In this document: positions 1 to 64,000 of the stretch, one piece after another
Layout: the number at the start of each line of letters is the position of its first letter
How positions within the stretch are numbered: position 1 is the first letter of the stretch
Origin: Crossaster papposus
Taxonomy: Eukaryota; Echinodermata; Asteroidea; Velatida; Solasteridae
Reading direction: 5' to 3'
NCBI GenBank assembly: GCA_037893245.1
Contig: JBAIAA010000409.1
Span: 62,001 to 126,000, forward strand
Length of the DNA stretch: 64,000 bases
Notes under the pieces: model-generated
Told to the model about the DNA's origin: nothing
Databases searched by the model: none
What the model saw: the letters and a program-made list of their open reading frames with translations, nothing else
Made by a program: the position numbers and the translations under genes

Positions 1-1307
1 GCCGCACGCGATTTTTTTTCTGTACCACTAACGCGTCAGATCGGCTAATTTTATTCCGCAGAATGACTTGGTCAGAGACTTTTATACCTTTTTCTATAAG
101 ACCCTACATGTATCTAGATGAGATTATTAACCAATAATTTTGGTTAATAGAAAAAGTAATAATAGTGACACATAAGAATCAGATCGACTCCTGTGAAAAT
201 CGTGCTCCTTCCTTCCTAATTCTCCACTAAAGCATGCACAGTACTATCGCATTTTGTCACGCGCTGGGAAATCTCGAGTCGACATGCCCCCGGCCCGGGC
301 TAGTCTTGGTTACAAGACGTCCCATATCCGCCGTATACGATGCAGCGTATGCGACGCAGTGCGCAATTCACTCAAAGAGGATACGTTTTTTTTTAAATAC
401 AACTTTTTAAATAAACAATAAAAGGGAACTGACTAAATGTAGGTTCATATCTTTTTAGATTTTGCACAAAGAAATTGACTGGAGCAGGGCTTAAAGGTTC
501 TACGCAGACCTTTCGAGGAGAATTGCTGTTTAATAATTTAAAATGTGCCTTGGTGTGTAAGTAACAAGACCAGGAGTGATAAAATGGTATAAAATGACAT
601 TAATTGGGGTTAATCACCGTAAATGTAATTGGCCCCCTAATTAACATGTTCAAACACTGACAAATGGTGGTGCTGTTCATGACGAACATTCGGCAACCCC
701 CCAAAAGAACATGTACATGTACATGCGAGATTGTATGCACGCGGGTACGCACGCAGCAGATTTTGTTCAGACATGGCGAGTGAAGACGACAGTTCGGGGC
801 CTGGGAGCGCATATATCCGCAGTATCACCAGGTCCTACATCTGAAGAAGATATTCCACTTGACAATTCCTTTGACAATAACTTGAGTCGACCATCGACTG
901 AATGATTTTGCATCGATACGCGTGGCACATGATGCATGCATGCACGGGCACGCTGGTTCACGACGTCGAAGTCTTCCCGAACATTCGTCACAATTATGCA
1001 AATTTTACATGTTAATAAGCTACCATTCTAGGGGCGGGGCCGGTCCCCCAAAGCACTTTATTATTTTTTTTCTCATATTAATTACCCAAAAAATAAAACT
1101 TTTATAAACTGAAAATCACTCAATTAGTTATAATCTTTCATTTAAACTAATAAAAACCACATTTCTAGGACCCTTTAAACCACTGTATTCACTTTGAGTG
1201 ATCCCCATTTGCAACATATTTTCCGGTTTTGCAACACTGCTAGTGTAATTCTGCTAGCATTGTGACCTTCATTGCTGCATGTAGGAAGGATATTCTTAAA
1301 TTGCCAA
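1..1307. other. No confident gene; AT-rich intergenic DNA
   Basis: No ORF here looks conserved. An ATG at 773 in a good context opens a 23-codon frame (MASEDDSSGPGSAYIRS...) that ends at 844. A neighbouring frame continues to 905 with an acidic/serine-rich peptide, so a first exon or a degraded fragment is possible but unsupported. A palindromic ACATGTACATGTACATG stretch lies near 710-726. Confidence 0.4.
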
Positions 1308-1388
1308 AGCATTTGCTGTAGATTTCTAAATTTTCTGATTTACAATATTGTGATTGATTTCAAACTAGCAGATCAAAGATTTCGGCCT

Positions 1389-2149
1389 TTAAAAGGTAGG
1401 ATACAACCATTTGCAGATATCGAAAATATTTACAACCGAATTATTAAGAAATATCTTAGTCATCTGAAAGTAAACAATGATTCTAGGCATCCAGCAAAAT
1501 TATTGCTCTAGATCAGGGTTCTAGCCACGGTGGGCGGCGCCGGGCGGTACCGCCCGGCACTGCAAATTTCCGCCCAGCACTTGGGTTCAAATTGGCTGTG
1601 CTGCCCGGCACAAAACAAAAAAAACAACAAAAATTTGTATTTTATTAATTTTTTGTTTTTAAATTAAATTATGGGCACAAAAGAAAGAGAGGAGATACAA
1701 AGTCACGTTAATCATGTTCCTGTAGTAATTAATTTTATTAATTTAGCTAAACTTTCACAGAAACATTAACTGGACTCCCGGCCGTAAGGCGAGAGAGCTC
1801 TGCTCGCTGCGCTCGCTACGCTTCGCAATCTGATAATTTACCCGGCACTAAAAAGGTCCTATATAGCTAGAACCCTGCTCTAGATATTCTGTAATTGTTT
1901 CAAAATATTGAGTTGTATTTTTTAAAAATCACAATAGCCGGACGGCGATCGCAAACACACACAAATAACATAAGAATAACTGCTCGACGCCGGTTGAAAG
2001 CAAACGCGTTTTTTCATGCTTTTCTCGTCATCCATGATTGTAAAACTTCGGACAGGTCAGATAAACGATATTTATTATAAAATACAACCCCCCATATCTA
2101 CCCATTCATGATAATTCAAGCAATTACCAATGGTGTATCCTACCTTTAA
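1389..2149. mobile_element. TTAA-flanked MITE (AGGTAGGATACACC family), interrupted
   Basis: The left end reads TTAAAAGGTAGGATACAACC and the right end is the inverse, GGTGTATCCTACCTTTAA. Both sit on TTAA, the target typical of piggyBac-type elements. The same family occurs at 7297-7686, 16346-16706 and 25447-25850. This copy is enlarged by a 364-bp insertion at 1514-1877. Family assignment to piggyBac-like MITEs is inferred from the TTAA sites only. Confidence 0.75.
1514..1877. mobile_element. hAT-like non-autonomous element with 8-bp TSD
   Basis: The ends are CAGGGTTCTAGC and GCTAGAACCCTG, perfect 12-bp inverted repeats. An exact 8-bp target duplication, CTCTAGAT, lies at 1506-1513 and 1878-1885. 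A CAGGG terminus with an 8-bp TSD is the hAT-superfamily signature. The inside has no ORF; a GC-rich part (CCGGGCGGTACCGCCCGG) is followed by AT-rich DNA. It inserted into the older TTAA-type MITE, giving a clear relative age. Confidence 0.85.
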
Positions 2150-2466
2150 ATTGCATTTACTGTAGATTTCTAAATTTTCAGATTTACGATGTTGTGATTG
2201 ATTTCAAACTAGCAGATCAGAGATTTATCGGCCTTTAAACACCTTTCCTTCAGGCCATGTCTGTATTAACACTCCCACCTATTCCCATGGCACCACCTAA
2301 GCCTAGTGAATCACCCAGTAAGGATGATGACCCATCCACCATGTGTCAAAGTATTAAGCAGACTGAACAGCCAGGAGGGCACCTGTTTGGCTTGGGTTGA
2401 ATCAAGCCTCTATAAACAGAGATCAAATGTCTCAAACTTTACCTTAAGATTTTGTGTCTAAAGTCG

Positions 2467-3317
2467 TGTTCCCATTGGACTTTTTCTTCTGCGGCCTTGC
2501 AGAAACTTACTGCGACATTACTTTGTGTAATTCTAACGTGCGTTCCCACTTGGACTTTTTGACCGAGACGTAACATTTTATTTACGGCAGTCTTTCTGAT
2601 TTGAAAATATTTATTTTGGTTAGTTTACAGTAAAGCCATTTTCTCTTTAATGACATACTTTTTTTCACAAATTATGTAGTATAATTATGCCGTAAATGTA
2701 CATGTATGCCAAGGTGTGCGGTACAGTGGGATTAGGGTGTGCGATTATTAGCACTTCTCAGGAAGCTTTAAGGCGTGCGATGGTGTGGGGGGTGCGATCA
2801 CAAGCCTCAAATCAGAAGGACTGTTACGGTACAAGACTGCAAGAATGCCGCACATTGCTGGCACTGTGCACAGTCACCTTTGAGTTGACCTACATAGTGA
2901 CGTGACGTGACGTACCGGTATTTTAGACAGCTACCCTGATGCGACACCATGAACATCCAAGCTACATTTGTCAGTATTAAAAGGAGACAGGGAACCATAC
3001 TACCGGTACTATTTTCGCATTCATTGTGGCTCAGAGCTGTGTGGTTATGACGTACATGTATACAGGAAGTGCAAAGCAGTTTACGCGTAGTCATGGTAGT
3101 TCTACATTGCGTTGCTGTTCCCAATGGACTTTTGAGTGTCCCTGAAAACTTATCGCAGCTGAGCCGAAACGTCTCATGACCACTTTCTACCTGGTTGTTT
3201 TACATCACCGTCGTGGCACGTTCCCAGGGAAGTTAGTCTACCGCACTTTCCAATTGAATTTAGTTTTGTCATTCTACAGAAAAAGTCGCGGTACATCCCA
3301 AAAGTCCAATGGGAACA
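2467..3317. mobile_element. Foldback/TIR element with GTTCCCATTGGACTTTT ends
   Basis: TGTTCCCATTGGACTTTTT at 2467 is mirrored by AAAGTCCAATGGGAACA ending at 3317. Two internal diverged copies of the same motif lie near 2552 (GTTCCCACTTGGACTTTTT) and 3115 (GTTCCCAATGGACTTTTG). No coding sequence is visible inside. Class II non-autonomous origin is inferred. Confidence 0.65.
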
Positions 3318-3556
3318 TGGCTCATTGTGGTGTTTAATCAAAAAACTTTAACAGAACCAGAGTTTTGCCTACTTTCACGATTGCCCTATTTGTTAACAAA
3401 TTGATCTCGATGACCTTGGACCTCAGTATATAACCTTGAATATCACCATCTCATGCAAGTTTCCATATTGCATCTACAGGTACATGTACGACCCAAGTTT
3501 GATTTCAATTGAACTTCAGGTTTTTTTCGAACAAGTTTTTAGATACTAAACGAAAA

Positions 3557-3760
3557 TGTAGTCGAGTCCCTGCAAGTCCGTTCACAAGTCCCTTCCGGTG
3601 AAGCCAGTCACAAGTCCCTTCATAAGGGCAGTCACAAGTAACTAAATGAACAATGACAAATGAATGCTTTTATCAAAGCTGATTTGAATAGCTTGTGATT
3701 TGAATTGGAACTGAAGGACTTGTGATGGACTTGTGATGGACTTGCAGGGATTCGACTACA
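3557..3760. mobile_element. Short MITE, about 204 bp, 23-bp TIRs
   Basis: The left end TGTAGTCGAGTCCCTGCAAG and the right end CTTGCAGGGATTCGACTACA are inverted repeats with one mismatch. Subterminal CACAAGTCC / GGACTTGTGATGGACTTGTG repeats are typical of transposase-binding regions. There is no ORF. Confidence 0.75.
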
Positions 3761-4286
3761 TCCCTGCAAAATGACAATGTATGGAAAAACTGTGTACAGA
3801 CAGACTACGATACACACAGTATGTACAGTACAGATGGACGGAGTACGTACATGTACATAGAAATATTGATTACATTGTATTAAGGAATGAGATTGTCAAG
3901 TTTAATAAATATTGATGGAATGTCGGAAAGAGATGCACGTCTTTCTATACTAGTACTGATGTCTTTCTCTCAGATTTGAAAAGTCAAAATTCAAACATTC
4001 AATTTAAAAAACAGTTGCTGCTGGCGTGGTCCGCCATTCGCTCCGTCGAACTTGGTCACATGAACTGTGAAAAGTGTACAAAAACAAATGGCGAGTACGA
4101 CCAGGCACCGTAGTTTTTCAAAATCAAAAATGTGGCTGTACTGTGTCTATGTTTAATGAGGCGTTTAAGTGAGGTAATGGCGTTGCCTTGCCGTTTGCTA
4201 AGGTGGGTAGGGTTAGGGCCAAACCCGGATTGGTCCTTCGTCCCCCATCAAACACGCCTTGCCAGCAGGCAGACGGCCAGACTCAC

Positions 4287-4460
4287 CCTTGACAAGCACT
4301 TGCGGTTGCGCAGACACAGCTTGGCCAGCTTCTGCTCGGATGAGGCAAACGGGCTGTTATCCTCCTCCTCATCGGAATACTGCACGTTGCTCAGACGCTT
4401 GTACTCGTGCTGGAGTTTACTGATTGCGTGTTGTAAGACGTGAGCGGCATCCTCCAGCTC
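4287..4460 (-). CDS. Internal exon of an unrecognised minus-strand gene
   Basis: On the minus strand an acceptor (TTATTACCCAG) precedes an open 58-codon exon that ends at a strong donor (TCAAGG|GTGAGT). The exon is phase 0 at both ends. It encodes a charged, helical segment starting ELEDAAHVLQHAISKLQHEY, followed by an acidic SDEEEDNSPF patch and the basic/Cys-containing segment KLAKLCLRNRKCLSR. Codon use is GC-richer than the surroundings, as expected of coding DNA. I do not recognise the family. The exon at 9823-9939 on the same strand has matching phase and may be an upstream exon of the same gene. A short start-codon segment near 7866-7900 (MVLNEDHEG, followed by GTAAGA) could be an alternative first exon, but this is weak. 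Confidence 0.6.
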
Positions 4461-4548
4461 CTGGGTAATAAGAGAAAAAAGATGAGGAGACGTCGAAAAA
4501 ATAATGATCAATTGATTGATAAGGTTATTGAGGAGAATGGTGGAAAGG

Positions 4549-4573
4549 TACATGTACCGGTACATGTACCGGT
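4549..4573. repeat. Palindromic TACATGTACCGGTA simple repeat
   Basis: GTACATGTACCGGTACATGT and its extension form a self-complementary run. Similar ACATGTACATGT and ACCGGTACC runs are scattered over the window, for example near 710, 6140, 8445, 28945 and 40775. This is a lineage-typical simple-repeat flavour. Confidence 0.8.
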
Positions 4574-4869
4574 AGCACGGTTGCATGATGATAAAGGAAA
4601 AAACTAATGGGGCAGGAAAGAAAGGAAGTACAATGTAGTGCCAAGACAAAGATTTCTATTCACTGACGCAGCATGAAATTCTAAACATGAGTGAAAAGAC
4701 AGCACTGTGAATAGGATTACATGGATTAGAGTCCCTTCAGAGCAATTTTATCATTAGTCATGTACATGTATGTGAATACACAAATAGCTTGTACACGTAC
4801 ATTGTAATACACGTACCGTATTACCCACTGGTACAGTACAGTACAAAGTTAACCCGAGAATGGACAATT

Positions 4870-5215
4870 CTTTTCACACATTTTATCTACCCAGGAAATT
4901 AATTTTCATTTCACCAAGTGTGAACAAGTGTGAAAAACATTTCCCACGTTGGAAAACCATTTTTACACTTTTTCACACAATATGTACACCTTTTCACAAT
5001 AATAAGATACCGATTTTAACGTTTTTACCTCTTCTCACAAGTGGCAAAACGGTTTCACACTTTTCCACACTTTTTCACATAAATTCGCAGTGTGAGGAAT
5101 TCTTTTTACACTTTTTCACACTTTTTTTATGTGTTGAAACCGTTTTGTCACTTTTTTCCACACCTTTTCACACCTTTACACAACTTTTAACAAAGTTTCC
5201 CATTTGCACCGTTGA
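4870..5215. repeat. Imperfect TTTTCACAC simple-repeat tract
   Basis: The motif (T)TTTCACA/CACACTTTT recurs irregularly about 15-20 times over roughly 350 bases. It leaves a long open frame that is only a by-product of the pyrimidine-rich repeat. It looks like a decayed minisatellite. Confidence 0.7.
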
Positions 5216-5459
5216 ACTTTAATTGCACTAGTTTTCTGTATTTAACTTAAATACAAGATACATTTGTCCATAGTTAAAGAACTTTTCTCGTAAATTCAAG
5301 TTTAATACGATGAATACGAAACTATACTCACATATTTCACTTTTGATACATACATACACTACATGTACATGTAATACAAAACGAAGAATTACCGTCTGCT
5401 ATTGTGGCAGCATAAATCACATGTACCAAGGGAACTGACTTGCTAGTTTCTTTTAAAAA

Positions 5460-6205
5460 AAAGTTAATAGGTCCTACTCGGACCAGCGATTTCTCTAAAC
5501 CAGTTCAGTCATGCGACTTGGGCCTGTCGTGGGTAGTCGTGGATATTCGTGGATAGTCTGCAATTTCAGCCTAGCAGTCACATTGTAAGATCATGTCTTG
5601 CGAACTGTAGTTATAAGACTTGTTGCCGACTGATAGCACCACTAATCGCACGACTGTTTCACGATTACTGAAGACTACAATGTACTGCGAGGGTTCATCC
5701 TTACCGTGATTCCGCAGAAACTCGACTATTTTATCGACAAGTCTGCCGTTGCCAAGGGGCAGGAAAGTTCGCCAACTGCACGCACGTGCGCACCCGAGCG
5801 CAACGAAGTTTATGAGCTAGCCCGATCGGGCGCTATTAATTGTTGCTGATAAATTTCATCTTTAAGGTCCTGTTGCACGACTGGCTATGACCAATCGTGC
5901 GACAGGTGCCGACTGGCTGTGACATATCGTGCGACAGGTGCCGACTGGCTGGGACCAGTCTTGACCAGTCATGTGACTGGTGGTGCCACTATAAATACAG
6001 GGCACGCAGAGCAGGAATGTCAGTAGTCACTGACGATCTTGGGCAGTGGCATGATCGACCGACGCAGGACAAGTCACGACTATTTGTACGACTTGTCGTA
6101 TGACTAGTCTTGCTTAGTCGTGCAACTAGTCGTACAATACATGTACATGTATGACAGGGGAATCCCAGCAGCCACGACCATGAAGAACCACCCAAGACTT
6201 GCACT
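5460..6205. repeat. Repeat-rich block with tandem GTGCGACAGGTGCCGACTGG units
   Basis: Between about 5868 and 5965 a unit of about 30 bp (GCCGACTGGCTGTGACATAT, CGTGCGACAG) is repeated about three times. Related GTCGTG, CGACTTGT and GACTAGTC words are spread over the rest. The outer parts (GCGACTTGGGCCTGTCGTGG near 5514 and an inverted relative near 6170-6205) suggest a degraded inverted-repeat element. No gene is seen. Confidence 0.5.
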
Positions 6206-7296
6206 GTACATGTACTGGGCTAGCACTGTACAGAGGATTTCCCTATGGGGAACACTTTTTCCCCTTATGGCAGTGTGTCAAACTCAAACACCCAAGGTTG
6301 TCCTGGATACTGTGATACTGTCCTTGTCAAGTTTGTAAAAGCTATGACATACATACTGTACAATGTAGGGTACGTCTAATAACCATAATGTCTGATAGGG
6401 CTGCATCCTATGGCAGGTACCGGTACATCAGCAGGGTAGGAGAAATGAAAATGACGCATTTATACCGTATTACCATCGTCTGAATCACGTGACCTTGACC
6501 TCAATTTTGTGTGTACGCACAATCGGCTAATTAGGTACATGTACACTGTACTGACATGTGCGCACGGCAGCAATTATATGCAAATTAGGACATCATGGGA
6601 CTTTTTTTCCGCTGGCAACATCAATATTCTTCAATTACCAGATGCCCTACGGGATGCTAAAAAACATCTTGGAATTTTGTTTTAGGTGGGTTATTGCATG
6701 GGAACCCATTTCTCCTGCTGTACTTCAAGGGCACCGTGCGACCATGACACCCCCAGATCAGCAGTCAATGAGAGGGTACCGGTACATTGTACATGTGTCA
6801 TGCATTTAACACCTTGACTGCCAACTACTGAGTATAGTCATAGTAACACTGTACCGGATACTGCCACTACGAGTATACTTGTAGAAAAAGATTTCGTGTC
6901 GGCTCACTCAAAGGATTTAGTTTGTTGAACTTTATTTATTTATGAAAAAATGTAGGCATGCAATTATGGGGAGCAGCAAGTCAATTTATTTTGTGTTGTT
7001 GCATCTTATGACCACAACTTAATCGGTACGTCGCTCGCGAGTAGTGATTACTACTCAGGCTGGCACGAGTATCGAATAGTTAAAATAATGCGAGTAGTTT
7101 AACGAGTAGTAAAAACTGATCACGAGTAGTGACATAATGGAGTTACTCGCCCAGCACTAGTACTATACATGTATACCGGTACTTTGATATCAATTTCCAA
7201 TGTAATACAATGTACATGTAATTTGTTTTAATATTACAGCAAATAATAGCAATTCTTACAATTCTTACAATAGCAATTGAGTACTGAGATCTGGAC
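6206..7296. other. No gene seen
   Basis: AT-rich DNA with scattered CCGGTAC/ACATGTA runs. A cluster of GAGTAGT words lies at about 7035-7150 (GCGAGTAGTGATTACTACTC and neighbours). No ORF has recognisable content. Confidence 0.5.
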
Positions 7297-7686
7297 TTAA
7301 AGGTACCGGTAGGATACACAATTTGCAGATCAATCTATATCGGAAATTGACTGCTGAATTATTAAGAAATATCTTACTTTTTTGAAAGTAAATAATGATT
7401 CTAGGCATTCATCCAGCAAAATGATTACGCTATATCCTGTTTATGTTCTCAAAAATAAAATTATATAAAACAAATTACGATTGCTGGAATGATCGTAAAA
7501 AAAACCACAAGAACAACTGCTCGTCACTGGTTGAAAACGAATGCCGTTTTTCTAAATTTGTTATCGGCATCCATGATTGTTAAACTTCGGACACATACTA
7601 TGAAAAAACAACCCCCCAAATCCACCCATTCCTGATAATTCAAGCAATTACATGTACCGGTACCAATGGTGTATACGACCTTCCTA
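7297..7686. mobile_element. TTAA-flanked MITE (AGGTAGGATACACC family)
   Basis: TTAAAGGTACCGGTAGGATAC at the left has a CCGGTA insertion in the terminal motif. The right end GGTGTATACGACCTTCC is diverged. The interior matches the family copies at 16346 and 25447: TATATCGG, TTCTAGGCATTCATCCAGCA, GAATGGGTGG on the opposite strand, and an ATCCATGATTGT-like stretch. An AT-rich degraded copy with no ORF. Confidence 0.7.
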
Positions 7687-8975
7687 ATCCAAAAACCCAC
7701 CCCCTTCCTCTCTAACAGCATGTATGAGTAATGATAGAAAATAGTATAAACTGGCTCCGGCCGTGTTAGCACTACAAGAGGAAGGGTTAATTACATTGTA
7801 ATTAATATACAAAACTCTGAATTTGGAGAACACTACAGTATAACCAGTTGTTGAGTTAAATAAATCTTTCTTACCCCTTCGTGGTCCTCATTTAGAACCA
7901 TGATGACAGTGTTAAAATAAGTTAAACACCAGCTACAGATCCGAACGATGATTCACACTGTAGACTAAACAAAACTCACGCCGTCAAATCACTTCTAAGG
8001 ATCAGCTTTCTCACAAATCACAAACACAGTCTTGGGATCTACGGTAACTCCTTCAAGAATTGCTTCTCACCACCCCTCAAAAAATGACACACGCATCTAG
8101 TGTTACTTAGAAATCAGTGAAACCTCGGCCCCTAGTCGAGTGATAGCTAGGGTCATGCTTTGTCGCTCGCTACAAAACACGGCGCTATATGTACAATTGT
8201 GTAAATTGTGTTTTCGCTGACAAATTTCCGTTGCAGAGGAAGGGCCTTTTTTTTTACGTTAGCGTGACACGGACACGGATGAGACTGGGATATGAGTCAG
8301 AGCTTGCTATTAGGCATGGGGGCTGGGCTGTCAATTGGGGTCTGAAGAGACTCTTATCAACTGTAATCCTATTCACAGTGCTGTCTTTTCACTCATGTTT
8401 AGAATTTCATGCTGCGTCAGTGAGTGGAAATAAAAGGGAGTGTCTACACATGTACCGTACAATGTACACATACGTTGATTGGAGACACACCCATTGCATA
8501 CTGCGCCACACTGTATCACTCGATTGCTGAATCACTGTCAAAACAGGCTACCATCATGTACCACAGTTCAAACGCTGGATTTAAAGAAATAAAATCTGGA
8601 AACAGAAGGGAGTGTCTTTAGGCTTGGCCAATAAAGTTGACACACCCCCTGGCAGGGACGGACTGGCCATCGAGAGGTTTTGGACAAATCCCGTTGGGCC
8701 GGTCCACTTACCGTAAAGTACATGTAGGCCAGCGCGGCATTATATTACCTAAAATTTCAACACCACCCTAATTTGTCTTCTTCTCTATTTTCTTTCATTA
8801 TACCCTTACACAATTCTATCTCTAGAACTCTTTATTGGAGACCCAAAATGTTATGGGACACAACAATTTCCCCACAATTCGGTCTGATTTTTTCAAACAA
8901 AAGAACGTGTCCCCGTAACTCGGTGTATGCCTACCCATGCTGGAGGACACGTACACACACAATATTTTAGAAAAT
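7687..8975. other. No confident gene
   Basis: Contains the weak minus-strand start/donor pair near 7866-7900 mentioned under the 4287-4460 exon. Otherwise it holds AT-rich DNA and short simple repeats. Nothing else with coding character is visible. Confidence 0.4.
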
Positions 8976-8979
8976 CTAA

Positions 8980-9272
8980 ACAGATGGCTGATAAACACGC
9001 CACCAGCAACTCGGAGTGAGGCCGGGAACATCTGTCAGCGATCGGCTCGCAGCTGGCTGGTGTGGTGTGTTGCTCACGAACTGCCGGCCTGGGCCTGCTG
9101 GGGTCGATGTTCGTGAAAAATAATCCTGCGCCTGGGTCCGGTAAATAATTAACCAGTTCTCGCCACGAGCAAGGCCGGAATTGTCTGTCAGCAGCGACAA
9201 CGCTGGAAATGCGTGGGTGTGCTTCCTGGTACCATCGGCCTGAACTCGCTTCGGATCGAGTTTTGTAAATAA
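8980..9272. mobile_element. Degraded fragments of the TTAA-CCAGTTCGCGCC MITE
   Basis: This stretch has the family words ATAAACACGCCA, GAGGCCGGGAACATCTGTCAG, TCGATGTTCGTGAAAAATAA and, from about 9150, a second partial copy starting TTAACCAGTTCTCGCC. These are at least two partial copies abutting the fuller copy at 9273-9506, so members of one family are clustered here. Confidence 0.65.
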
Positions 9273-9506
9273 TTAACCAGTTCTCGCCGGATGACAATTA
9301 TAAACGCAAAGTTTCTCCCCGATTCAAAACGGATGACGCATAAACGCACCACGAGCAAGGCCGGAAATGTCTGTCAGCAGCGAGCAAGGCCGAAAATGCA
9401 TGGGTGTGTTTTCCGGCACTGAACCTGCTTCGGATCGAGTTTCGTAAAATACAATCCCGCTCCTCAGCTCGGTGATGTTAAAATAATCCCGGCACGAACT
9501 GGTTAA
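9273..9506. mobile_element. MITE, TTAA + CCAGTTCGCGCC TIR family
   Basis: Left TTAACCAGTTCTCGCC; right GGCACGAACTGGTTAA. The interior shares ATAAACGCAAAGTTTCTCCC, AGCAAGGCCGGAAATGTCTG and CGGTGATGTTAAAATAATCC with the copies at 20450, 21875, 28045, 14852 and 44077. There is no ORF. The TTAA target and CC-starting TIR suggest piggyBac-like mobilisation. Confidence 0.8.
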
Positions 9507-9822
9507 AAAATCCGGAACTAACTGGTTTTATAAAAACAACATTCACATCCCGTGGAAGTAAATTCAAATGCGATTTTCTCAAAACTCAGGTTGGCAGCTG
9601 TGTCGCAAATTCATCAAAATGGTGACGGCATTGAGCCTAACAAACACTTTTTCGGCGCTGGCACCGTCAGAACACGAAATGGACTTCCAACACTCCCAAA
9701 TGTGCTTTAGCGCCCATTAAGCCTAACAAACACTTTTCGGCGCTATTCACCGTCAGAACACGAAATCAACCCTGAATACATACGGTACATGCACTGTACA
9801 GATATTTTATTTTGTCACGTAC

Positions 9823-9939
9823 CCTTGGGCCCAGTATCTGTAGAATGGCATCAAATTCCTCATCGGTTAAATCCAACAGGTGGTAGCCTGAAATACTGGA
9901 GTTGATTCGAGAGGCAATACGTTGCGAAGAACAGGCCAT
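9823..9939 (-). CDS. Exon of an unrecognised minus-strand gene
   Basis: On the minus strand TGTTGCTGCTACAG (acceptor-like) precedes ATGGCCTGTTCTTCG. A 39-codon open segment follows and ends CCAAGG|GTACGT, a good donor. The peptide runs MACSSQRIASRINSSISGYH and LLDLTDEEFDAILQILGPR. The ATG may be the true start, or simply the first codon of an internal exon. Both ends are phase 0, compatible with a join to the exon at 4287-4460. The TDEEFDAILQIL segment is a plausible amphipathic helix. I do not recognise the family. Confidence 0.5.
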
Positions 9940-10118
9940 CTGTAGCAGCAACAAAATACACATCAAAATGGATCAATAACTTCTTGTTAAAAAAGACAAA
10001 TTAATTAGGAGCGTCCCCGCATGCATTTTGTTAAAGTGATCAACGCGCGTTGTACAGTGTCTAAAAAAATGCTACGCCAACACGAATGATTAAGTAACTA
10101 ACAACGATGAGAACAAAT

Positions 10119-10462
10119 GTGACCGGCTCTACAAAAAGGTGTCTTAAGTCGCGCTATGCACTATCATGTAATGGCCCGCTCAACATTGAGAGGGTAAACA
10201 TTTCATCAAAATTTGTTTTTTATTTGTTGTCATAAATGAAATCTTTAATACCTACGGTTTAAGGTTTCAATAAAAGAAATGTTGATTTGGATGAATAAAG
10301 TGGAAAAAAATACAACTTTGTGTGCATGTGTAGTACAGCAGAGCCGGCTATTTCAAAGCCCGTTTTCTCAGTTGTGTAGTTTGAACTCCGAAAAAGTAAT
10401 GTAAACACGTCGTGTCTCCACGTTTTTTGCGACATAAGACACCTTTTTGTAGAGCCGGTCAC
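10119..10462. mobile_element. MITE, about 344 bp, with ~36-bp TIRs
   Basis: The left end GTGACCGGCTCTACAAAAAG (continuing GTGTCTTAAGTCGC) is mirrored by CTTTTTGTAGAGCCGGTCAC at the right. Flanks show a short AAAT duplication. Inside is AT-rich DNA and no ORF. Confidence 0.8.
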
Positions 10463-10639
10463 AAATGATGTGAAAGATAGAAAACAGATGGAAAGTCAGA
10501 AATGGAAAGAAAATAAACGAATCAGACGAGAAATTTTACCGTATTTGATATTCGCATGGATATTTTTGCATCGGTGTGACATTTTCGAAAATTTCACCTT
10601 TTCGTTTTACATTTGATTCGATATAACCCATCTGAAGGT

Positions 10640-11125
10640 TGCCTATTCCCACCAAGATAGTGAATATAAAAAACTGGGCCTGATCATTTCACCACACGAG
10701 AGCTATTTCACTTAAATGTATTTAACAAGTGCTGGAATAGAGGTTGAAATGAGGGTTCTCAGGTATTAGAAAAAAAGAATACACTTCTCCTTTACAATAC
10801 TGTTTTGTACACTTCCATCAGACATCCCGTTACCAAGTTATAGCTCTTGAAAAATTGCATTTATCAACATGTCGCAAAAGTTTTCAAGTTTTGTACATTT
10901 GATATACGGAAAAATATCAATTGTTTTTCTTTAAAAACACTTTTATTTCACTACTGCCATGATAATTTAACAAAATATAGTTAGTAGGCATACCAAAGAT
11001 CGCAAACATCAATAAATCTGAAGAAAACAAAAATCAGACATTCATTATTTTGCAGTTTTCTTCGCTAGTATGCGGGCTGTGTCTAGTTCCGTCTCATTTT
11101 GTCAGAGCGCCTCACATAATAATTA
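10640..11125. repeat. Interspersed repeat paralogous to 21734-22880
   Basis: Shared words in the same order include GGTTCTCAGGTA(C/T)TAGA, TTCTCCTT(T)ACAAT, TCAGACATC/TTTCGTAA-like, ATGTCGCAAAAG and CAAAACACTTTT-like. The right end is GTTCCGTCTCATTTTGTCAG. This copy lacks the MITE and foldback insertions found in the other copy, so it serves as an empty-site reference. Confidence 0.65.
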
Positions 11126-12841
11126 TTAGGTCACGTGCATTTTCAAATGATTGAATACCAAATTATACGAAAATAAACAGCCCTAATTAAAAAAAAAGAA
11201 AGGGGCGAATATAGCAACAAAAATAACATTTTATAACAAAAAACAACTCATATTTTAATTTATTCTAAAGGCCTAATAAATGCGCAGTGATTTGAAACAA
11301 ACTTTTCTAACCAAAATTCTGCAAAATTCTGACTTACAAGTTACATGTACCGGTAGGCCTACGGCCATGGAATAACTCTTAGTTTATGTCTAAAAATAAC
11401 ATTTGTTTACTTGTTGTAGTTTCATCAGTATTATTTTTACAGGAATTTTAACAAAATGTTAGGAAATTTTATTTTCCTGCATTTTAATTCTAAAGGTAAC
11501 TTTATAGGCTTTTTTCCAGTTTTTAGTTTCAAAGTTTAATAGTAAAAAAATCATGTGAAAAAACATTCTTGATTGCAGTTCAGCGAACACAACTTTAACG
11601 TTATTGTTACACTTTAACATTAGGCCATTTAAAATTTAGTTTTAGGTTTTCATCACCGCCCTCCTTTATTTGCACTCCGGTCTTAATTTTTTTTAAGTGT
11701 TTTTTTTTTTCCAGACAAGTTTTTTTACACTTTTAATCTTTAGTCTTAGGAGATATTATTGTTATTCTAAAAGCATAATTTTAATCCATTGAGTTAGGCC
11801 TACAGCACAGGGTTCCAAATTGAAACTCTTTGACTTTGTAAGGCACACGTACATTTGTACGGTACCTGACATTTTTGGAAGTACAGTTACTTGGACTAGT
11901 TCAGGGCATTTAACTTTACAGGAAGGGAACCAGTTGTGTTCACTCTAAACTCCTTCCTGAACTACAAATGAATCATGTCATGAGGCACTTTCCAATGCAT
12001 AGCGCCTGACTCATCACAACTTAGACAAGCACCGCCATCGCTTCGCAGCTTAAGTTAAACAACCCCCTCCCTCGACTGGAATTAAATTACAAACAAAATA
12101 CACATTCGTGGGAACTTTACATAACAAGAAATCACTTTAATTATACGGCCTAAATCAAAATAAATTGCATTTTACCAGTTCTTACGGCAACTAAAGCTTA
12201 CCTTGAACACAATGAGAATACTTTGAAGCTCTGCTTGACAAATTAAGATAAGAATACATCAATGCATTTGCCGAAAAACTGTAATTTGTTGAGCGTTTTG
12301 CCTGGCAGTGGCAGGGAGCAAAACTGAACGAGCGGCCATTTTCCTACTGAGAGATTGAAGAAACCTCAAGAAAAGTTTTCTTCAGCACAAGAGGGCGCAG
12401 TTTTCCAAACTTTGTAAACTTTTTTTTATACTGTGTATTTTGTTGTGGCGCATGCCTCGGAAAGAAATAAACAAACAACTTGGTTCTATAACGTGAATTC
12501 AGGTGAAATCCTCTTTTATGTCCCACCAAAAAGAGGGGGAATTTGTGCATTTTGTGTTTAACGTTTTCTGGGATTAACAAATGTGTTGTGTTACATGAGA
12601 TATTGCGTACTTGTTTCCAAGTTTGTCTAGAAAATAGTTAAGTTTAAACATTTTAAGCTTTCTTCAAAAGTTCGAAAAGATCGAGCAGTCCAGCAGAGAA
12701 CCTACATTTAGTCACTTTCGAGCTCTTTAACAAACAAAAAATGTATTAATTTTAAGAGTTATGTGAGCATACACAGGGCGAAGGGGTATCGTCTTACGAT
12801 TTTTTTTTCGGCAGCGGTACGTATACGTACATACGTACGTA
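11126..12841. other. No gene seen; very AT-rich
   Basis: Long T- and A-rich stretches. No ORF over about 80 codons has protein-like composition, and I see no convincing splice pair. A GGTACGTATACGTACATACG palindromic run precedes a poly(C) tract. Confidence 0.5.
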
Positions 12842-12864
12842 CCCCCCCCCCCCCCCCCCCCCCC
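12842..12864. repeat. Poly(C) homopolymer, 23 bp
   Basis: An uninterrupted run of C. Similar long C/G runs recur at 40597-40611, 46265-46283, 47953-47970, 49928-49946 and 63707-63727. Exact lengths may be affected by sequencing. Confidence 0.9.
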
Positions 12865-12944
12865 TTCTCGCGATTCAAAGGTGGCTCCAAGGATGTGGTT
12901 GTGTGAATACCAGGACCCCGCCCCCTTCTCTGTGGCGGTGAATT

Positions 12945-13045
12945 CTTTTTAGGGGGGTGCGTTAGGTAACAATAGTGTAGAGAGTTTATAAAGGTATGGT
13001 TTAATAAGGGGGAGTCCCTCCATTTCATATCGTGCTGGGTATACT
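12945..13045. mobile_element. Partial copy of the TATACCCAGCACGATATG element
   Basis: Read on the minus strand: TATACCCAGCACGATATGAA, then a C/T-rich block with GACTCCCCCTTATTA, then a run ending in CCCCCC. This follows 48828-48917 closely. The other end of the element is missing here. Confidence 0.6.
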
Positions 13046-13597
13046 TCACGTGCATAGAACGGGTCATATCTGGTAATAATTTAAAGTGAATTATCTCCAA
13101 CACACGCAAACAGAACAAAATAAAATAACTGACAAATGTATCACCAGTTTCACTTTCCTACAAACAGGTGTTCTTCCTTTAATTATCTAAACAATTACAC
13201 TATAAAAACAAACAGACAAACTAGTTGGCATTAAATATTGCAAAGCCTCGCACATACTACTCAATGCTTTCCATATACCTAAACTAATTAATTGTTGACA
13301 TAGTTATACTTAAAACAGATCAAAATTTAAAAAGAAAAATTCTTGATCTTTTTTTTAATTGACACAAAGTGCCACCTTTTTCTCTCAAAATAATTCGGTA
13401 AAATTGTTTTTTTTTACAGCAAAATTGTCTTTACAGCAAAATTGTTTGTACAATAAATAGATACACTTTGGTCACTTGCTTTACCAAATTTGGTATTATA
13501 TAGGTTTTCTCGGCTATTAAAAAAAATCATTTAAATTCACCATTTCTTACATTCAATTTTGTCACAGAAAAAAAAATATAAAAATGAACAAATAAAT
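13046..13597. other. No gene seen
   Basis: AT-rich DNA. Two near-identical TTTACAGCAAAATTGT words lie near 13416-13445. No coding character is visible. Confidence 0.4.
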
Positions 13598-13670
13598 TGA
13601 CAAGGTAGGACTCGAACCTGCGACCTCTGGAATATCGGACCAGCACTCTACCAACTGAGCTATATTGCCC
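13598..13670 (-). tRNA. tRNA-derived sequence (probable tRNA pseudogene)
   Basis: The minus strand reads GGGCAATATAGCTCAGTTGG and continues into a tRNA-like 73-mer. Box A (TAGCTCAGTTGG) and box B (GGTTCGAGTCC) of the RNA polymerase III promoter are intact, and the T arm and D arm are recognisable. The acceptor stem pairs poorly (GGGCAAT against the 3' TTGTCA end). The anticodon stem has a mismatch and position 33 is C instead of the near-universal U, so a working tRNA is doubtful. If read in the standard register the anticodon would be GAT (Ile). It may be a decayed tRNA gene or the head of a tRNA-derived SINE. No obvious SINE body follows. Confidence 0.65.
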
Positions 13671-13881
13671 TATGTTGGCGGTCTCCCAAATTATCAGCAT
13701 CTTTGTTCGAGGGCGGTAGCCATAAGTCATAAACACCAACATTCTGTGTGGCCAGGGATCACGCCCAATTTTGCAATACATCATGGAAAGCAACATTGTG
13801 GGGATCACTCAATGAAGATACAACTTTTTATTAAACCAATTTAGTAATTTATTATTAAATTTCACCCTTTTTAAACACCAG

Positions 13882-14319
13882 GGGTGCGTTCCGCTTACGC
13901 GAACGTTGCCAACGTTGGCCAACGTTAGCGTTGTTCGCGTGAGTGGAACGCAATGTGCGCCAATTATGTTGGCGAACGTTAGCGAAAACGGCGAACGACA
14001 TTCCGAGCTGTTCGCTGTTGGCCAGTGACGTATTTTAAAGATGGCGAAGAGGTTAGCAGACGGCAGTGTTCTTTTCACGGTTTTGATTTACGTTTCATTC
14101 TTTTTTTTTAAAAACGGTGGATTGTTTTGAGCATTAACAGAAATCTTTTAAAGAAAAATAATGAGTTAGACAAAAAGCAGCCAACCAAACGATGTCACTG
14201 TCACTGGGCGCCGCCATTTTGAAAACGGTGTTTTCAAAATATCGTTCAACTTTAACTAACGCAAACTCAAAACGTAGGCGAACGTTCGCGCAAACAGTTC
14301 GCGTAAGTGGAACGCACCC
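13882..14319. mobile_element. PIF/Harbinger-like MITE, 3-bp CAG TSD
   Basis: GGGTGCGTTCCGCTTACGCG at the left is mirrored by CGCGTAAGTGGAACGCACCC at the right (one mismatch). The element is flanked by CAG on both sides (13879-13881 and 14320-14322). A CWG target duplication is known for PIF/Harbinger elements. The interior is rich in AACGTT/GCGAACGTT words, with no transposase ORF. It interrupts a repeat (14341-14510) that also occurs in introns of the secreted-peptide gene. Confidence 0.8.
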
Positions 14320-14334
14320 CAGGTAAAAAAAACG

Positions 14335-14515
14335 CTGTCATTACAGATTAGGCAATGTTTAAATAGAGTGACCAAACATTAAAATTAAATGGTAAATGAC
14401 TAAATTGATTTGTTAAAAGCATAAGAATTTATTTCTCGGACAACAATAGTTGGTGAATTTGAATAAAAAATGTTTTTAAATAGCCAGGAAACCTATAAAC
14501 ATGTATTTCACTGAT
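14335..14515. repeat. Dispersed repeat shared with the peptide-gene introns
   Basis: From GTTTAAATAGAGTGACCAAA to AATAGCCAGGAAACCTATAA the sequence parallels 52635-52790 and 54560-54712. Shared words include AAATGACTGAATT-like, TTTCTCGGAC, GTGAATCTGAATGAAAAATG-like, and AATAGCCGGGGAAACCTAC-like. Confidence 0.65.
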
Positions 14516-14851
14516 CGCAGTTCACTAGAAACAAGGCATATCGTATCATCAGGAGGTAGCTTCAAGATTTTACAGAGGTCACACAAATTGTTTAGCATAT
14601 TTATTTAGTCGGCTGAAAACCACACACAAAACAATATCCCAAATATACGTTGTAGCTGCAGCTGGGGCCAATTTCATTGAGCTGCAAAGCACAAAAATAA
14701 TTGCTTAGTAAAACCAGCTTACCAGCCACAACTCCATGTGATGTATATTGTTAGTGATTGGTATTTAGCTGTTATAGCTTAGCATAACAATCACGTGGAA
14801 TTTTGGCTCGTAAAAGAAAAGGGTTTTTGTGCTTTTTCCTTGCTTAGCAAG
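14516..14851. other. No gene seen
   Basis: AT-rich DNA without coding character; a GCTGCAGCTGGGGCC stretch is its only GC-rich part. Confidence 0.4.
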
Positions 14852-15101
14852 TTAACTTCGCGCAAGGATTACTTTGATATTGACCGGGCCCAGGTGGGGG
14901 ATGGCTTTCACGAACCTTGATCGGGAACGGGTTCAGGCCAGCATCTGTGGGTAGCACACCCTGATATATCTGGCCTTGCTTGCTGCAAGCCGGTTGCTTA
15001 CAGATATTTCTTGCCTTGCTTATGACGTGTTTCTTTGTCATCCGTTTTGAATTCTGGAAAAACTTTGCATGTACACACGGCATTCAATGTGAACTGCTTA
15101 A
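14852..15101 (-). mobile_element. Diverged copy of the TTAA-CCAGTTCGCGCC MITE
   Basis: Reverse orientation. TTAACTTCGCGC at the left and TGAACTGCTTAA at the right are diverged ends. The inside has the family words GGTTCAGGCC, GTAGCACACCC, TGGCCTTGCTTGCTGC and CATCCGTTTTGAATTCTGG in the family's order. There is no ORF. Confidence 0.65.
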
Positions 15102-15316
15102 GCAGCCTTATGAAATTGGCCCATGTTTTGCTAGGTATATTTATGCACTGCATTATAATGATACACATAATCATACGAAAAAATACATTCTTAAACGCTT
15201 GTGCAATTTTATCCAGACTCTGCAAAGTTCAAAATCACCAAAAAAAGTAAACCAGAACCTCACTGAAAGAGCCAGTTCCTGGTTTGACGTGGAAAGTATT
15301 AGTGCGGCAGATAGGT

Positions 15317-15815
15317 GATGGGATTGTGGCTTTGATGATACAAAGTACAAGCATGGAATTGGTCACACAGATCGAGTAGACCATGAGAATTGAGATTTGT
15401 CCTTTTTTATTTGTCCAAATTTATAGGTAGAATAACAAGCAATGGCAGCCATTTCGGCAATGGCAGCCATTTCGGCAATGGCAGCCATTTCGGCAATGGC
15501 AGCCATTTCGGCAATGGCAGCCATTTCGGCAATGGCAGCCATTTCGGCAATGGCAGCCATTTCGGCAATGGCAGCCATTTCGGCAATGGCAGCCATTTCG
15601 GCAATGGCAGCCATTTCGGCAATGGCAGCCATTTCGGCAATGGCAGCCATTTCGGCAATGGCAGCCATTTAGGCAATGGCAGCCATTTTTTAAATGGCAG
15701 CCATTTTAAATATGGCAGCCATTTTAAAAATGGCCCTATAGCCAAATATTTTTCTCATGACATACTAAGACTGTGTCAAATTTCATGCTTGTATCATCAA
15801 AAGCACAATTCCATC
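15317..15815. mobile_element. TIR element carrying an 18-bp minisatellite
   Basis: GATGGGATTGTGGCTTTGAT at the left, continuing GATACAA and CAAGCATGGAATT, is mirrored by CATGCTTGTATCATCAAAAG and CACAATTCCATC at the right. This gives about 34 bp of imperfect inverted repeat. The minisatellite at 15441-15732 fills most of the inside. No transposase is present. Confidence 0.65.
15441..15732. repeat. 18-bp minisatellite AATGGCAGCCATTTCGGC, ~13 perfect units plus variants
   Basis: Thirteen near-perfect 18-bp units run from 15441 to about 15674, followed by three decayed, T-rich units. Each unit contains AATGGC-A-GCCATT, a near-palindrome. Because 18 is a multiple of three, all reading frames stay open and spurious 70-140-codon ORFs arise on both strands; none is a gene. 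Confidence 0.95.
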
Positions 15816-16345
15816 TAATATTTCCCCTATATGCCCACTATATGTTAATTCAAACAATAAAAATGCACAACTGACAAATGGTCAATTTTCCCTTTAAACT
15901 CAATAAATTCGCCTCTTTTCAGTCTTGCTGTTCAAATGGACAATGCAACACGATACACCAAACTGCTCCTAACAAAAGTACTATGTATAGAAATTTACAT
16001 GGCAAAGTCAATAACGAATTTGAGACACTTTGTTCACATTTTACAAAAAACAACAATGCAATTTGCCTACACTTGACTTTTGCAAAAATAACTATTTACT
16101 GATTAAAATATGTTCACATAAAAGCACCCTTTTTAGGCAAAATTACAAATAATTTTTTCAACCATTATATTTTTGACCTCCCGTGTTACGTTACCAATGC
16201 TGTTTTAATTATGTACAGAAAAATTACACAGGAGGTATGGTACGCGAGGCTCAATGCTTTTAGTTACACAAATAAATGGTCACACGTTTTGAGAACAAAT
16301 TCACACAGTTGAATAAAACACTAGCTCCACTAGAGTCAACAATGC
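15816..16345. other. No gene seen
   Basis: AT-rich single-copy-looking DNA. A 74-codon open frame at 15878-16102 has no protein-like features. Confidence 0.4.
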
Positions 16346-16706
16346 TTAAAAGGTAGGATACACCATTGGTAATTGCTTAAATTATCATGAATGGATGGAT
16401 TTTTGTTGGGGGGGGGGGTTGTATTTTATAGTAAATATTGTTTAACCAACCTGTTCGATGTTTTACTATCGTGGATGCTGAAGAAAGCAAGAAAAACGCT
16501 GTACGTTTTTAACCAGCGTCGGGCAGTGGTTCTTATGTTGTTCTTGTTTTTTTCGTGATTGCCGTTCAGAACAATTATAGGATATCTAGCGCAATCATTT
16601 TGATGGATGCCTACAATCATTATTTACTTTCAATCGAGTAAGATATTTCTTAATATTTCGGAAGTAATTTTTTATCGAGATCTGCAAATTGTGTATCCTA
16701 CCTTAA
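16346..16706. mobile_element. TTAA-flanked MITE (AGGTAGGATACACC family)
   Basis: TTAAAAGGTAGGATACACCA at the left and GTGTATCCTACCTTAA at the right. The interior has AATTGCTTAAATTATCATGA, a G-run, and TTGATGGATGCCTACAATCA, as in the copy at 25447. No ORF. Confidence 0.85.
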
Positions 16707-18672
16707 AAAACCTGACGTTTCAACAAGCACTGCTTCAACAAGCATAATACAAACCACCAATACAAATGACTAGGAGATTTGAAAGCAACATACAGCTAAA
16801 CCCAGAGCTACAACAAATGAATTTGTATGGGATTTGTTTTTACAGACTTGAATACTGGACGCAAAATACACAAGTAAGTCAGGGTCGCGGGTGTCGCCTT
16901 TTTTCCGCAGCCAATCCCCATGTTTTATGTTCTTAAAAAAAAAGTAAATTTTATGATCTCAAATGACTCCTAGTTGACCTTTGACCTGAACAAATTGGAA
17001 GATCACTCCATCCAAGTTGCATTATAAATCCATCAAATTTTGTAGGCAAAAACATTTGAAGAGTATACTGTACAAATAACGACCCCTTACGACCCCTTAC
17101 GACCCCTAACGACCCCTTCATGACCGTTGACCTCAGCAATCCGATGAAGAATTGTGTCTTCCCACCCAAAGTAGCCAAAGTAGGAATACTTGAAAGCCTG
17201 AGAGACGCACACAGTGCAAATACTTAGTACATCCAAACATGTACAAACCTCAGTACTCTGTGGCACAATTTGAATAATGTACATGTATCTATAGAGCAAG
17301 GACTCCGACACATCAACGGTACCATGATCATCGCCGATCATCGTCCTTGGGCCAGACGTTGCTACCGGTATGTTAAAACCGCGATGAGCCGCCACTGCCT
17401 CGATAACCCGCCGCCGAGAGAGAGCGCTATCGCGACAAACAATTATCACCCACAAATCGATCATAACTATGTCGACCATAGTGCACTATGGGTACAAATC
17501 CGTATGACAATCCAATCTACGTCTACTTCTACGACTACAGCTACAGCTACGTCTACGTAGGCGCTAAGGCAAATTGAATTTGGACGCGGCTATGGTAGAG
17601 CCTACGGCTAGTTATTGCGCCCCCAAACGATGCTTATGTAAGAATTTACAACAATTACCGTCTGCTAGATGTTACACAATGTTTGTTTACAGCCAGTCGA
17701 AATACCTGATGATATTGACGTATTTGTCGATCTGTTAGTTTCAATTCAATGCACTATCATTGAAAAATAAACGAAAATTTGCTCCAAAATTAGCGTTAGT
17801 GCTGCCGCCATTTTGTTTTGCCTGAGCTAGACAACTTCTTTTACGGCTAGATTTTTGTGACGTTGTAGCCGTAGCTGTAGCTCTAGACGGCATTTCGGAC
17901 AGCGCTACAAAATGGCCGCCGTAGACAATAGACCTAGCCGTAGACAATAGACCTAGCCGTAGCACTAGACACCCGTTTCGGACACGGCCTAAGCCTTGTT
18001 GCCATTTTGTGATTGGACAATTAACAACGTTCGGCTGTTCATAGTTTAATAACTCCAAAGTGAGCACGACGTACGTATACACACACACATGTACAACTCC
18101 AGACAGGCAACTCGTTTTCCAAAATTAGTTTTAGTTCTTTTTTCCCAAGTTTCGGTTCAGAGTACATGAAGGTAACTTTCAGGATTATTCATATTTCTGA
18201 TGATCATATTTCCGTATTTTACACAATACACTGAAACGTACCAAAATATTGGCCGATTTTTACGAGCGAAACTTTGACAGAAAGCTCATCGATAACTACA
18301 CACAATGACTTGTACCGCGCAATTCACATAGCTGTTAATACCAACTGTGCATGCGCGCTTGGATTGTCTGCTGTGGATTATGAATACAAAGTACCGCATG
18401 CTACTGGTACAACGTGGTGTTGCAAAACTGGTTACCAGCGAAAAGCGGCAATGCTCATCGGGTACAAAAGACCTTGAGCTCGTAAATATTACGGCCTGGG
18501 AAGTTCCAACTCCTTGGGTCCTTGCTCTATGGTACAAACCTCATCAACTATGCCTGGAATCAATCACACCCCTTTTTAAGAAGCAAACTTCATGAGCTTA
18601 GGATCTATAAAACATCTCCAATTTAAACTTGGAAGAGGGGGGGGGGAGGCGAGGGGAAATACAAATTTAAGT
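16707..18672. other. No confident gene; repeat-derived segments
   Basis: Contains a four-fold CGACCCCTTA/ACGACCCCTAA run near 17081-17116. A block at about 17508-17990 is rich in CTACGTCTAC, CTACAGCTACAG and their inverses (GTAGCCGTAGCTGTAGC), with twice-repeated GTAGACAATAGACCTAGCC, probably a degraded inverted-repeat element. A GC-richer stretch at 17311-17440 has an open minus-strand frame but no family I recognise. Confidence 0.4.
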
Positions 18673-19055
18673 TCATTCCTGATCCATGGGCTCTTCTGAT
18701 TGTACAGTGACCATGGGCTCTTCTGACTGTACAGTGACCGTGGTCTCTTCTATCAAGTTTTCTGATTGGCTAATCTCTTCTTTCGGTACCTCTGATGACT
18801 GGTTGGCCAGTTCCTCCACCGGGGGTTCTACATTCTCTGACGGCATCAAGACAGCTTCTGATTGGTCCGTTGGCGGGGCTGATGGTGTGTCTGTAGTGTC
18901 TGTGGCAGCCAATGAGGGGGCCTGTTGTTCCGGTGGTGGAGGGGTAATACTGGAATGTCTTTGGTCTGGTTGGGGGGCTGGGGTAGCCTCAGAGCTCGAC
19001 TCATCCACAGTTCGTGATCCGTCAATGTCGGTAGAAGACTTGACTGACTCGGGTT
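18673..19055 (-). CDS. PPP4R2: PPP4R2 terminal coding exon 7
   Basis: Acceptor CTTACAG| then [20 protein letters not shown]. It is Pro/Ser/Thr/Glu-rich, carries a duplicated VTVQSEEPM segment, and ends EEPMDQE-stop (TGA). The acidic EPM(D/E)Q end matches the vertebrate C terminus and supports this as the last coding exon. Confidence 0.9.
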
Positions 19056-22000
19056 CTGTAAGAACGTTGAAAACAAACAAAAGGTTTTTTTCAAAACCAT
19101 TGCTTTGTCTTCGGCTTCACCTCTGACTTTTGAATCACTGAGAATATGCTAAGAATAAAACCAAATGAAGGCATTCCAACTTTGGGCTTTATATCAACTG
19201 AGCCTGCAACGGTTACACGGTTTACCGACCGTTCAAACAATTACACGGTTACATTTTTCCTGTTCGGTTAACCTTCTTTCTTTTAAAAAAATTGTTTTTA
19301 ATTTTTTAATTTTTAATTTTTAATAATTTAATTTTTAAATAAAAGAAACCCAACCAAATGTGAACTTTGCGTAGGTTTCGTTTATGGAGCAGGTCACAAA
19401 TAGTACAATTGAGTACATTTTGTATGGACATTTTGTATGGACATTTCTGAAGGCTTATCTAACATGACAATTTGACAATTAGCAATCGCAGAACTGCAAT
19501 TATCAACACGTACTACGCGCACACACTAAATTCCTTGATGAAGCAGCGCTAATTATATATGCAATGCAAATTTTTTTAATTTAAATTTTTTTTTTACATG
19601 TAGTTACGGTTAACCGTAACCACAAAACAACGGTTACACGGTTAATTTAATAACCGCAAACTGGCAGCCTTAATATCAACTGAGTGAATGTTTCTGAAGC
19701 ATTAACAGGCACCAGCATGCAGCTGAAGTTCCAACAGATAGGGGTCTAAAACCGACTTGATATGAAGCCAAATACGAAGACGAAGCCAGCGATTCGAAAA
19801 GGCCCTATGTTTGTCTATAAGCATATCTTGTATTATAACACCTCACTCACAGATTCTGTGTCTTGATTGGCCGAGAGCGCAGCACGTGTCACTTGCTATT
19901 TTTACTATTTTTTACTTGCGCTATCTAAAAAGACTATACCACGCAAAAAGGACTATGCGCATAGCAACACACGAACTATATGCGCATAGCAACGAAAGCG
20001 TGACTGAAACCCAGACGTGTGTTTCGGTGCATTGCGTAAACATTGCTCTATCACCTTCGCACCCGTTCATCAAGGCAACAAAGTACACGTATGATCGAGA
20101 GACGTATAATTCGGAGATTTTTTGTCATTACTATACTTTCAGGAAGCTTAAATTGTGCAGAATCTGTGAGTGAGGTGTTTAAAACAAATATTGACTGCTT
20201 TATTTCGCGGTATAGTAAAACTAGCCTCCCTCGGTGATCCATGGAGCATTCTATTTTCCCTCGGATTCGCCTCGGGAAAATAGAATGCTCCATGGATCAC
20301 CTCAGGAGGCTAGTTTTACTATACCACTCAAAGCAGTCAATATTTGTATATTATAGCCAGGTTCGCCGTTTTTTTGTTTGGTTCGGCGATTTGGTGGCAG
20401 CACAAACACTTACAGGTACCTATAACATTTTTAGTTCACATATATCATGTTAACCAGTTCGCGCCTGGATTATTTTAACATGACCGAGCCGACGGGCGGG
20501 ATTATTTTTAACGAATCTCGATCCATTGCGGGTTCAGGTCGATAGTACCGGGAAGCACACCCACGCATTTCCGGCCTTGCTCGCTGCTGACAGACATTTC
20601 CGGCCTTGCTCGTGGCATTTTTATGCGTCAGCGGTTTTGAATCTGGGGAAAACTTTGCGTTTATATGTACGCCATCCAGCGCGAACTGGTTAATACAATA
20701 CACTAATTACCATACATTTGTATATAAAGTATGTGTGTGTTCAGGAATTGCACTTGAACGAGTGACTCGCCAGAATAGCGCTCGCCCGCAAAGCTGCCTC
20801 CCTCGTACCCCGCATAAGGCAAACATTAAAACTGCACTCTAAAGTGCAAATTAGTTCTCTTTTTTTATTTGGGTCAAATTTTACAAGGAATTAAACACAC
20901 CCTCCTCTTCCCCAAGAATGAATCCAGCAGGACAAATTATCTTAACCCTAACAGTCCTTAATATTCCAAAATCAATATGATTTTGCACACACCCTAGGGA
21001 GTTAGGGTTATTAAGGCAGCCATCCAAAAAGTAACCAATAAAAAAACTGTTGTAAAGCTTACTTGTTGTAAAGATATTATTGACACTAAACTCTGTGAAT
21101 TTATTTCTGCTGGCATGCTGTAATTAAAAATGGTAATTTCCAAAGATGCGTCTCAGACACACATTTGTGACCATCCACGACAAAAGGGCTGTAAATTCGC
21201 CAGAGCTTATTTTGAGAAAAGGACCATAAAAATATGTGAAAAATAATTAAAAAACTAAGAATGTTCATATTCAGTGTTGCTTGTTGTAGCTAACCATACA
21301 TGTACATACTAACTATGTCTTGTAATACATCATTTTAAAGCTCATTTCACGTAGATTTCATTTCTCTAACTATTTCAAAACGTCAAGATGCCTATTTTAC
21401 AGCCCTTCCGTCGTGGGGGGGTCACATTCTTTTGAAATTTCCATTCTTAGTTGGTTTGTAATCCGCAAATGCTTGCGTGCAAGCGGTTGGTTCAGTTCGT
21501 GACATGCCCGTGGCTGCATTCGGCTGAATGAGAACGCGCCCCGAATGCCGATTGTGGCCAAATGAGGACTCAGCAAATTCTGAATTGAAATTTAAGTCTC
21601 AGAATATTGTTTTCTCGTAATATACAACATTTACAGAGATAAAACATGATCAGGTTTAGTTGTCAGGTTACATTCTTCAAATTTTGAGCACTTTTTGCTG
21701 CTTCTAACGTTAAAAATGCACAAATGACAAATGTGAGGGGTTCTTGCAAAATGAGACGGAACTGGGCACAGGTTGAAGTGATGGTTCTCAGGTACTAGAG
21801 AAGAGGAGGCAATTCTCCTTACAATGCTGTTTGTCGTGCTTCAATCAGACATTTCGTAAACAAGTTATGGCTGGTTAACCAGTTCGCGCCGAATGACGTA
21901 TATAAACGCAAAGTTTTCCCCAAATTCAAAACGGGTGACGCATAAACACGCTAAGTTCGGAAATGTCTGTCAGCAGCGAGCAAGGCCGGAAATGCGTGGG

Positions 22001-25000
22001 TGTGCTTCCCGGCACTATCGGCCTGAACCCGCTTCGGATCGAGTTTGGTTAAAAATAATCCCGCCCCTCGGCTCGGTGATGTTAAAATAATCCCGGCGCG
22101 AACTGGTTAAAGTTCGCATTTTTCAACATGTCGCAAAAGAAACATTGAAAAAAAGGCCTTTGAAGTTTCATATAGGAAAATGTCAATTGCCTTTCCTTCA
22201 AAACACTTTTTTCCACGACTTCTATAATTTTTAAAAAAAAATCTAGTTATTAGGCTTGTTAAAAATTTAAAAAAGATCCACCCATTAAGGGAATAAATGT
22301 GTGTTTGAGAGGTTTTAATCACTCTGTTTAATACCGCTTGGAGTCTGGGTGCTGATAATTACCCTCGCCTTCGGCTCGGGTAATTATCAGCACCCAGACT
22401 CCAAGCGGTATTAAACAGAGTGATTAATACCGACCGAACACACATTTATTCCCATTCATAAATACCTTTTTTGTGAAATTCAGCCAAAAAAGAACCTGAA
22501 AATCCCGGAAAATTGTCGCAAGTAAATGTTGGTGTTTCGCCATTCTGTGTGTGTCAAATGACATGTTCCCGCCTCTCTGTCGTTCTACACAATACATGCA
22601 ATAAAGCATATTTACTATGAACCAGACTATTCAATGGTAAACATTGAACGCCCTGCATTAATACCTAACTGTCAGGTTACCAACCATGTACCGTGCGCGT
22701 CATTGTTGCCAGCTGGTTTTAAACACTTCCAGCCATGTCTTAAACGTCCGTTTAATACCGGCCACGTGACGGGCTCTCGACCAATAGGAATGCCTAAACT
22801 GTCCCAGGTATTTATGAATAATTATTAGCAGTTTTCCCCACTATGCCCCTTGCCCAGTCTCATTTTGCCAGAACGCCTCATAAATGGTCTACTGAGCTTT
22901 AAATGCACCTTTTGGGTCCATCGATGAATCTATTGGTGGATCCATTGCAGCACTGTGGTCCTTTGTAGACGAGGTATCAAAGTAACCAGAGCGAGGGGGT
23001 AAGGCTGAATCCGGTGAGCTATCACCACTCTCTGCACTGTCCATAGACGAACAACTATCCTGATCACCGTCACCTATAAACAACACAATCATTATTAATA
23101 CAACATCTGAATACATTCCTGTCATCTGAATGGTGGATCGCTGATCGCTTTACACTGTATACTCTACTCAGTGTTTTCCCGAGGAATTTTTTTGAGTCGG
23201 TGATTTTTTTCAAAAGAAATCTCTCAGGACAATGACACTTCTAATCATAATATGGGTAGAGGCATTATTAATGCCTTGCAGTGGACTAGGTACCCATCCA
23301 AACCCTATTCATACTGTCAGGCATTTGAGACTTTGCGTTTACGCAGTTTTCCACGTTTTTAATTTCCCAACTCCGCTCTTTTTTGTTTTTCCCAATAATC
23401 CTTCCGATCCCCTGCAGCAAGCTAAATAATTACATCGTAGTGAAAACACAAACCCTTGAAAACAATGAAAACACAAACCCTTGTTTCCGTCACTATCATC
23501 CGAATCCCCTGGAACTGTAGAATCCGACGTTTCCATTGGTTTACAGGCCTCGGTTTCAATGTTAGTCAATAACTCTGCACTGTCCCGACTGTCGCTGTCA
23601 GTCAGTGGCGACTCATGATCACTGGTAGTTCTTTCATTAGCTTTGTCTACGGCAAGTTCTGACGTTGACACCGCAGCCTTAGTGTTTTGCCTTGTGGAAT
23701 CGACGCTCTGCTCCAGGGCGGGCGTGACCGCATCAACGACTGGCTTTGCATCGTCAACTGGCTTCGCATCATCGACAGGCTTCGCATCGTCGACGGGCTT
23801 CGCATCGTCGACGGGCTTTGCATCGTCGACGGGCTTTGCATCGTCGACGGGCTTTGTATCGTCGACGGGCTTTGCATCGTCGACGGGCTTTGCATTGTCG
23901 ACGGGCTTTGCATCGTCGATTGGCGTAGCATTCACGCCGGGCGTCGTATCAACGCCGGGCGTCGTATCAACGCCGGGCGTCGTATCAACGCCGGGCGTCG
24001 TATCAACGCCGGGCGTCGTATCAACGCCGGGCGTCGCATCAACGACGGGCGTCGCATCAACGACGGGCGTCACACCAACGACGGGCGTCGCACCAACGAC
24101 GGGCGTCGCATCAACGACTGGCATTGCATCATCAGCAGCTGTCGGATCATCAACAGGGGGCATCAACGCCTCGTTGAGCCGCGGGGTGGCGGTACCATCA
24201 CTTTCGTTAGCGTGGGTCGCCTTGTTGTCGTCGTCAGGACGAACAACCTCGCCAGACGCCTGTGAATCGCTGCAGGGAGTGCTGGTCTGCGTGTGGGTAT
24301 CAGACAGGACGCCGTTCACCAAGAGGTTGCGGTTTCGCACCTCGCAGGATTGGGTGATGCGCTTTCCGGTCGGCGTCACCGTGCTCACCACCTGTACATT
24401 CTGCAACATCACAAGTGAATTTTAGTTTTCATTAGATGGAACTTGTGTCGGGGAAGACACTTTAGTTCTCTGTCGATGTTTTTTCTAAGCACTTTTTTGC
24501 TCTGCGAGGTGCAAGGGCTTGTGAGAGTAAGATTGTGAAATTGCAAATTCCCACCTTTTCGACTCCTCTCATAAACTTGTCGCTTCGCTGGTAATAACGC
24601 TTTGGATGCGTGAGTAATTCACACAATCGCTGCATTGTGAATGGAGCACTGCAAATAATAAACAAAAAATAACATTAATTCTACAGGGACGTTATTGCCA
24701 AAAACAAGGTCTACAAAAAGTGGAATGCTTTTATCTAGTTAGTTTAAAGGGATCGTATACGTTTGGTAATTACTCCAAAAATTAATGGCAATAAAAACTT
24801 ACTGGGTAAGAAGTACAGCAGCTTTGGATAGTATAATGCATTTTTAGAAACTTTTCACTTCAAAGTACTGCGGTTATGGGAAAAGATATCACTTTTTAAC
24901 CCCAAATATTTGAATCTGAGAAGCGTTACTACAGTGACGTTTCTCAGATTGTGTATTCCAATACAGATTATTCTTCCTACGTGGACATAACCGCTCCAGA

Positions 25001-28000
25001 TTTTTGGCAATATCTCAAAATCGCTACCACCTTTTGAAATAATTTTTTTACAGGTTAGTTTTATGGTATATATCTATAACTATATAGGATTGAAACAAAC
25101 AGTGAGTTTCAATTACCAAACTTATACCCTGTACGATCCCTTTTAATAAAACAAAACAACAAAAACTGGCAGTATTTTGAAGATGTTTTTAAAGCTAAAG
25201 TATATCATTTGCAGATATGCCAAAAGCAAAAAAAAAGCAACAACATGTAATCAAATATGCACGATTCACTGCCTGAAAACCTGTAAACCAAACATGCTAA
25301 AATGAGCCGTGTTGATCACTGCATGCAGTGGGATGAAAACAACTTTACTCCATTTTCTAATGCTACAGTACGAATTATTCATACTTCGTTAACGTGGTGG
25401 ACTGTGGGAAAATTGTAATGAATGAGTTTCTGAAGGTTATACACGCTTAAAGGTATAGGATACCCCATTAGTAATTGCTTGAATTATCATGAATGGGTAG
25501 ATTGGGAGGGTTGTATTTTATAGTAAATATTGTTTAACTGAGCTGTCCAAAGTTTTACAATCATGGGTGCCGAGAAAGCACGAAAAACAACGTTTGTTTT
25601 CAACCGGCGTCGAGCAGTTGTTCTTTGTTTTAAAATGGAATTTTATAAAGAAAAATTTGCAATCGCCGTACGGCAATCGCAAATTTTTCTTTATAAAATT
25701 ATATTTTTCAGAATAATTACAGTATTTTCTAGCCCAAATTGTTTTGCTGGATGCCTAGAATAAATATTTACTTTTAAATGAGTAATATTTTTCTTAATAA
25801 TTCGGTAGTAAATATTTTTGATATCTGCAAACGGTGTATCCTACCTTTAAAACTAAAGTGTGGAATCAACAGGATAAGTGTGCGGTCAGTGACTACTCTT
25901 TAAAAGTTAACCATTAAACTGATGAATTCAGCACATTGAGTGTTGAATTCATCAGTTTTATGTATGGAATTCCAACTTTTAAAGGGTAGTTACTGACCGC
26001 ACGCTTATAATGTTGATTCAACATTTTAGTTTTTAGCGTGTACCATTGAGGAGTTCGGGGTGGTCAATTATGATCACATAAAACATTTCACGGCACAACT
26101 TTGAACAATTAAATAACAGATGCCTACATGTATTTGTAAAACTTTACAGAAAAATAATCTCTAAATTATCATCAACCAGTGTCAGACTGTGTTCTATTTA
26201 CGACTTGATAGAATCTTAATGTACTTAAAATGCACATCATTTCCCACATGTTTTAAATGGATTTCGCTACCCTCCGAACACGTTCCAGAACAGAAGGCGG
26301 ATGTTTCTTGGGGTTGGTGCGTTATTCCATAGAGCTGGTTATTCATACTGTCAACACGGTCGAACTTGATATACTAATCACAATTATGATGGCTTTACGA
26401 TATGATAATGATCTTTATTGATTTTCAATTCTACCATGGAAGAATCAAAACACATTCCGAGTTGGAACTTAAAGGAAACCAAATGACAAAAGAAACCAAA
26501 TTGCTGCAGAAGTCGCTGTGAAATTACCGTTGTGTTTTGAATAAAAACACATGGTGATAAACACGTACCGGTACGTGTGAAACCGTCATTTTACCCCTTG
26601 TAAAAATTGTGACAACTACTCGTGAAAGTGTTTGTTATATAAAAAAGTTGTATTATCCGACATAATGGTTTCGAACCCATTGTTCACTTTGTATAATATA
26701 CATGTATAATATACATGTATAATACATGTATAGACCCTATTGTACATGAATATGTACAAGCAGTCGTGAACCACATAATGACCGAGGATCGATATTGTGT
26801 TTTCCTTTATTCCTTTACTATACCCTAACCCCATTACTTAGCGCTTGCCCCAATGATCGAGGACCGAATTCGGACAAGCAAACCGTCCTTCGAGGATCCT
26901 TTGTTCCCTTTGTTCTCTTTTGTGTTTCGATCCTCGATCGTAATACGATACAAGAACACACATGTACTCGTATACACGCAGCCCTATGGGCAAGGTAACA
27001 CAATAGGACAATAGAATAAATTTACCCCAGAGCGAAAATCCTTAGAAATCTATTTACCCCAGAGTGGAAACGCCAAAGCGTTAAATATTACAATAGGACA
27101 AAAGAAAACAAAAGAGGGTAACAAAGATCTTCCCCACAAGTCTCCATATGCGCGGATGAGTGAACATGCATGATTACAAAAAAACACAAACCTACAGGTA
27201 AGGCCAAATAAAATAAAAAACATGTTTAGCGTCACCGCCCGCTTCCTTTTTGGGGGCCGCATCCTTTTTTCTTTTCTTTTTTCAAAAAAATGATAAATTT
27301 GACCATTTTGGTAATTTTTTTTTTTATTTTTTTTTTAAAGATAGTATTTTAGACTTTAGCATCACTGTGTACATGCTCTGGAATATATATTTTTTCTAAT
27401 AGGAAGGCTAGGGTGTGACGTGCATGCATGATCGACCCACATGAATTTTGATTTTGAATCGTGGGTGAACCATGTTTTAATTATAAATTGGAAGATAGGG
27501 TGTGACATGTTCACTACAGTACATGACTCGAATTAAGATGTGTCGGGCGGCATTTTGAAGAAAAAAAAAAGAAAAAAAGGGCCTCCTCCCTTAAAAAAAA
27601 AAGGCATGACGCTAAACAGGTTTTTTTTTTTATTGGGCCTAATGATGTGTTGTTTGTGTAATAAAATGTAATGCTAAGAGTATACTGATTTGTAAAAATA
27701 GAAAAACAGCATACAAGTACATGTATGCCGCTTTATAGTACACGTAGGTTCAAGGACAATAGAAGCTAGAAGAGTATCAATGCGCACACACACCTATTGA
27801 ATGCGTTTAGTGCACATAGCAACCTTTCCCTCATATCATCAAACTTGACGTTCTCTACATTGGGAAGCATGGGCACATCCTCACAAGGGTTGGACTGGAT
27901 ATATTCTTGGATGACGTTCTCCAGTTTGGTGACGACTAAGGGCTTGAGCTTACTCCACGGAAATCTGCAGGAAAAAAAAAGAAAGTTGACAGGAAGATAG

Positions 28001-31000
28001 TTTTGTCCAAATAAAGACGTTCGTCAAAAAGTTGTTCCCTCAAGTTCGCGCCAGTTCGCCCTAGATGACGTATATAAACGCAAAATGTTTCCAATATTCA
28101 AAACGGATGACGCATAAACACGTCACGAGCAAGGCCGGATCGAGTTTCTTAAAAAATATTCCCGCACGTCGGCTCAGTGATGTTAAAATAATCCCAGCGC
28201 AAACTGGTTAATAAAGATTTTAACATTTCTGAATTTATTCATTTTGGTCAAAAGTTATAAACATTTACATTTGTGAGGTTTTTTTTACGTACATTTGGTT
28301 TCATCAACGCGCAAACAATCCTAATCCAGTCTTGGGCCAAGACTAGCAAGTGTATATATTACATGTGCATGGTAATATGCACAACTGTGGATAGCCGTGT
28401 AATTTGAAATAGAATTTACAATTTGTTCACACTAGACCAACAATTACATTGTAGATGCTCTTTTATATTATATTAATATATTGTTGTATTAATTTCTTTT
28501 TTTTACGAAAATACATGTAGTTCCAGAAATAATTTTAATATTATTGTGAAGCTGAGGAAACTTCTTTTGAAATCACCCTGTATACCATTTTGTATGTACA
28601 TTTGTCATTATATACCCGGTCGATATGTGGTTCACAACTGCACGTATACCACATACATTTATTTTTTCATTAACTCTAAACCTTCCCTAATATTCCAAAA
28701 TTCTCTTTGCCAAATGGAGACATTTCTAGGATTCAAGGTCTTTAAAAGTTGATGCATCAGAGGATTTTGCCCCTGGAGAAAAATGCAGGATCTACATGTA
28801 GGTCATTAAACCTAATCTAATGCTGGAGGATTTTGCAGAATATTTATCAAAAATATTATTTTGGAGGATTCAGGTTATTTTGTATATTTATTCACACTGC
28901 TTGTGCTCTATGCCCATTCTCTATAGAGCTTTAGTCAAGGTACCGGTATATGTACATGTACATCATATTGTCATTGTTTATAGACATTACATTTACTGAT
29001 GTGTCAAGGACAGGGAACAATTACATACCAGTATGTACCAAGGGTCATGCATACTAATCACTTATAATAGTTCACAATTTGACTGAGCACAGTGAAATTT
29101 GTGTGCAGTCAACACACATGCAGGGCACAATTGCGCATGACTGAGCCTCAATAATGCTGGGTACAGCTTCCGAACTTGACACAATGCATCCTCCAAAACC
29201 AACCGACACCTTTTTAGCCATTAATCCTCCAAAATCTTCCAAAAACCACAAGAGTGATGAAGGTCCAGGTTGTTATAAAGTGACCTGCTCCAGAAAAAGG
29301 GGACATAAGTTGTGACATAAGTTGTGACATAAGTTGTGACCTGCATTTACGTTTAATGACCCGCTCCACTTTGAAATTGTTTTCAAAAATTCAATTATTG
29401 TTGTTGTCTTTTAAATGACATCTTTTATATCTAAGTTTCAGGTCATTTTGATAAATAAAGTGAAGAAAATACCTTCAAAAAGTATATTGTTCCAATATAT
29501 GGTAGTTTTATTGTGGTTAGAAGCCCGGTAGTTTGAATTCCATGGAAGCTATCAATATGCAAAAACGTCAAATCACCGGATCATTGGAATGGGAAGGGCT
29601 ATGTAGCATGTACCGAATGAAAGCTTATTATATAGGTAATAACAGTGCGAGAACCCGGTTGTTACCGCGTGGTAATGACCGGGTTGGGGGATGACCGCTG
29701 GTAATGGATCGAAAAATACCTTTTTAACAAGAAAAATTGTGAAAATACTCCGAATTTTGCGACTTCGCGGCTTCTTCTACGCCGTTTTACAAACGCAGCT
29801 TCGTTTTCGTATTTTGGCTTTGTTCATGTAGTTTAGCAGTGGTACAGTTGTTTTCCTAGTTCCAGATTTTTTCTAGTTCCAGATCGCTTCAAATAAAAAC
29901 CTACCTTGTTATGGCTTGGTCTCCAATACTATTTGTTTAGATGAAGTGCATTTTGAAAAGAAACATACAAGCTTCTTGATACATATAAAAATAAGTCGAA
30001 GTAAAAGTCTCAAATCTGCCAAAGACTGAACGTTCATTTTTTTTTTCTAGTTCCGGATCGCCCGTAAAATACATGCATCAACAGCACGCGCGCAAGCGAT
30101 TTCATATGACGTGTTCTAATGGACCATGGAGAAATGTCTCCATGGTGGGACAAAGTTTATCGGATCGTTGCCGCGCGCAACACACGTACACGGACAAAAC
30201 ATTTCAAAGCATTTCCTTGCAAGTCCTTTTTTAAAACTTTATTGGAAGTTAAAGTATTTGACATTTATTTTAAACTGTATTTATATAAATTAATGAATAC
30301 TTTATCAGAAATATAGGCTTGATTCGGGTTGGTTCTAGCGTGATAATTGTTCATGTACATGTACGAAGCAGTTTTTTTACTCGATCCGGAATTGGTTAAA
30401 CTGATCCACAACTAGAAAAAGGGATGTCGGTATATTTGACGTCGTACAGTATGTATTTTAAAATAAAGAAGAGCATAAATATCGAAACAAAAACTGTAGT
30501 TTCTCCATCACTCAAGGTAAACTACTAAACCTATTTCATTTAAATTTCGAGGATTAGACTTGCCGAAAACAGCCTGAATATTTTTTGCGATCCGGAACTA
30601 GGAAAACGTCTGTAATGTGGCCAGAGTGCAGCCCAAAGCCGGGGTTTAGAAAACGGCCCTTGGAAAACCCATGATGTTACTACATATAATGACCGGCACG
30701 TGATCGAGTCTCGGCCAATCAGAAGCCTTCAACTCTCCTAGGTATTTATTAAAACCATGTACTGGTATGACTATTTTCATTTTTGATGAAATACCGGGAA
30801 TATACTTTTTCCAGAGCGGGTCACAATTACAAAATGTATTTTTGAGCATGTATTTCAATACATGTACTTACAGTGGTTCCCCATTGCGAGCTATCCTGCA
30901 AAGTAGTTGCTCAAGCTCTGATGGAATCTCCCGCGATGGTTTCCGTTCAAATGCTGCACATAGACAATGTAACAAGACATTAGTTCTGAATATATCAAGT

Positions 31001-34000
31001 CAAAACTTGCAAGCAATGTCAGTTCTACACATATTCAGCTAACATAAAATATGTACAACATTAAATAGGTAATACCGGTAATTGCGGTGCGACGGCTGTT
31101 CTTATAAAAACTCGCATGCTCTCATGAGAGCTGGCCTCAAGAAACAGCCGTTGCAACAGCTTTGGCCGTTTTCCAAACCTCGGCTCTGCATCTGCCCTTT
31201 GGTTTCGTTCATGCAGTTTGGCAATGGTGATGGAGCCATAGCCTCTTTGTCGAGGTTCAGATAAAAAACTTTTGGGTTAAAAATGGTAGTTACCATTGTG
31301 CTGCATAGTGCATTTTGACTGAGAATATATGCCAACATTTCTCAGAAAGTTTTAGGTAAGATTCAAGCATTAATCCAAATAGTAAAAGATGAGAGACATC
31401 CTGTGTGCCTAAAGTTATCTACATGTACATAACAGTTCCTTGATCAAAATAAGCAAGTGTTTCAACTAGCGATGGTGGACTTTTTTTTAAGCCAGCAGCC
31501 AGTGCCCTTTTTCCCACCTAGCCATGAAGCAGGTTGAGATAAAACATCTGGTTTTTGTTTGGATAAATTTGACCCAGGCAATCCAAGGTTATGACTGTTT
31601 AAGCTGAGCCTCGTGTGGGGTAAAACCACAGGGAATTGTTGCCTAGCAACCAATACAACTTTTCTCAATTTTAAAGGGTCTTTTGTTTATACATAGAGCA
31701 AGGCCAGAGCATTCAACCTTTAACACAGTGCTGTTTTGTCTGTTTTCTTTCAGTTAAAGTAGTTTCATCGTGTACAAGCCAAGATTTGCCAAGATAAAAA
31801 CAGTGGAAAATGGTCATAAATCACTTCTCAAGGCCATGGATAGCTCTAATGACACATTATAGAATTACGTAACTTTGGGCCTTTTCAGAAAATTGTATCT
31901 ATAAAAATATCTGGCCGATTTTTCTCAATAAAATGAATGTAGAAAAAGAACAGAAATTGAATATTACCTTAAAAAACAACGAAAGTGACCGATATTCCCA
32001 TAATTATAATCCAACAACGATCCATGCAAACACAGTGAATCCAAACAACAACGCGTGTACATACATTATGTACAGTGTACATGTACACCATTGGTCTGTA
32101 GTCGAGTATACGGAACAGACGCGGCGTGCCCACGCGCACACGTGCATTGTGTGAAAATTGCGCAACGTGGCGAGTCTGGCACCGGCTCCGTTGCCGGTGT
32201 GCGCATTTAGAGGCCGATCACAGACTGGCTGAAACACAATTTAGTAAACTCTCTTTATCTCACAGTGCCTCTCAATCTCAAGGTACGACCTATACACGAA
32301 CGGATAGAGCATGACATAAACCAATGATATATGGGGGAGGGCGTACTACCTAGGAATCTGAAGTTGTTCGCTTTTTAAGGTTTTCTTTTGTTTTAAGACC
32401 TAATTAATATTCATATCGCGTTTAGTACGCATATGCTAGTTACAGAATCATGTTTTTGCTTTAATTTAAGACTAAAACTGTTAAAATTGATTGGGAAACG
32501 GCAATGCCCTCCCGATCTACAAATGGAGCCTCTCATTGGCCCACTTTTGGAGCCGCGCGGAGCGGGAAATTTAAAAGTCGATTTTTGCTTTTTGGGCCAT
32601 TTTCGGACGATGTTTTTGCCTCAATTTTATATCATATTTTAATCAAAACTGCGGGAAAGTGTAAAAAAGTGAAAGTTTTGTATGTGCCTTGTGTGGAATT
32701 ACTTGTAACTGTGTTTCCAGAGAGAAATAATTTATTTTTGACACAAAATATGACATTTGACGTCGTTTTTACCCCCTTTTCGATCCGAGGGCGCCCTTCG
32801 TTTCGTCCAGGCTATTTCAACCAACTAAAGCGTGTCCGAATATGTGGCCTCGTATATTAGGAGCTCGCACAACTCGACCGGTGGGACAATTCGACCGGTG
32901 GGACAATTCGACCGGTGGGACAACCCGACCGGTGGGACAACCCGACCGGTGGGACAACCCGACCGGTGGGACAACCCGACCGGTGGGACAACCCGACCGG
33001 TGGGACAACCCGACCGGTGGGACAACCCGACCGGTGGGACAACCCGACCGGTGGGACAACCCGACCGGTGGGACAACCCGACCGGTGGGACAACCCGACC
33101 GGTGGGACAACCCGAGCGGTGGGACAACCCGAGCGGTGGGACAACCCGACCGGTGGGACAACCCGACCGGTGGGACAACCCGACCGGTGGGACAACCCGA
33201 CCGGTGGGACAACCCGACCGGTGGGACAACTCGACCGGTGGGACAACTCGACCGGTGGGACAACTCGACCGGTGGGACAACTCGACCAGTGGGACAACTC
33301 GACCTACTACTTACCATTTTTTTCATGAAAATCATTCGGTCTCAAACTGAATTGGCATGCAGGTTCACTTACCAAAAATTTTGACTTTTTCATGGTTCCG
33401 TCTGACGTAATTTGTCTCTAAATCTGCGACCTATAATTTTTTTTCGCGATAAAATCAAAATAAATATGGCGGAACACGTCTGCGCAGGCACGAACAGCTC
33501 ATCATAGTACAGAACAACAGAGGGTGCTCTGCTACTGCTAGTAGGCAGTTTCAGTGAAATTTAATGCAGGTTATTTTTTCTCTGACAAGATGAGGTCTGA
33601 TAAGGTGTAATCTAAGAAGTAAAAATCAATTTAAAATTTTGAGATCGGATTTTTGGTTGCAGAGATATATCGTTTTTAATGAGCATATGTCGTGCAAAAA
33701 ACGTACCCGAGTTTAAGTTTAATTCTTATGTTTTTCTTTATTTCAGCTACGGCCAAGTTTAATACACAGTCTATGGCGATAGAGGGCGCACTATATGACG
33801 GGCGCCCTCTACTGCTGAATGGGTTTACAAACTGCGGCGCATAGGATTTTTGTGAACGGCAAATTATTGTGAATCAACACAGGATCGGAGCGGCAACGTG
33901 GGGGAAAATGTTAACAGATACAAATTAGATTTGTTAAGTTTTGCAGGCGTTTATGTGAATAAACTTTACTAATTATGTAGATCAAATATCAAATTAAATG

Positions 34001-37000
34001 TACCAGAATGGAAGAAATTAAAGTGTTTATGACTGCACAATTTTCTTTAATTTTAGAGATCATTAATAAAAACTTGAGGATAAAGGCGAGGTACAGCGAT
34101 GATTTTTGTTATACAAAGACAAATTCTGAAAACTAAGTGAAGCTACATTACAATCAAGTTTTCGTTTTACTTTCGTTTTTCGTTTTAAGAATACATTGGC
34201 GTTATTTAAAGATGGGTTTTTTGAAATATTGCTCCATGTCTTTGGATTTGAATTTACCATAAAGTAAATGAAGCCTGTCAATACTTTGATGTAACTCTTA
34301 TTACCAGCATCTTGAATGATGGTGGCTAAACAAATTTTTTTCCCGTCTTTGACTATTTTATTGATTTTTTTGTTTATTTATTTGTTTATGTTTTTGTATT
34401 ACATGTATTGCATGTACTTCTTATTGTAAAATATTTACTTTGATAAATAGTTCACAGTAGTGCCGAAAAGTTGGGGTCGGTCAGGTAACAGAAGCAGAAC
34501 TGTTATTTTCTGTTGGCCTGTTGTGTACGATTAAACATATTTTGTTCCACATTTAAAGTTGATCGCCCGATTTCTGGCCGTTTTGACCCCAACATTTTTA
34601 TTTGAAATTCAAGTATTGGGTATTTTGATGAGGTAAAGAAAATTACAAGCTTTTATTTGAGACATCCCACGAAAAAAACCTGACCATTAAAAGTAAAAGA
34701 ATTTTGTTTAGCGCGAGTGATACTCTCTAGAAATTCGTTCACTTTTGTTTGTTTTTGTTTAATGTTTGGGGTCAAAGATCGGGCCATACATCTTTTAAAA
34801 TAATTTGTTTAATTATACTTACAATCAAGCCATTGATAAGCGGTTGTGACTAAAGATCCCTGATGATCAAGTCGGTTTTTTTAAGATCCTGCAACAAGTC
34901 AAACACCCACTCGTCGTCATCTTCTTCAGCACTGTCATACGTCACAGAGAACTCCGTTTTCACAGTGTCCGTATGTTCTGCCTTGATTCCAATTACAAGT
35001 CCTTTGTACCACGTCTGCTTCCTCTCAGCATCCCAACATTTGTGGTCGATTTTTTTCCCAACAAGTAACTTTGGATTCTTGAGTAGTGCTTCTAGATGCT
35101 GTTTGGAATTTTGGACAGCACGCTTTGTTTTCTCCTTGGCTCTTTTTGCAGCAAGATTTTCTTTCATCTCTGTGAATTTTGATAGACGTTCAGACGAAGA
35201 TGTGAATGTTCGTGTTGTAGATGGTTCCTCTCTGTGTTCATCCCTCTCTCCACAATGGCCAAGCTCTGCAATCTCGATGAGGTTCTCCTTCATGTTTTCT
35301 TTGGAAATTTTCTTTTGTTTGCCATCGACAGTAATTGTTAATTGGTAGAGTTCTCTCCTTGGTGCCTTCACCTGCAGAACCTTTTGGTGAAACTGCAACT
35401 GTTTATGTATAGCTCGCCGAATTTGTTCATCACTTGTCTCTTCCATCTTCTTGTACTCCTGCTCAATTCTCTCTTTACTCCTCCAAAGCCCTCCTTGCTC
35501 ATCAACACTGTCTATCAACTGTAGCCACTCAATTGACTGCTTCCTCTGTTTTTCTTCTCTTTGGGCTTGCTTTCCTTGCCATATTTTCCACTTGTCTTGC
35601 TTTATTTGCGCCATCTTCTCTTTGTATCGTAGCAGCATTCCTGGGGAAACTGATCTGGCTCCTTGCATTAGTTCTTCACGTTTGGACGGCTCCAATTTGT
35701 GTACCCAGTCAGCAGTCTTATTATTCACCCACATTATTAAGACTTCCAAGGTGATAACACGTGCTGAAGGCTTCTGTCGAACAAGCATATCCAATATAGC
35801 AAAATCCCTTTCTCCGATCAGATTTGTACTGGGTACATTTGCGAAGGATTGCTGAAAAGATTGGGTAGGATGCCAATATTTACCACCCGGTAACTGGTCC
35901 TTGCACTGGCGTTCTAGGATTTGAAGTATGGCACAACACATGAGCTCTAATGCCTGGATGCCGATCGCATAGCTGTCCTCATCATCTTCCTCTGCAAACA
36001 GCACATCATAGATTTCATCAACGATAACTGGAACAGACTCAATTGCCGACTTTCCTTCAAGTATTATGACCGCATCATCTTTCCACTCGGTCAATCTTAG
36101 CTGCACTTCATGCAAAATGTTGTTGAGGGAGAGGATATTGTCAGCATTCTTAACAGCTGTCCAGAGTGGTTCGGTTATACATTTATGTACGATGCCAATT
36201 GACCTTAATTCAGCTCTATACACTTTGTCTCCTGCGTCTTCTGCTACCGCCTTCAGAAGATTGTTTGGATCAGGCAGTGCAGTTACGAACTTTCTCAAAT
36301 GATCCAGATGGAAAAATGTAGAGGCCCCACCTTCAAATAGGATATTGGCACGATTTCCAACGTAGTGAATTAGATGGTTGGACACCTCAAACTGATTTTG
36401 AATATACGCCGTAAATGTGTCTTCCACGCCACTTTTATCCGACCCTCTGTGATGGAAGGCCTTGCTGCTTGTTCTGATAAGCCGCCTTACCCCTGATTCG
36501 CTGGACTGGAGTGTGTGTTTGGTTTTACCACCTGCTGCAATGTCCTCGTATGCCTTCAAAACTTTATCCACCTCCTCTGCAAAGTTGATCAACGGGTGCA
36601 TTTTGCAATAGTACGTTGCAAATTGACTACAGGTAGATTTATTGTCGTCTGATAAAGTGTCCCAGTTCTTGACAACCACCGGCAGCAATTCTTCTTTGAG
36701 GATCTTGAGTTTTTCACTAAACTGGGGCATAGTTGGCCCTTGATCGGTCATGGTGCTTTTGATGGTAGTGAAGATGTTGTTGGTCACTTCATCTGTGCTT
36801 GTTGTTGAATCAGTAACACTCTCTGCAAGTTCCCTCACTCTCTCTTTAAATGCAGTAAACACTGCGTCAGTGTCACTTGCTGCCATTTCTGTCAGTCCCA
36901 TCGTCCGAGAGCTTCCATCCGGTAGTGTCACTTGGTAGTTCTGGTACTTTCGGTGAAGTTTAGTCGTCCCATCTCCGTGGATACAATTCCCCAGTGCATC

Positions 37001-40000
37001 TTCAGGACGGCAGGCATTCATCGCAGAAGCAACTTCAACTATCGCCAAGTGATGTGCTTCGACCATGATTCTGGATTTTGTTGCCAGTGACGGAAGTTTA
37101 TCTATGTCTTTATCCGCCAAGTTTTTTAAAACTATACGAATAACATCGTTGACCTTTCTCAGAGAGACATTACAGGCCAATAATTCCATTATTGTCAGAC
37201 GGACATTGTCGTTGTATTTCCCATCCTCAAATGAATGTATTGTTTCGTCTTCATACAGTTCGGCAAGCTGTTCAAGTTCCTTGTTCTTGTTTTCCAGAAA
37301 CTTTACACGCTCTTGTAGACCTTGCAAATCATCTTCGGTGTGTAACTGAGCTTCCCGCCTTTTCTTGTCCTTGGCATACAACAGTTTTCTGTATGTTTGT
37401 TTCTGCTTAGTAGTTGCCTTTCTTGCTTTCGACATCAGATTCTCGCATGCCATTTTGCTCTCAGCGAGTTGTGCCGAACTACATTTCAGTTCCTCCCGTA
37501 GTTCCTCTGCAGTTTTCTGTAAACTGTTTGACTTCGTTGTCAGCGTCCTAATTGTAACATCTCGCCGCTTTATTTTCTTCTTTAAGTTACGTGGGTCCGA
37601 CGCTTCCAGTTTTGCATTTGCTGCCAACCACTTCCTCTCCACTTCATTCAACTCCGTAGCTGCCTTGACATACTTTCGTTTGTACTTTTCCAGATCGTGT
37701 TTTGTCGGGTCAAATTGACGACTGATGGCATCCATTTCGTCAATCAAGGCCTGGTGTTCCGAGGTCAAGTCGTGAACTTTTTTCTGCAGATCGTCAACTT
37801 CCCCTTTCAATATTGTTGTCCCAGGCGTCTCCATTTCAAGCTTCATCTTTTTTTCCAATACCTTTGTTTCCAACTGAGTAACCTTTGTCTCAGCAGCTTA
37901 TAGTTTTCTTTTGGTGCCTCTTGACTGCGTCTGAAGGGTTGCGATGGCTTTCCTCAGTCGTTTTTTGCGGGGTGTGTCCTTGCCTTTAATTAATTGGCGT
38001 TGTCGGATGAGAGGAAATTCTTGTTGGAACAGTTTTTCTCGCTCATCCCGGCGCTGCTGAGGTGTGCGTTTTTTCTGCACCTTTGAATCCTTTGCTACCA
38101 AATTGGTTATGTACTTACTGACGCACTTGATGTCAGCCTCGTCCTTCCCTGTTAGTTTGATGAGGATTCTTGAGAGTGAAGCTAGTGATTGTTGCTGTGC
38201 GGTACAAAGATATCTGTACAGCTCGATGACATGACCATTCAATAATGCCGGTACAGATGGTAGACCAATTTCCTTAGTCAAATGGTCTCTGGTTAAGCCA
38301 ACTTTAGAACAGAAGGACCCAATCGCTGAAGAAGAAAAAAAGTATACAAAATACTATTAATTTTATCACCTACTATCATTATACTTTTGGAAAGTCCAAT
38401 TCTTGTAGATTTATATGATAATATTTTGTTTTGATACCACAAAAGCTGAAATAATTATGGTTATGTGGAAAATGTTTTAAAAATGAAAAGTTACGTCAAC
38501 ACAAGTTTGGAACTCGAAACCTGCTAAATATTTATTGGGACGTGCCATTCTTAAGAAGTGGGGTATAAATGGTGTCGTGTATAGTGTGATTCTTTGACTA
38601 TAGTTCACTTTTCCGCATGCTTCTGCAATTACAATTTCGCAACAGAGCAATAGTTGCAGTTCATAACAAATTTAAACAGTTTGTTATAATTTCTTCTCTT
38701 TTCTACGTTTGATTTAATTGCAAAGTTTGAGAAATGTACACCTTTATTGTGAATGGAATGGCCCAAGTTTAGGCTTTACGGACGAACGCATAGCTCCACA
38801 CAGATTGAGCTAATCCGCTTACTGGGCTCAAGTATAGAGTTTTAGGTACACACAGAATGATTTACCTCGAATTAACAAATTCATATCCCACACACGGCTC
38901 CTAGAATTTGGACAGTCAATGTGGCGGCCGCCACAATTTCTTTCACCCCATGCCCCTTTTTACAGCAAATTAATAAACAATTATAAATTATTTTCTTAGT
39001 TTTTCAAAATTTAAATAATAATTGTATAAGAAAATGGGAATACAAATAATATTTACAATTCTTATTTCCGGCCTCGTCCGGTTGCTCTTGGGCAGTCGAT
39101 GAAGCGGTGGATGGTCCAGGTTCCTGTAAAACACGTTGTATATTAAACTATAGGCTAGGTATTTTGTAAACGTAACAATTAGCTAGCAGATTCGCTTTTT
39201 AGACGTTAGTGTTTATTAATAACGTTTTACTTTTTTATATTGCACCAAAATACAAGATGTCTAATGCAGTTTAATTTTACAAAATGTACCAATTAAACCA
39301 ATAGAAACACGGATTCAAACAAACGTAGCATCAAAACAGTTTAACTGAAAAGATAATTGCTCAGGGCATTTGCTTCAGCCGTTACGTTGTTTCAATTAGG
39401 CCTGGAAAACAGATAATAAATATTAGTTTCTTTTGACTCAAGATGTACACTAGTTATTATCAAGTCAGAACTTGGAAATTATCAAAACAACAAGAGTGGG
39501 CCTAACCAAAACTAAAAAAACACAATGATCTTACATGCAGTTACAGCCCAGCGCTGAAGATAACCGAAGATTAAAGTATTTCTAACCAATTAACATTTCG
39601 TCTTGACGCTTGTGATTGCTTATAGCCTGGCACTTGCCTCTGATAAATAAATAAAAAGGGTTTGTTACGTTCCGAGACATAAACAAAGGCTAGCCTAGTC
39701 ATCGGCTTCTATTGACTAAAGGGATTAACACCCATGCACGGCTTGGACCACCATGCCATCGAGTGTACCTGGTACACGATGGTGACTGTACAGTGAATGG
39801 CACGACTGACTTAAAAGCAATTTTTCTTCATAAAAATACTACAAGTTAAACGTAAAAGTCAATAAATCAAACTAAAATAAGTTTACTAAAAATGCCTTGT
39901 GAGTAAAACGAACGGCAAACTTATCGCAACACACGCCCTCTTGTGGTGTATCGTGGCGAAAACACGAAGATGTACGAAGTACATTCGTGACTTTAGTTAG

Positions 40001-40967
40001 GACAACTTTGCAAGAAATGGTTGAACGAAACCTCTTGGAGGTAGAAGAATACTTAATAATATGACACCAAATTTTCACAAATTAAACTTAAAGGTATCAG
40101 CATTAATACTTACAAGGTCGCATTCCATGTTGATGATGATCTCTGGATGAAATCTTGATTCAAATAACGGTTTTCGCCGACGAAAAAAGGTTTTCACGTT
40201 AAAAGCAATGCGACTAGATGTACCATGTGCGGAAAATTTTCAGCTACACGATGATGTAATCGTTATCTCACTTTGTGTAAACAAGCGCTCCCTCATCGCA
40301 AAAAACCTTCTTCGGTCTTCTTCGGGCGATTTCCGAAGATTTCCGAAATCTGTCGGCCACGGGGTTCATAGGTGACGTCATACACAAACGAATGGACACT
40401 GCACGCAAGGCCATGCAACCGTTATCTGTCATTGCTCTTTATTTTTTACGATATCTCCGAAACTATTCATCCGATTTTTATATTTTTTGAAATTTAAGTA
40501 AGAAAAGAGAATGTTCCTGCCTGCTGTAAAGTGTCATAGTTGTGAATTGTACAAAACGTGAGTTATGATTTAATATATTTTGTGGGTTTTTTTTTTGGGG
40601 GGGGGGGGGGGCTGTGTGTGTGTGTGTTGGTACACGCGAAATCAACTTGATGGAACTGCCTACTGCTAGCGCGCAAGTTATTACATACAAAATACTGCAG
40701 AGTGCCTCCTGTTGTTCGGTGCAACGAGCTATAGACTAGGGCTGGTGTCGAGTTGGCTAGGTACATGGGTTGTACATGTACCGGTACGTGTCGAAGTGAC
40801 CGACATTCGTTTGGGCCATTCAGACCGTTAACTCAGGTAACCTCTTTTCGACTCCCCCTATTTTCCTCAATTAAGGTTAAGAATACAAGTTGGGAATTAT
40901 TACCGTTTAAAGCGTCAAGGAAGGTCTCAGTATTCTCCTCCTTCTCCTCTGGCATTTTGGCTAACAT
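18673..40967 (-). CDS. PPP4R2: Protein phosphatase 4 regulatory subunit 2 (7 coding exons)
   Basis: Regulatory subunit of the PP4 Ser/Thr phosphatase, which in other animals acts with PP4C and PP4R3 in centrosome maturation, DNA repair and snRNP assembly. Minus-strand coding exons by splice consensus and matching phase are 40904-40967, 30872-30953, 27794-27964, 24555-24648, 23479-24400, 22909-23073 and 18673-19055. They total 1,881 nt (626 residues). The N-terminal conserved domain is clear: [62 protein letters not shown] and [20 protein letters not shown]. The tail is acidic and ends EEPMDQE, like the vertebrate EPMEQD end. The protein is about 200 residues longer than human PPP4R2 because of a six-residue repeat array. 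The start is MLAKMPEE (ATG at 40965-40967) or the in-frame ATG 12 nt downstream. An acceptor-like pyrimidine tract just upstream suggests a 5' non-coding exon. Confidence 0.92.
19199..19672. mobile_element. hAT-like element with 8-bp TSD (PPP4R2 intron 6)
   Basis: ATATCAAC occurs on both sides (19191-19198 and 19673-19680). The ends TGAGCCTGCAACGGTTACAC and the inverse of TAAGGCTGCCAGTTTGCGG share a short T(G/A)AG(C/G)CTGC TIR. Subterminal AACGGTTACACGGTT motifs recur at both ends. About 474 bp, no ORF. Confidence 0.65.
19837..20179. mobile_element. MITE, 343 bp, perfect ~22-bp TIRs
   Basis: AACACCTCACTCACAGATTC at the left is exactly mirrored by GAATCTGTGAGTGAGGTGTT at the right. Inside are direct ATATGCGCATAGCAACGAAA / ATGCGCATAGCAACACACGA repeats. 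No ORF. It directly abuts the foldback at 20185. Confidence 0.85.
20185..20346. repeat. Foldback (hairpin) element, arms ~75 bp
   Basis: CAAATATTGACTGCTTTATT at the left, TATAGTAAAACTAGCCTCC, then GATCCATGGAGCATTCTATT, are mirrored on the right down to AAGCAGTCAATATTTG. The loop around TCGGATTCGCCTCG is very short. The transcript or single strand would fold into one long hairpin. Confidence 0.9.
20450..20693 (-). mobile_element. MITE, TTAA + CCAGTTCGCGCC TIR family (intact ends)
   Basis: TTAACCAGTTCGCGCC at the left and GCGCGAACTGGTTAA at the right, in reverse orientation to the copy at 21875. The interior has CCGAGCCGACGGGCGGGATT, CGGCCTTGCTCGCTGCTGAC and CAGCGGTTTTGAATCTGGGG. Lies in PPP4R2 intron 6. 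Confidence 0.85.
21166..21426. mobile_element. MITE, about 260 bp, TIR TGTGACC..CCACGAC..AAGGGCTGTAAA
   Basis: TGTGACCATCCACGACAAAA at the left is mirrored by CAGCCCTTCCGTCGTGGGGG and GTCACA at the right, with a few mismatches. The interior is AT-rich. No ORF. Confidence 0.7.
21875..22110 (+). mobile_element. MITE, TTAA + CCAGTTCGCGCC, reference-quality copy
   Basis: TTAACCAGTTCGCGCC ... GGCGCGAACTGGTTAA: perfect 12-bp TIRs inside TTAA on both sides. The paralogous locus at about 10855 lacks the insertion, so it shows the pre-integration arrangement and supports TTAA-targeted insertion. 236 bp including both TTAA; no ORF. Confidence 0.9.
22289..22453. repeat. Perfect 48-bp-arm hairpin element
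   Basis: 22317-22364 is an exact inverted copy of 22378-22425 (starting AATCACTCTGTTTAATACCG). The loop of 13 bp is itself CCTTCGG-like. An outer pair, GGGAATAAATGTGTGTT and its inverse, extends the fold to 22289-22453. The perfect arms imply recent origin or gene conversion. Confidence 0.95.
22909..23073 (-). CDS. PPP4R2: PPP4R2 coding exon 6
   Basis: 165 nt between TTTATAG| and CCAAAAG|GTGCAT, phase 1 at both ends and therefore skippable without a frameshift. Encodes [20 protein letters not shown] and a Ser/Asp/Pro-rich continuation ending SSMDPK. Confidence 0.85.
23479..24400 (-). CDS. PPP4R2: PPP4R2 coding exon 5 with six-residue repeat array
   Basis: 922 nt between GTTGCAG| and AACAAGG|GTTTGT. 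Starts [20 protein letters not shown], the end of the conserved domain. It continues as low-complexity acidic sequence. The middle (about 23740-24128) is an in-frame 18-bp minisatellite: about five ATPVV(D/G) units, five TTPGVD units and about ten DAKPVD units. The exon ends in a Ser/Asp-rich tail ([20 protein letters not shown]). The opposite strand also stays open across the array, but that is a by-product of the 18-bp period. Confidence 0.9.
24555..24648 (-). CDS. PPP4R2: PPP4R2 coding exon 4
   Basis: 94 nt between TTTGCAG| and GAAAAG|GTGGGA. Encodes [20 protein letters not shown] and [11 protein letters not shown], the most conserved block of the family (human: [18 protein letters not shown]... 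DKFLRGVEKN). Confidence 0.95.
24744..25146. mobile_element. TTAA MITE, AGGGATCGTA TIR family (PPP4R2 intron 3)
   Basis: TTAAAGGGATCGTATACGTT at the left and GTACGATCCCTTTTAA at the right. TTTGGTAATTACTCCAAAAA near one end and AATTACCAAACTTATACCCT near the other form subterminal inverted repeats. The internal layout (TCTGAGAAGCGTTACTACAG; ACGTTTCTCAGATTGTG) is like a very abundant echinoderm MITE type that I know from experience. No ORF. Confidence 0.85.
25447..25850. mobile_element. TTAA MITE (AGGTAGGATACACC family) with internal hairpin
   Basis: TTAAAGGTATAGGATACCCC at the left and GGTGTATCCTACCTTTAA at the right. An internal fold of AATTTTATAAAGAAAAATTT with its inverse at 25638-25700 surrounds CGCCGTACGG. 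No ORF. Confidence 0.85.
25851..26034. repeat. Foldback element abutting the MITE
   Basis: AACTAAAGTGTGGAATCAAC, then GTGTGCGGTCAGT and AACTGATGAATTCA, are mirrored by TGAATTCATCAGTT, ACTGACCGCAC and GTTGATTCAACATTTTAGTT. The arms are about 80 bp, imperfect, with a short loop. Confidence 0.85.
26035..27223. other. No exon seen (PPP4R2 intron 3)
   Basis: Includes a ACATGTATAATATACATGTA run near 26700 and a weak inverted-repeat element at about 26780-26945 (GACCGAGGATCGAT / CGATCCTCGATCG with an internal GATCGAGGACCGAA). No coding character. Confidence 0.4.
27224..27617. mobile_element. Candidate TIR element, 11-bp GTTTAGCGTCA ends
   Basis: GTTTAGCGTCA at the left and TGACGCTAAAC at the right, with A/T homopolymers inside both ends and no ORF. 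The TIR is short, so the call is tentative. Lies just downstream of PPP4R2 exon 3. Confidence 0.5.
27794..27964 (-). CDS. PPP4R2: PPP4R2 coding exon 3
   Basis: 171 nt between TCCTGCAG| and AATAG|GTGTGT. Encodes [20 protein letters not shown], then a P/N-rich linker ([16 protein letters not shown]), then [16 protein letters not shown]. The WS..K....KLE.V and F..M.ER.L patterns match vertebrate PPP4R2. Confidence 0.92.
28045..28211 (+). mobile_element. Internally deleted MITE (CCAGTTCGCGCC family)
   Basis: CCAGTTCGCCCTAGATGACG and ATATAAACGCAAAATGTTTC at the left, GTGATGTTAAAATAATCCCA at the right, ending CAAACTGGTTAA. About 70 bp of the family middle are absent between GCAAGGCCGGA and TCGAGTTTCTTA. 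Confidence 0.75.
28212..29279. other. No exon seen (PPP4R2 intron 2)
   Basis: AT-rich DNA with ACATGTA and CCGGTAT words. Some CTCCAAAATC/GGAGGATT repeats lie around 28750-28870 and 29175-29240. No coding character. Confidence 0.4.
29280..30824. mobile_element. Outer TIR element (GTGACCYGCTCYRGAAAAAG)
   Basis: GTGACCTGCTCCAGAAAAAG at the left is mirrored by CTTTTTCCAGAGCGGGTCAC at the right with a few mismatches. A triple GACATAAGTTGT repeat sits just inside (29303-29340). It contains the nested element at 29843-30614. Its right end lies about 50 bp from PPP4R2 exon 2. Confidence 0.55.
29843..30614. mobile_element. Nested TIR element (TACAGWYGTTTTCCTAGTTC)
   Basis: TACAGTTGTTTTCCTAGTTC at the left is mirrored by GAACTAGGAAAACGTCTGTA at the right. 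Subterminal TTTTTTCTAGTTCC(A/G)GATCG motifs lie at about 29868 and 30038, and a TCCACAACTAGAAAAA relative at about 30404. No transposase ORF. Confidence 0.65.
30872..30953 (-). CDS. PPP4R2: PPP4R2 coding exon 2
   Basis: 82 nt between TATGTGCAG| and CCACT|GTAAGT. Encodes [20 protein letters not shown] then ARNGEP. This matches the family pattern DFEK..., D/EQ-LC, A-(K/R)-(T/N)-GE. Confidence 0.9.
30960..32872. other. No exon seen (PPP4R2 intron 1, left part)
   Basis: AT-rich DNA. A CACACGTGCATTG/CATGCACACG-like palindromic area lies near 32080-32160. I see no coding features beyond short chance frames. Confidence 0.4.
32873..33302. repeat. 15-bp minisatellite GACCGGTGGGACAAC, ~28 units
   Basis: About 28 head-to-tail units. 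The inner units begin CCCGACC; the outer units at both ends begin TTCGACC or CTCGACC. Two adjacent inner units carry GAGCGG, and one near the right end carries ACCAGT. Each unit contains the palindrome ACCGGT. All frames stay open because 15 is a multiple of three, producing spurious 137-180-codon ORFs. It lies in PPP4R2 intron 1. Confidence 0.97.
33303..34849. other. No exon seen
   Basis: Includes a small inverted pair GAGGGCGCACTATATGACGG / GGGCGCCCTCTACTG near 33780-33815. The minus strand shows a donor-like TTGATT|GTAAGTATAA at about 34820, just after the stop of the nested gene, which might start a 3'UTR intron. Confidence 0.4.
34850..40128 (-). CDS. Nested 3-exon gene: coiled-coil + DDE/RNase H-like + Tudor-like protein, one in-frame stop
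   Basis: Lies on the same strand inside PPP4R2 intron 1. Exons by splice consensus: 40114-40128 (ATG; MECDL|GTAAGT), 39057-39123 ([20 protein letters not shown]...) and 34850-38325, all phase-compatible. The last exon opens [15 protein letters not shown] and runs 142 codons to a TAA at 37898-37900. It then stays open in the same frame for over 1,000 codons. Residues below are counted from 37873. There are long coiled-coil stretches at about 1-210. A core follows with [20 protein letters not shown] (Asp 301) and [11 protein letters not shown] (Asp 377), then the [19 protein letters not shown] helix and the [11 protein letters not shown] motif (Glu 514). This is a possible D-D-E triad with a helical insertion. 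A Tudor/agenet-like end ([18 protein letters not shown]) is at about 930-1000. Likely a captured transposase-type gene; I cannot name the superfamily. The in-frame stop means it is either recently inactivated or split. Confidence 0.6.
37901..38325 (-). CDS. N-terminal part of the nested gene's last exon
   Basis: Follows an acceptor (TTTTTTCTTCTTCAG|CG). Encodes a helical segment ([20 protein letters not shown]), a [17 protein letters not shown] segment and a very basic end ([20 protein letters not shown]) before the TAA at 37898. The basic end could be a nuclear localisation or DNA-binding region. It is in the same frame as the 1,007-codon segment downstream, so both almost certainly derive from one protein. 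Confidence 0.6.
40129..40903. other. Upstream region of the nested gene; poly(G)/TG tract
   Basis: No exon seen. Contains the 15-bp poly(G) at 40597-40611 followed by a short TG repeat. Two CTTCTTCGG(T/G)-rich words occur near 40305-40325. Whatever promoter drives the nested gene should lie here, but I see no TATA box. Confidence 0.35.
40904..40967 (-). CDS. PPP4R2: PPP4R2 coding exon 1
   Basis: Encodes [21 protein letters not shown] plus the first base of the next codon. The donor is AAACG|GTAATA. The upstream tract (CCTGTTTTCCTCATTCTTAT, then TTCGAG) looks like an acceptor, so transcription probably starts further right. Confidence 0.8.
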
Positions 40968-41483
40968 AGCTCGAAATAAGAATGAGGAAAACAGGTTAAA
41001 AAAAGTTACAAAATAACCACAAACCACATCCAAAGGACGAATGTACTACATGGAAGGCATGGTACCGCACCGATCCGTATATTATATTCCGCACGTACTT
41101 CTCGGATTTATCTGCGGCGGGAATTAGACTTGATAGCTGGTATCCGTAATAGCTAAAATGCACGTGTACACGATTAGGGACCAGTGATTATCTAAGGTCG
41201 GGTTAATCGGAGGGTGCGTTCGAGCGTGTTACTCGTGTTATTCGCTCGTGCCTATCATCAGCTCTTGCCGGCCCAGTGGGCGCTGGGGAATTATATCATT
41301 ATGGGGGAACTTCTTATTCCTCCATGCTCTGAAGCCTCTGATCATTTGAATATATTTTGTGTGAACTGTACGTCTCTTAAGCAGTCTCTTAATTAATAAA
41401 GTTTCTTATATATTATGCCTTGTGGAAAAAATAAATAAAAGCCAACAAATCATGAAAAACAAAAAACAATCTTGGACAATTCA
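40968..41483. other. Putative PPP4R2 promoter side; no gene seen
   Basis: Immediately upstream of the PPP4R2 start, on its 5' side. A non-coding first exon may lie here, since an acceptor-like tract precedes the ATG. No TATA box or further coding exon is evident. Confidence 0.35.
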
Positions 41484-42142
41484 TCACCGTTTTCACGAAG
41501 AGGCGAATTTGGCCTTTCACGGTCTGAACAAACTTTCGAGAAAATCGCTTGTAAAGTTGGTCCTATTTTCGTTTGGCAGTTTAAAACATAAAGATTCATA
41601 GAATATACAAGATTAAGGTATCATGGGAAAGAAGAGATTCCAATCTTCTTAAATATAGCAAACGTTAAGAAAAATAGGTAATTCGTTTTTCAAAATTAAT
41701 CAATTAATAGAATTGCCTCTTCGTGAAAACGAAAAAACTATAAATTAGCAAATTCGCCCGTGGCTGTGAGAGTCAGAATGCATACATTTTTCCATTGCGC
41801 CCCAAATTCGCCTCTTTGTGAAAACGCTAAAAGCAAGTACGCGCCAAATTCACCCAATTCGCCTCTTAAAACGCTAAAGTCAATACGCGCACCAAAGCGC
41901 CCCACCATAAACACATTGAAGTCAACGCTATTTTAAATTCGCCTCTTTGTGAAAACGCAAACTTACTCGAGGATCAATTTGCCCATTCGTCTAATTAGGT
42001 TAATTGGAATTTTAATGATTTTTGTGGATGTATAACTTCACCAGGTTGTAGATATTGCAATATTTAATCGTTTTCATCAAATAAATTAATATCGATAAAT
42101 AGACGATTTTTCATTAAATTCGTCCCTTCGTGAAAACGGTGA
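41484..42142. mobile_element. TIR element of the CACCGTTTTCACGAAGAGGC family
   Basis: TCACCGTTTTCACGAAGAGG at the left is mirrored by CCTTCGTGAAAACGGTGA at the right. The motif CCTCTT(C/T)(G/T)TGAAAACG recurs inside at least four more times (about 41713, 41810, 41940). A longer copy in the opposite orientation is at 57465-58267. No ORF. Confidence 0.85.
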
Positions 42143-42159
42143 CAAATTAATGGTCAGTC

Positions 42160-42520
42160 ACCACCGATTTCGAAAAATCAGAAATTCAAAGTAAGGCCGT
42201 TATATCCGGCGTTTCTCTAGAACTGACGAGGAAGATATAATTAATGAATACAAAAAAGCAGGCATAACAGAGGTCCGCAAACTTGCTTTCAAAAGAAATG
42301 ACCAAACAGGAAAAAGCCTTTCTGAGTCTGCCTCACATTCAATACACCTCACTTACCCCGGAGCATTCAATTGCTATCAATACTTCGACATCAAACAAGA
42401 CATTCCACTAGTCATTCGTTGTTTCAATTGGCAACGACTAGGTCACACAGCTACAAATTGCCGTATAGCAATACCAGATGTGTCAGATGCAGTGGAAATC
42501 ATGTTTGTATTTCACCAAAA
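42160..42520 (+). pseudogene. LINE ORF1-like fragment with zinc-knuckle remnant
   Basis: A plus-strand frame reads TDEEDIINEYKKAGITEVRK, LAFKRNDQTGK, HLTYPGAFNCYQYFDIKQDI, then IRCFNWQRLGHTATNCR. The last piece is a CCHC zinc knuckle with the second Cys changed to Trp. It is followed by TRCVRC-SGNH, out of frame after a small lesion. The layout (basic segment, ...IPLVIRCF..QRLGH...C) is that of ORF1 of Jockey/I-type non-LTR elements. Only the 3' part of ORF1 remains; no RT follows. Confidence 0.6.
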
Positions 42521-42624
42521 AAGTCTTATTTTGAACAATTTTGATAAAAATGCAAGGTTAAACCCTAGCTGTTTTGTATTTCTTCAAAAAGTAATGTTTT
42601 GGCTAATTTTAATTGACAATTTGA

Positions 42625-42715
42625 TGGAAAACTTCTCCGAATGTTGGACTTTGTCATTTTCCGGCATTCGCAACCTGCGCGAATCGTTCGCGTGCCCCGT
42701 GAAATCCCACCTAGT
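42625..42715 (+). mobile_element. Solo right-end fragment of the 42847-43626 element
   Basis: From CTCCGAATGTTGGACTTTGT to GCGTGCCCCGTGAAATCCCA this is a near copy of 43541-43624, in the same orientation and separated from the full element by the small foldback at 42716-42845. Confidence 0.7.
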
Positions 42716-42845
42716 AAAGGCCGACTCATACTTCACGCGAATGTCATTGCGAGAGAACGTCACAATAAAACTCCAATAATTGTTTACGTCATGAAATTCG
42801 CTTCGCGTTCGCTTTCGCGTGAAGTAGGCCTATGAACCGGCCTTA
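42716..42845. mobile_element. Small TIR element, ~130 bp
   Basis: AAAGGCCGACTCATACTTCA, then CGCGAATG, are mirrored on the right by CGCGTGAAGTAGGCCTATGA and ACCGGCCTT, with several mismatches. No ORF. Confidence 0.6.
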
Positions 42846-42846
42846 A

Positions 42847-43626
42847 GGGTCGGTTTTCACGGGGCACGCGAACGATTTGCGAAGGATGCGAATGGCAAAG
42901 TACAACATTCGTATTTTAGTAGCCAAAAGTTCGCCAAACATGCGCGGGGGTTCAGGCAGCGGGAATTTCAAAAAAGTTAGAAATTTCTTGCGAACGTTTC
43001 CAGCATCCCGGTTCGTGATTTGCTCGTGATTTCCCCTCAAAAATGTCTTACAAGCTTCGTGCGCACGACCTACTCACGACGTGCGTGATGTTCGCAACAT
43101 CTTTGTGAAACCCCAAACAGATTCCGAAATTTTCGAGAATGTCTCGCGCATGTCTCGCGAAAGCAGCGAAGTCCGTCCGATCATTTCTCGAGCTATTCAC
43201 GAACTGTTCGCGTAGTTCTTGAGAACAGGTGACTTCGCCAAAGAAGCATCGGATTGCCGGTCGCAAGATAATCGCGCGACATATTTACAAATGTCGCATA
43301 AATGTCGCACGAGGTTTATTATTCGAGAAAAATGCGCGAAGAGTTTGCATGCGTCGCATGTGTCGCGAAATGTCCGCACGAATGTTGCCCAAAATTCGTG
43401 CAACATTCGTGTTGTTCGCATTTTTGTCGCATGTTCTTCGTGTATGTGGACTGACCATAGTTCGGCAACGCTACACCCGACATTCGCACATACGTTGTGA
43501 GAACTACACACAAACTGCATTGTCGCGACATATTCGGAAAAAAACTTCTCGGAATGTTGGACTTTGTAATTTTTTCGGCATTCGCATCCTTCGCGAATCG
43601 TTCGCGTGCCCCGTGAAAACCCACCC
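42847..43626. mobile_element. TIR element with CpG-rich TTCGC/GTCGC-word interior
   Basis: GGGTCGGTTTTCACGGGGCA, then CGCGAACG and GCGAAGGATGCGAATG, are mirrored at the right (CATTCGCATCCTTCGCGAAT, CGTTCGCGTGCCCCGTGAAA, CCCACCC). The arms are about 48 bp. The interior is built of TTCGCG, GTCGCA, ATTCGTG and GAACG words with no ORF of protein-like content. Confidence 0.8.
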
Positions 43627-46159
43627 ATTGCGCATAGGCATAGGAGTTACGCCACTGGGCTGGAGACATTAAATTGTACGCTGTACTAATAAAGGAGACT
43701 AAGGAATTAGTAGTTGGGAAATTTGAATGTCTAGAAATTATTGGACGCAGCTGATAATGCTCGGCTATATGAATTCAATTGAGACAATGAAACTAGGGTG
43801 TTGAATAGGCCTAATAACTGAAGCGTGATACATGTACCACGATATAGCGTATACACGTCCACCGCGTCAATGAACTGAGTATGCTTTGCAACGTCGATGT
43901 ATAATTTTATTCACGTCCACCGCTGTGTGTATGTCATATATGTCAGTCGTGTATACCCGTCCCCTGCAGCGCTAGCGAGTAACTTTTGGCGTTAATACAC
44001 GTCAACCGCAACAACCAAGGTAACATTTGCAGCGTATACACGTTCTCCGCGGAATTAAACTGCTGTGCCGGGCAAATTAACACGTCACCCGTGGATAGTA
44101 AACGATTTTTTTCCGGGCCTTGCTCGGGACGTTTATTGTTTATTCCGTTTTGAATCTCGGCAAAAGTTTGCTGATACGTCCTCCGGCGCGAACTGCAATC
44201 GACGAGCGCGAAGCTATTTCGGCATGGGGTCCGGGGCCTTCTCAGGGACCCCAGGAGCTCCGGGGTCCTATGATGCCCAGGGTGCAATCTGAGCCATTCT
44301 GGAACACTATTACGTCTTCTTGGGAGAGTGATTTAATTATTAGACCAGCAGAATAAAGCATGTACATGTACTGTTTTAAAAGGAAAAATCTACGCAATTA
44401 AAAAAATAAATAAACATTTTCCAATGAAATCGGCATCTATCACAATCCAAAGTGCTCGATACATCACTGTAGAGCTAAGTAAATATGAAATACATTTAGG
44501 ATACGAGAAGAATCGTACGTCGAGAATAACCTAATAATCAAGGAAAGAACTTTGAGATCAAATGGGACATTGTCCAAAGAGAGCTACCATACTCTAATGT
44601 AAACAAGAAATGCAACTTGTGTATAGCAGAGAAATCCATAATCATTATGCATGCCCAACATAGGTACACTTAATAAGCGGAGCGAAATCGCCTCTTAGTC
44701 TTACGTGTATAGGCACTGAGAGATAGGTACGGTGTGTGCTAAGTTCAGGAACGACGTAATGCGGAGCGCGACCATGGTTCGGTATACATGTATAACGCGC
44801 CATGCAAGCCTGATTCGATGTGTATGAAGATGCTGTACATGGTAATTGGTATTCTTTGTCATTCTGCTGATGAATACCACACGTCTGTCCAGAAGTTAAT
44901 TTAACTCGTATCCTGAATTTAATTCAAATATTTTTAAATATACATAATTAAATATTTAAAAAAATAATAAAAAATGCACAACACAGGGGATTTCTCATTC
45001 TTAAGTTATTTATTTGAATTATTTAAGTTAATCTAAAGATTATGTTTTTCCATCGAAACGGTGCTTGTGCGCGACATTTTAATTAAAAGTCAATGTAGGT
45101 GGTAAACGCGTAACCTGTTTTATATCATTATGTATTTAAAACATAAACCTTGTTTTTACAGTGTACTGCGATCATGCTTTTTATGAAAAGTTTCACGTGT
45201 ACACATTCCATTTATCAATTCTGAATTGTTCGCCAACTAACTGTAGTAGCCTATTACACAGAAGCCAAAGTAGCCTACCTCAATCCTGGAGTTTCAGGGA
45301 TCAGAATCTGTTATTTCCGCATTTTCAGGGGCAGTATACCGTTCAAGCCCCATTGAAACCGGTGTACAGTTAACAACGTTTAGTTAACAACGTTTCATGC
45401 AAACCGACATATCACTAGGGTTTCTCAACAATCAGATTATTGTCTTGGCCTTTATCTTTCCATTTCTTTTCAATTTTTGGTGGGTTAGCCAATTGATTGT
45501 TTTAATATTTACACCCAAAACAATCACCTCCCCAAAAAGTGATACTTTCCTAGCCTGCACGCAGCCATTTTACAAATGGCACCCCTTCACGTTCTCGGGC
45601 AATTAGGACTCATTTTTCAATCGTAATTTTATCAAGTGCCCCTCAAAACCAGAGAGTTGATCATAGGCTATATTTACACAATCCCATCATTTTAAAAACC
45701 AAACGGCCTCCTTAAAAAAAAAATGTGGGTGCACATTAATGCTAATGAGCTCGCGTAGAAATTCTCACTTCAATTGGGGTAGTGCATCCCCCTGTGAGCC
45801 CGAGTTTCACTGGTGACCGCTATCAGAGCCGTAGATAGAGAGAGTTGCGACATGAGAGACGCAAAACGGCTATAGGTCACGTGGTGTATGGAGCCATTTT
45901 GTTTCCGAAGTGCTGCGGTGTTTACTACATGTATTTGTTTAGGCGTACAAATGGCTGTAATATAGTGTAATTTTAGAGTTCAGAGCCATTCTACAAGAAC
46001 AAAAGCCTAAAAAAAGGCAAGTTGAAGGCAAGTTCTAGAATTGTGAGCACGATGAGTTAATTGTTCAAGCTCAAGCAAATTGGCAAAGATTGATAACCAT
46101 GGCACAGAATGTGGACAGCACAAAATAAATCCTCTACACGATCCACTAATGTAAATAAA
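43627..46159. other. No gene seen
   Basis: Includes a diverged MITE fragment at 44077-44196 (listed separately). Otherwise it is AT-rich with repeated ATACACGTCC/ACGTCCACCG words near 43850-44050. A CACGTGG and GGAGCCATTTTG stretch lies near 45880-45900. No coding character. Confidence 0.4.
44077..44196 (-). mobile_element. Truncated MITE (CCAGTTCGCGCC family)
   Basis: CGGGCCTTGCTCGGGACGTT, TATTCCGTTTTGAATCTCGG and CCGGCGCGAACTGCA correspond to one end of the family in reverse orientation; the rest is missing. Confidence 0.6.
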
Positions 46160-46370
46160 ATAAAAATTCCAAAACCGAACCCCCAAAATCTTTAAAACCA
46201 CAAGCAAAACAAAGAAATCATCCAAACCACAAATTGGTAAAAAAAAAAATGTTTGAAATGACAACCCCCCCCCCCCCCCCCCCACAAAAAAGACAAGAAA
46301 AGTAAGAGTCCCTTTCAAAGGGGACTAAAAAACTCCCCATCTACAAATTGGTAAACAAATTGTGGAAATG
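46160..46370. repeat. Poly(C)-containing interspersed repeat, copy 1
   Basis: CCAAACCACAAATTGGTAAA, a C19 run (46265-46283), AAAAAGACAAGAAAAG, then CATCTACAAATTGGTAAACA. It matches 47945-48080 in the same orientation and 49780-50060 in reverse orientation, where the run appears as G19. Confidence 0.8.
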
Positions 46371-46860
46371 ACTGGGAAACTTTAGGGTTTGTACAAGTTG
46401 TCAATGCCTGGAAAAGTTCACGAATAATAATTATGTTCATAATCTTGCCCCTCAGATCTCGTCCAAACTCCTGCGTGCAAGTAAGTGGATTACGGCGTGT
46501 GATTCCAATTATTGCTTTGTACTTAATATCTGGTACCCGTATAAAGAAGTCATTACAATTAATAATCAACAGGTATTTCAAATTACTAGTAATCCACGCC
46601 CTGAACAAAGCCCTGAACAGAGTAATGCCTAAACACACAGCCAAATTTGACAGACAGGAAGATAGCGAGGAAGACAGTGACGAATAAAGACTTAACAAAT
46701 AATAATAAGTTGACGACGATAAGTTGCGAAGAAATGTATTGGGGGAAAACGGACAAAGGCTAACGAAAACAGGGTGTTCCAAAGAGAAATGGTCTCAATA
46801 AAGCAACAATGTTATAATTTCTCTATTTTTATTTGTTAGCGTTGTCTTCTTCTTACGGTT
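46371..46860 (+). other. Transcript-like unit of unknown nature, copy 1
   Basis: About 490 bp repeated at 48075-48580 with many substitutions, but with indels that are mostly multiples of three (for example 3 nt near 46572 and 6 nt near 46652). One plus-strand frame ends LNKALNRVMPKHTAKFD, then an acidic QEDSEEDSDE-stop. Another frame ends NPRPEQSPEQSNA-stop. An AATAAA (TCAATAAAGCAACAATG) follows at about 46798. It looks like the 3' end of an mRNA or a processed copy. I do not recognise the protein and cannot tell which frame, if any, is used. Confidence 0.4.
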
Positions 46861-47944
46861 TAACAATCAGGAAAGCCTATACATTGTACTCTCAGGATAT
46901 GATTAATGTTTGGACTTTGGTCTTTGGACTTTGATTAATGTTTGGACTTTGCATTCTGAACAGTGCACCCATGTAGTTATATCGACCGACTACTTTACAG
47001 ACGGGAGAAAAACACAACTTGCAATCGTCCACACATCTCGTGTGTTTCTCTTTTGAATTGTATCCCTCCTACACGGGTCACAAAATTAACTCCTATTTAA
47101 TTTATTTATTTATTCCACAATGATTTGTACACAAAAATATGAAAGAAATATTGAAAGACAACTATCAGAATACACAAAGTTGAACCGAGTAAAATAATCA
47201 ATTCAGCAATCGGCCATTAAGTAAAATACTGCAAATTGTTATGTCGACAATAGAAAGTATCTGTTAATCTACTTTAACAGCTTACGTTTTTCCTTTTGTT
47301 AATTCGCCACAAACTCAGTGCGTAACACCGGTTTACTCAACTGTATAAATATTTGGTTATATAACATTTATGTATAAAAGTACTGGGCCTTTGGGTACTC
47401 GGGGTCTGTGTCCCTCAACGTGCCACCGGGTTGCTCGCGGCCATAAGCTTGTGTATATTTGTGTTGTCAACTTGTAGAGTGTTACTTATTATTAAATTAT
47501 ATATTATATGTGGTTGCCACAATCTATGTTTGCAAGCTGTGTATTTCTTGTCGTGTCGATCCCTTTGGGTGTGGCGGCCTTGCCATGTTGGGCTACCGCG
47601 CACAACCATAACAAAATTGAAATCTTGTTGCGATTCCTTAATATAATAGAAAACCTTTATCTAGGACAAAGCTAGACTATACACTTGTTGAAAATATTGT
47701 TTTAATATTCATCGACATTGCAAATGTTATACAAAACGGACCTACTGTTTTCAGGTTCTTCGACCCTCTTTTTGACATGTATGTTGACATACTTGGTAAA
47801 CAGACGAAATAAACAGTGAATAGTCGGACAGCTTGAAACAAATGCGTTTGTTGTCTTTTGCGGTTAAATTCTAATCCAATCTACATTTCCTTAACAATTA
47901 TCGATAACGTCATCTACAGCGTCATCAAAGTACCTCCCTACCTT
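46861..47944. other. No gene seen
   Basis: AT-rich DNA between the two transcript-like units. Short chance frames only. Two GTTTGGACTTTG(G/C) repeats lie near 46909-46945. Confidence 0.4.
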
Positions 47945-48074
47945 ATCAGACACCCCCCCCCCCCCCCCCCAAAAAAAAAAAAGAAAAAAAAAAGAAGACA
48001 AGAATTAAAAGAATCCTTTTGTAAGGAGACACAAAAAACAATCTGCAAATTGCTAAAAGAATTATGGAAATGAC
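47945..48074. repeat. Poly(C)-containing interspersed repeat, copy 2
   Basis: A C18 run (47953-47970) followed by an A-rich stretch (AAAAAAAAAAAAGAAAAAAA), AAGAATTAAAAGAATCCTTT and CAAATTGCTAAAAGAATTAT. Same order as copy 1. Confidence 0.7.
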
Positions 48075-48580
48075 TGGGAAACTTTAGGGTTTGTACAAGT
48101 TTTCAACGCCTAGAAAAACTAGCAAATACTATTTTGATCATCTTGCTCGTCAGAACTCGTCCAATCTCTTGCGTGCAAGTAAGTGGATTACGGCGTGGGA
48201 TTCCAATTATCGCTTTGTACCTAATCCTTGGTACCGGCATACAAAATTCAATACAATTATTAATCAACAGGTATTATTTCAAATTACTAGTAATCCATGC
48301 CCTGAACAAAGCCCTGAACAGAGTAATGCATAAACACACAGCCAAATTTGACGAACTATCCCAGGAAGATAGCGATGAAGACAGCTACGAATAAAGACTT
48401 AACAAATAACAATAAGTTAACGACGATAAGTTGCGAAGAAATATATTTGGGGGAAAACGGACAAAGACTGATGAAAACACGGTGTTCCAGAGAGAAATGA
48501 TGTCAATAAAGCAACAATGTTATACCTTCTCTATTTTTATTTGTCAGCGTTGTCTTCTTCTTACGGTGTATCAATCAGGA
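48075..48580 (+). other. Transcript-like unit of unknown nature, copy 2
   Basis: Paralogue of 46371-46860. The corresponding frame ends LNKALNRVMHKHTAKFD, then ELSQEDSDEDSYE-stop at about 48394, and the alternative frame ends NPCPEQSPEQSNA-stop. The same AATAAA context occurs (GTCAATAAAGCAACAATG near 48503). Both copies keep the two frames open, so selection cannot be assigned by eye. Confidence 0.4.
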
Positions 48581-48827
48581 CACATCGTATATACTTACAG
48601 CGTATGATTAATTTAAATTTTATAACTCTAATCTAACCAGTTCGAAACAATTTGGAGGTTTGTTTTTGACAAACGTAGAAACGTAAAACATAGCAACAAT
48701 ATGTAATTGTTTTGGGACAAACTGAGGTATTTTTGTTCTATTTTGCCACCGTTTTACCTATAGCCCAGCTGCTATCACGGTCCATAATGTTAACCACTGA
48801 GAAGGATCGGCTAAGGTGTCTTTTAGG

Positions 48828-49013
48828 TATACCCAGCACGATATGTGGCAGAGGGGTACCCCCCTCTTATCCCTATACTTTATACGCACTCAACACTATT
48901 GTAACCTAACCCACCCCCCTTGAAACCTAAAAGGAATTCCTGAGATTCCGGGAACACAATGGTCAACACAAAAGAGGGGGGGGTTTTCTCTGCCACATAT
49001 CGTGCTTCATATG
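48828..49013. mobile_element. Short TIR element with 8-bp TSD CTTTTAGG
   Basis: CTTTTAGG flanks both sides (48820-48827 and 49014-49021). TATACCCAGCACGATATGTG, then GCAGAGGGG, is mirrored by CTCTGCCACATATCGTGCTT and CATATG. The 8-bp TSD points to the hAT (or a related) superfamily. Partial relatives are at 12945-13045 and 63630-63700. 186 bp, no ORF. Confidence 0.85.
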
Positions 49014-49194
49014 CTTTTAGGAGATGTGAATTTACAAGACTGGTGGCGTAAAATGAATTCTGACCATTGACACACTAAACTGAGAAACTACAATCAATAG
49101 ACCAATTCATTAAGCCACTGAGAACGTGGACCAAAACCACATAATATTATTGTACCCCTTCTATAATGCCAGAATGCATGTTCCATCCCACAAT

Positions 49195-49425
49195 CGCGCT
49201 TGTGGTCGGCTGTTATTGGTTTAAAAAAAAACATGGGCGAGACTATTACTTGATTGGTCCATCTTTGTTATAAGCATCTTGTAATTTTCATCCAATCACG
49301 GACGTGTGCTGATTCCGTCCTCGTGCTATTGGTTCTTTGATACCACTGTCGTAAGCTCTGCACCGTCCACTTTAGCACGCCCATAAAGACAGAGTATATA
49401 AAGTCCGGTCCGTACTCCGAAGCGA
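49195..49425 (+). promoter_or_regulatory. Promoter of the secreted-peptide gene
   Basis: A consensus TATA box, TATATAAAG, lies at 49395-49403. Upstream are repeated CCAAT elements in both orientations: GTTATTGGTTTA near 49211, TGATTGGTCC near 49251, ATCCAATCAC near 49290 and CTATTGGTTC near 49327. Transcription is expected about 25-30 bp below the TATA box, near 49425-49430. The density of CCAAT boxes suggests a strong, probably tissue-restricted promoter. Confidence 0.75.
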
Positions 49426-49493
49426 CATTCCAGCGACCGTCGTCAACCAGTCAACTTATCTCTACTTCCGACGAACGACAGCACCAACTTCTT
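49426..49493 (+). other. Non-coding first exon of the secreted-peptide gene
   Basis: From about 30 bp below the TATA box to a strong donor, ACTTCTT|GTAAGTAG at 49493/49494. No ATG occurs in the exon. The 5' boundary is inferred from the TATA distance; the 3' boundary from the donor consensus. Confidence 0.65.
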
Positions 49494-49779
49494 GTAAGTA
49501 GCTTACTGCATGAGTATTTTTAATCAGCCGATCGCAAATGGTTTTAACCGAACGAAACAAGGCGATCTGTATAACTTGTCGAACGCTCAAAGCTTGCTGT
49601 ACAGACTTGTCACGTATACAATACAATTTAGCAAAACCTGTGTCGATCAGACGAACCCAAATTCAATGTTAAATTAAATTATTTATTTTATATGATTGCG
49701 ACTATGTATGTCCGTCCGTTCGTCCCCACTGACCGTTTTCCAAACCACAGCTTAGGCTCCGTCTCTGGCTCCATCACCA

Positions 49780-50060
49780 TTGCCAAGATGATGTATTTTT
49801 CTGAAAACGTTTCCCCATCATTTTCACAATTCTGTTACCAATTTGTACATATGGAGTTTTGTTTGTTGTGCCCTCTTACAAATGGATTCTTTGTTTTTAT
49901 TCTTTTATTCTATTTTTGTTTGGGAGCGGGGGGGGGGGGGGGGGGTTGCTTTTTGTTAATATCGTTTTGGTAATTTCCAACATATTCTTTTATAAATTTG
50001 TGGTTTGGAGGATTTCATAGTTTTGTTTGTGTTTGCAAGATTTTCGGGTTTTTTTTTTTT
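49780..50060 (-). repeat. Poly(C)-containing interspersed repeat, copy 3 (inverted)
   Basis: Inside the first intron of the peptide gene. Reads in reverse relative to 46160-46370: ACCAATTTGTACATATGGAG, G19 (49928-49946), TTTATAAATTTGTGGTTTGG. A T-run of about 22 follows near 50050. Confidence 0.8.
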
Positions 50061-51204
50061 TTTTTTTTTTTTAATATTTCTTAACCAATGGCCATGTGGA
50101 TGATTCCTTTTGTACTGTACACAGAATGTGCTTTGGTTAATTCAAAAGTATCAAGTAAATAACCCATCGACATGTTCTCCAGCCTTGATATGGCTGATAC
50201 ACAATGACAAAACTACATCATTTTGAGGCCTACATTTTATTTCAGCATCTGTTATTGCAGTCCGACTTTCTTTCTTTTTAGCTATTTTTTTGCAATAGGC
50301 CTACTGCTACGAACGCGTGAGGATCACGACGGTGCGTTCGACTAACCCAGCTCTCGTGGCTATACCCCCACACCCCACCAGCCGAGCGGGGTGACAGTGT
50401 TTGATTAAAGGGAGGCCGGGTGACGGCGGGACGCTCATCAATGTGTCTTTTTAGTCTTACACCAAGTCTTACGCACATGTATTAGGGAACAGACCTGAGA
50501 TATCCACACAAACATCTTTTAGTTCCACATAGCCATACTGAGCCACGCAGCGCTTTTACGAGCTTTCTTCTAATAGCTCTCAAAGCCCTGCGGACACTGG
50601 GCAAGATCCGTGGTCATTTGACGCAAAGATTCATGCGCTCAATCAGAGCCTCCGTTACAAACAGACCATGGCATGCGAACGAACCTCGACCCTAGGAATG
50701 AAATTGCAGTTTTTCATTCATAAAACGCGATACTTATTCCTGGGTCCGAGGTTGGCTCACAAACAAACAAGATGGGCTTTTTCACCCGATCCTCCCGAAG
50801 GTCTTCCGTAATGCGCATTTCTATTGGTCCATTCGCTTGGACATCTGAGGTGTTCTCACAAATTTACATTTTCCCACGTAAAAATTAAAATTAATGGGAT
50901 TTTTTTTAAATTAACGTATAGAACTTGAAATAAAGCTTTGCTATTATATTTTTATAAGAAACATAAAATACTGAAAAGCTACGTAAACGCCAATAACATT
51001 AGGTATAGGTGGTAGAAATTGTCATTTTACCAGGGGTGGATGTTCATATCATGTATTGACCAACTTGTTTAATGGTTGCTGCGAATGTCCACAGGGTTTG
51101 AGGGCGATAATTCGAAAATCAACAGCCCGTTAAACTCTGCGTGGCTCAGGATGCACATAATCATGTTGCTTTTCTTGTTCTCTGTTTGCCGCATCTTCAA
51201 GCAG
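50061..51204. other. Intron 1 of the secreted-peptide gene; nothing else seen
   Basis: AT-rich intron. A GC-richer part at 50310-50430 (CCCACCAGCCGAGCGGGGTG) has no coding character. The acceptor for the signal-peptide exon is CGCATCTTCAAGCAG at 51204. Confidence 0.5.
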
Positions 51205-51270
51205 TCAAGATGAAGGTGTTTATCTGTTTGGCCATTCTGGTGTGCCTGGGCTCTGTCCTTGCCAACAAAG
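51205..51270 (+). CDS. Signal-peptide exon
   Basis: Acceptor TTCAAGCAG|, a five-base leader, then ATG at 51210. Encodes MKVFICLAILVCLGSVLANK plus one base; donor AACAAAG|GTAACA. Hydrophobic core FICLAILVCLGSVLA, with likely cleavage after the LA. Confidence 0.85.
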
Positions 51271-54200
51271 GTAACATATCCCATTTTAATTTATCAGCTT
51301 GAACCCTCCACAGAAGCCTAATTGATCGTTTTGTCCCCGAACATAATCCAACGTGAATTGAATGAATTTGAGCGAACAATTCCTAAAATCGATTGAACAA
51401 AGACGAATTCAATCATTGCATTGTGTAGATGATCATCCGGTAAGACGAACTTGATTGAAAATTGAGGGTTTTTTGGGTCGCAAAAGTGAACCATGAAACT
51501 CGTTCTACACAAGAATAACGTCCGGTTTAAAGGAGGGTTGTGTGGATGTTTATATCCTACTTTTAAATGCTGTTTCCGATTAACATCAGTTCGTTTAAAA
51601 CTCTTTCTGTAGCCCAATTGGTGCTTCCAGGACATATAATAGTCTTCCTTCATTCCAGTAAAGATGGTTGTCATAATCTAACGTTAATATTCTTTTTTAT
51701 TCAAATGCCAGCACTAACAATTAAAGTCAAATAAATTCTCCCTCTCTCTGTCTTTTCAGCCGACAAGATTGATGTGAAGCAAGGTCGTAAGTTTCTGCAG
51801 TCGATTTCTTAAAAATTTCCCGATTAATCAGATTTAATGTTCGCAGTAAAATAAACTTCCGAAGTTACAGAAGCGTATTTAGGTCACAACCCAAAATATC
51901 CAGGTCCACTGTTCCGCCCGGACGAAATAGTGATGCGCCGGGCGGAATGGTGATCCGCCCGGCCGGGATAATTTGTTTTGGTTGTGTCGTCGATATGGTT
52001 CCGTACGCATGGCGATGTCGTGCGGTTAAACTAAATATTTGAATCCGACTGCTTTTTTTGGCAGCCTGTGAATCTGAACTTTCGCCGCAGTATCAGTGCC
52101 ATTCAGGCTATCAATGCACCTATCATCTTTTGTTTTCATGCTGATGTAATCTGCACACACAGGATATGCACAGCACCCAGCTAAGCCTAATATAAACTGA
52201 ATCCAAGTTGCACTGTTTCCTTGTCAAATCAGATCAGGTGTTCTGAAAACGTAATTAATATTTCTAATTCTATCGAAGGTCGCTCAATTTCTTACCACAA
52301 CAAAACAACAAAAACACCCGGATTTAAAACGGTTGGTCACCCTTTTTTAAACACAGATTGTAAAATATTCGTCAATACAGATCAAATTCACCTGAGCTGT
52401 TGCCGAAAGGCAGCATGCACGGATCGAATTGGTCTGATATCAATCAATTTAAAACTTATATTAAATCAAGTATAGTCTGGTGTGTGCTGGAGTCAAGCGC
52501 TCATCAGACTAATCTATATTGAACATAATTATTGTTTTTAATGTATCGATATAAGGCAAATTTGACCTCTGAATGCTGATTTTTGGCAACAGCTTAGAGG
52601 AATTTGTTTTGTAATGACGAGTATATTACCGACCCGGTGTTTAAAAAATGTGACCCGAACGTTGAAATTGAATGATAAATGACTGAATTATTGTTTGGTA
52701 AAAGCGTGTGAAAAATTTCTCGGACGAAATTGAATGTTAGTGAATCTGAATGAAAAATGTTTTAAAATAGCCGGGGAAACCTACACTGTATACTTACTTT
52801 CTTCTAATTATTATTTTTCACAGCGTGTTATTTTGATCCAAACGCGTGCCCATACCCAATGGAGTGCAATTATGAACATGGTTTCTGCGAGTATCCACAC
52901 AAAAGAGAAAATGTTGAAGGTAAATTTCAATTCTTTACTCAAAATAGACTTGACCCTTTTTGGTTTGAACATTGCGTTGTGGGTTTGTGGATAACAATCA
53001 TTTCCTGTCATTATGGCCTTGCCTATTAAACAGTGAGTGTTTCTTCTTTGACTTACCTTGAACTCAATGGAGTAAAGATTTTGTTTAAGTAAAATCATTG
53101 AAATGCAAATTTGTGTCGAATTTCCTCTTAATGTTCAATCCATTGCGTTAGTTGAAACTTGATGTCTTCTATGTTTTACTTGCTTTGATAATTTAAATAC
53201 ATAATACACCAAGCAAACATATTTGCTGTTTTAAATGGACTCATTGTGCTCGAAAATACGCCCCAAATTCATCCTAAAGAGCTTGGTCTCAGTAAAACAA
53301 TACCCATTTATTCAGTGTTGTTAAGTCGGTGGGAATTAAATTGTAGGCCCATATGCATTATCACGACTACACCCAAACAGCCCGATTTTTTTGGGTCGCA
53401 GAAGTGGACCCAAACCTCACCGTTCTACACAAGAAAAACGACCGGTATTCAAAGGAGGGTTGTGTGGATGTTTATATCCTACTTTAAAATGCACTTTCAG
53501 ATTAACATCAGTTCTTTCAAAACGCTTTCTGTAGCCCAATTGGTGCTTCCATGACATTACTCTCCCTTTATTCCAATAAAGATGGTTGTCATAATCTAAC
53601 GTTAATATTCTTTTTATTCAAACGCGAGCACTAACAAGTCAAATAAATTCTCCCTCTCTCTGTCTTTTCAGCCGACAAGATTGATGTGAAGCAAGGTCGT
53701 AAGTTTCTGCAGTCGATTTCTTCAAAATTTCCCGATTAATCAGATTTAATGTTCACAGTAAAGCGAACGTTCGATTTTACTGAAGCGTATTTAGGTCACA
53801 ACCCAAAATATCCCGGTCCACTGTTCCGCACGGACGAAATAGTGATGCGCCAGGCGGAATAGTGATCCGTCCGGCCAGGATAATTTGTTTTGGTTGTGTC
53901 CTCGATATGGTTCCGTATACAATGTACCGACACACGGCGATGTCGTGCGGTTAAACTAAATATTTGAATCCGACTGCTTTTTTTGGCAGCCTGTGAATCT
54001 GAACTTTTGCCGCGGTATCAGTGCCATTCAGGCTATCAATGCACCTATCATCTTTTGTTTTCATGATGATGTAAATCTGCACTCACAGGATATGCACAGC
54101 ACCCAGCTAAGCCTAATATAAACTGAATCCAAGTTGCACTGTTTCCTTGTCAAATCAGATCAGGTGTTCTGAAAACGTAATTAATATTTCTAATTCTATC

Positions 54201-55289
54201 GAAGGTCGCTCAATTTCTTACCACAACAAAACAACAAAAACACCCGGATTTAAAACGGTTGGTCACCCTTTTTTAAACATAGATTGTAGAATATTCGTCA
54301 ATACAGATCAAATTCACCTGAGCTGTTGCCGAAAGGCAGCATGCACGGATCGAATTGGTCTGATATCAATCAATTTAAAACTTATATTAAATCAAGTATA
54401 GTCTGGTGTGTGCTGGAGTCAAGCGCACATCAGACTAATCTATATTGAACATAATTACTGTAAAAATGTATCGATATAAGGCAAATTTGACCTCTGAATG
54501 CTGATTTTTGGCAACAGCTTAGAGGAATTTGATTTGTAATGACGAGTATTACCGACCCGGTGTTTAAAAAATGTGACCAAACGTTAAAATTGAATGATAA
54601 ATGACTGAATTATTGTTTGGTAAAAGCGTGTGAAAAATTGTCTCGGACGAAATTGAATGTTAGTGAATCTGAATGAAAAATGTTTTAAAATAGCCGGGGA
54701 AACCTACATTGTATACTTACTTTCTTCTAATTATTATTTTTTTTCACAGCGTGTTATTTTGATCCAAACGCGTGCCCATACCCAATGGAGTGCAATTATG
54801 AACATGGTTTCTGCGAGTATCCACACAAAAGAGAAAATGTTGAAGGTAAATTTCAATTCTTTACTCAAAATATGTTTTGCTTGCTTTGCTAATTTTAATA
54901 CATAATACGCCAAGCAAACAGATTTGTTGTTTTAAATGGACTCATTGTGCTCGATAATACGCCCCAATTTCATCCTAATGAGCTTGGTTTCAGTAAAACA
55001 ATACATAGGCCTATAACCTCTTGCATTTACGGAAAAGACGGGTTTTTTTCCAACCCATTTATTTAAAGGAGGGTTGTTTGGATGTTTATATCCTACTTTA
55101 AAATGCACTACGATTAACATCATTTCTGTAGCCCAATTGGTGCTTCCATGACATTATACTAATCTCCCTTTATACTAATGTTGGTCATAACGTTAATAAT
55201 TCTCTTTATTCGAACGCACACTACAACCAGTAAAAGAAATTATCACTCTCTCTGTCTTTTCAGCCGACAAGTTTGGCGTGGAGCAATAA
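51210..55289 (+). CDS. Secreted cysteine-repeat peptide precursor (6 coding exons, 110 aa)
   Basis: Exons by consensus and phase: 51210-51270, 51760-51786, 52824-52919, 53672-53698, 54750-54845 and 55264-55289. All inner exons are phase 1-1, so any number can be joined in frame. The product starts with the signal peptide MKVFICLAILVCLGSVLA. It then has two copies of a 41-residue unit, ADKIDVKQGP plus CYFDPNACPYPMECNYEHGF and CEYPHKRENVE, and a short tail ADKFGVEQ-stop. Each module has four cysteines (C-x6-C-x5-C-x6-C), suggesting two disulfides. HKR or KR could be a processing site between modules. The two copies of both exons look identical while the introns differ, pointing to recent duplication or conversion. 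Expected to be secreted. I recognise no named family; spacing resembles EB-like or other small Cys-rich modules. Skipping of 55264-55289 would instead lead to the exon at 55583. Confidence 0.75.
51760..51786 (+). CDS. 27-nt microexon A, copy 1
   Basis: TCTTTTCAG| ... AAGGTC|GTAAGT. Completes Ala and encodes DKIDVKQG plus one base. Identical to 53672-53698. This linker precedes each cysteine module. Confidence 0.8.
51912..51975 (+). promoter_or_regulatory. Intronic hairpin between microexon A and exon B
   Basis: TTCCGCCCGG (51912-51921) pairs perfectly with CCGGGCGGAA (51938-51947), followed by ATCCGCCCGGCCGGG. The same block recurs, decayed, at about 53821-53885 and 55419-55482. Position suggests an RNA structure that could influence the choice between exons B and C. 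Function is inference. Confidence 0.5.
52065..52144 (+). CDS. Possible alternative terminal exon B, copy 1
   Basis: A good acceptor (GACTGCTTTTTTTGGCAG) followed, in the phase required by microexon A, by CESELSPQYQCHSGYQCTYH, LLFSC and a stop. Cysteine pattern C-x9-C-x5-C-x7-C resembles the constitutive module (C-x6-C-x5-C-x6-C). Joined to the upstream exons it would give a 55-residue secreted peptide. Not proven to be spliced. Confidence 0.5.
52824..52919 (+). CDS. 96-nt cysteine-module exon C, copy 1
   Basis: TTTTTCACAG| ... GTTGAAG|GTAAAT. Encodes CYFDPNACPYPMECNYEHGF, CEYPHKRENVE. Looks identical to 54750-54845. Confidence 0.85.
53672..53698 (+). CDS. 27-nt microexon A, copy 2
   Basis: Same sequence, acceptor and donor as copy 1. 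Confidence 0.8.
53990..54066 (+). CDS. Possible alternative terminal exon B, copy 2
   Basis: As copy 1 but reads CESELLPRYQCHSGYQCTYH and LLFS-stop, losing the last cysteine by a change to TGA. Possibly decaying, which argues that copies 1 and 2 of B may no longer be used. Confidence 0.4.
54750..54845 (+). CDS. 96-nt cysteine-module exon C, copy 2
   Basis: Same sequence as copy 1; acceptor TTTTTTTTCACAG|, donor GAAG|GTAAAT. Confidence 0.85.
55264..55289 (+). CDS. Microexon A, copy 3, with in-frame stop (terminal exon?)
   Basis: TCTTTTCAG| then ADKFGVEQ-stop. It still has a donor-like TTTC|GTAAGT four bases after the stop. Either the true C terminus, with a following 3'UTR intron, or a diverged copy skipped in favour of 55583. 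Confidence 0.55.
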
Positions 55290-55582
55290 TTTCGTAAGTT
55301 TTTGCAGTCGATTTATTCCTAATTTCCCGAATAATTAGATTTAATGTTTAGAGTAAAACAAACTTCCGATGTTACGGAAGCGTATTTAGGTCACGATCAA
55401 AAATGATCCGGCCCATAATTCCGCCCGGGCGAAATAGTGATGCGCACGGAGTAAAAGTGATCCGCCCGGCCGGGATAAATTTGTTTGGTTTTGTCCTCGA
55501 TATGCTTCCGTACGATGTACCGACGCATAGTGATGCCGTGGGGCTAAACTATATTTCAATTCGATTGCCTAATTACCGGCAG

Positions 55583-55665
55583 CCTGTGAGGTGAATGTCT
55601 CGCGGGAGTGGGACTGCCCTCCTGAATATTCTTGCTTCGATGGCCAATGCTATTTTTTGGAGTGA
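55583..55665 (+). CDS. Alternative terminal exon B, copy 3, intact cysteine module
   Basis: Acceptor AATTACCGGCAG|, then CEVNVSREWDCPPEYSCFDG, QCYFLE-stop. Spacing C-x9-CP-x4-C-x4-C is a well-formed small Cys-rich module. Phase is compatible with exon C copy 2 (skipping 55264-55289), giving a precursor with three modules, and also with the signal exon directly. The acceptor has a weak pyrimidine tract. Confidence 0.5.
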
Positions 55666-56309
55666 ATGGCTGGTGTTCAAAGTAAATTTCATTAATACAA
55701 AAAACCCTGATTTTAGTGGTTAGTGTAACCGATGGGCGCGCTCCGAGCGAATAATTCGTTCACAAACGAAATCCGTATTGTTGAGCGCCCTCTGCATCAT
55801 ACGTTTAATATACATGTACGCACATAGCTAGGTATATAATTCAATGAATTATTTTCAATGTCAAGCTTTGATCAAGCTCTTAATGTTTGGCGCCAGAAAC
55901 ACGAGGTTGGGCATGTCTTTTTGAATCTGATTATATATTTTTCTTAATTCGTGGCTTTGGAGAATTTTTTTTTAAAGGGAAATCAAGTCCGAAATTTCAT
56001 TAGGCTCAAAATATTTTTCCTTTCCTACTTTTTAAGTCCGAAATCTCATAGCAAATCTCAAAAAAACACCGCGGGCCGCAATTAGAAAAAAAAGGGGGGG
56101 GGGGGAGTTGTTATTACCAAAACGGTGCCGATCTTTTTCTAAAATATAGACTTTTAGGGGTTTCCAAGAAAAATGGATTTGATTTCAGTTGACTTACCTT
56201 GAAACTAATGGAATAATAACTTACTAATTTTGCACAATTCCTTTTGTAGCTTTATTAATTATGAATAATAATAGTAATATTTGTTTTATTCTTCTTGTGT
56301 TCATTTCAG
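55666..56309. other. No gene seen
   Basis: AT-rich; a poly(G) of about 13 near 56094. Part of the 3' region of the peptide gene if the distal UTR exon is real. Confidence 0.4.
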
Positions 56310-56575
56310 ATTCCAAAATACTAACAGCCGTGGGATGGTCAAGTCGCAATTATTAATTTAATTAATTATTATACGGTGTAGGGTTTACGTTTTATTTTGT
56401 CTTTGCCTTGATTGTTAAATATTAGTTAAAATGAGACTGTTTACACCCACACAAAGTGTCACTATACATTGTAGACACTAAGTTACAAGTTGGCAAAAGT
56501 AATCACAATTTTTCAAATTATCAGTTTAACCTGGTGCAAAGCCGACTCTAATTAAGATAATAAATATGTGGTTGG
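56310..56575 (+). other. Possible 3'UTR exon and poly(A) signal
   Basis: Acceptor TTGTGTTCATTTCAG| at 56309, then ATTCCAAAATACTAACAGCC. AATAAA lies at 56559-56564. It would fit a spliced 3'UTR of the peptide gene. Inferred only from signals. Confidence 0.4.
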
Positions 56576-57298
56576 CCGGTATTAAACGTACGTGTAAATC
56601 CGGCTCATTGGCCTGGGCATTAACGCGTCCAGGTCCACGAGTCGGTTTTTTTCCCCATTCATAAATACCATTTCGGTCAAAATATCAAACATTTTGGTCC
56701 AAAAGTTAAAACAAGTCAAAAATTTAAACTTTCCAACCATTTTGTTTTACAATTTCTGTTCATTATTTTCAAAACCCCCTCCAGTTAAATAATGGAGCAT
56801 CCAGCTCGCTAATAAGATGTAAACAGCTCTTTTTATGGGTATATGCGCGCGCGTAGTGCGCACTGCGCGATGTTGCGCAGATGCAGCTGTGGCGCGCGAA
56901 TGCGTTGTGAATTTTGGACCATAAAATAACTGACTATTTTATCCTCCGTTTAAAACCGGCCACGTGATGGGTTCTCGACCAATAGGAATGTGTATACTGT
57001 CTAAGTTATTTATGAATAGAAAATTAACAACACTTGATAGGTTGTAACGACATTTTGAAGTTCACTGTGGTTTTATTTTTCTGTCACAAATTACCCCTAA
57101 TGGGAAACTGCTTCCATTTATCGCATCTATCTATCACGTTTATATTCTGGGTGGTGAGTCTTAATTTCCACGTATAGTAATCTCACTTCTAAGATTGCTG
57201 TTGAATAAAATGATGTTGGTATGAGTTCATGCGACTAAAATTATATCTTTGTATATAGCCTGTCATTATTTGTCACATATTAGGCATAACAAAAAAAA
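56576..57298. repeat. Dispersed repeat fragments (ACCGGCCACGTGA family)
   Basis: AAACCGGCCACGTGATGGGT and CTCGACCAATAGGAATGTG at about 56950-57000 match 22755-22800 and, more loosely, 30690-30730 (CCGGCACGTGATCGAGTCTC). The GTATTAAACGTACG part near 56580 is another fragment. No gene. Confidence 0.55.
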
Positions 57299-58426
57299 AT
57301 GTTATGTTGGCGTAACCCGACCGACCCTAAAAATACGGCCGACCCTGGATATATTTTTTTCAAGGGACGAAATTTAATGATTAAAATCTATATAAATCTA
57401 GTTATAAATACGTTTGAAACCATTTTTGACCGTTTCTCATTGTTGTGTGTGTGGATTGCGTATATCGTCACCGTTTTCACGAAGAGGCGAATTTCAGGAA
57501 AAATCGTCTATTTATCGAAATTATTTTTTTTGATGAAAACGATTAAATATTGCAATTTCTACAACCTGGTGAAGTTATACATCCACAAAATCATTAAAAT
57601 CACAATTAACCTAATTAACTAATGGGCGAATTGGTCCTCAAGTGCCCTTTTGCGTTTTCACGAAGAGGCAAATTCGAAATAGCGTTGACTTCAACGTGTT
57701 TATGAAGGGCACTTTGGTGCGCGTAGTCACTTTAGCGTTTTCACGAAGAGGCGAATTGGGCGAATTGGTCGCGAAGTGGCTTTTAGCGTTTTCACGAAGA
57801 GGCAAATTCGAAATAGCGTTGACTTCAACGTGTTTATGAAGGGCACTTTGGTGCGCTTAGTCACTTTAGCGTTTTCACGAAGAGGCGAATTGGGCGAATT
57901 GGTCGCGAAGTGGCTTTTATCGTTTTCACGAAGAGACAAATTGGGGGCGCAATGGGGAAATGTATACATTCTGACTCTCACAGCCACGGGCGAATTTGCT
58001 AATGTATCGTTTTTTTCGTTTTCACGAAGAGGCAATTCTGTTAATTGATTAATTCTGCAAAACTAATCACCTATTTTTCTTAACGTTTGCTATATTTAAG
58101 AAGATTGAAATCTCTTCTTTCCCATGATACCTTAATCTTGTATATTCTATGAATATTTATGTTTCAAACTGCCAAACGAAAAAAGGACAAACTTTACAAG
58201 CGATTATCTCGAAAGTTTGTTCAGACCGTGAAAGGCTCAATTTGCCTCTTCGTGAAAACGGTGACGATATATTGAACCTGGACACGCTTTCGTGTATCAC
58301 TACCTGCTTAAACAATTAGAAAACATATAATTTTCATTGCTGGGAGGGGGAAAAAAAAGAAAGAAAAAAGAAAGAATCCCTACCTACCTACCCTATTTTT
58401 TGGGGCCCGTTACGCCAACATAACAT
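57299..58426. mobile_element. Outer TIR element, 18-bp perfect ends
   Basis: ATGTTATGTTGGCGTAAC at the left is exactly mirrored by GTTACGCCAACATAACAT at the right. It is interrupted by the element at 57465-58267; without that insertion it would be about 320 bp. No ORF. Confidence 0.85.
57465..58267. mobile_element. Nested TIR element (CACCGTTTTCACGAAGAGGC family) with tandem internal repeats
   Basis: TCGTCACCGTTTTCACGAAG at the left is mirrored by CTTCGTGAAAACGGTGACGA at the right, with TATA on both sides (57461-57464 and 58268-58271). GTTTTCACGAAGAG(G/A)C recurs about seven times. A ~135-bp segment is duplicated in tandem (57653-57787 and 57788-57922). Non-autonomous; related copy at 41484-42142. 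Confidence 0.9.
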
Positions 58427-58518
58427 GTTTTTGTATGCCTTATTTAAACGTCTTTTTAAACCACTGTATAAGATAGCAAGGTTGACGGTTAGTCTGAACT
58501 AAAGTCTGAACTGGCCGT

Positions 58519-58735
58519 GCAATAATAATAATAATAATAATAATTAATACATTTGTACAACAGCAACAAATGTTTATTTAGCGCTTTTAACTCAGATTAA
58601 AGTGCTTTACTTTATTATTACCCCATACCATCGAGCCCACGAAACATTCCAAATACCATCTCAGCTTCCTGGGAAGAATACAGCTCGATGCAGCCATTTC
58701 GGTGCGAAGCAGCTAAATCAACCACAATAACCATC
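58519..58735. mobile_element. SINE/LINE 3'-end-like fragment with (AAT)n
   Basis: An (ATA)n run, then TACATTTGTACAACAGCAAC, TTATTTAGCGCTTTTAACTC and GTGCTTTACTTTATTATTAC. The GCGCTTTA next to an ATT-type simple repeat is the kind of tail seen at 62860-62901. Read on the minus strand it resembles a CR1/L2-mobilised element end. Confidence 0.55.
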
Positions 58736-59021
58736 TTTTAACGTAATTGACTGGACTATCTCGGCAAAATGATCGTCGGGAGAGGAGTGTTCGTTCCAAC
58801 TTGCTTGAACGAACGAGAATTTTTAAAGGACTTTCTGGTATGTCAACGCCCCAAACAAGGATTTACAGTCAGTCCGCAGCGCACTCGTTAATGAGGTCAT
58901 ATCCCGAATTTTATTTGCAGGGCCGGCGTCGCAAATCGGCCACGAGATTTACGCGAGTTATTTCGAGAGTTCGACCGCTTTGTTTTCACGAGCTACACGT
59001 TGCAAACGAAGCAGTGATTAT

Positions 59022-59037
59022 CCAAGATGGCGTGGTA
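59022..59037 (+). promoter_or_regulatory. YY1-like start element with donor
   Basis: ATTATCCAAGATGGCGTG|GTAAGTGG: an AAGATGGCG motif typical of YY1 sites at transcription starts, overlapping an ATG and followed by a donor. It could be the first exon for the downstream SGNH-like unit. Confidence 0.35.
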
Positions 59038-59697
59038 AGTGGAAAGCGAACGATTTTCTGAATCGAATGATATAAAATATGACGAGATTCAGTGTGTTTT
59101 TGGCAGAATTTTGTTCACTCGAAGTTAGAGTATAATTTTAAGAAATGTTGTTGTCGTGTGTTTAGTTTCTGCGCCCTGACTGGACTAACAAATATTGCCA
59201 AAAATGATCACTACACATCGATAAAGGAAGCAATGATCTTTCGTTTGATATACAATTTAGCCTGTGGCGACATTTTTTTCATGTATTTTGCGACGATTTT
59301 CGTGCGCGCGATTTCAACTTTTTCGGCCATGTCTTTCGGCTTTACATACGCAGAACGTACGTATTTCATTATGCACACAAGCACGTGTGTACACGTACAT
59401 GTGCTGGATATGCACTAGAACCATCTAGTGCATATCCACTAATTGCACAGTAGCCAACAGAAACATAATTATTTTGTTGTTTTTTGTGTGGCTTTATTTA
59501 TATTATCAAGTTAGGTTTCTGCCTTCTTGTCATGCATACGAATTGATTTTTCTTTCATGTATAAAAATGACTTAGGTCTATGTTTTTGTTCAAAATTCTA
59601 ACATTATTTACTAATCATAAATGTAGTTACTATTATTGTGCTAAACTTCATAGTTCCTATTTCTGTCTTCCAATATGTTTCTTATACTAGGTAGCAT

Positions 59698-60366
59698 TCA
59701 TGCCGTCCACCACCATGGCCATGCCCACCGCCATCCCCCTTGCAGCCATCGCAGCCATCGCAGCCATCGCAGTCATTGTCAGCATGTCAGGAGCCACAGA
59801 AGGCCAAAGGCAAAGCTCTTGTCCTTGGATATTCTCTCACAAAGTATCTCAAAGAGAACATCACTACTAAAGTTGGTTGATTTTCAGGCAGTGACTCGTC
59901 GCGGTACTACAATTTCTGGCCTTAGAAAGTATCTGCTCCATCAGCATGACATCAACTTAACAACTGTGCCTGACATATTGTATTTGTAATGATTCATGTT
60001 GGGACAAATGATCTAGAGTTGGGTTTCCAAAGAAGTGTTGAAAATAGTTGAAGATTTAAATGTACTGGTGGATATGCAGCACGTTCTTTGTACATGTAGG
60101 CCTACATGTAAATCTTTTTGGATTTTAGTGTTTTAAATAATATACATGACTTTGAGTCAGTGTTGTGCAAACACAGTGCAGCTAAAACAGATCAAAACCG
60201 AGTCTGGTCGAGTCGGGTCAGTTTGTCAAATCATCTAGGACTTAATGCCCAAAACTATGCCAACAAAGTTTTTAGCAACAATGTAAATTTGACACAAACA
60301 GCATATAACTTTATGAATGCAGATTGTATTATTTCTATTATCAGTGATATAATTTATGTGCATTAA
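59698..60366 (+). pseudogene. SGNH/GDSL-hydrolase-like pseudogene
   Basis: Pieces in different frames recall an SGNH-fold esterase. GKALVLGYSLTKYLKENITT is block I with GDSL changed to GYSL. Then come LVDFQAVTRRGTTISGLRKY and LLHQHDINLTTVPDI, followed by IHVGTNDLE (the HVGTNDL block). A C-terminal part, HDFESVLCKHSAA and NQNRV-like, ends near 60366. At least two frame changes and several stops separate the blocks. The 5' end has a CATCGCAGC repeat (about 59745-59775). Such domains are frequent in invertebrate deuterostome repeats and some CR1-type LINEs. The loss of the nucleophile motif and the frame breaks make activity unlikely. Confidence 0.65.
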
Positions 60367-61900
60367 CATTTATATTAGCAAAATTTATGTCTTATTTAAA
60401 ATCTTTTGTTTTTGCAATGTTAGAAGCGGGTATACATTGTAATTTAATATTTACAATAATTTAATGCCAAAGAAACTATGCCAAAAACATCAAGCAAAGA
60501 TAAAACAAACTTTATTTACTGTTATAATAAATCTCAATGGTTTGCCCATTGAACATTATGCCAAAGATGATGGTAGTTATCATCTTCACTATGTTGGCCA
60601 TTTTTGTTGATGTTTTGACTAATTGCTAAACATTTATTATTGTATTACCAACCCTAATTGTTGTCATTTCTTCAATCTGTATTTATGTACCTGTAATAGC
60701 TGATGTAATTAAAATAAGTTTTAACAATTTCAGGGTTTAATTTAACAATTTTATTCAAGCCATATAACATCAACAGGGTCATGGTATATTAATGTAAGCG
60801 ATACAATTCAAGTTTCAGATAAAAATTGCAGTTTCTTTTATAAACCAACCTCACAATACAGATATAAATTATTGTAAACATTTTTATTTATCAATGTTAT
60901 TGTTATCAATAAATTTTAAACAACGACTTCATTTGTCGCTTGTTTTAATTTTTTTGGCTGTATACATTGTATTATGCAGGCAATATTATTATTTTTTTAA
61001 TCAGTCCACTGTTAAAAAAAACCCTGAATAGCAGATAAATCCTTTTCGCTTGAGCTTACAATTAAAAAAATACACAAAAAACAACTGCGTATTGAAATGT
61101 GCATGAACTACACGTTACCACGAAGCCTTTTTCAATGACGTCATTTTCGACCAATGAGGGCGCAGAAAGACTATGGACTGTCATGGCGGGATGTTCCGTT
61201 TGTTAATTTATTGAGAACGTTATAATTTTCTGCGCCCTGACTGGACTAAGTTAAAATCAACCCCAAAACTACAGTTTTGTGATAGAATATGAAATTATCT
61301 TTAACATCAGTGTGAAATTGGGTTGTGGCCGCTGCCAGAAAATGAACAAAATTCGTCCTTTTTTAAAGGTCAATTTGTTGGTTCGGGAGCTTTTTTTACG
61401 TTATAAATTTCACCCTCTAAATGTCATATAATTTCCAATCTGATTTGATAATATAACAAATTGTTTCCTTATCCAAAAGAAAATATATATAATATTGACA
61501 GCCAGTGAATAAAACCCAAGTTTCGGACCAAATTCCAGGCGTTGTCGCCAGCTCATTAAGTATTCAAAAACAAGGTCACGCACAAAGTGCCATGCATAAA
61601 TCGCACATAAAAGGAACGGCTTTTCAGTGCGCTGCGGACTGACTGTTTAAAAGTGCCCGCTGAAAGTTATGCAACTTAATTAGTACTACGCTGGCGGCGC
61701 TGTTTACCTAGCTTATTACAAAACGCTGACAGCGCAGTTTCACAAGCTTTGCCATGCGCGCGACATGCAATGCATACAAATGCATGCATACAAATAATAC
61801 ACATCACATAAATAGGGTCGGGACCTTAAAGCATAAGTCTGGCTGGTCACATGGAGTTTGATGGTAGATAAAGTTCTCTTAATTAGTACATCAGTCCAGT
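60367..61900. other. No gene seen
   Basis: AT-rich DNA after the pseudogene; several AATAAA words (for example near 60910). Between 61540 and 61760 GC content rises, with TGCATACAAATGCATGCATA simple repeats near 61770. No coding character. Confidence 0.4.
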
Positions 61901-61904
61901 CTGT

Positions 61905-62901
61905 GATATCTTACGTCAGCACGACGTCAAATATCACATGTATGCTGACGACATTCAGATTTATTTGGATTTTGATCCCGCCATTCCTAACGATGCAGCA
62001 TGCGCTTTGTTCAGGTTGTCAAATTGCATTAGGTGTATCCAATCCTGGATGATTGTAAACAAACTTCAACTTAACAATGATAAAACTGAGTTTTTTATTG
62101 CCTCATCTTCTCATCATCAGAAACGTTTAAATCACCTCACTCTTACCATCAACAACACCACAATCAAGCCATCCCCAACAGTGAGAAATCTGGGCGTTAC
62201 ATTTGACACTACTATGTCAATGACTCCTCACGTCAACAATGCATGCAAATCAATCAATTACCACTTACGGAACATATCTAAGATTCGCAAATATATTGAC
62301 TCAGACACATGCCATGCTGCTGCCCGAGCTCTAGTCCTGTCACGGCTAGACTATTGTAATTCTCTCTTCAATGGCATGAAACAATCGGATATCTGTCGCC
62401 TACAAAAGCTTCAAAACAATGCTGCCCGTATCACACTCACACAACCTAAACATTGTAGTGCATCACCACTTCTTCGGCAATTACACTGGCTACCTGTTCA
62501 AAAACGAATCATCTTCAAAACGGCTGTGAATATGTACAAGGCACTCTCAGGCACGCATCCACAATACATTATACATTCACTTGACCTCAGTAACCCCAAC
62601 CGACGTGGTCTCCGCTCGGAGCATAACTTAAAAGTACAACGCACATTCAAACTTGCAGGTGATAAGGCTTTCTCTGTGGCTGGACCCAGATGCTGGAACT
62701 CAATACCTCTCAACATTCGTCATTGTAACTCTGTTCACCAGTTTAAACGTAAACTCAAATCATATCTGTTTTCATCCTAGGTTTGCTCTCATCTTTCATT
62801 TTGCAATTTCATCTTTTTCTGTTTTCGTGGAGTTGTTCTCAAGCGCATCGAAACCTTTGGAAAAATGCGCTTTATAAATGCCATTATTATTATTATTATT
62901 A
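61905..62901 (+). mobile_element. 5'-truncated CR1/L2-type LINE, 3' end of ORF2
   Basis: An open frame from about 61905 to the stop at 62778-62780 begins inside the reverse transcriptase at ILRQHDVKYHMYADDIQIYL, which contains the YADD catalytic motif. It continues through NKLQLNNDKTEFFI, VRNLGVTFDTTMSM, RLDYCNSLFNGM and LQKLQNNAARI, with LHWLPVQKRIIFK and RCWNSIPLNIRH near the end, all typical of the C-terminal part of CR1/L2 ORF2. The 3' end GCGCTTTATAAATGCCATTA followed by (ATT)n is the family's tail. Roughly the last 290 codons are intact. The 5' part, endonuclease and most of the RT are absent, as usual after target-primed reverse transcription. Confidence 0.9.
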
Positions 62902-63000
62902 ATTGCAAAGCGACTAATTTTGTTCAATCTGATGTCTGCGAGTGTTAAACAATTTCTCTTTGTCGTTGGGGTACTAATCTGGGAAACAACTCCAAGTTTC
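62902..63000. other. Spacer
   Basis: Short AT-rich spacer between the LINE tail and the foldback element. Confidence 0.4.
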
Positions 63001-63221
63001 TATAGACGATGTGCCTCTGTTTACATCTGTATTCAAATATGCGCACGCATCATGTTTTACATAAATTTGGTTAAGAGTGACGTCACATAATTCAAAGGCG
63101 ATCTGACCTGAGACGTCACTCTTTAAGCAAATTGTATGTAAAACACGATGGGTGCGCATCACTGCCGGGCACATTTGAATACAGATGTAAACACGTGACG
63201 TCAGAGGGCACATCGTCTATA
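63001..63221. mobile_element. Foldback element with CRE-like TGACGTCA sites
   Basis: TATAGACGATGTGCCTCTGT, then TTACATCTGTATTCAAAT, CATGTTTTACATA and AGAGTGACGTCA, are mirrored from the right end (CAGAGGGCACATCGTCTATA). Arms are about 95 bp, imperfect. Three CRE/ATF-like motifs lie at about 63079, 63111 and 63195. No ORF. Confidence 0.85.
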
Positions 63222-63628
63222 CCTAGCCGTTTCTGAAAGCTCTCGTCTCTATAAACTCTGCCTCAAATTTTTCGGAGGATTTAAATATCTTGCTGCTACA
63301 TTAAATCTGCTCTCTTCCACCCTAATGGCATCCAGTCGATACAGATCGACTAAAATACCGCGGGCGCTCAGGATATTATTTTCCTTTGCATAACGTTGCA
63401 GCAAAGACAAATCTCAAGAACCCGTCTATGCCCTATATGCCAATCTACTATATATATGCGTCTATCTTGAAGCTCAGCAGATAGATATGCCCGATTTATA
63501 CGCGCCATTCGTGGGTATAATAGTGGCCCGAGGGTCATTATTAGATACGAATCCGACCTTTTAACAATAGGGTGACGTCATAACAATGGTTTAATACCCA
63601 CGGATGGCGCATACCTCAAGCATTTCTT
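63222..63628. other. No gene seen
   Basis: Contains ATACTATTT-like AT-rich DNA and a GGGTATAATAGTGGCCCGAG / TTAATACCCACGGATGG area near 63510-63605 that may be another degraded inverted repeat (GCGCCATTCGTGGGTATAAT versus CCCACGGATGGCGC). Confidence 0.4.
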
Positions 63629-63629
63629 G

Positions 63630-63727
63630 TTATACCCAGCATGAATGTGGCAGAGGGGTGCCTTCCCCCCCCTCTTATCCCTAAACGATTACAATATCAT
63701 TTTACAGGGGGGGGGGGGGGGGGGGGG
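63630..63727. mobile_element. Partial TATACCCAGCACGATATG element and poly(G)
   Basis: TATACCCAGCATGAATGTGG, CAGAGGGGTGCC and CCTCTTATCCCTAAACG follow 48828-48890. A G21 run at 63707-63727 comes after. The other end of the element is not recognisable before 64000. Confidence 0.65.
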
Positions 63728-64000
63728 AGACGTGACTATCAGTACAAAGTGTTGCGTATTGCCTGTGTTTGTATCCAAGCCTCTCTATTTTATTATCCAA
63801 AGCAAAACTGAACATAAAAACATTAAGCATGTCACTTCAGGCAATCTGGCTGAAATGAAGATGGATTTGCATCTTTGACATACCAGTAAATAAATGTAAA
63901 AACTAAAAATGAATATCTTATCGCGAAAATTTAACTTAGGAAAACAACATATTATACATGTCTGTACTTGAACTCTTAAAAGAAACTGATTACATGTACA
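63728..64000. other. No gene seen
   Basis: AT-rich DNA to the end of the window; no coding character. Confidence 0.4.

Follow-up and report, generated by a model that had tools for sequence, protein, structure and literature searches.

A 64,000-nucleotide stretch of the genome of the starfish Crossaster papposus (hereafter the window) probably contains an echinoderm gene encoding a small, secreted precursor with two identical four-cysteine peptides, which its sequence suggests arose through the duplication of tiny exons. At the level of the sequence, the gene model stands on the forward (+) strand and the observation reported in a first-pass annotation of this DNA is confirmed: the TATA box, the non-coding exon, the signal-peptide exon, the paired short exons (A and B) and the last exon lie where they had been placed, and both the phase 1-1 duplicated exons for four-cysteine modules and the closed frame of 110 residues were reproduced. 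That annotation did not include an older third copy of the repeat unit (55060-55700), a set of additional four-cysteine exon-like stretches (C) and the Lys-Arg (KR) sites. If expressed, the locus would be a compact natural example of how new disulfide peptides come to be made in an animal: within 7 kb one can see duplications of different age, tiny exons with symmetric phases and module exons that seem to have been dropped.

Gene layout and splice sites

All elements of the gene are on the + strand. The TATA box (TATATAAA, identified from sequence) occupies 49395..49402 and is followed by non-coding exon 1 at 49420..49493 (start approximate), whose donor, CTT/GTAAGT, agrees with the consensus at 7 of 9 positions and is equalled by 3.4% of GT sites in a window-wide consensus count. 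The signal-peptide exon (51205..51270) has its ATG at 51210, giving a coding part of 51210-51270 that reads MKVFICLAILVCLGSVLA/NK, with the signal peptide assigned by eye; its weak acceptor is equalled in pyrimidine content by 19% of AG sites, and a second AG lies immediately upstream. Exon A1 (51760..51786; 27 nt, phase 1-1) encodes the linker (A)DKIDVKQG(P), and exon B1 (52824..52919; 96 nt, phase 1-1) encodes the four-cysteine module PCYFDPNACPYPMECNYEHGFCEYPHKRENVE with its KR site. The same sequences recur as exon A2 (53672..53698) and exon B2 (54750..54845). When ranked by simple consensus or pyrimidine counts over all GT or AG sites of the window, the A1/A2 acceptor was in the top 0.1% for pyrimidine content and the A donor was ordinary (top 17%), and the B donor matched 8 of 9 consensus positions (top 0.3%), with the B acceptor in the top 9.6%. 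The coding exons are bordered by AG and GT; joined at these borders, all of them in phase 1, they would give a closed frame of 110 residues.

Downstream of B2, exon A3 (55264..55293) reads (A)DKFGVEQ followed by TAA at 55287-55289, with a GTAAGT donor 4 nt past the stop. For the probable 3' terminal exon (56310..56580, end approximate), the acceptor ranks among the best 1.3% of AG sites and an AATAAA lies at 56559; a phase 1 join from B2 would make this exon encode DSKILTAVGWSSRNY and then a stop. Under the decay rule for premature stops, the position of the A3 stop only 4 nt before its donor means that the exon at 56310 can follow without rendering that stop premature. Upstream of the gene there is also a tandem pair of segments that are 84% identical (46286-46907 and 47991-48612), with a + strand ORF that has internal indels of 3 and 6 nt and an acidic tail (EDSDE/EDSYE).

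Duplication history and the C stretches

Three copies of the repeat unit, differing by indels, were found on the + strand. Copies 1 (51469..52946) and 2 (53387..54872) are 93.7% identical by blastn, and the older copy 3 (55060..55700, end approximate), which contains A3 and C3, is 76.6-78.2% identical to them up to 55589 in gapped blastn and 72% identical without gaps over 282 nt; no exon B was found in it. The copies had been described as apparently identical, which holds for the exons (A1 and A2, 27/27; B1 and B2, 96/96) but not for the block itself, since 1358 of 1409 aligned bases (96.4%) are the same in the copy 1/copy 2 core (51524-52946), with 32 additional gap columns. Such a 3.6% difference fits the allele divergence possible in heterozygous marine animals. 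Within this core, 668 of 1415 windows of 27 nt (47%) and 181 of 1346 windows of 96 nt (13%) are free of differences, and because equal-length windows of the block are so often identical, the identity of A1 with A2 and of B1 with B2 is not evidence for selection. Being expected without selection, this identity does not support constraint on the exons, and the argument from it to selection was rejected. With A and B, the internal exons, both in phase 1-1, unequal crossing-over between units would vary the number of modules and leave the frame intact.

The intron between C and B harbors a MITE-like palindromic element (52328-52655 and 54254-54585), with inverse matches within copy 2 and between copies. 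As the element is matched between the copies, its sequence indicates that it was probably inserted before the last duplication. The segment adjoining it (52638-52783) recurs at 14356-14495.

Beyond the two modules B1 and B2, which were confirmed as a pair, the array is longer than had been described, as there are five module-like stretches in all (B1, B2, C1, C2 and C3). The C stretches are exon-like sequences with four-cysteine patterns that sit between A and B in the first two copies and follow A3 in the third. C1 (52065..52145, +) encodes PCESELSPQYQCHSGYQCTYHLLFSC and then a stop, and may be a relic or an alternative terminal module exon; its donor is weak, being equalled by 42% of GT sites. 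C2 (53990..54070, +) is nearly the same, with a stop in place of its fourth cysteine codon. C3 (55583..55681, +) encodes PCEVNVSREWDCPPEYSCFDGQCYFLE and then a stop, has a phase 1-1 length and a donor that aligns with the B donor, and its acceptor ranks poorly, with 52% of AG sites equally pyrimidine-rich. All three start directly after an AG, in the phase required by A. C3 can be aligned with B over its whole length, as far as the donor, with a single 3-nt gap, at a weak nucleotide identity of 41/96 that was matched by 38 of 1000 shuffles and by 50 of 1000 pieces drawn at random from the region.

A search for the four-cysteine pattern with the middle loop fixed at five returned four + strand matches in the region, namely B1, B2, C1 and C3. 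An AG stands exactly two bases before the first cysteine codon in 4/4 of them and in 0/9 of the matches elsewhere (three on the + strand outside the region and six on the whole - strand), and none of 300 dinucleotide shuffles gave two or more AG-preceded matches; the pattern was defined after the modules had been seen and B1 and B2 are duplicates, so that the independent matches are only two or three. Judging from C1 and C3, a stop-terminated C-type module probably once stood last in the array.

Exon C differs more between the copies than the intron before it. Identity in exon C is 29/51 between copies 1 and 3 and 27/51 between copies 2 and 3, compared with 227 of 276 positions in the intron before it (binomial 2e-5), and the first three cysteines are kept. 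Either the module has changed fast while retaining its cysteines, or alignable sequence simply ends here. The dN/dS ratio is about 0.8 for C1-C3 (dN 0.61, dS 0.78) and 1.0 for C2-C3, and with only about 10 synonymous sites these values do not demonstrate that exon C is under positive selection.

Database searches and comparison with known systems

The first-pass annotation had offered no family name for the module, and none was recognised above cut-off in Pfam, among solved structures or among 5.8 billion proteins. Pfam gave nothing above cut-off for this gene. The homologues that had been anticipated did not appear: the precursor had no match up to E 10 among the 5.8 billion proteins (1055 candidates), and an alignment of the three forms returned no candidate from that set. 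This protein set contains echinoderm proteins, as the 1015-residue ORF at 34853-37897 (-), transposon-like by its look and lacking a Pfam domain, found 19 relatives among 7994 candidates scored, and all seven with a readable name were from echinoderms (Strongylocentrotus, Lytechinus, Anneissia and Amphiura; 45-55% identity). The absence of relatives is therefore meaningful for close ones and less so for distant ones. A search of a phage collection, which served as null control, found nothing.

Among solved structures, the chains matched at E 10 or better were CCCH zinc fingers for the precursor (2/2; E 0.76 and 1) and for B alone (4/4; E 0.11-0.74), and C1 matched no chain. C3 matched seven chains at E 0.79 and worse, six of which are C-type-lectin-like proteins that share this fold and were matched over 14-18 residues; we take this likeness as chance. 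The structures of KASH2 (8V2M, 8V2U) were absent from the PDB matches at E 10 for the precursor, B, C3 and C1.

By published description rather than by sequence, the closest layout is that of the KARTESH (KASH1/2) and CHUPA peptides of Asterias rubens coelomic fluid. According to the available text of that account, their precursors comprise a signal peptide, an acidic region and a dibasic site at which convertase cleavage releases a four-cysteine mature peptide, with mature lengths of 28-30 residues for KARTESH and 35-48 for CHUPA and a disulfide-directed hairpin (DDH) fold for KASH2 (PMC11891777), whose disulfides are reported to pair Cys I with III and II with IV. A signal peptide and a four-cysteine mature peptide (the latter predicted here) are common to both systems. 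However, as far as that text describes them, KARTESH and CHUPA precursors have a single mature region with cleavage before the module, whereas here there are two modules with KR behind each B; a dibasic site between acidic region and module is likewise missing, as the first module follows NKADKIDVKQG, which has no dibasic pair. The same text makes no mention of a tandem exon array (PMC11891777). In the available part of another article, 'Kartesh' is a field station and not these peptides (PMC13409769). The arachnid DDH spacing, C-x5-9-C-x2-[G/P]-x2-C-x6-19-C in the portion of the report available (PMC6468893), is fitted by B and C1 but not by C3, although the pattern is loose and comes without a sequence match; the DDH disulfide pairing printed in the accessible text of PMC4942781 differs from that in PMC11891777.

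Exon-duplicated cysteine modules are already known from progranulin, in which, by the available sections of the source, module number shifts through exon duplication and near-identical modules occur in tandem (PMC4527844). The spacing of cysteines 8, 10, 11 and 12 of granulin A (2jye) equals the B spacing. Nonetheless, granulin has 12 cysteines, of which B covers four, without the vicinal CC pairs; Pfam granulin PF00396 gave no match; and the similarity of B outside its cysteines to granulin A was reached by 456 of 20000 shuffles and that to granulin-2 by 1574 of 20000. Membership of the granulins was consequently rejected, given the lack of a PF00396 match and of a 12-cysteine module and the level attained by shuffles. 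In bivalent spider ICK toxins, as the accessible text presents them, two cysteine-rich domains come from duplication inside one exon (PMC13172734), in contrast to the duplication of whole phase-symmetric exons here. No description of a tandem four-cysteine exon array in echinoderms was recognised in the openly licensed literature, mostly judged by titles and the beginnings of abstracts. If expressed, the gene would add a tandem-module precursor to the starfish injury peptides, which are single-module as far as the available text describes them.

Predicted peptides and alternative explanations

Each B module comprises 31 residues with the spacing C-x6-C-x5-C-x6-C and 6 aromatic residues, and is followed by a Lys-Arg pair four residues past its last cysteine. 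Cuts at both KR sites predict peptides of 37 and 39 residues, with net charges (His not counted) of -3 and -6 for the B peptides, compared with -7 for ENVEA-C3 and -1 for linker-C1. The fold prediction that had been suggested gave AlphaFold2 single-sequence models with mean pLDDT of 80.0 for B and 73.2 for C3, each with a single hairpin whose residues include Cys3 and Cys4.

With slightly less than even confidence, we favour a convertase-processed precursor of small, acidic, secreted beta-hairpin peptides that would serve as effectors or signals, either humoral or epithelial. The signal peptide would be removed first, after which an enzyme of the prohormone-convertase type would cleave the two Lys-Arg sites to release two near-equal acidic peptides and a 12-residue tail. 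Each peptide may then form two disulfides around a C-terminal beta-hairpin bearing Cys3 and Cys4, and the released peptides would act extracellularly, as the KARTESH and CHUPA injury peptides do in starfish coelomic fluid. They look like another set of small disulfide peptides made by echinoderms.

The same KR sites behind each B module are consistent with a neuropeptide or peptide hormone precursor, in which repeated dibasic-flanked peptides from neurosecretory cells would act on a receptor, and echinoderm neuropeptide precursors with repeated peptide copies, such as the TRH-type, are described in the available portions of two papers (PMC4772807, PMC5627052). This is unlikely, although it ranks first among the alternatives, as there is no amidation Gly before KR, no relative was found and none of 11 relevant passages of the starfish survey reports tandem four-cysteine copies (PMC4772807). 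Next comes a defence peptide, either an antimicrobial or a toxin-like effector, also unlikely. The DDH-like spacing agrees with it, and exon C differs more between copies than the preceding intron with its first three cysteines kept, as in fast-evolving effectors; however, the dN/dS values fall short of proof, homology may fade at exon C and the predicted peptides are acidic (net -1 to -7, His not counted). Defence was among the functions initially listed for the gene, and the acidity of the modules makes the cationic kind less likely.

Similarly doubtful is the idea that the locus is an array of exon cassettes (A-C-B / A-C-B / A-C), all enterable in phase 1, in which splicing or copy number would pick a B framework (read-through and processed) or a C framework (terminal) to give single-, double- or triple-module precursors, with unit number varying among individuals; skipping of A3, for example, would join B2 in frame to C3.

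We also doubt that the precursor stays uncut, as a structural protein with two modules in mucus, matrix or skeleton whose KR sites go unused. The modules are acidic with 6 aromatics each, and progranulin, which is a chain of modules, is active in its intact form according to the available text (PMC4527844), but KR lies four residues past the last cysteine, so cleavage would spare the module. A decaying or non-functional locus, with recent exon-block duplications in a dying gene, appears improbable: A3 and C2 contain in-frame stops, the copies show no selection signal and no relatives were found, yet the TATA box, the splice borders, the 110-codon frame over six exons and the polyadenylation signal are intact. 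Finally, a metal-binding module akin to the CCCH zinc finger of the tristetraprolin type, rather than a disulfide peptide, is very improbable: B contains C-x6-C-x5-C-x3-H, and the solved-chain matches (best E 0.11) and a Pfam hit to the DUS3L CCCH finger (E 0.12) agree, which is why it was retained as a rival, its odds rising slightly with the matches of B alone, but all are weak and below cut-off (12.8 against a curated 30 bits in Pfam, where the 31-residue B alone gave nothing), so that membership was rejected, and the precursor has a signal peptide, the fourth cysteine is left over and C1 and C3 lack the His.

Elsewhere in the window, Pfam at E 0.01 found no domain in 9 of 10 other ORFs tried, and Rfam and tRNA scans detected a single tRNA-like element, located outside the gene region at 13597-13670 (-). 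It resembles tRNA-Ile with anticodon GAT, which is unusual in a nuclear animal gene, and it may be a tRNA-derived repeat. Minisatellite arrays open in several frames occupy 15387-15818 and 32829-33384, and a reverse transcriptase fragment (Pfam RVT_1, E 2.3e-7) lies at 61887-62780 (+).
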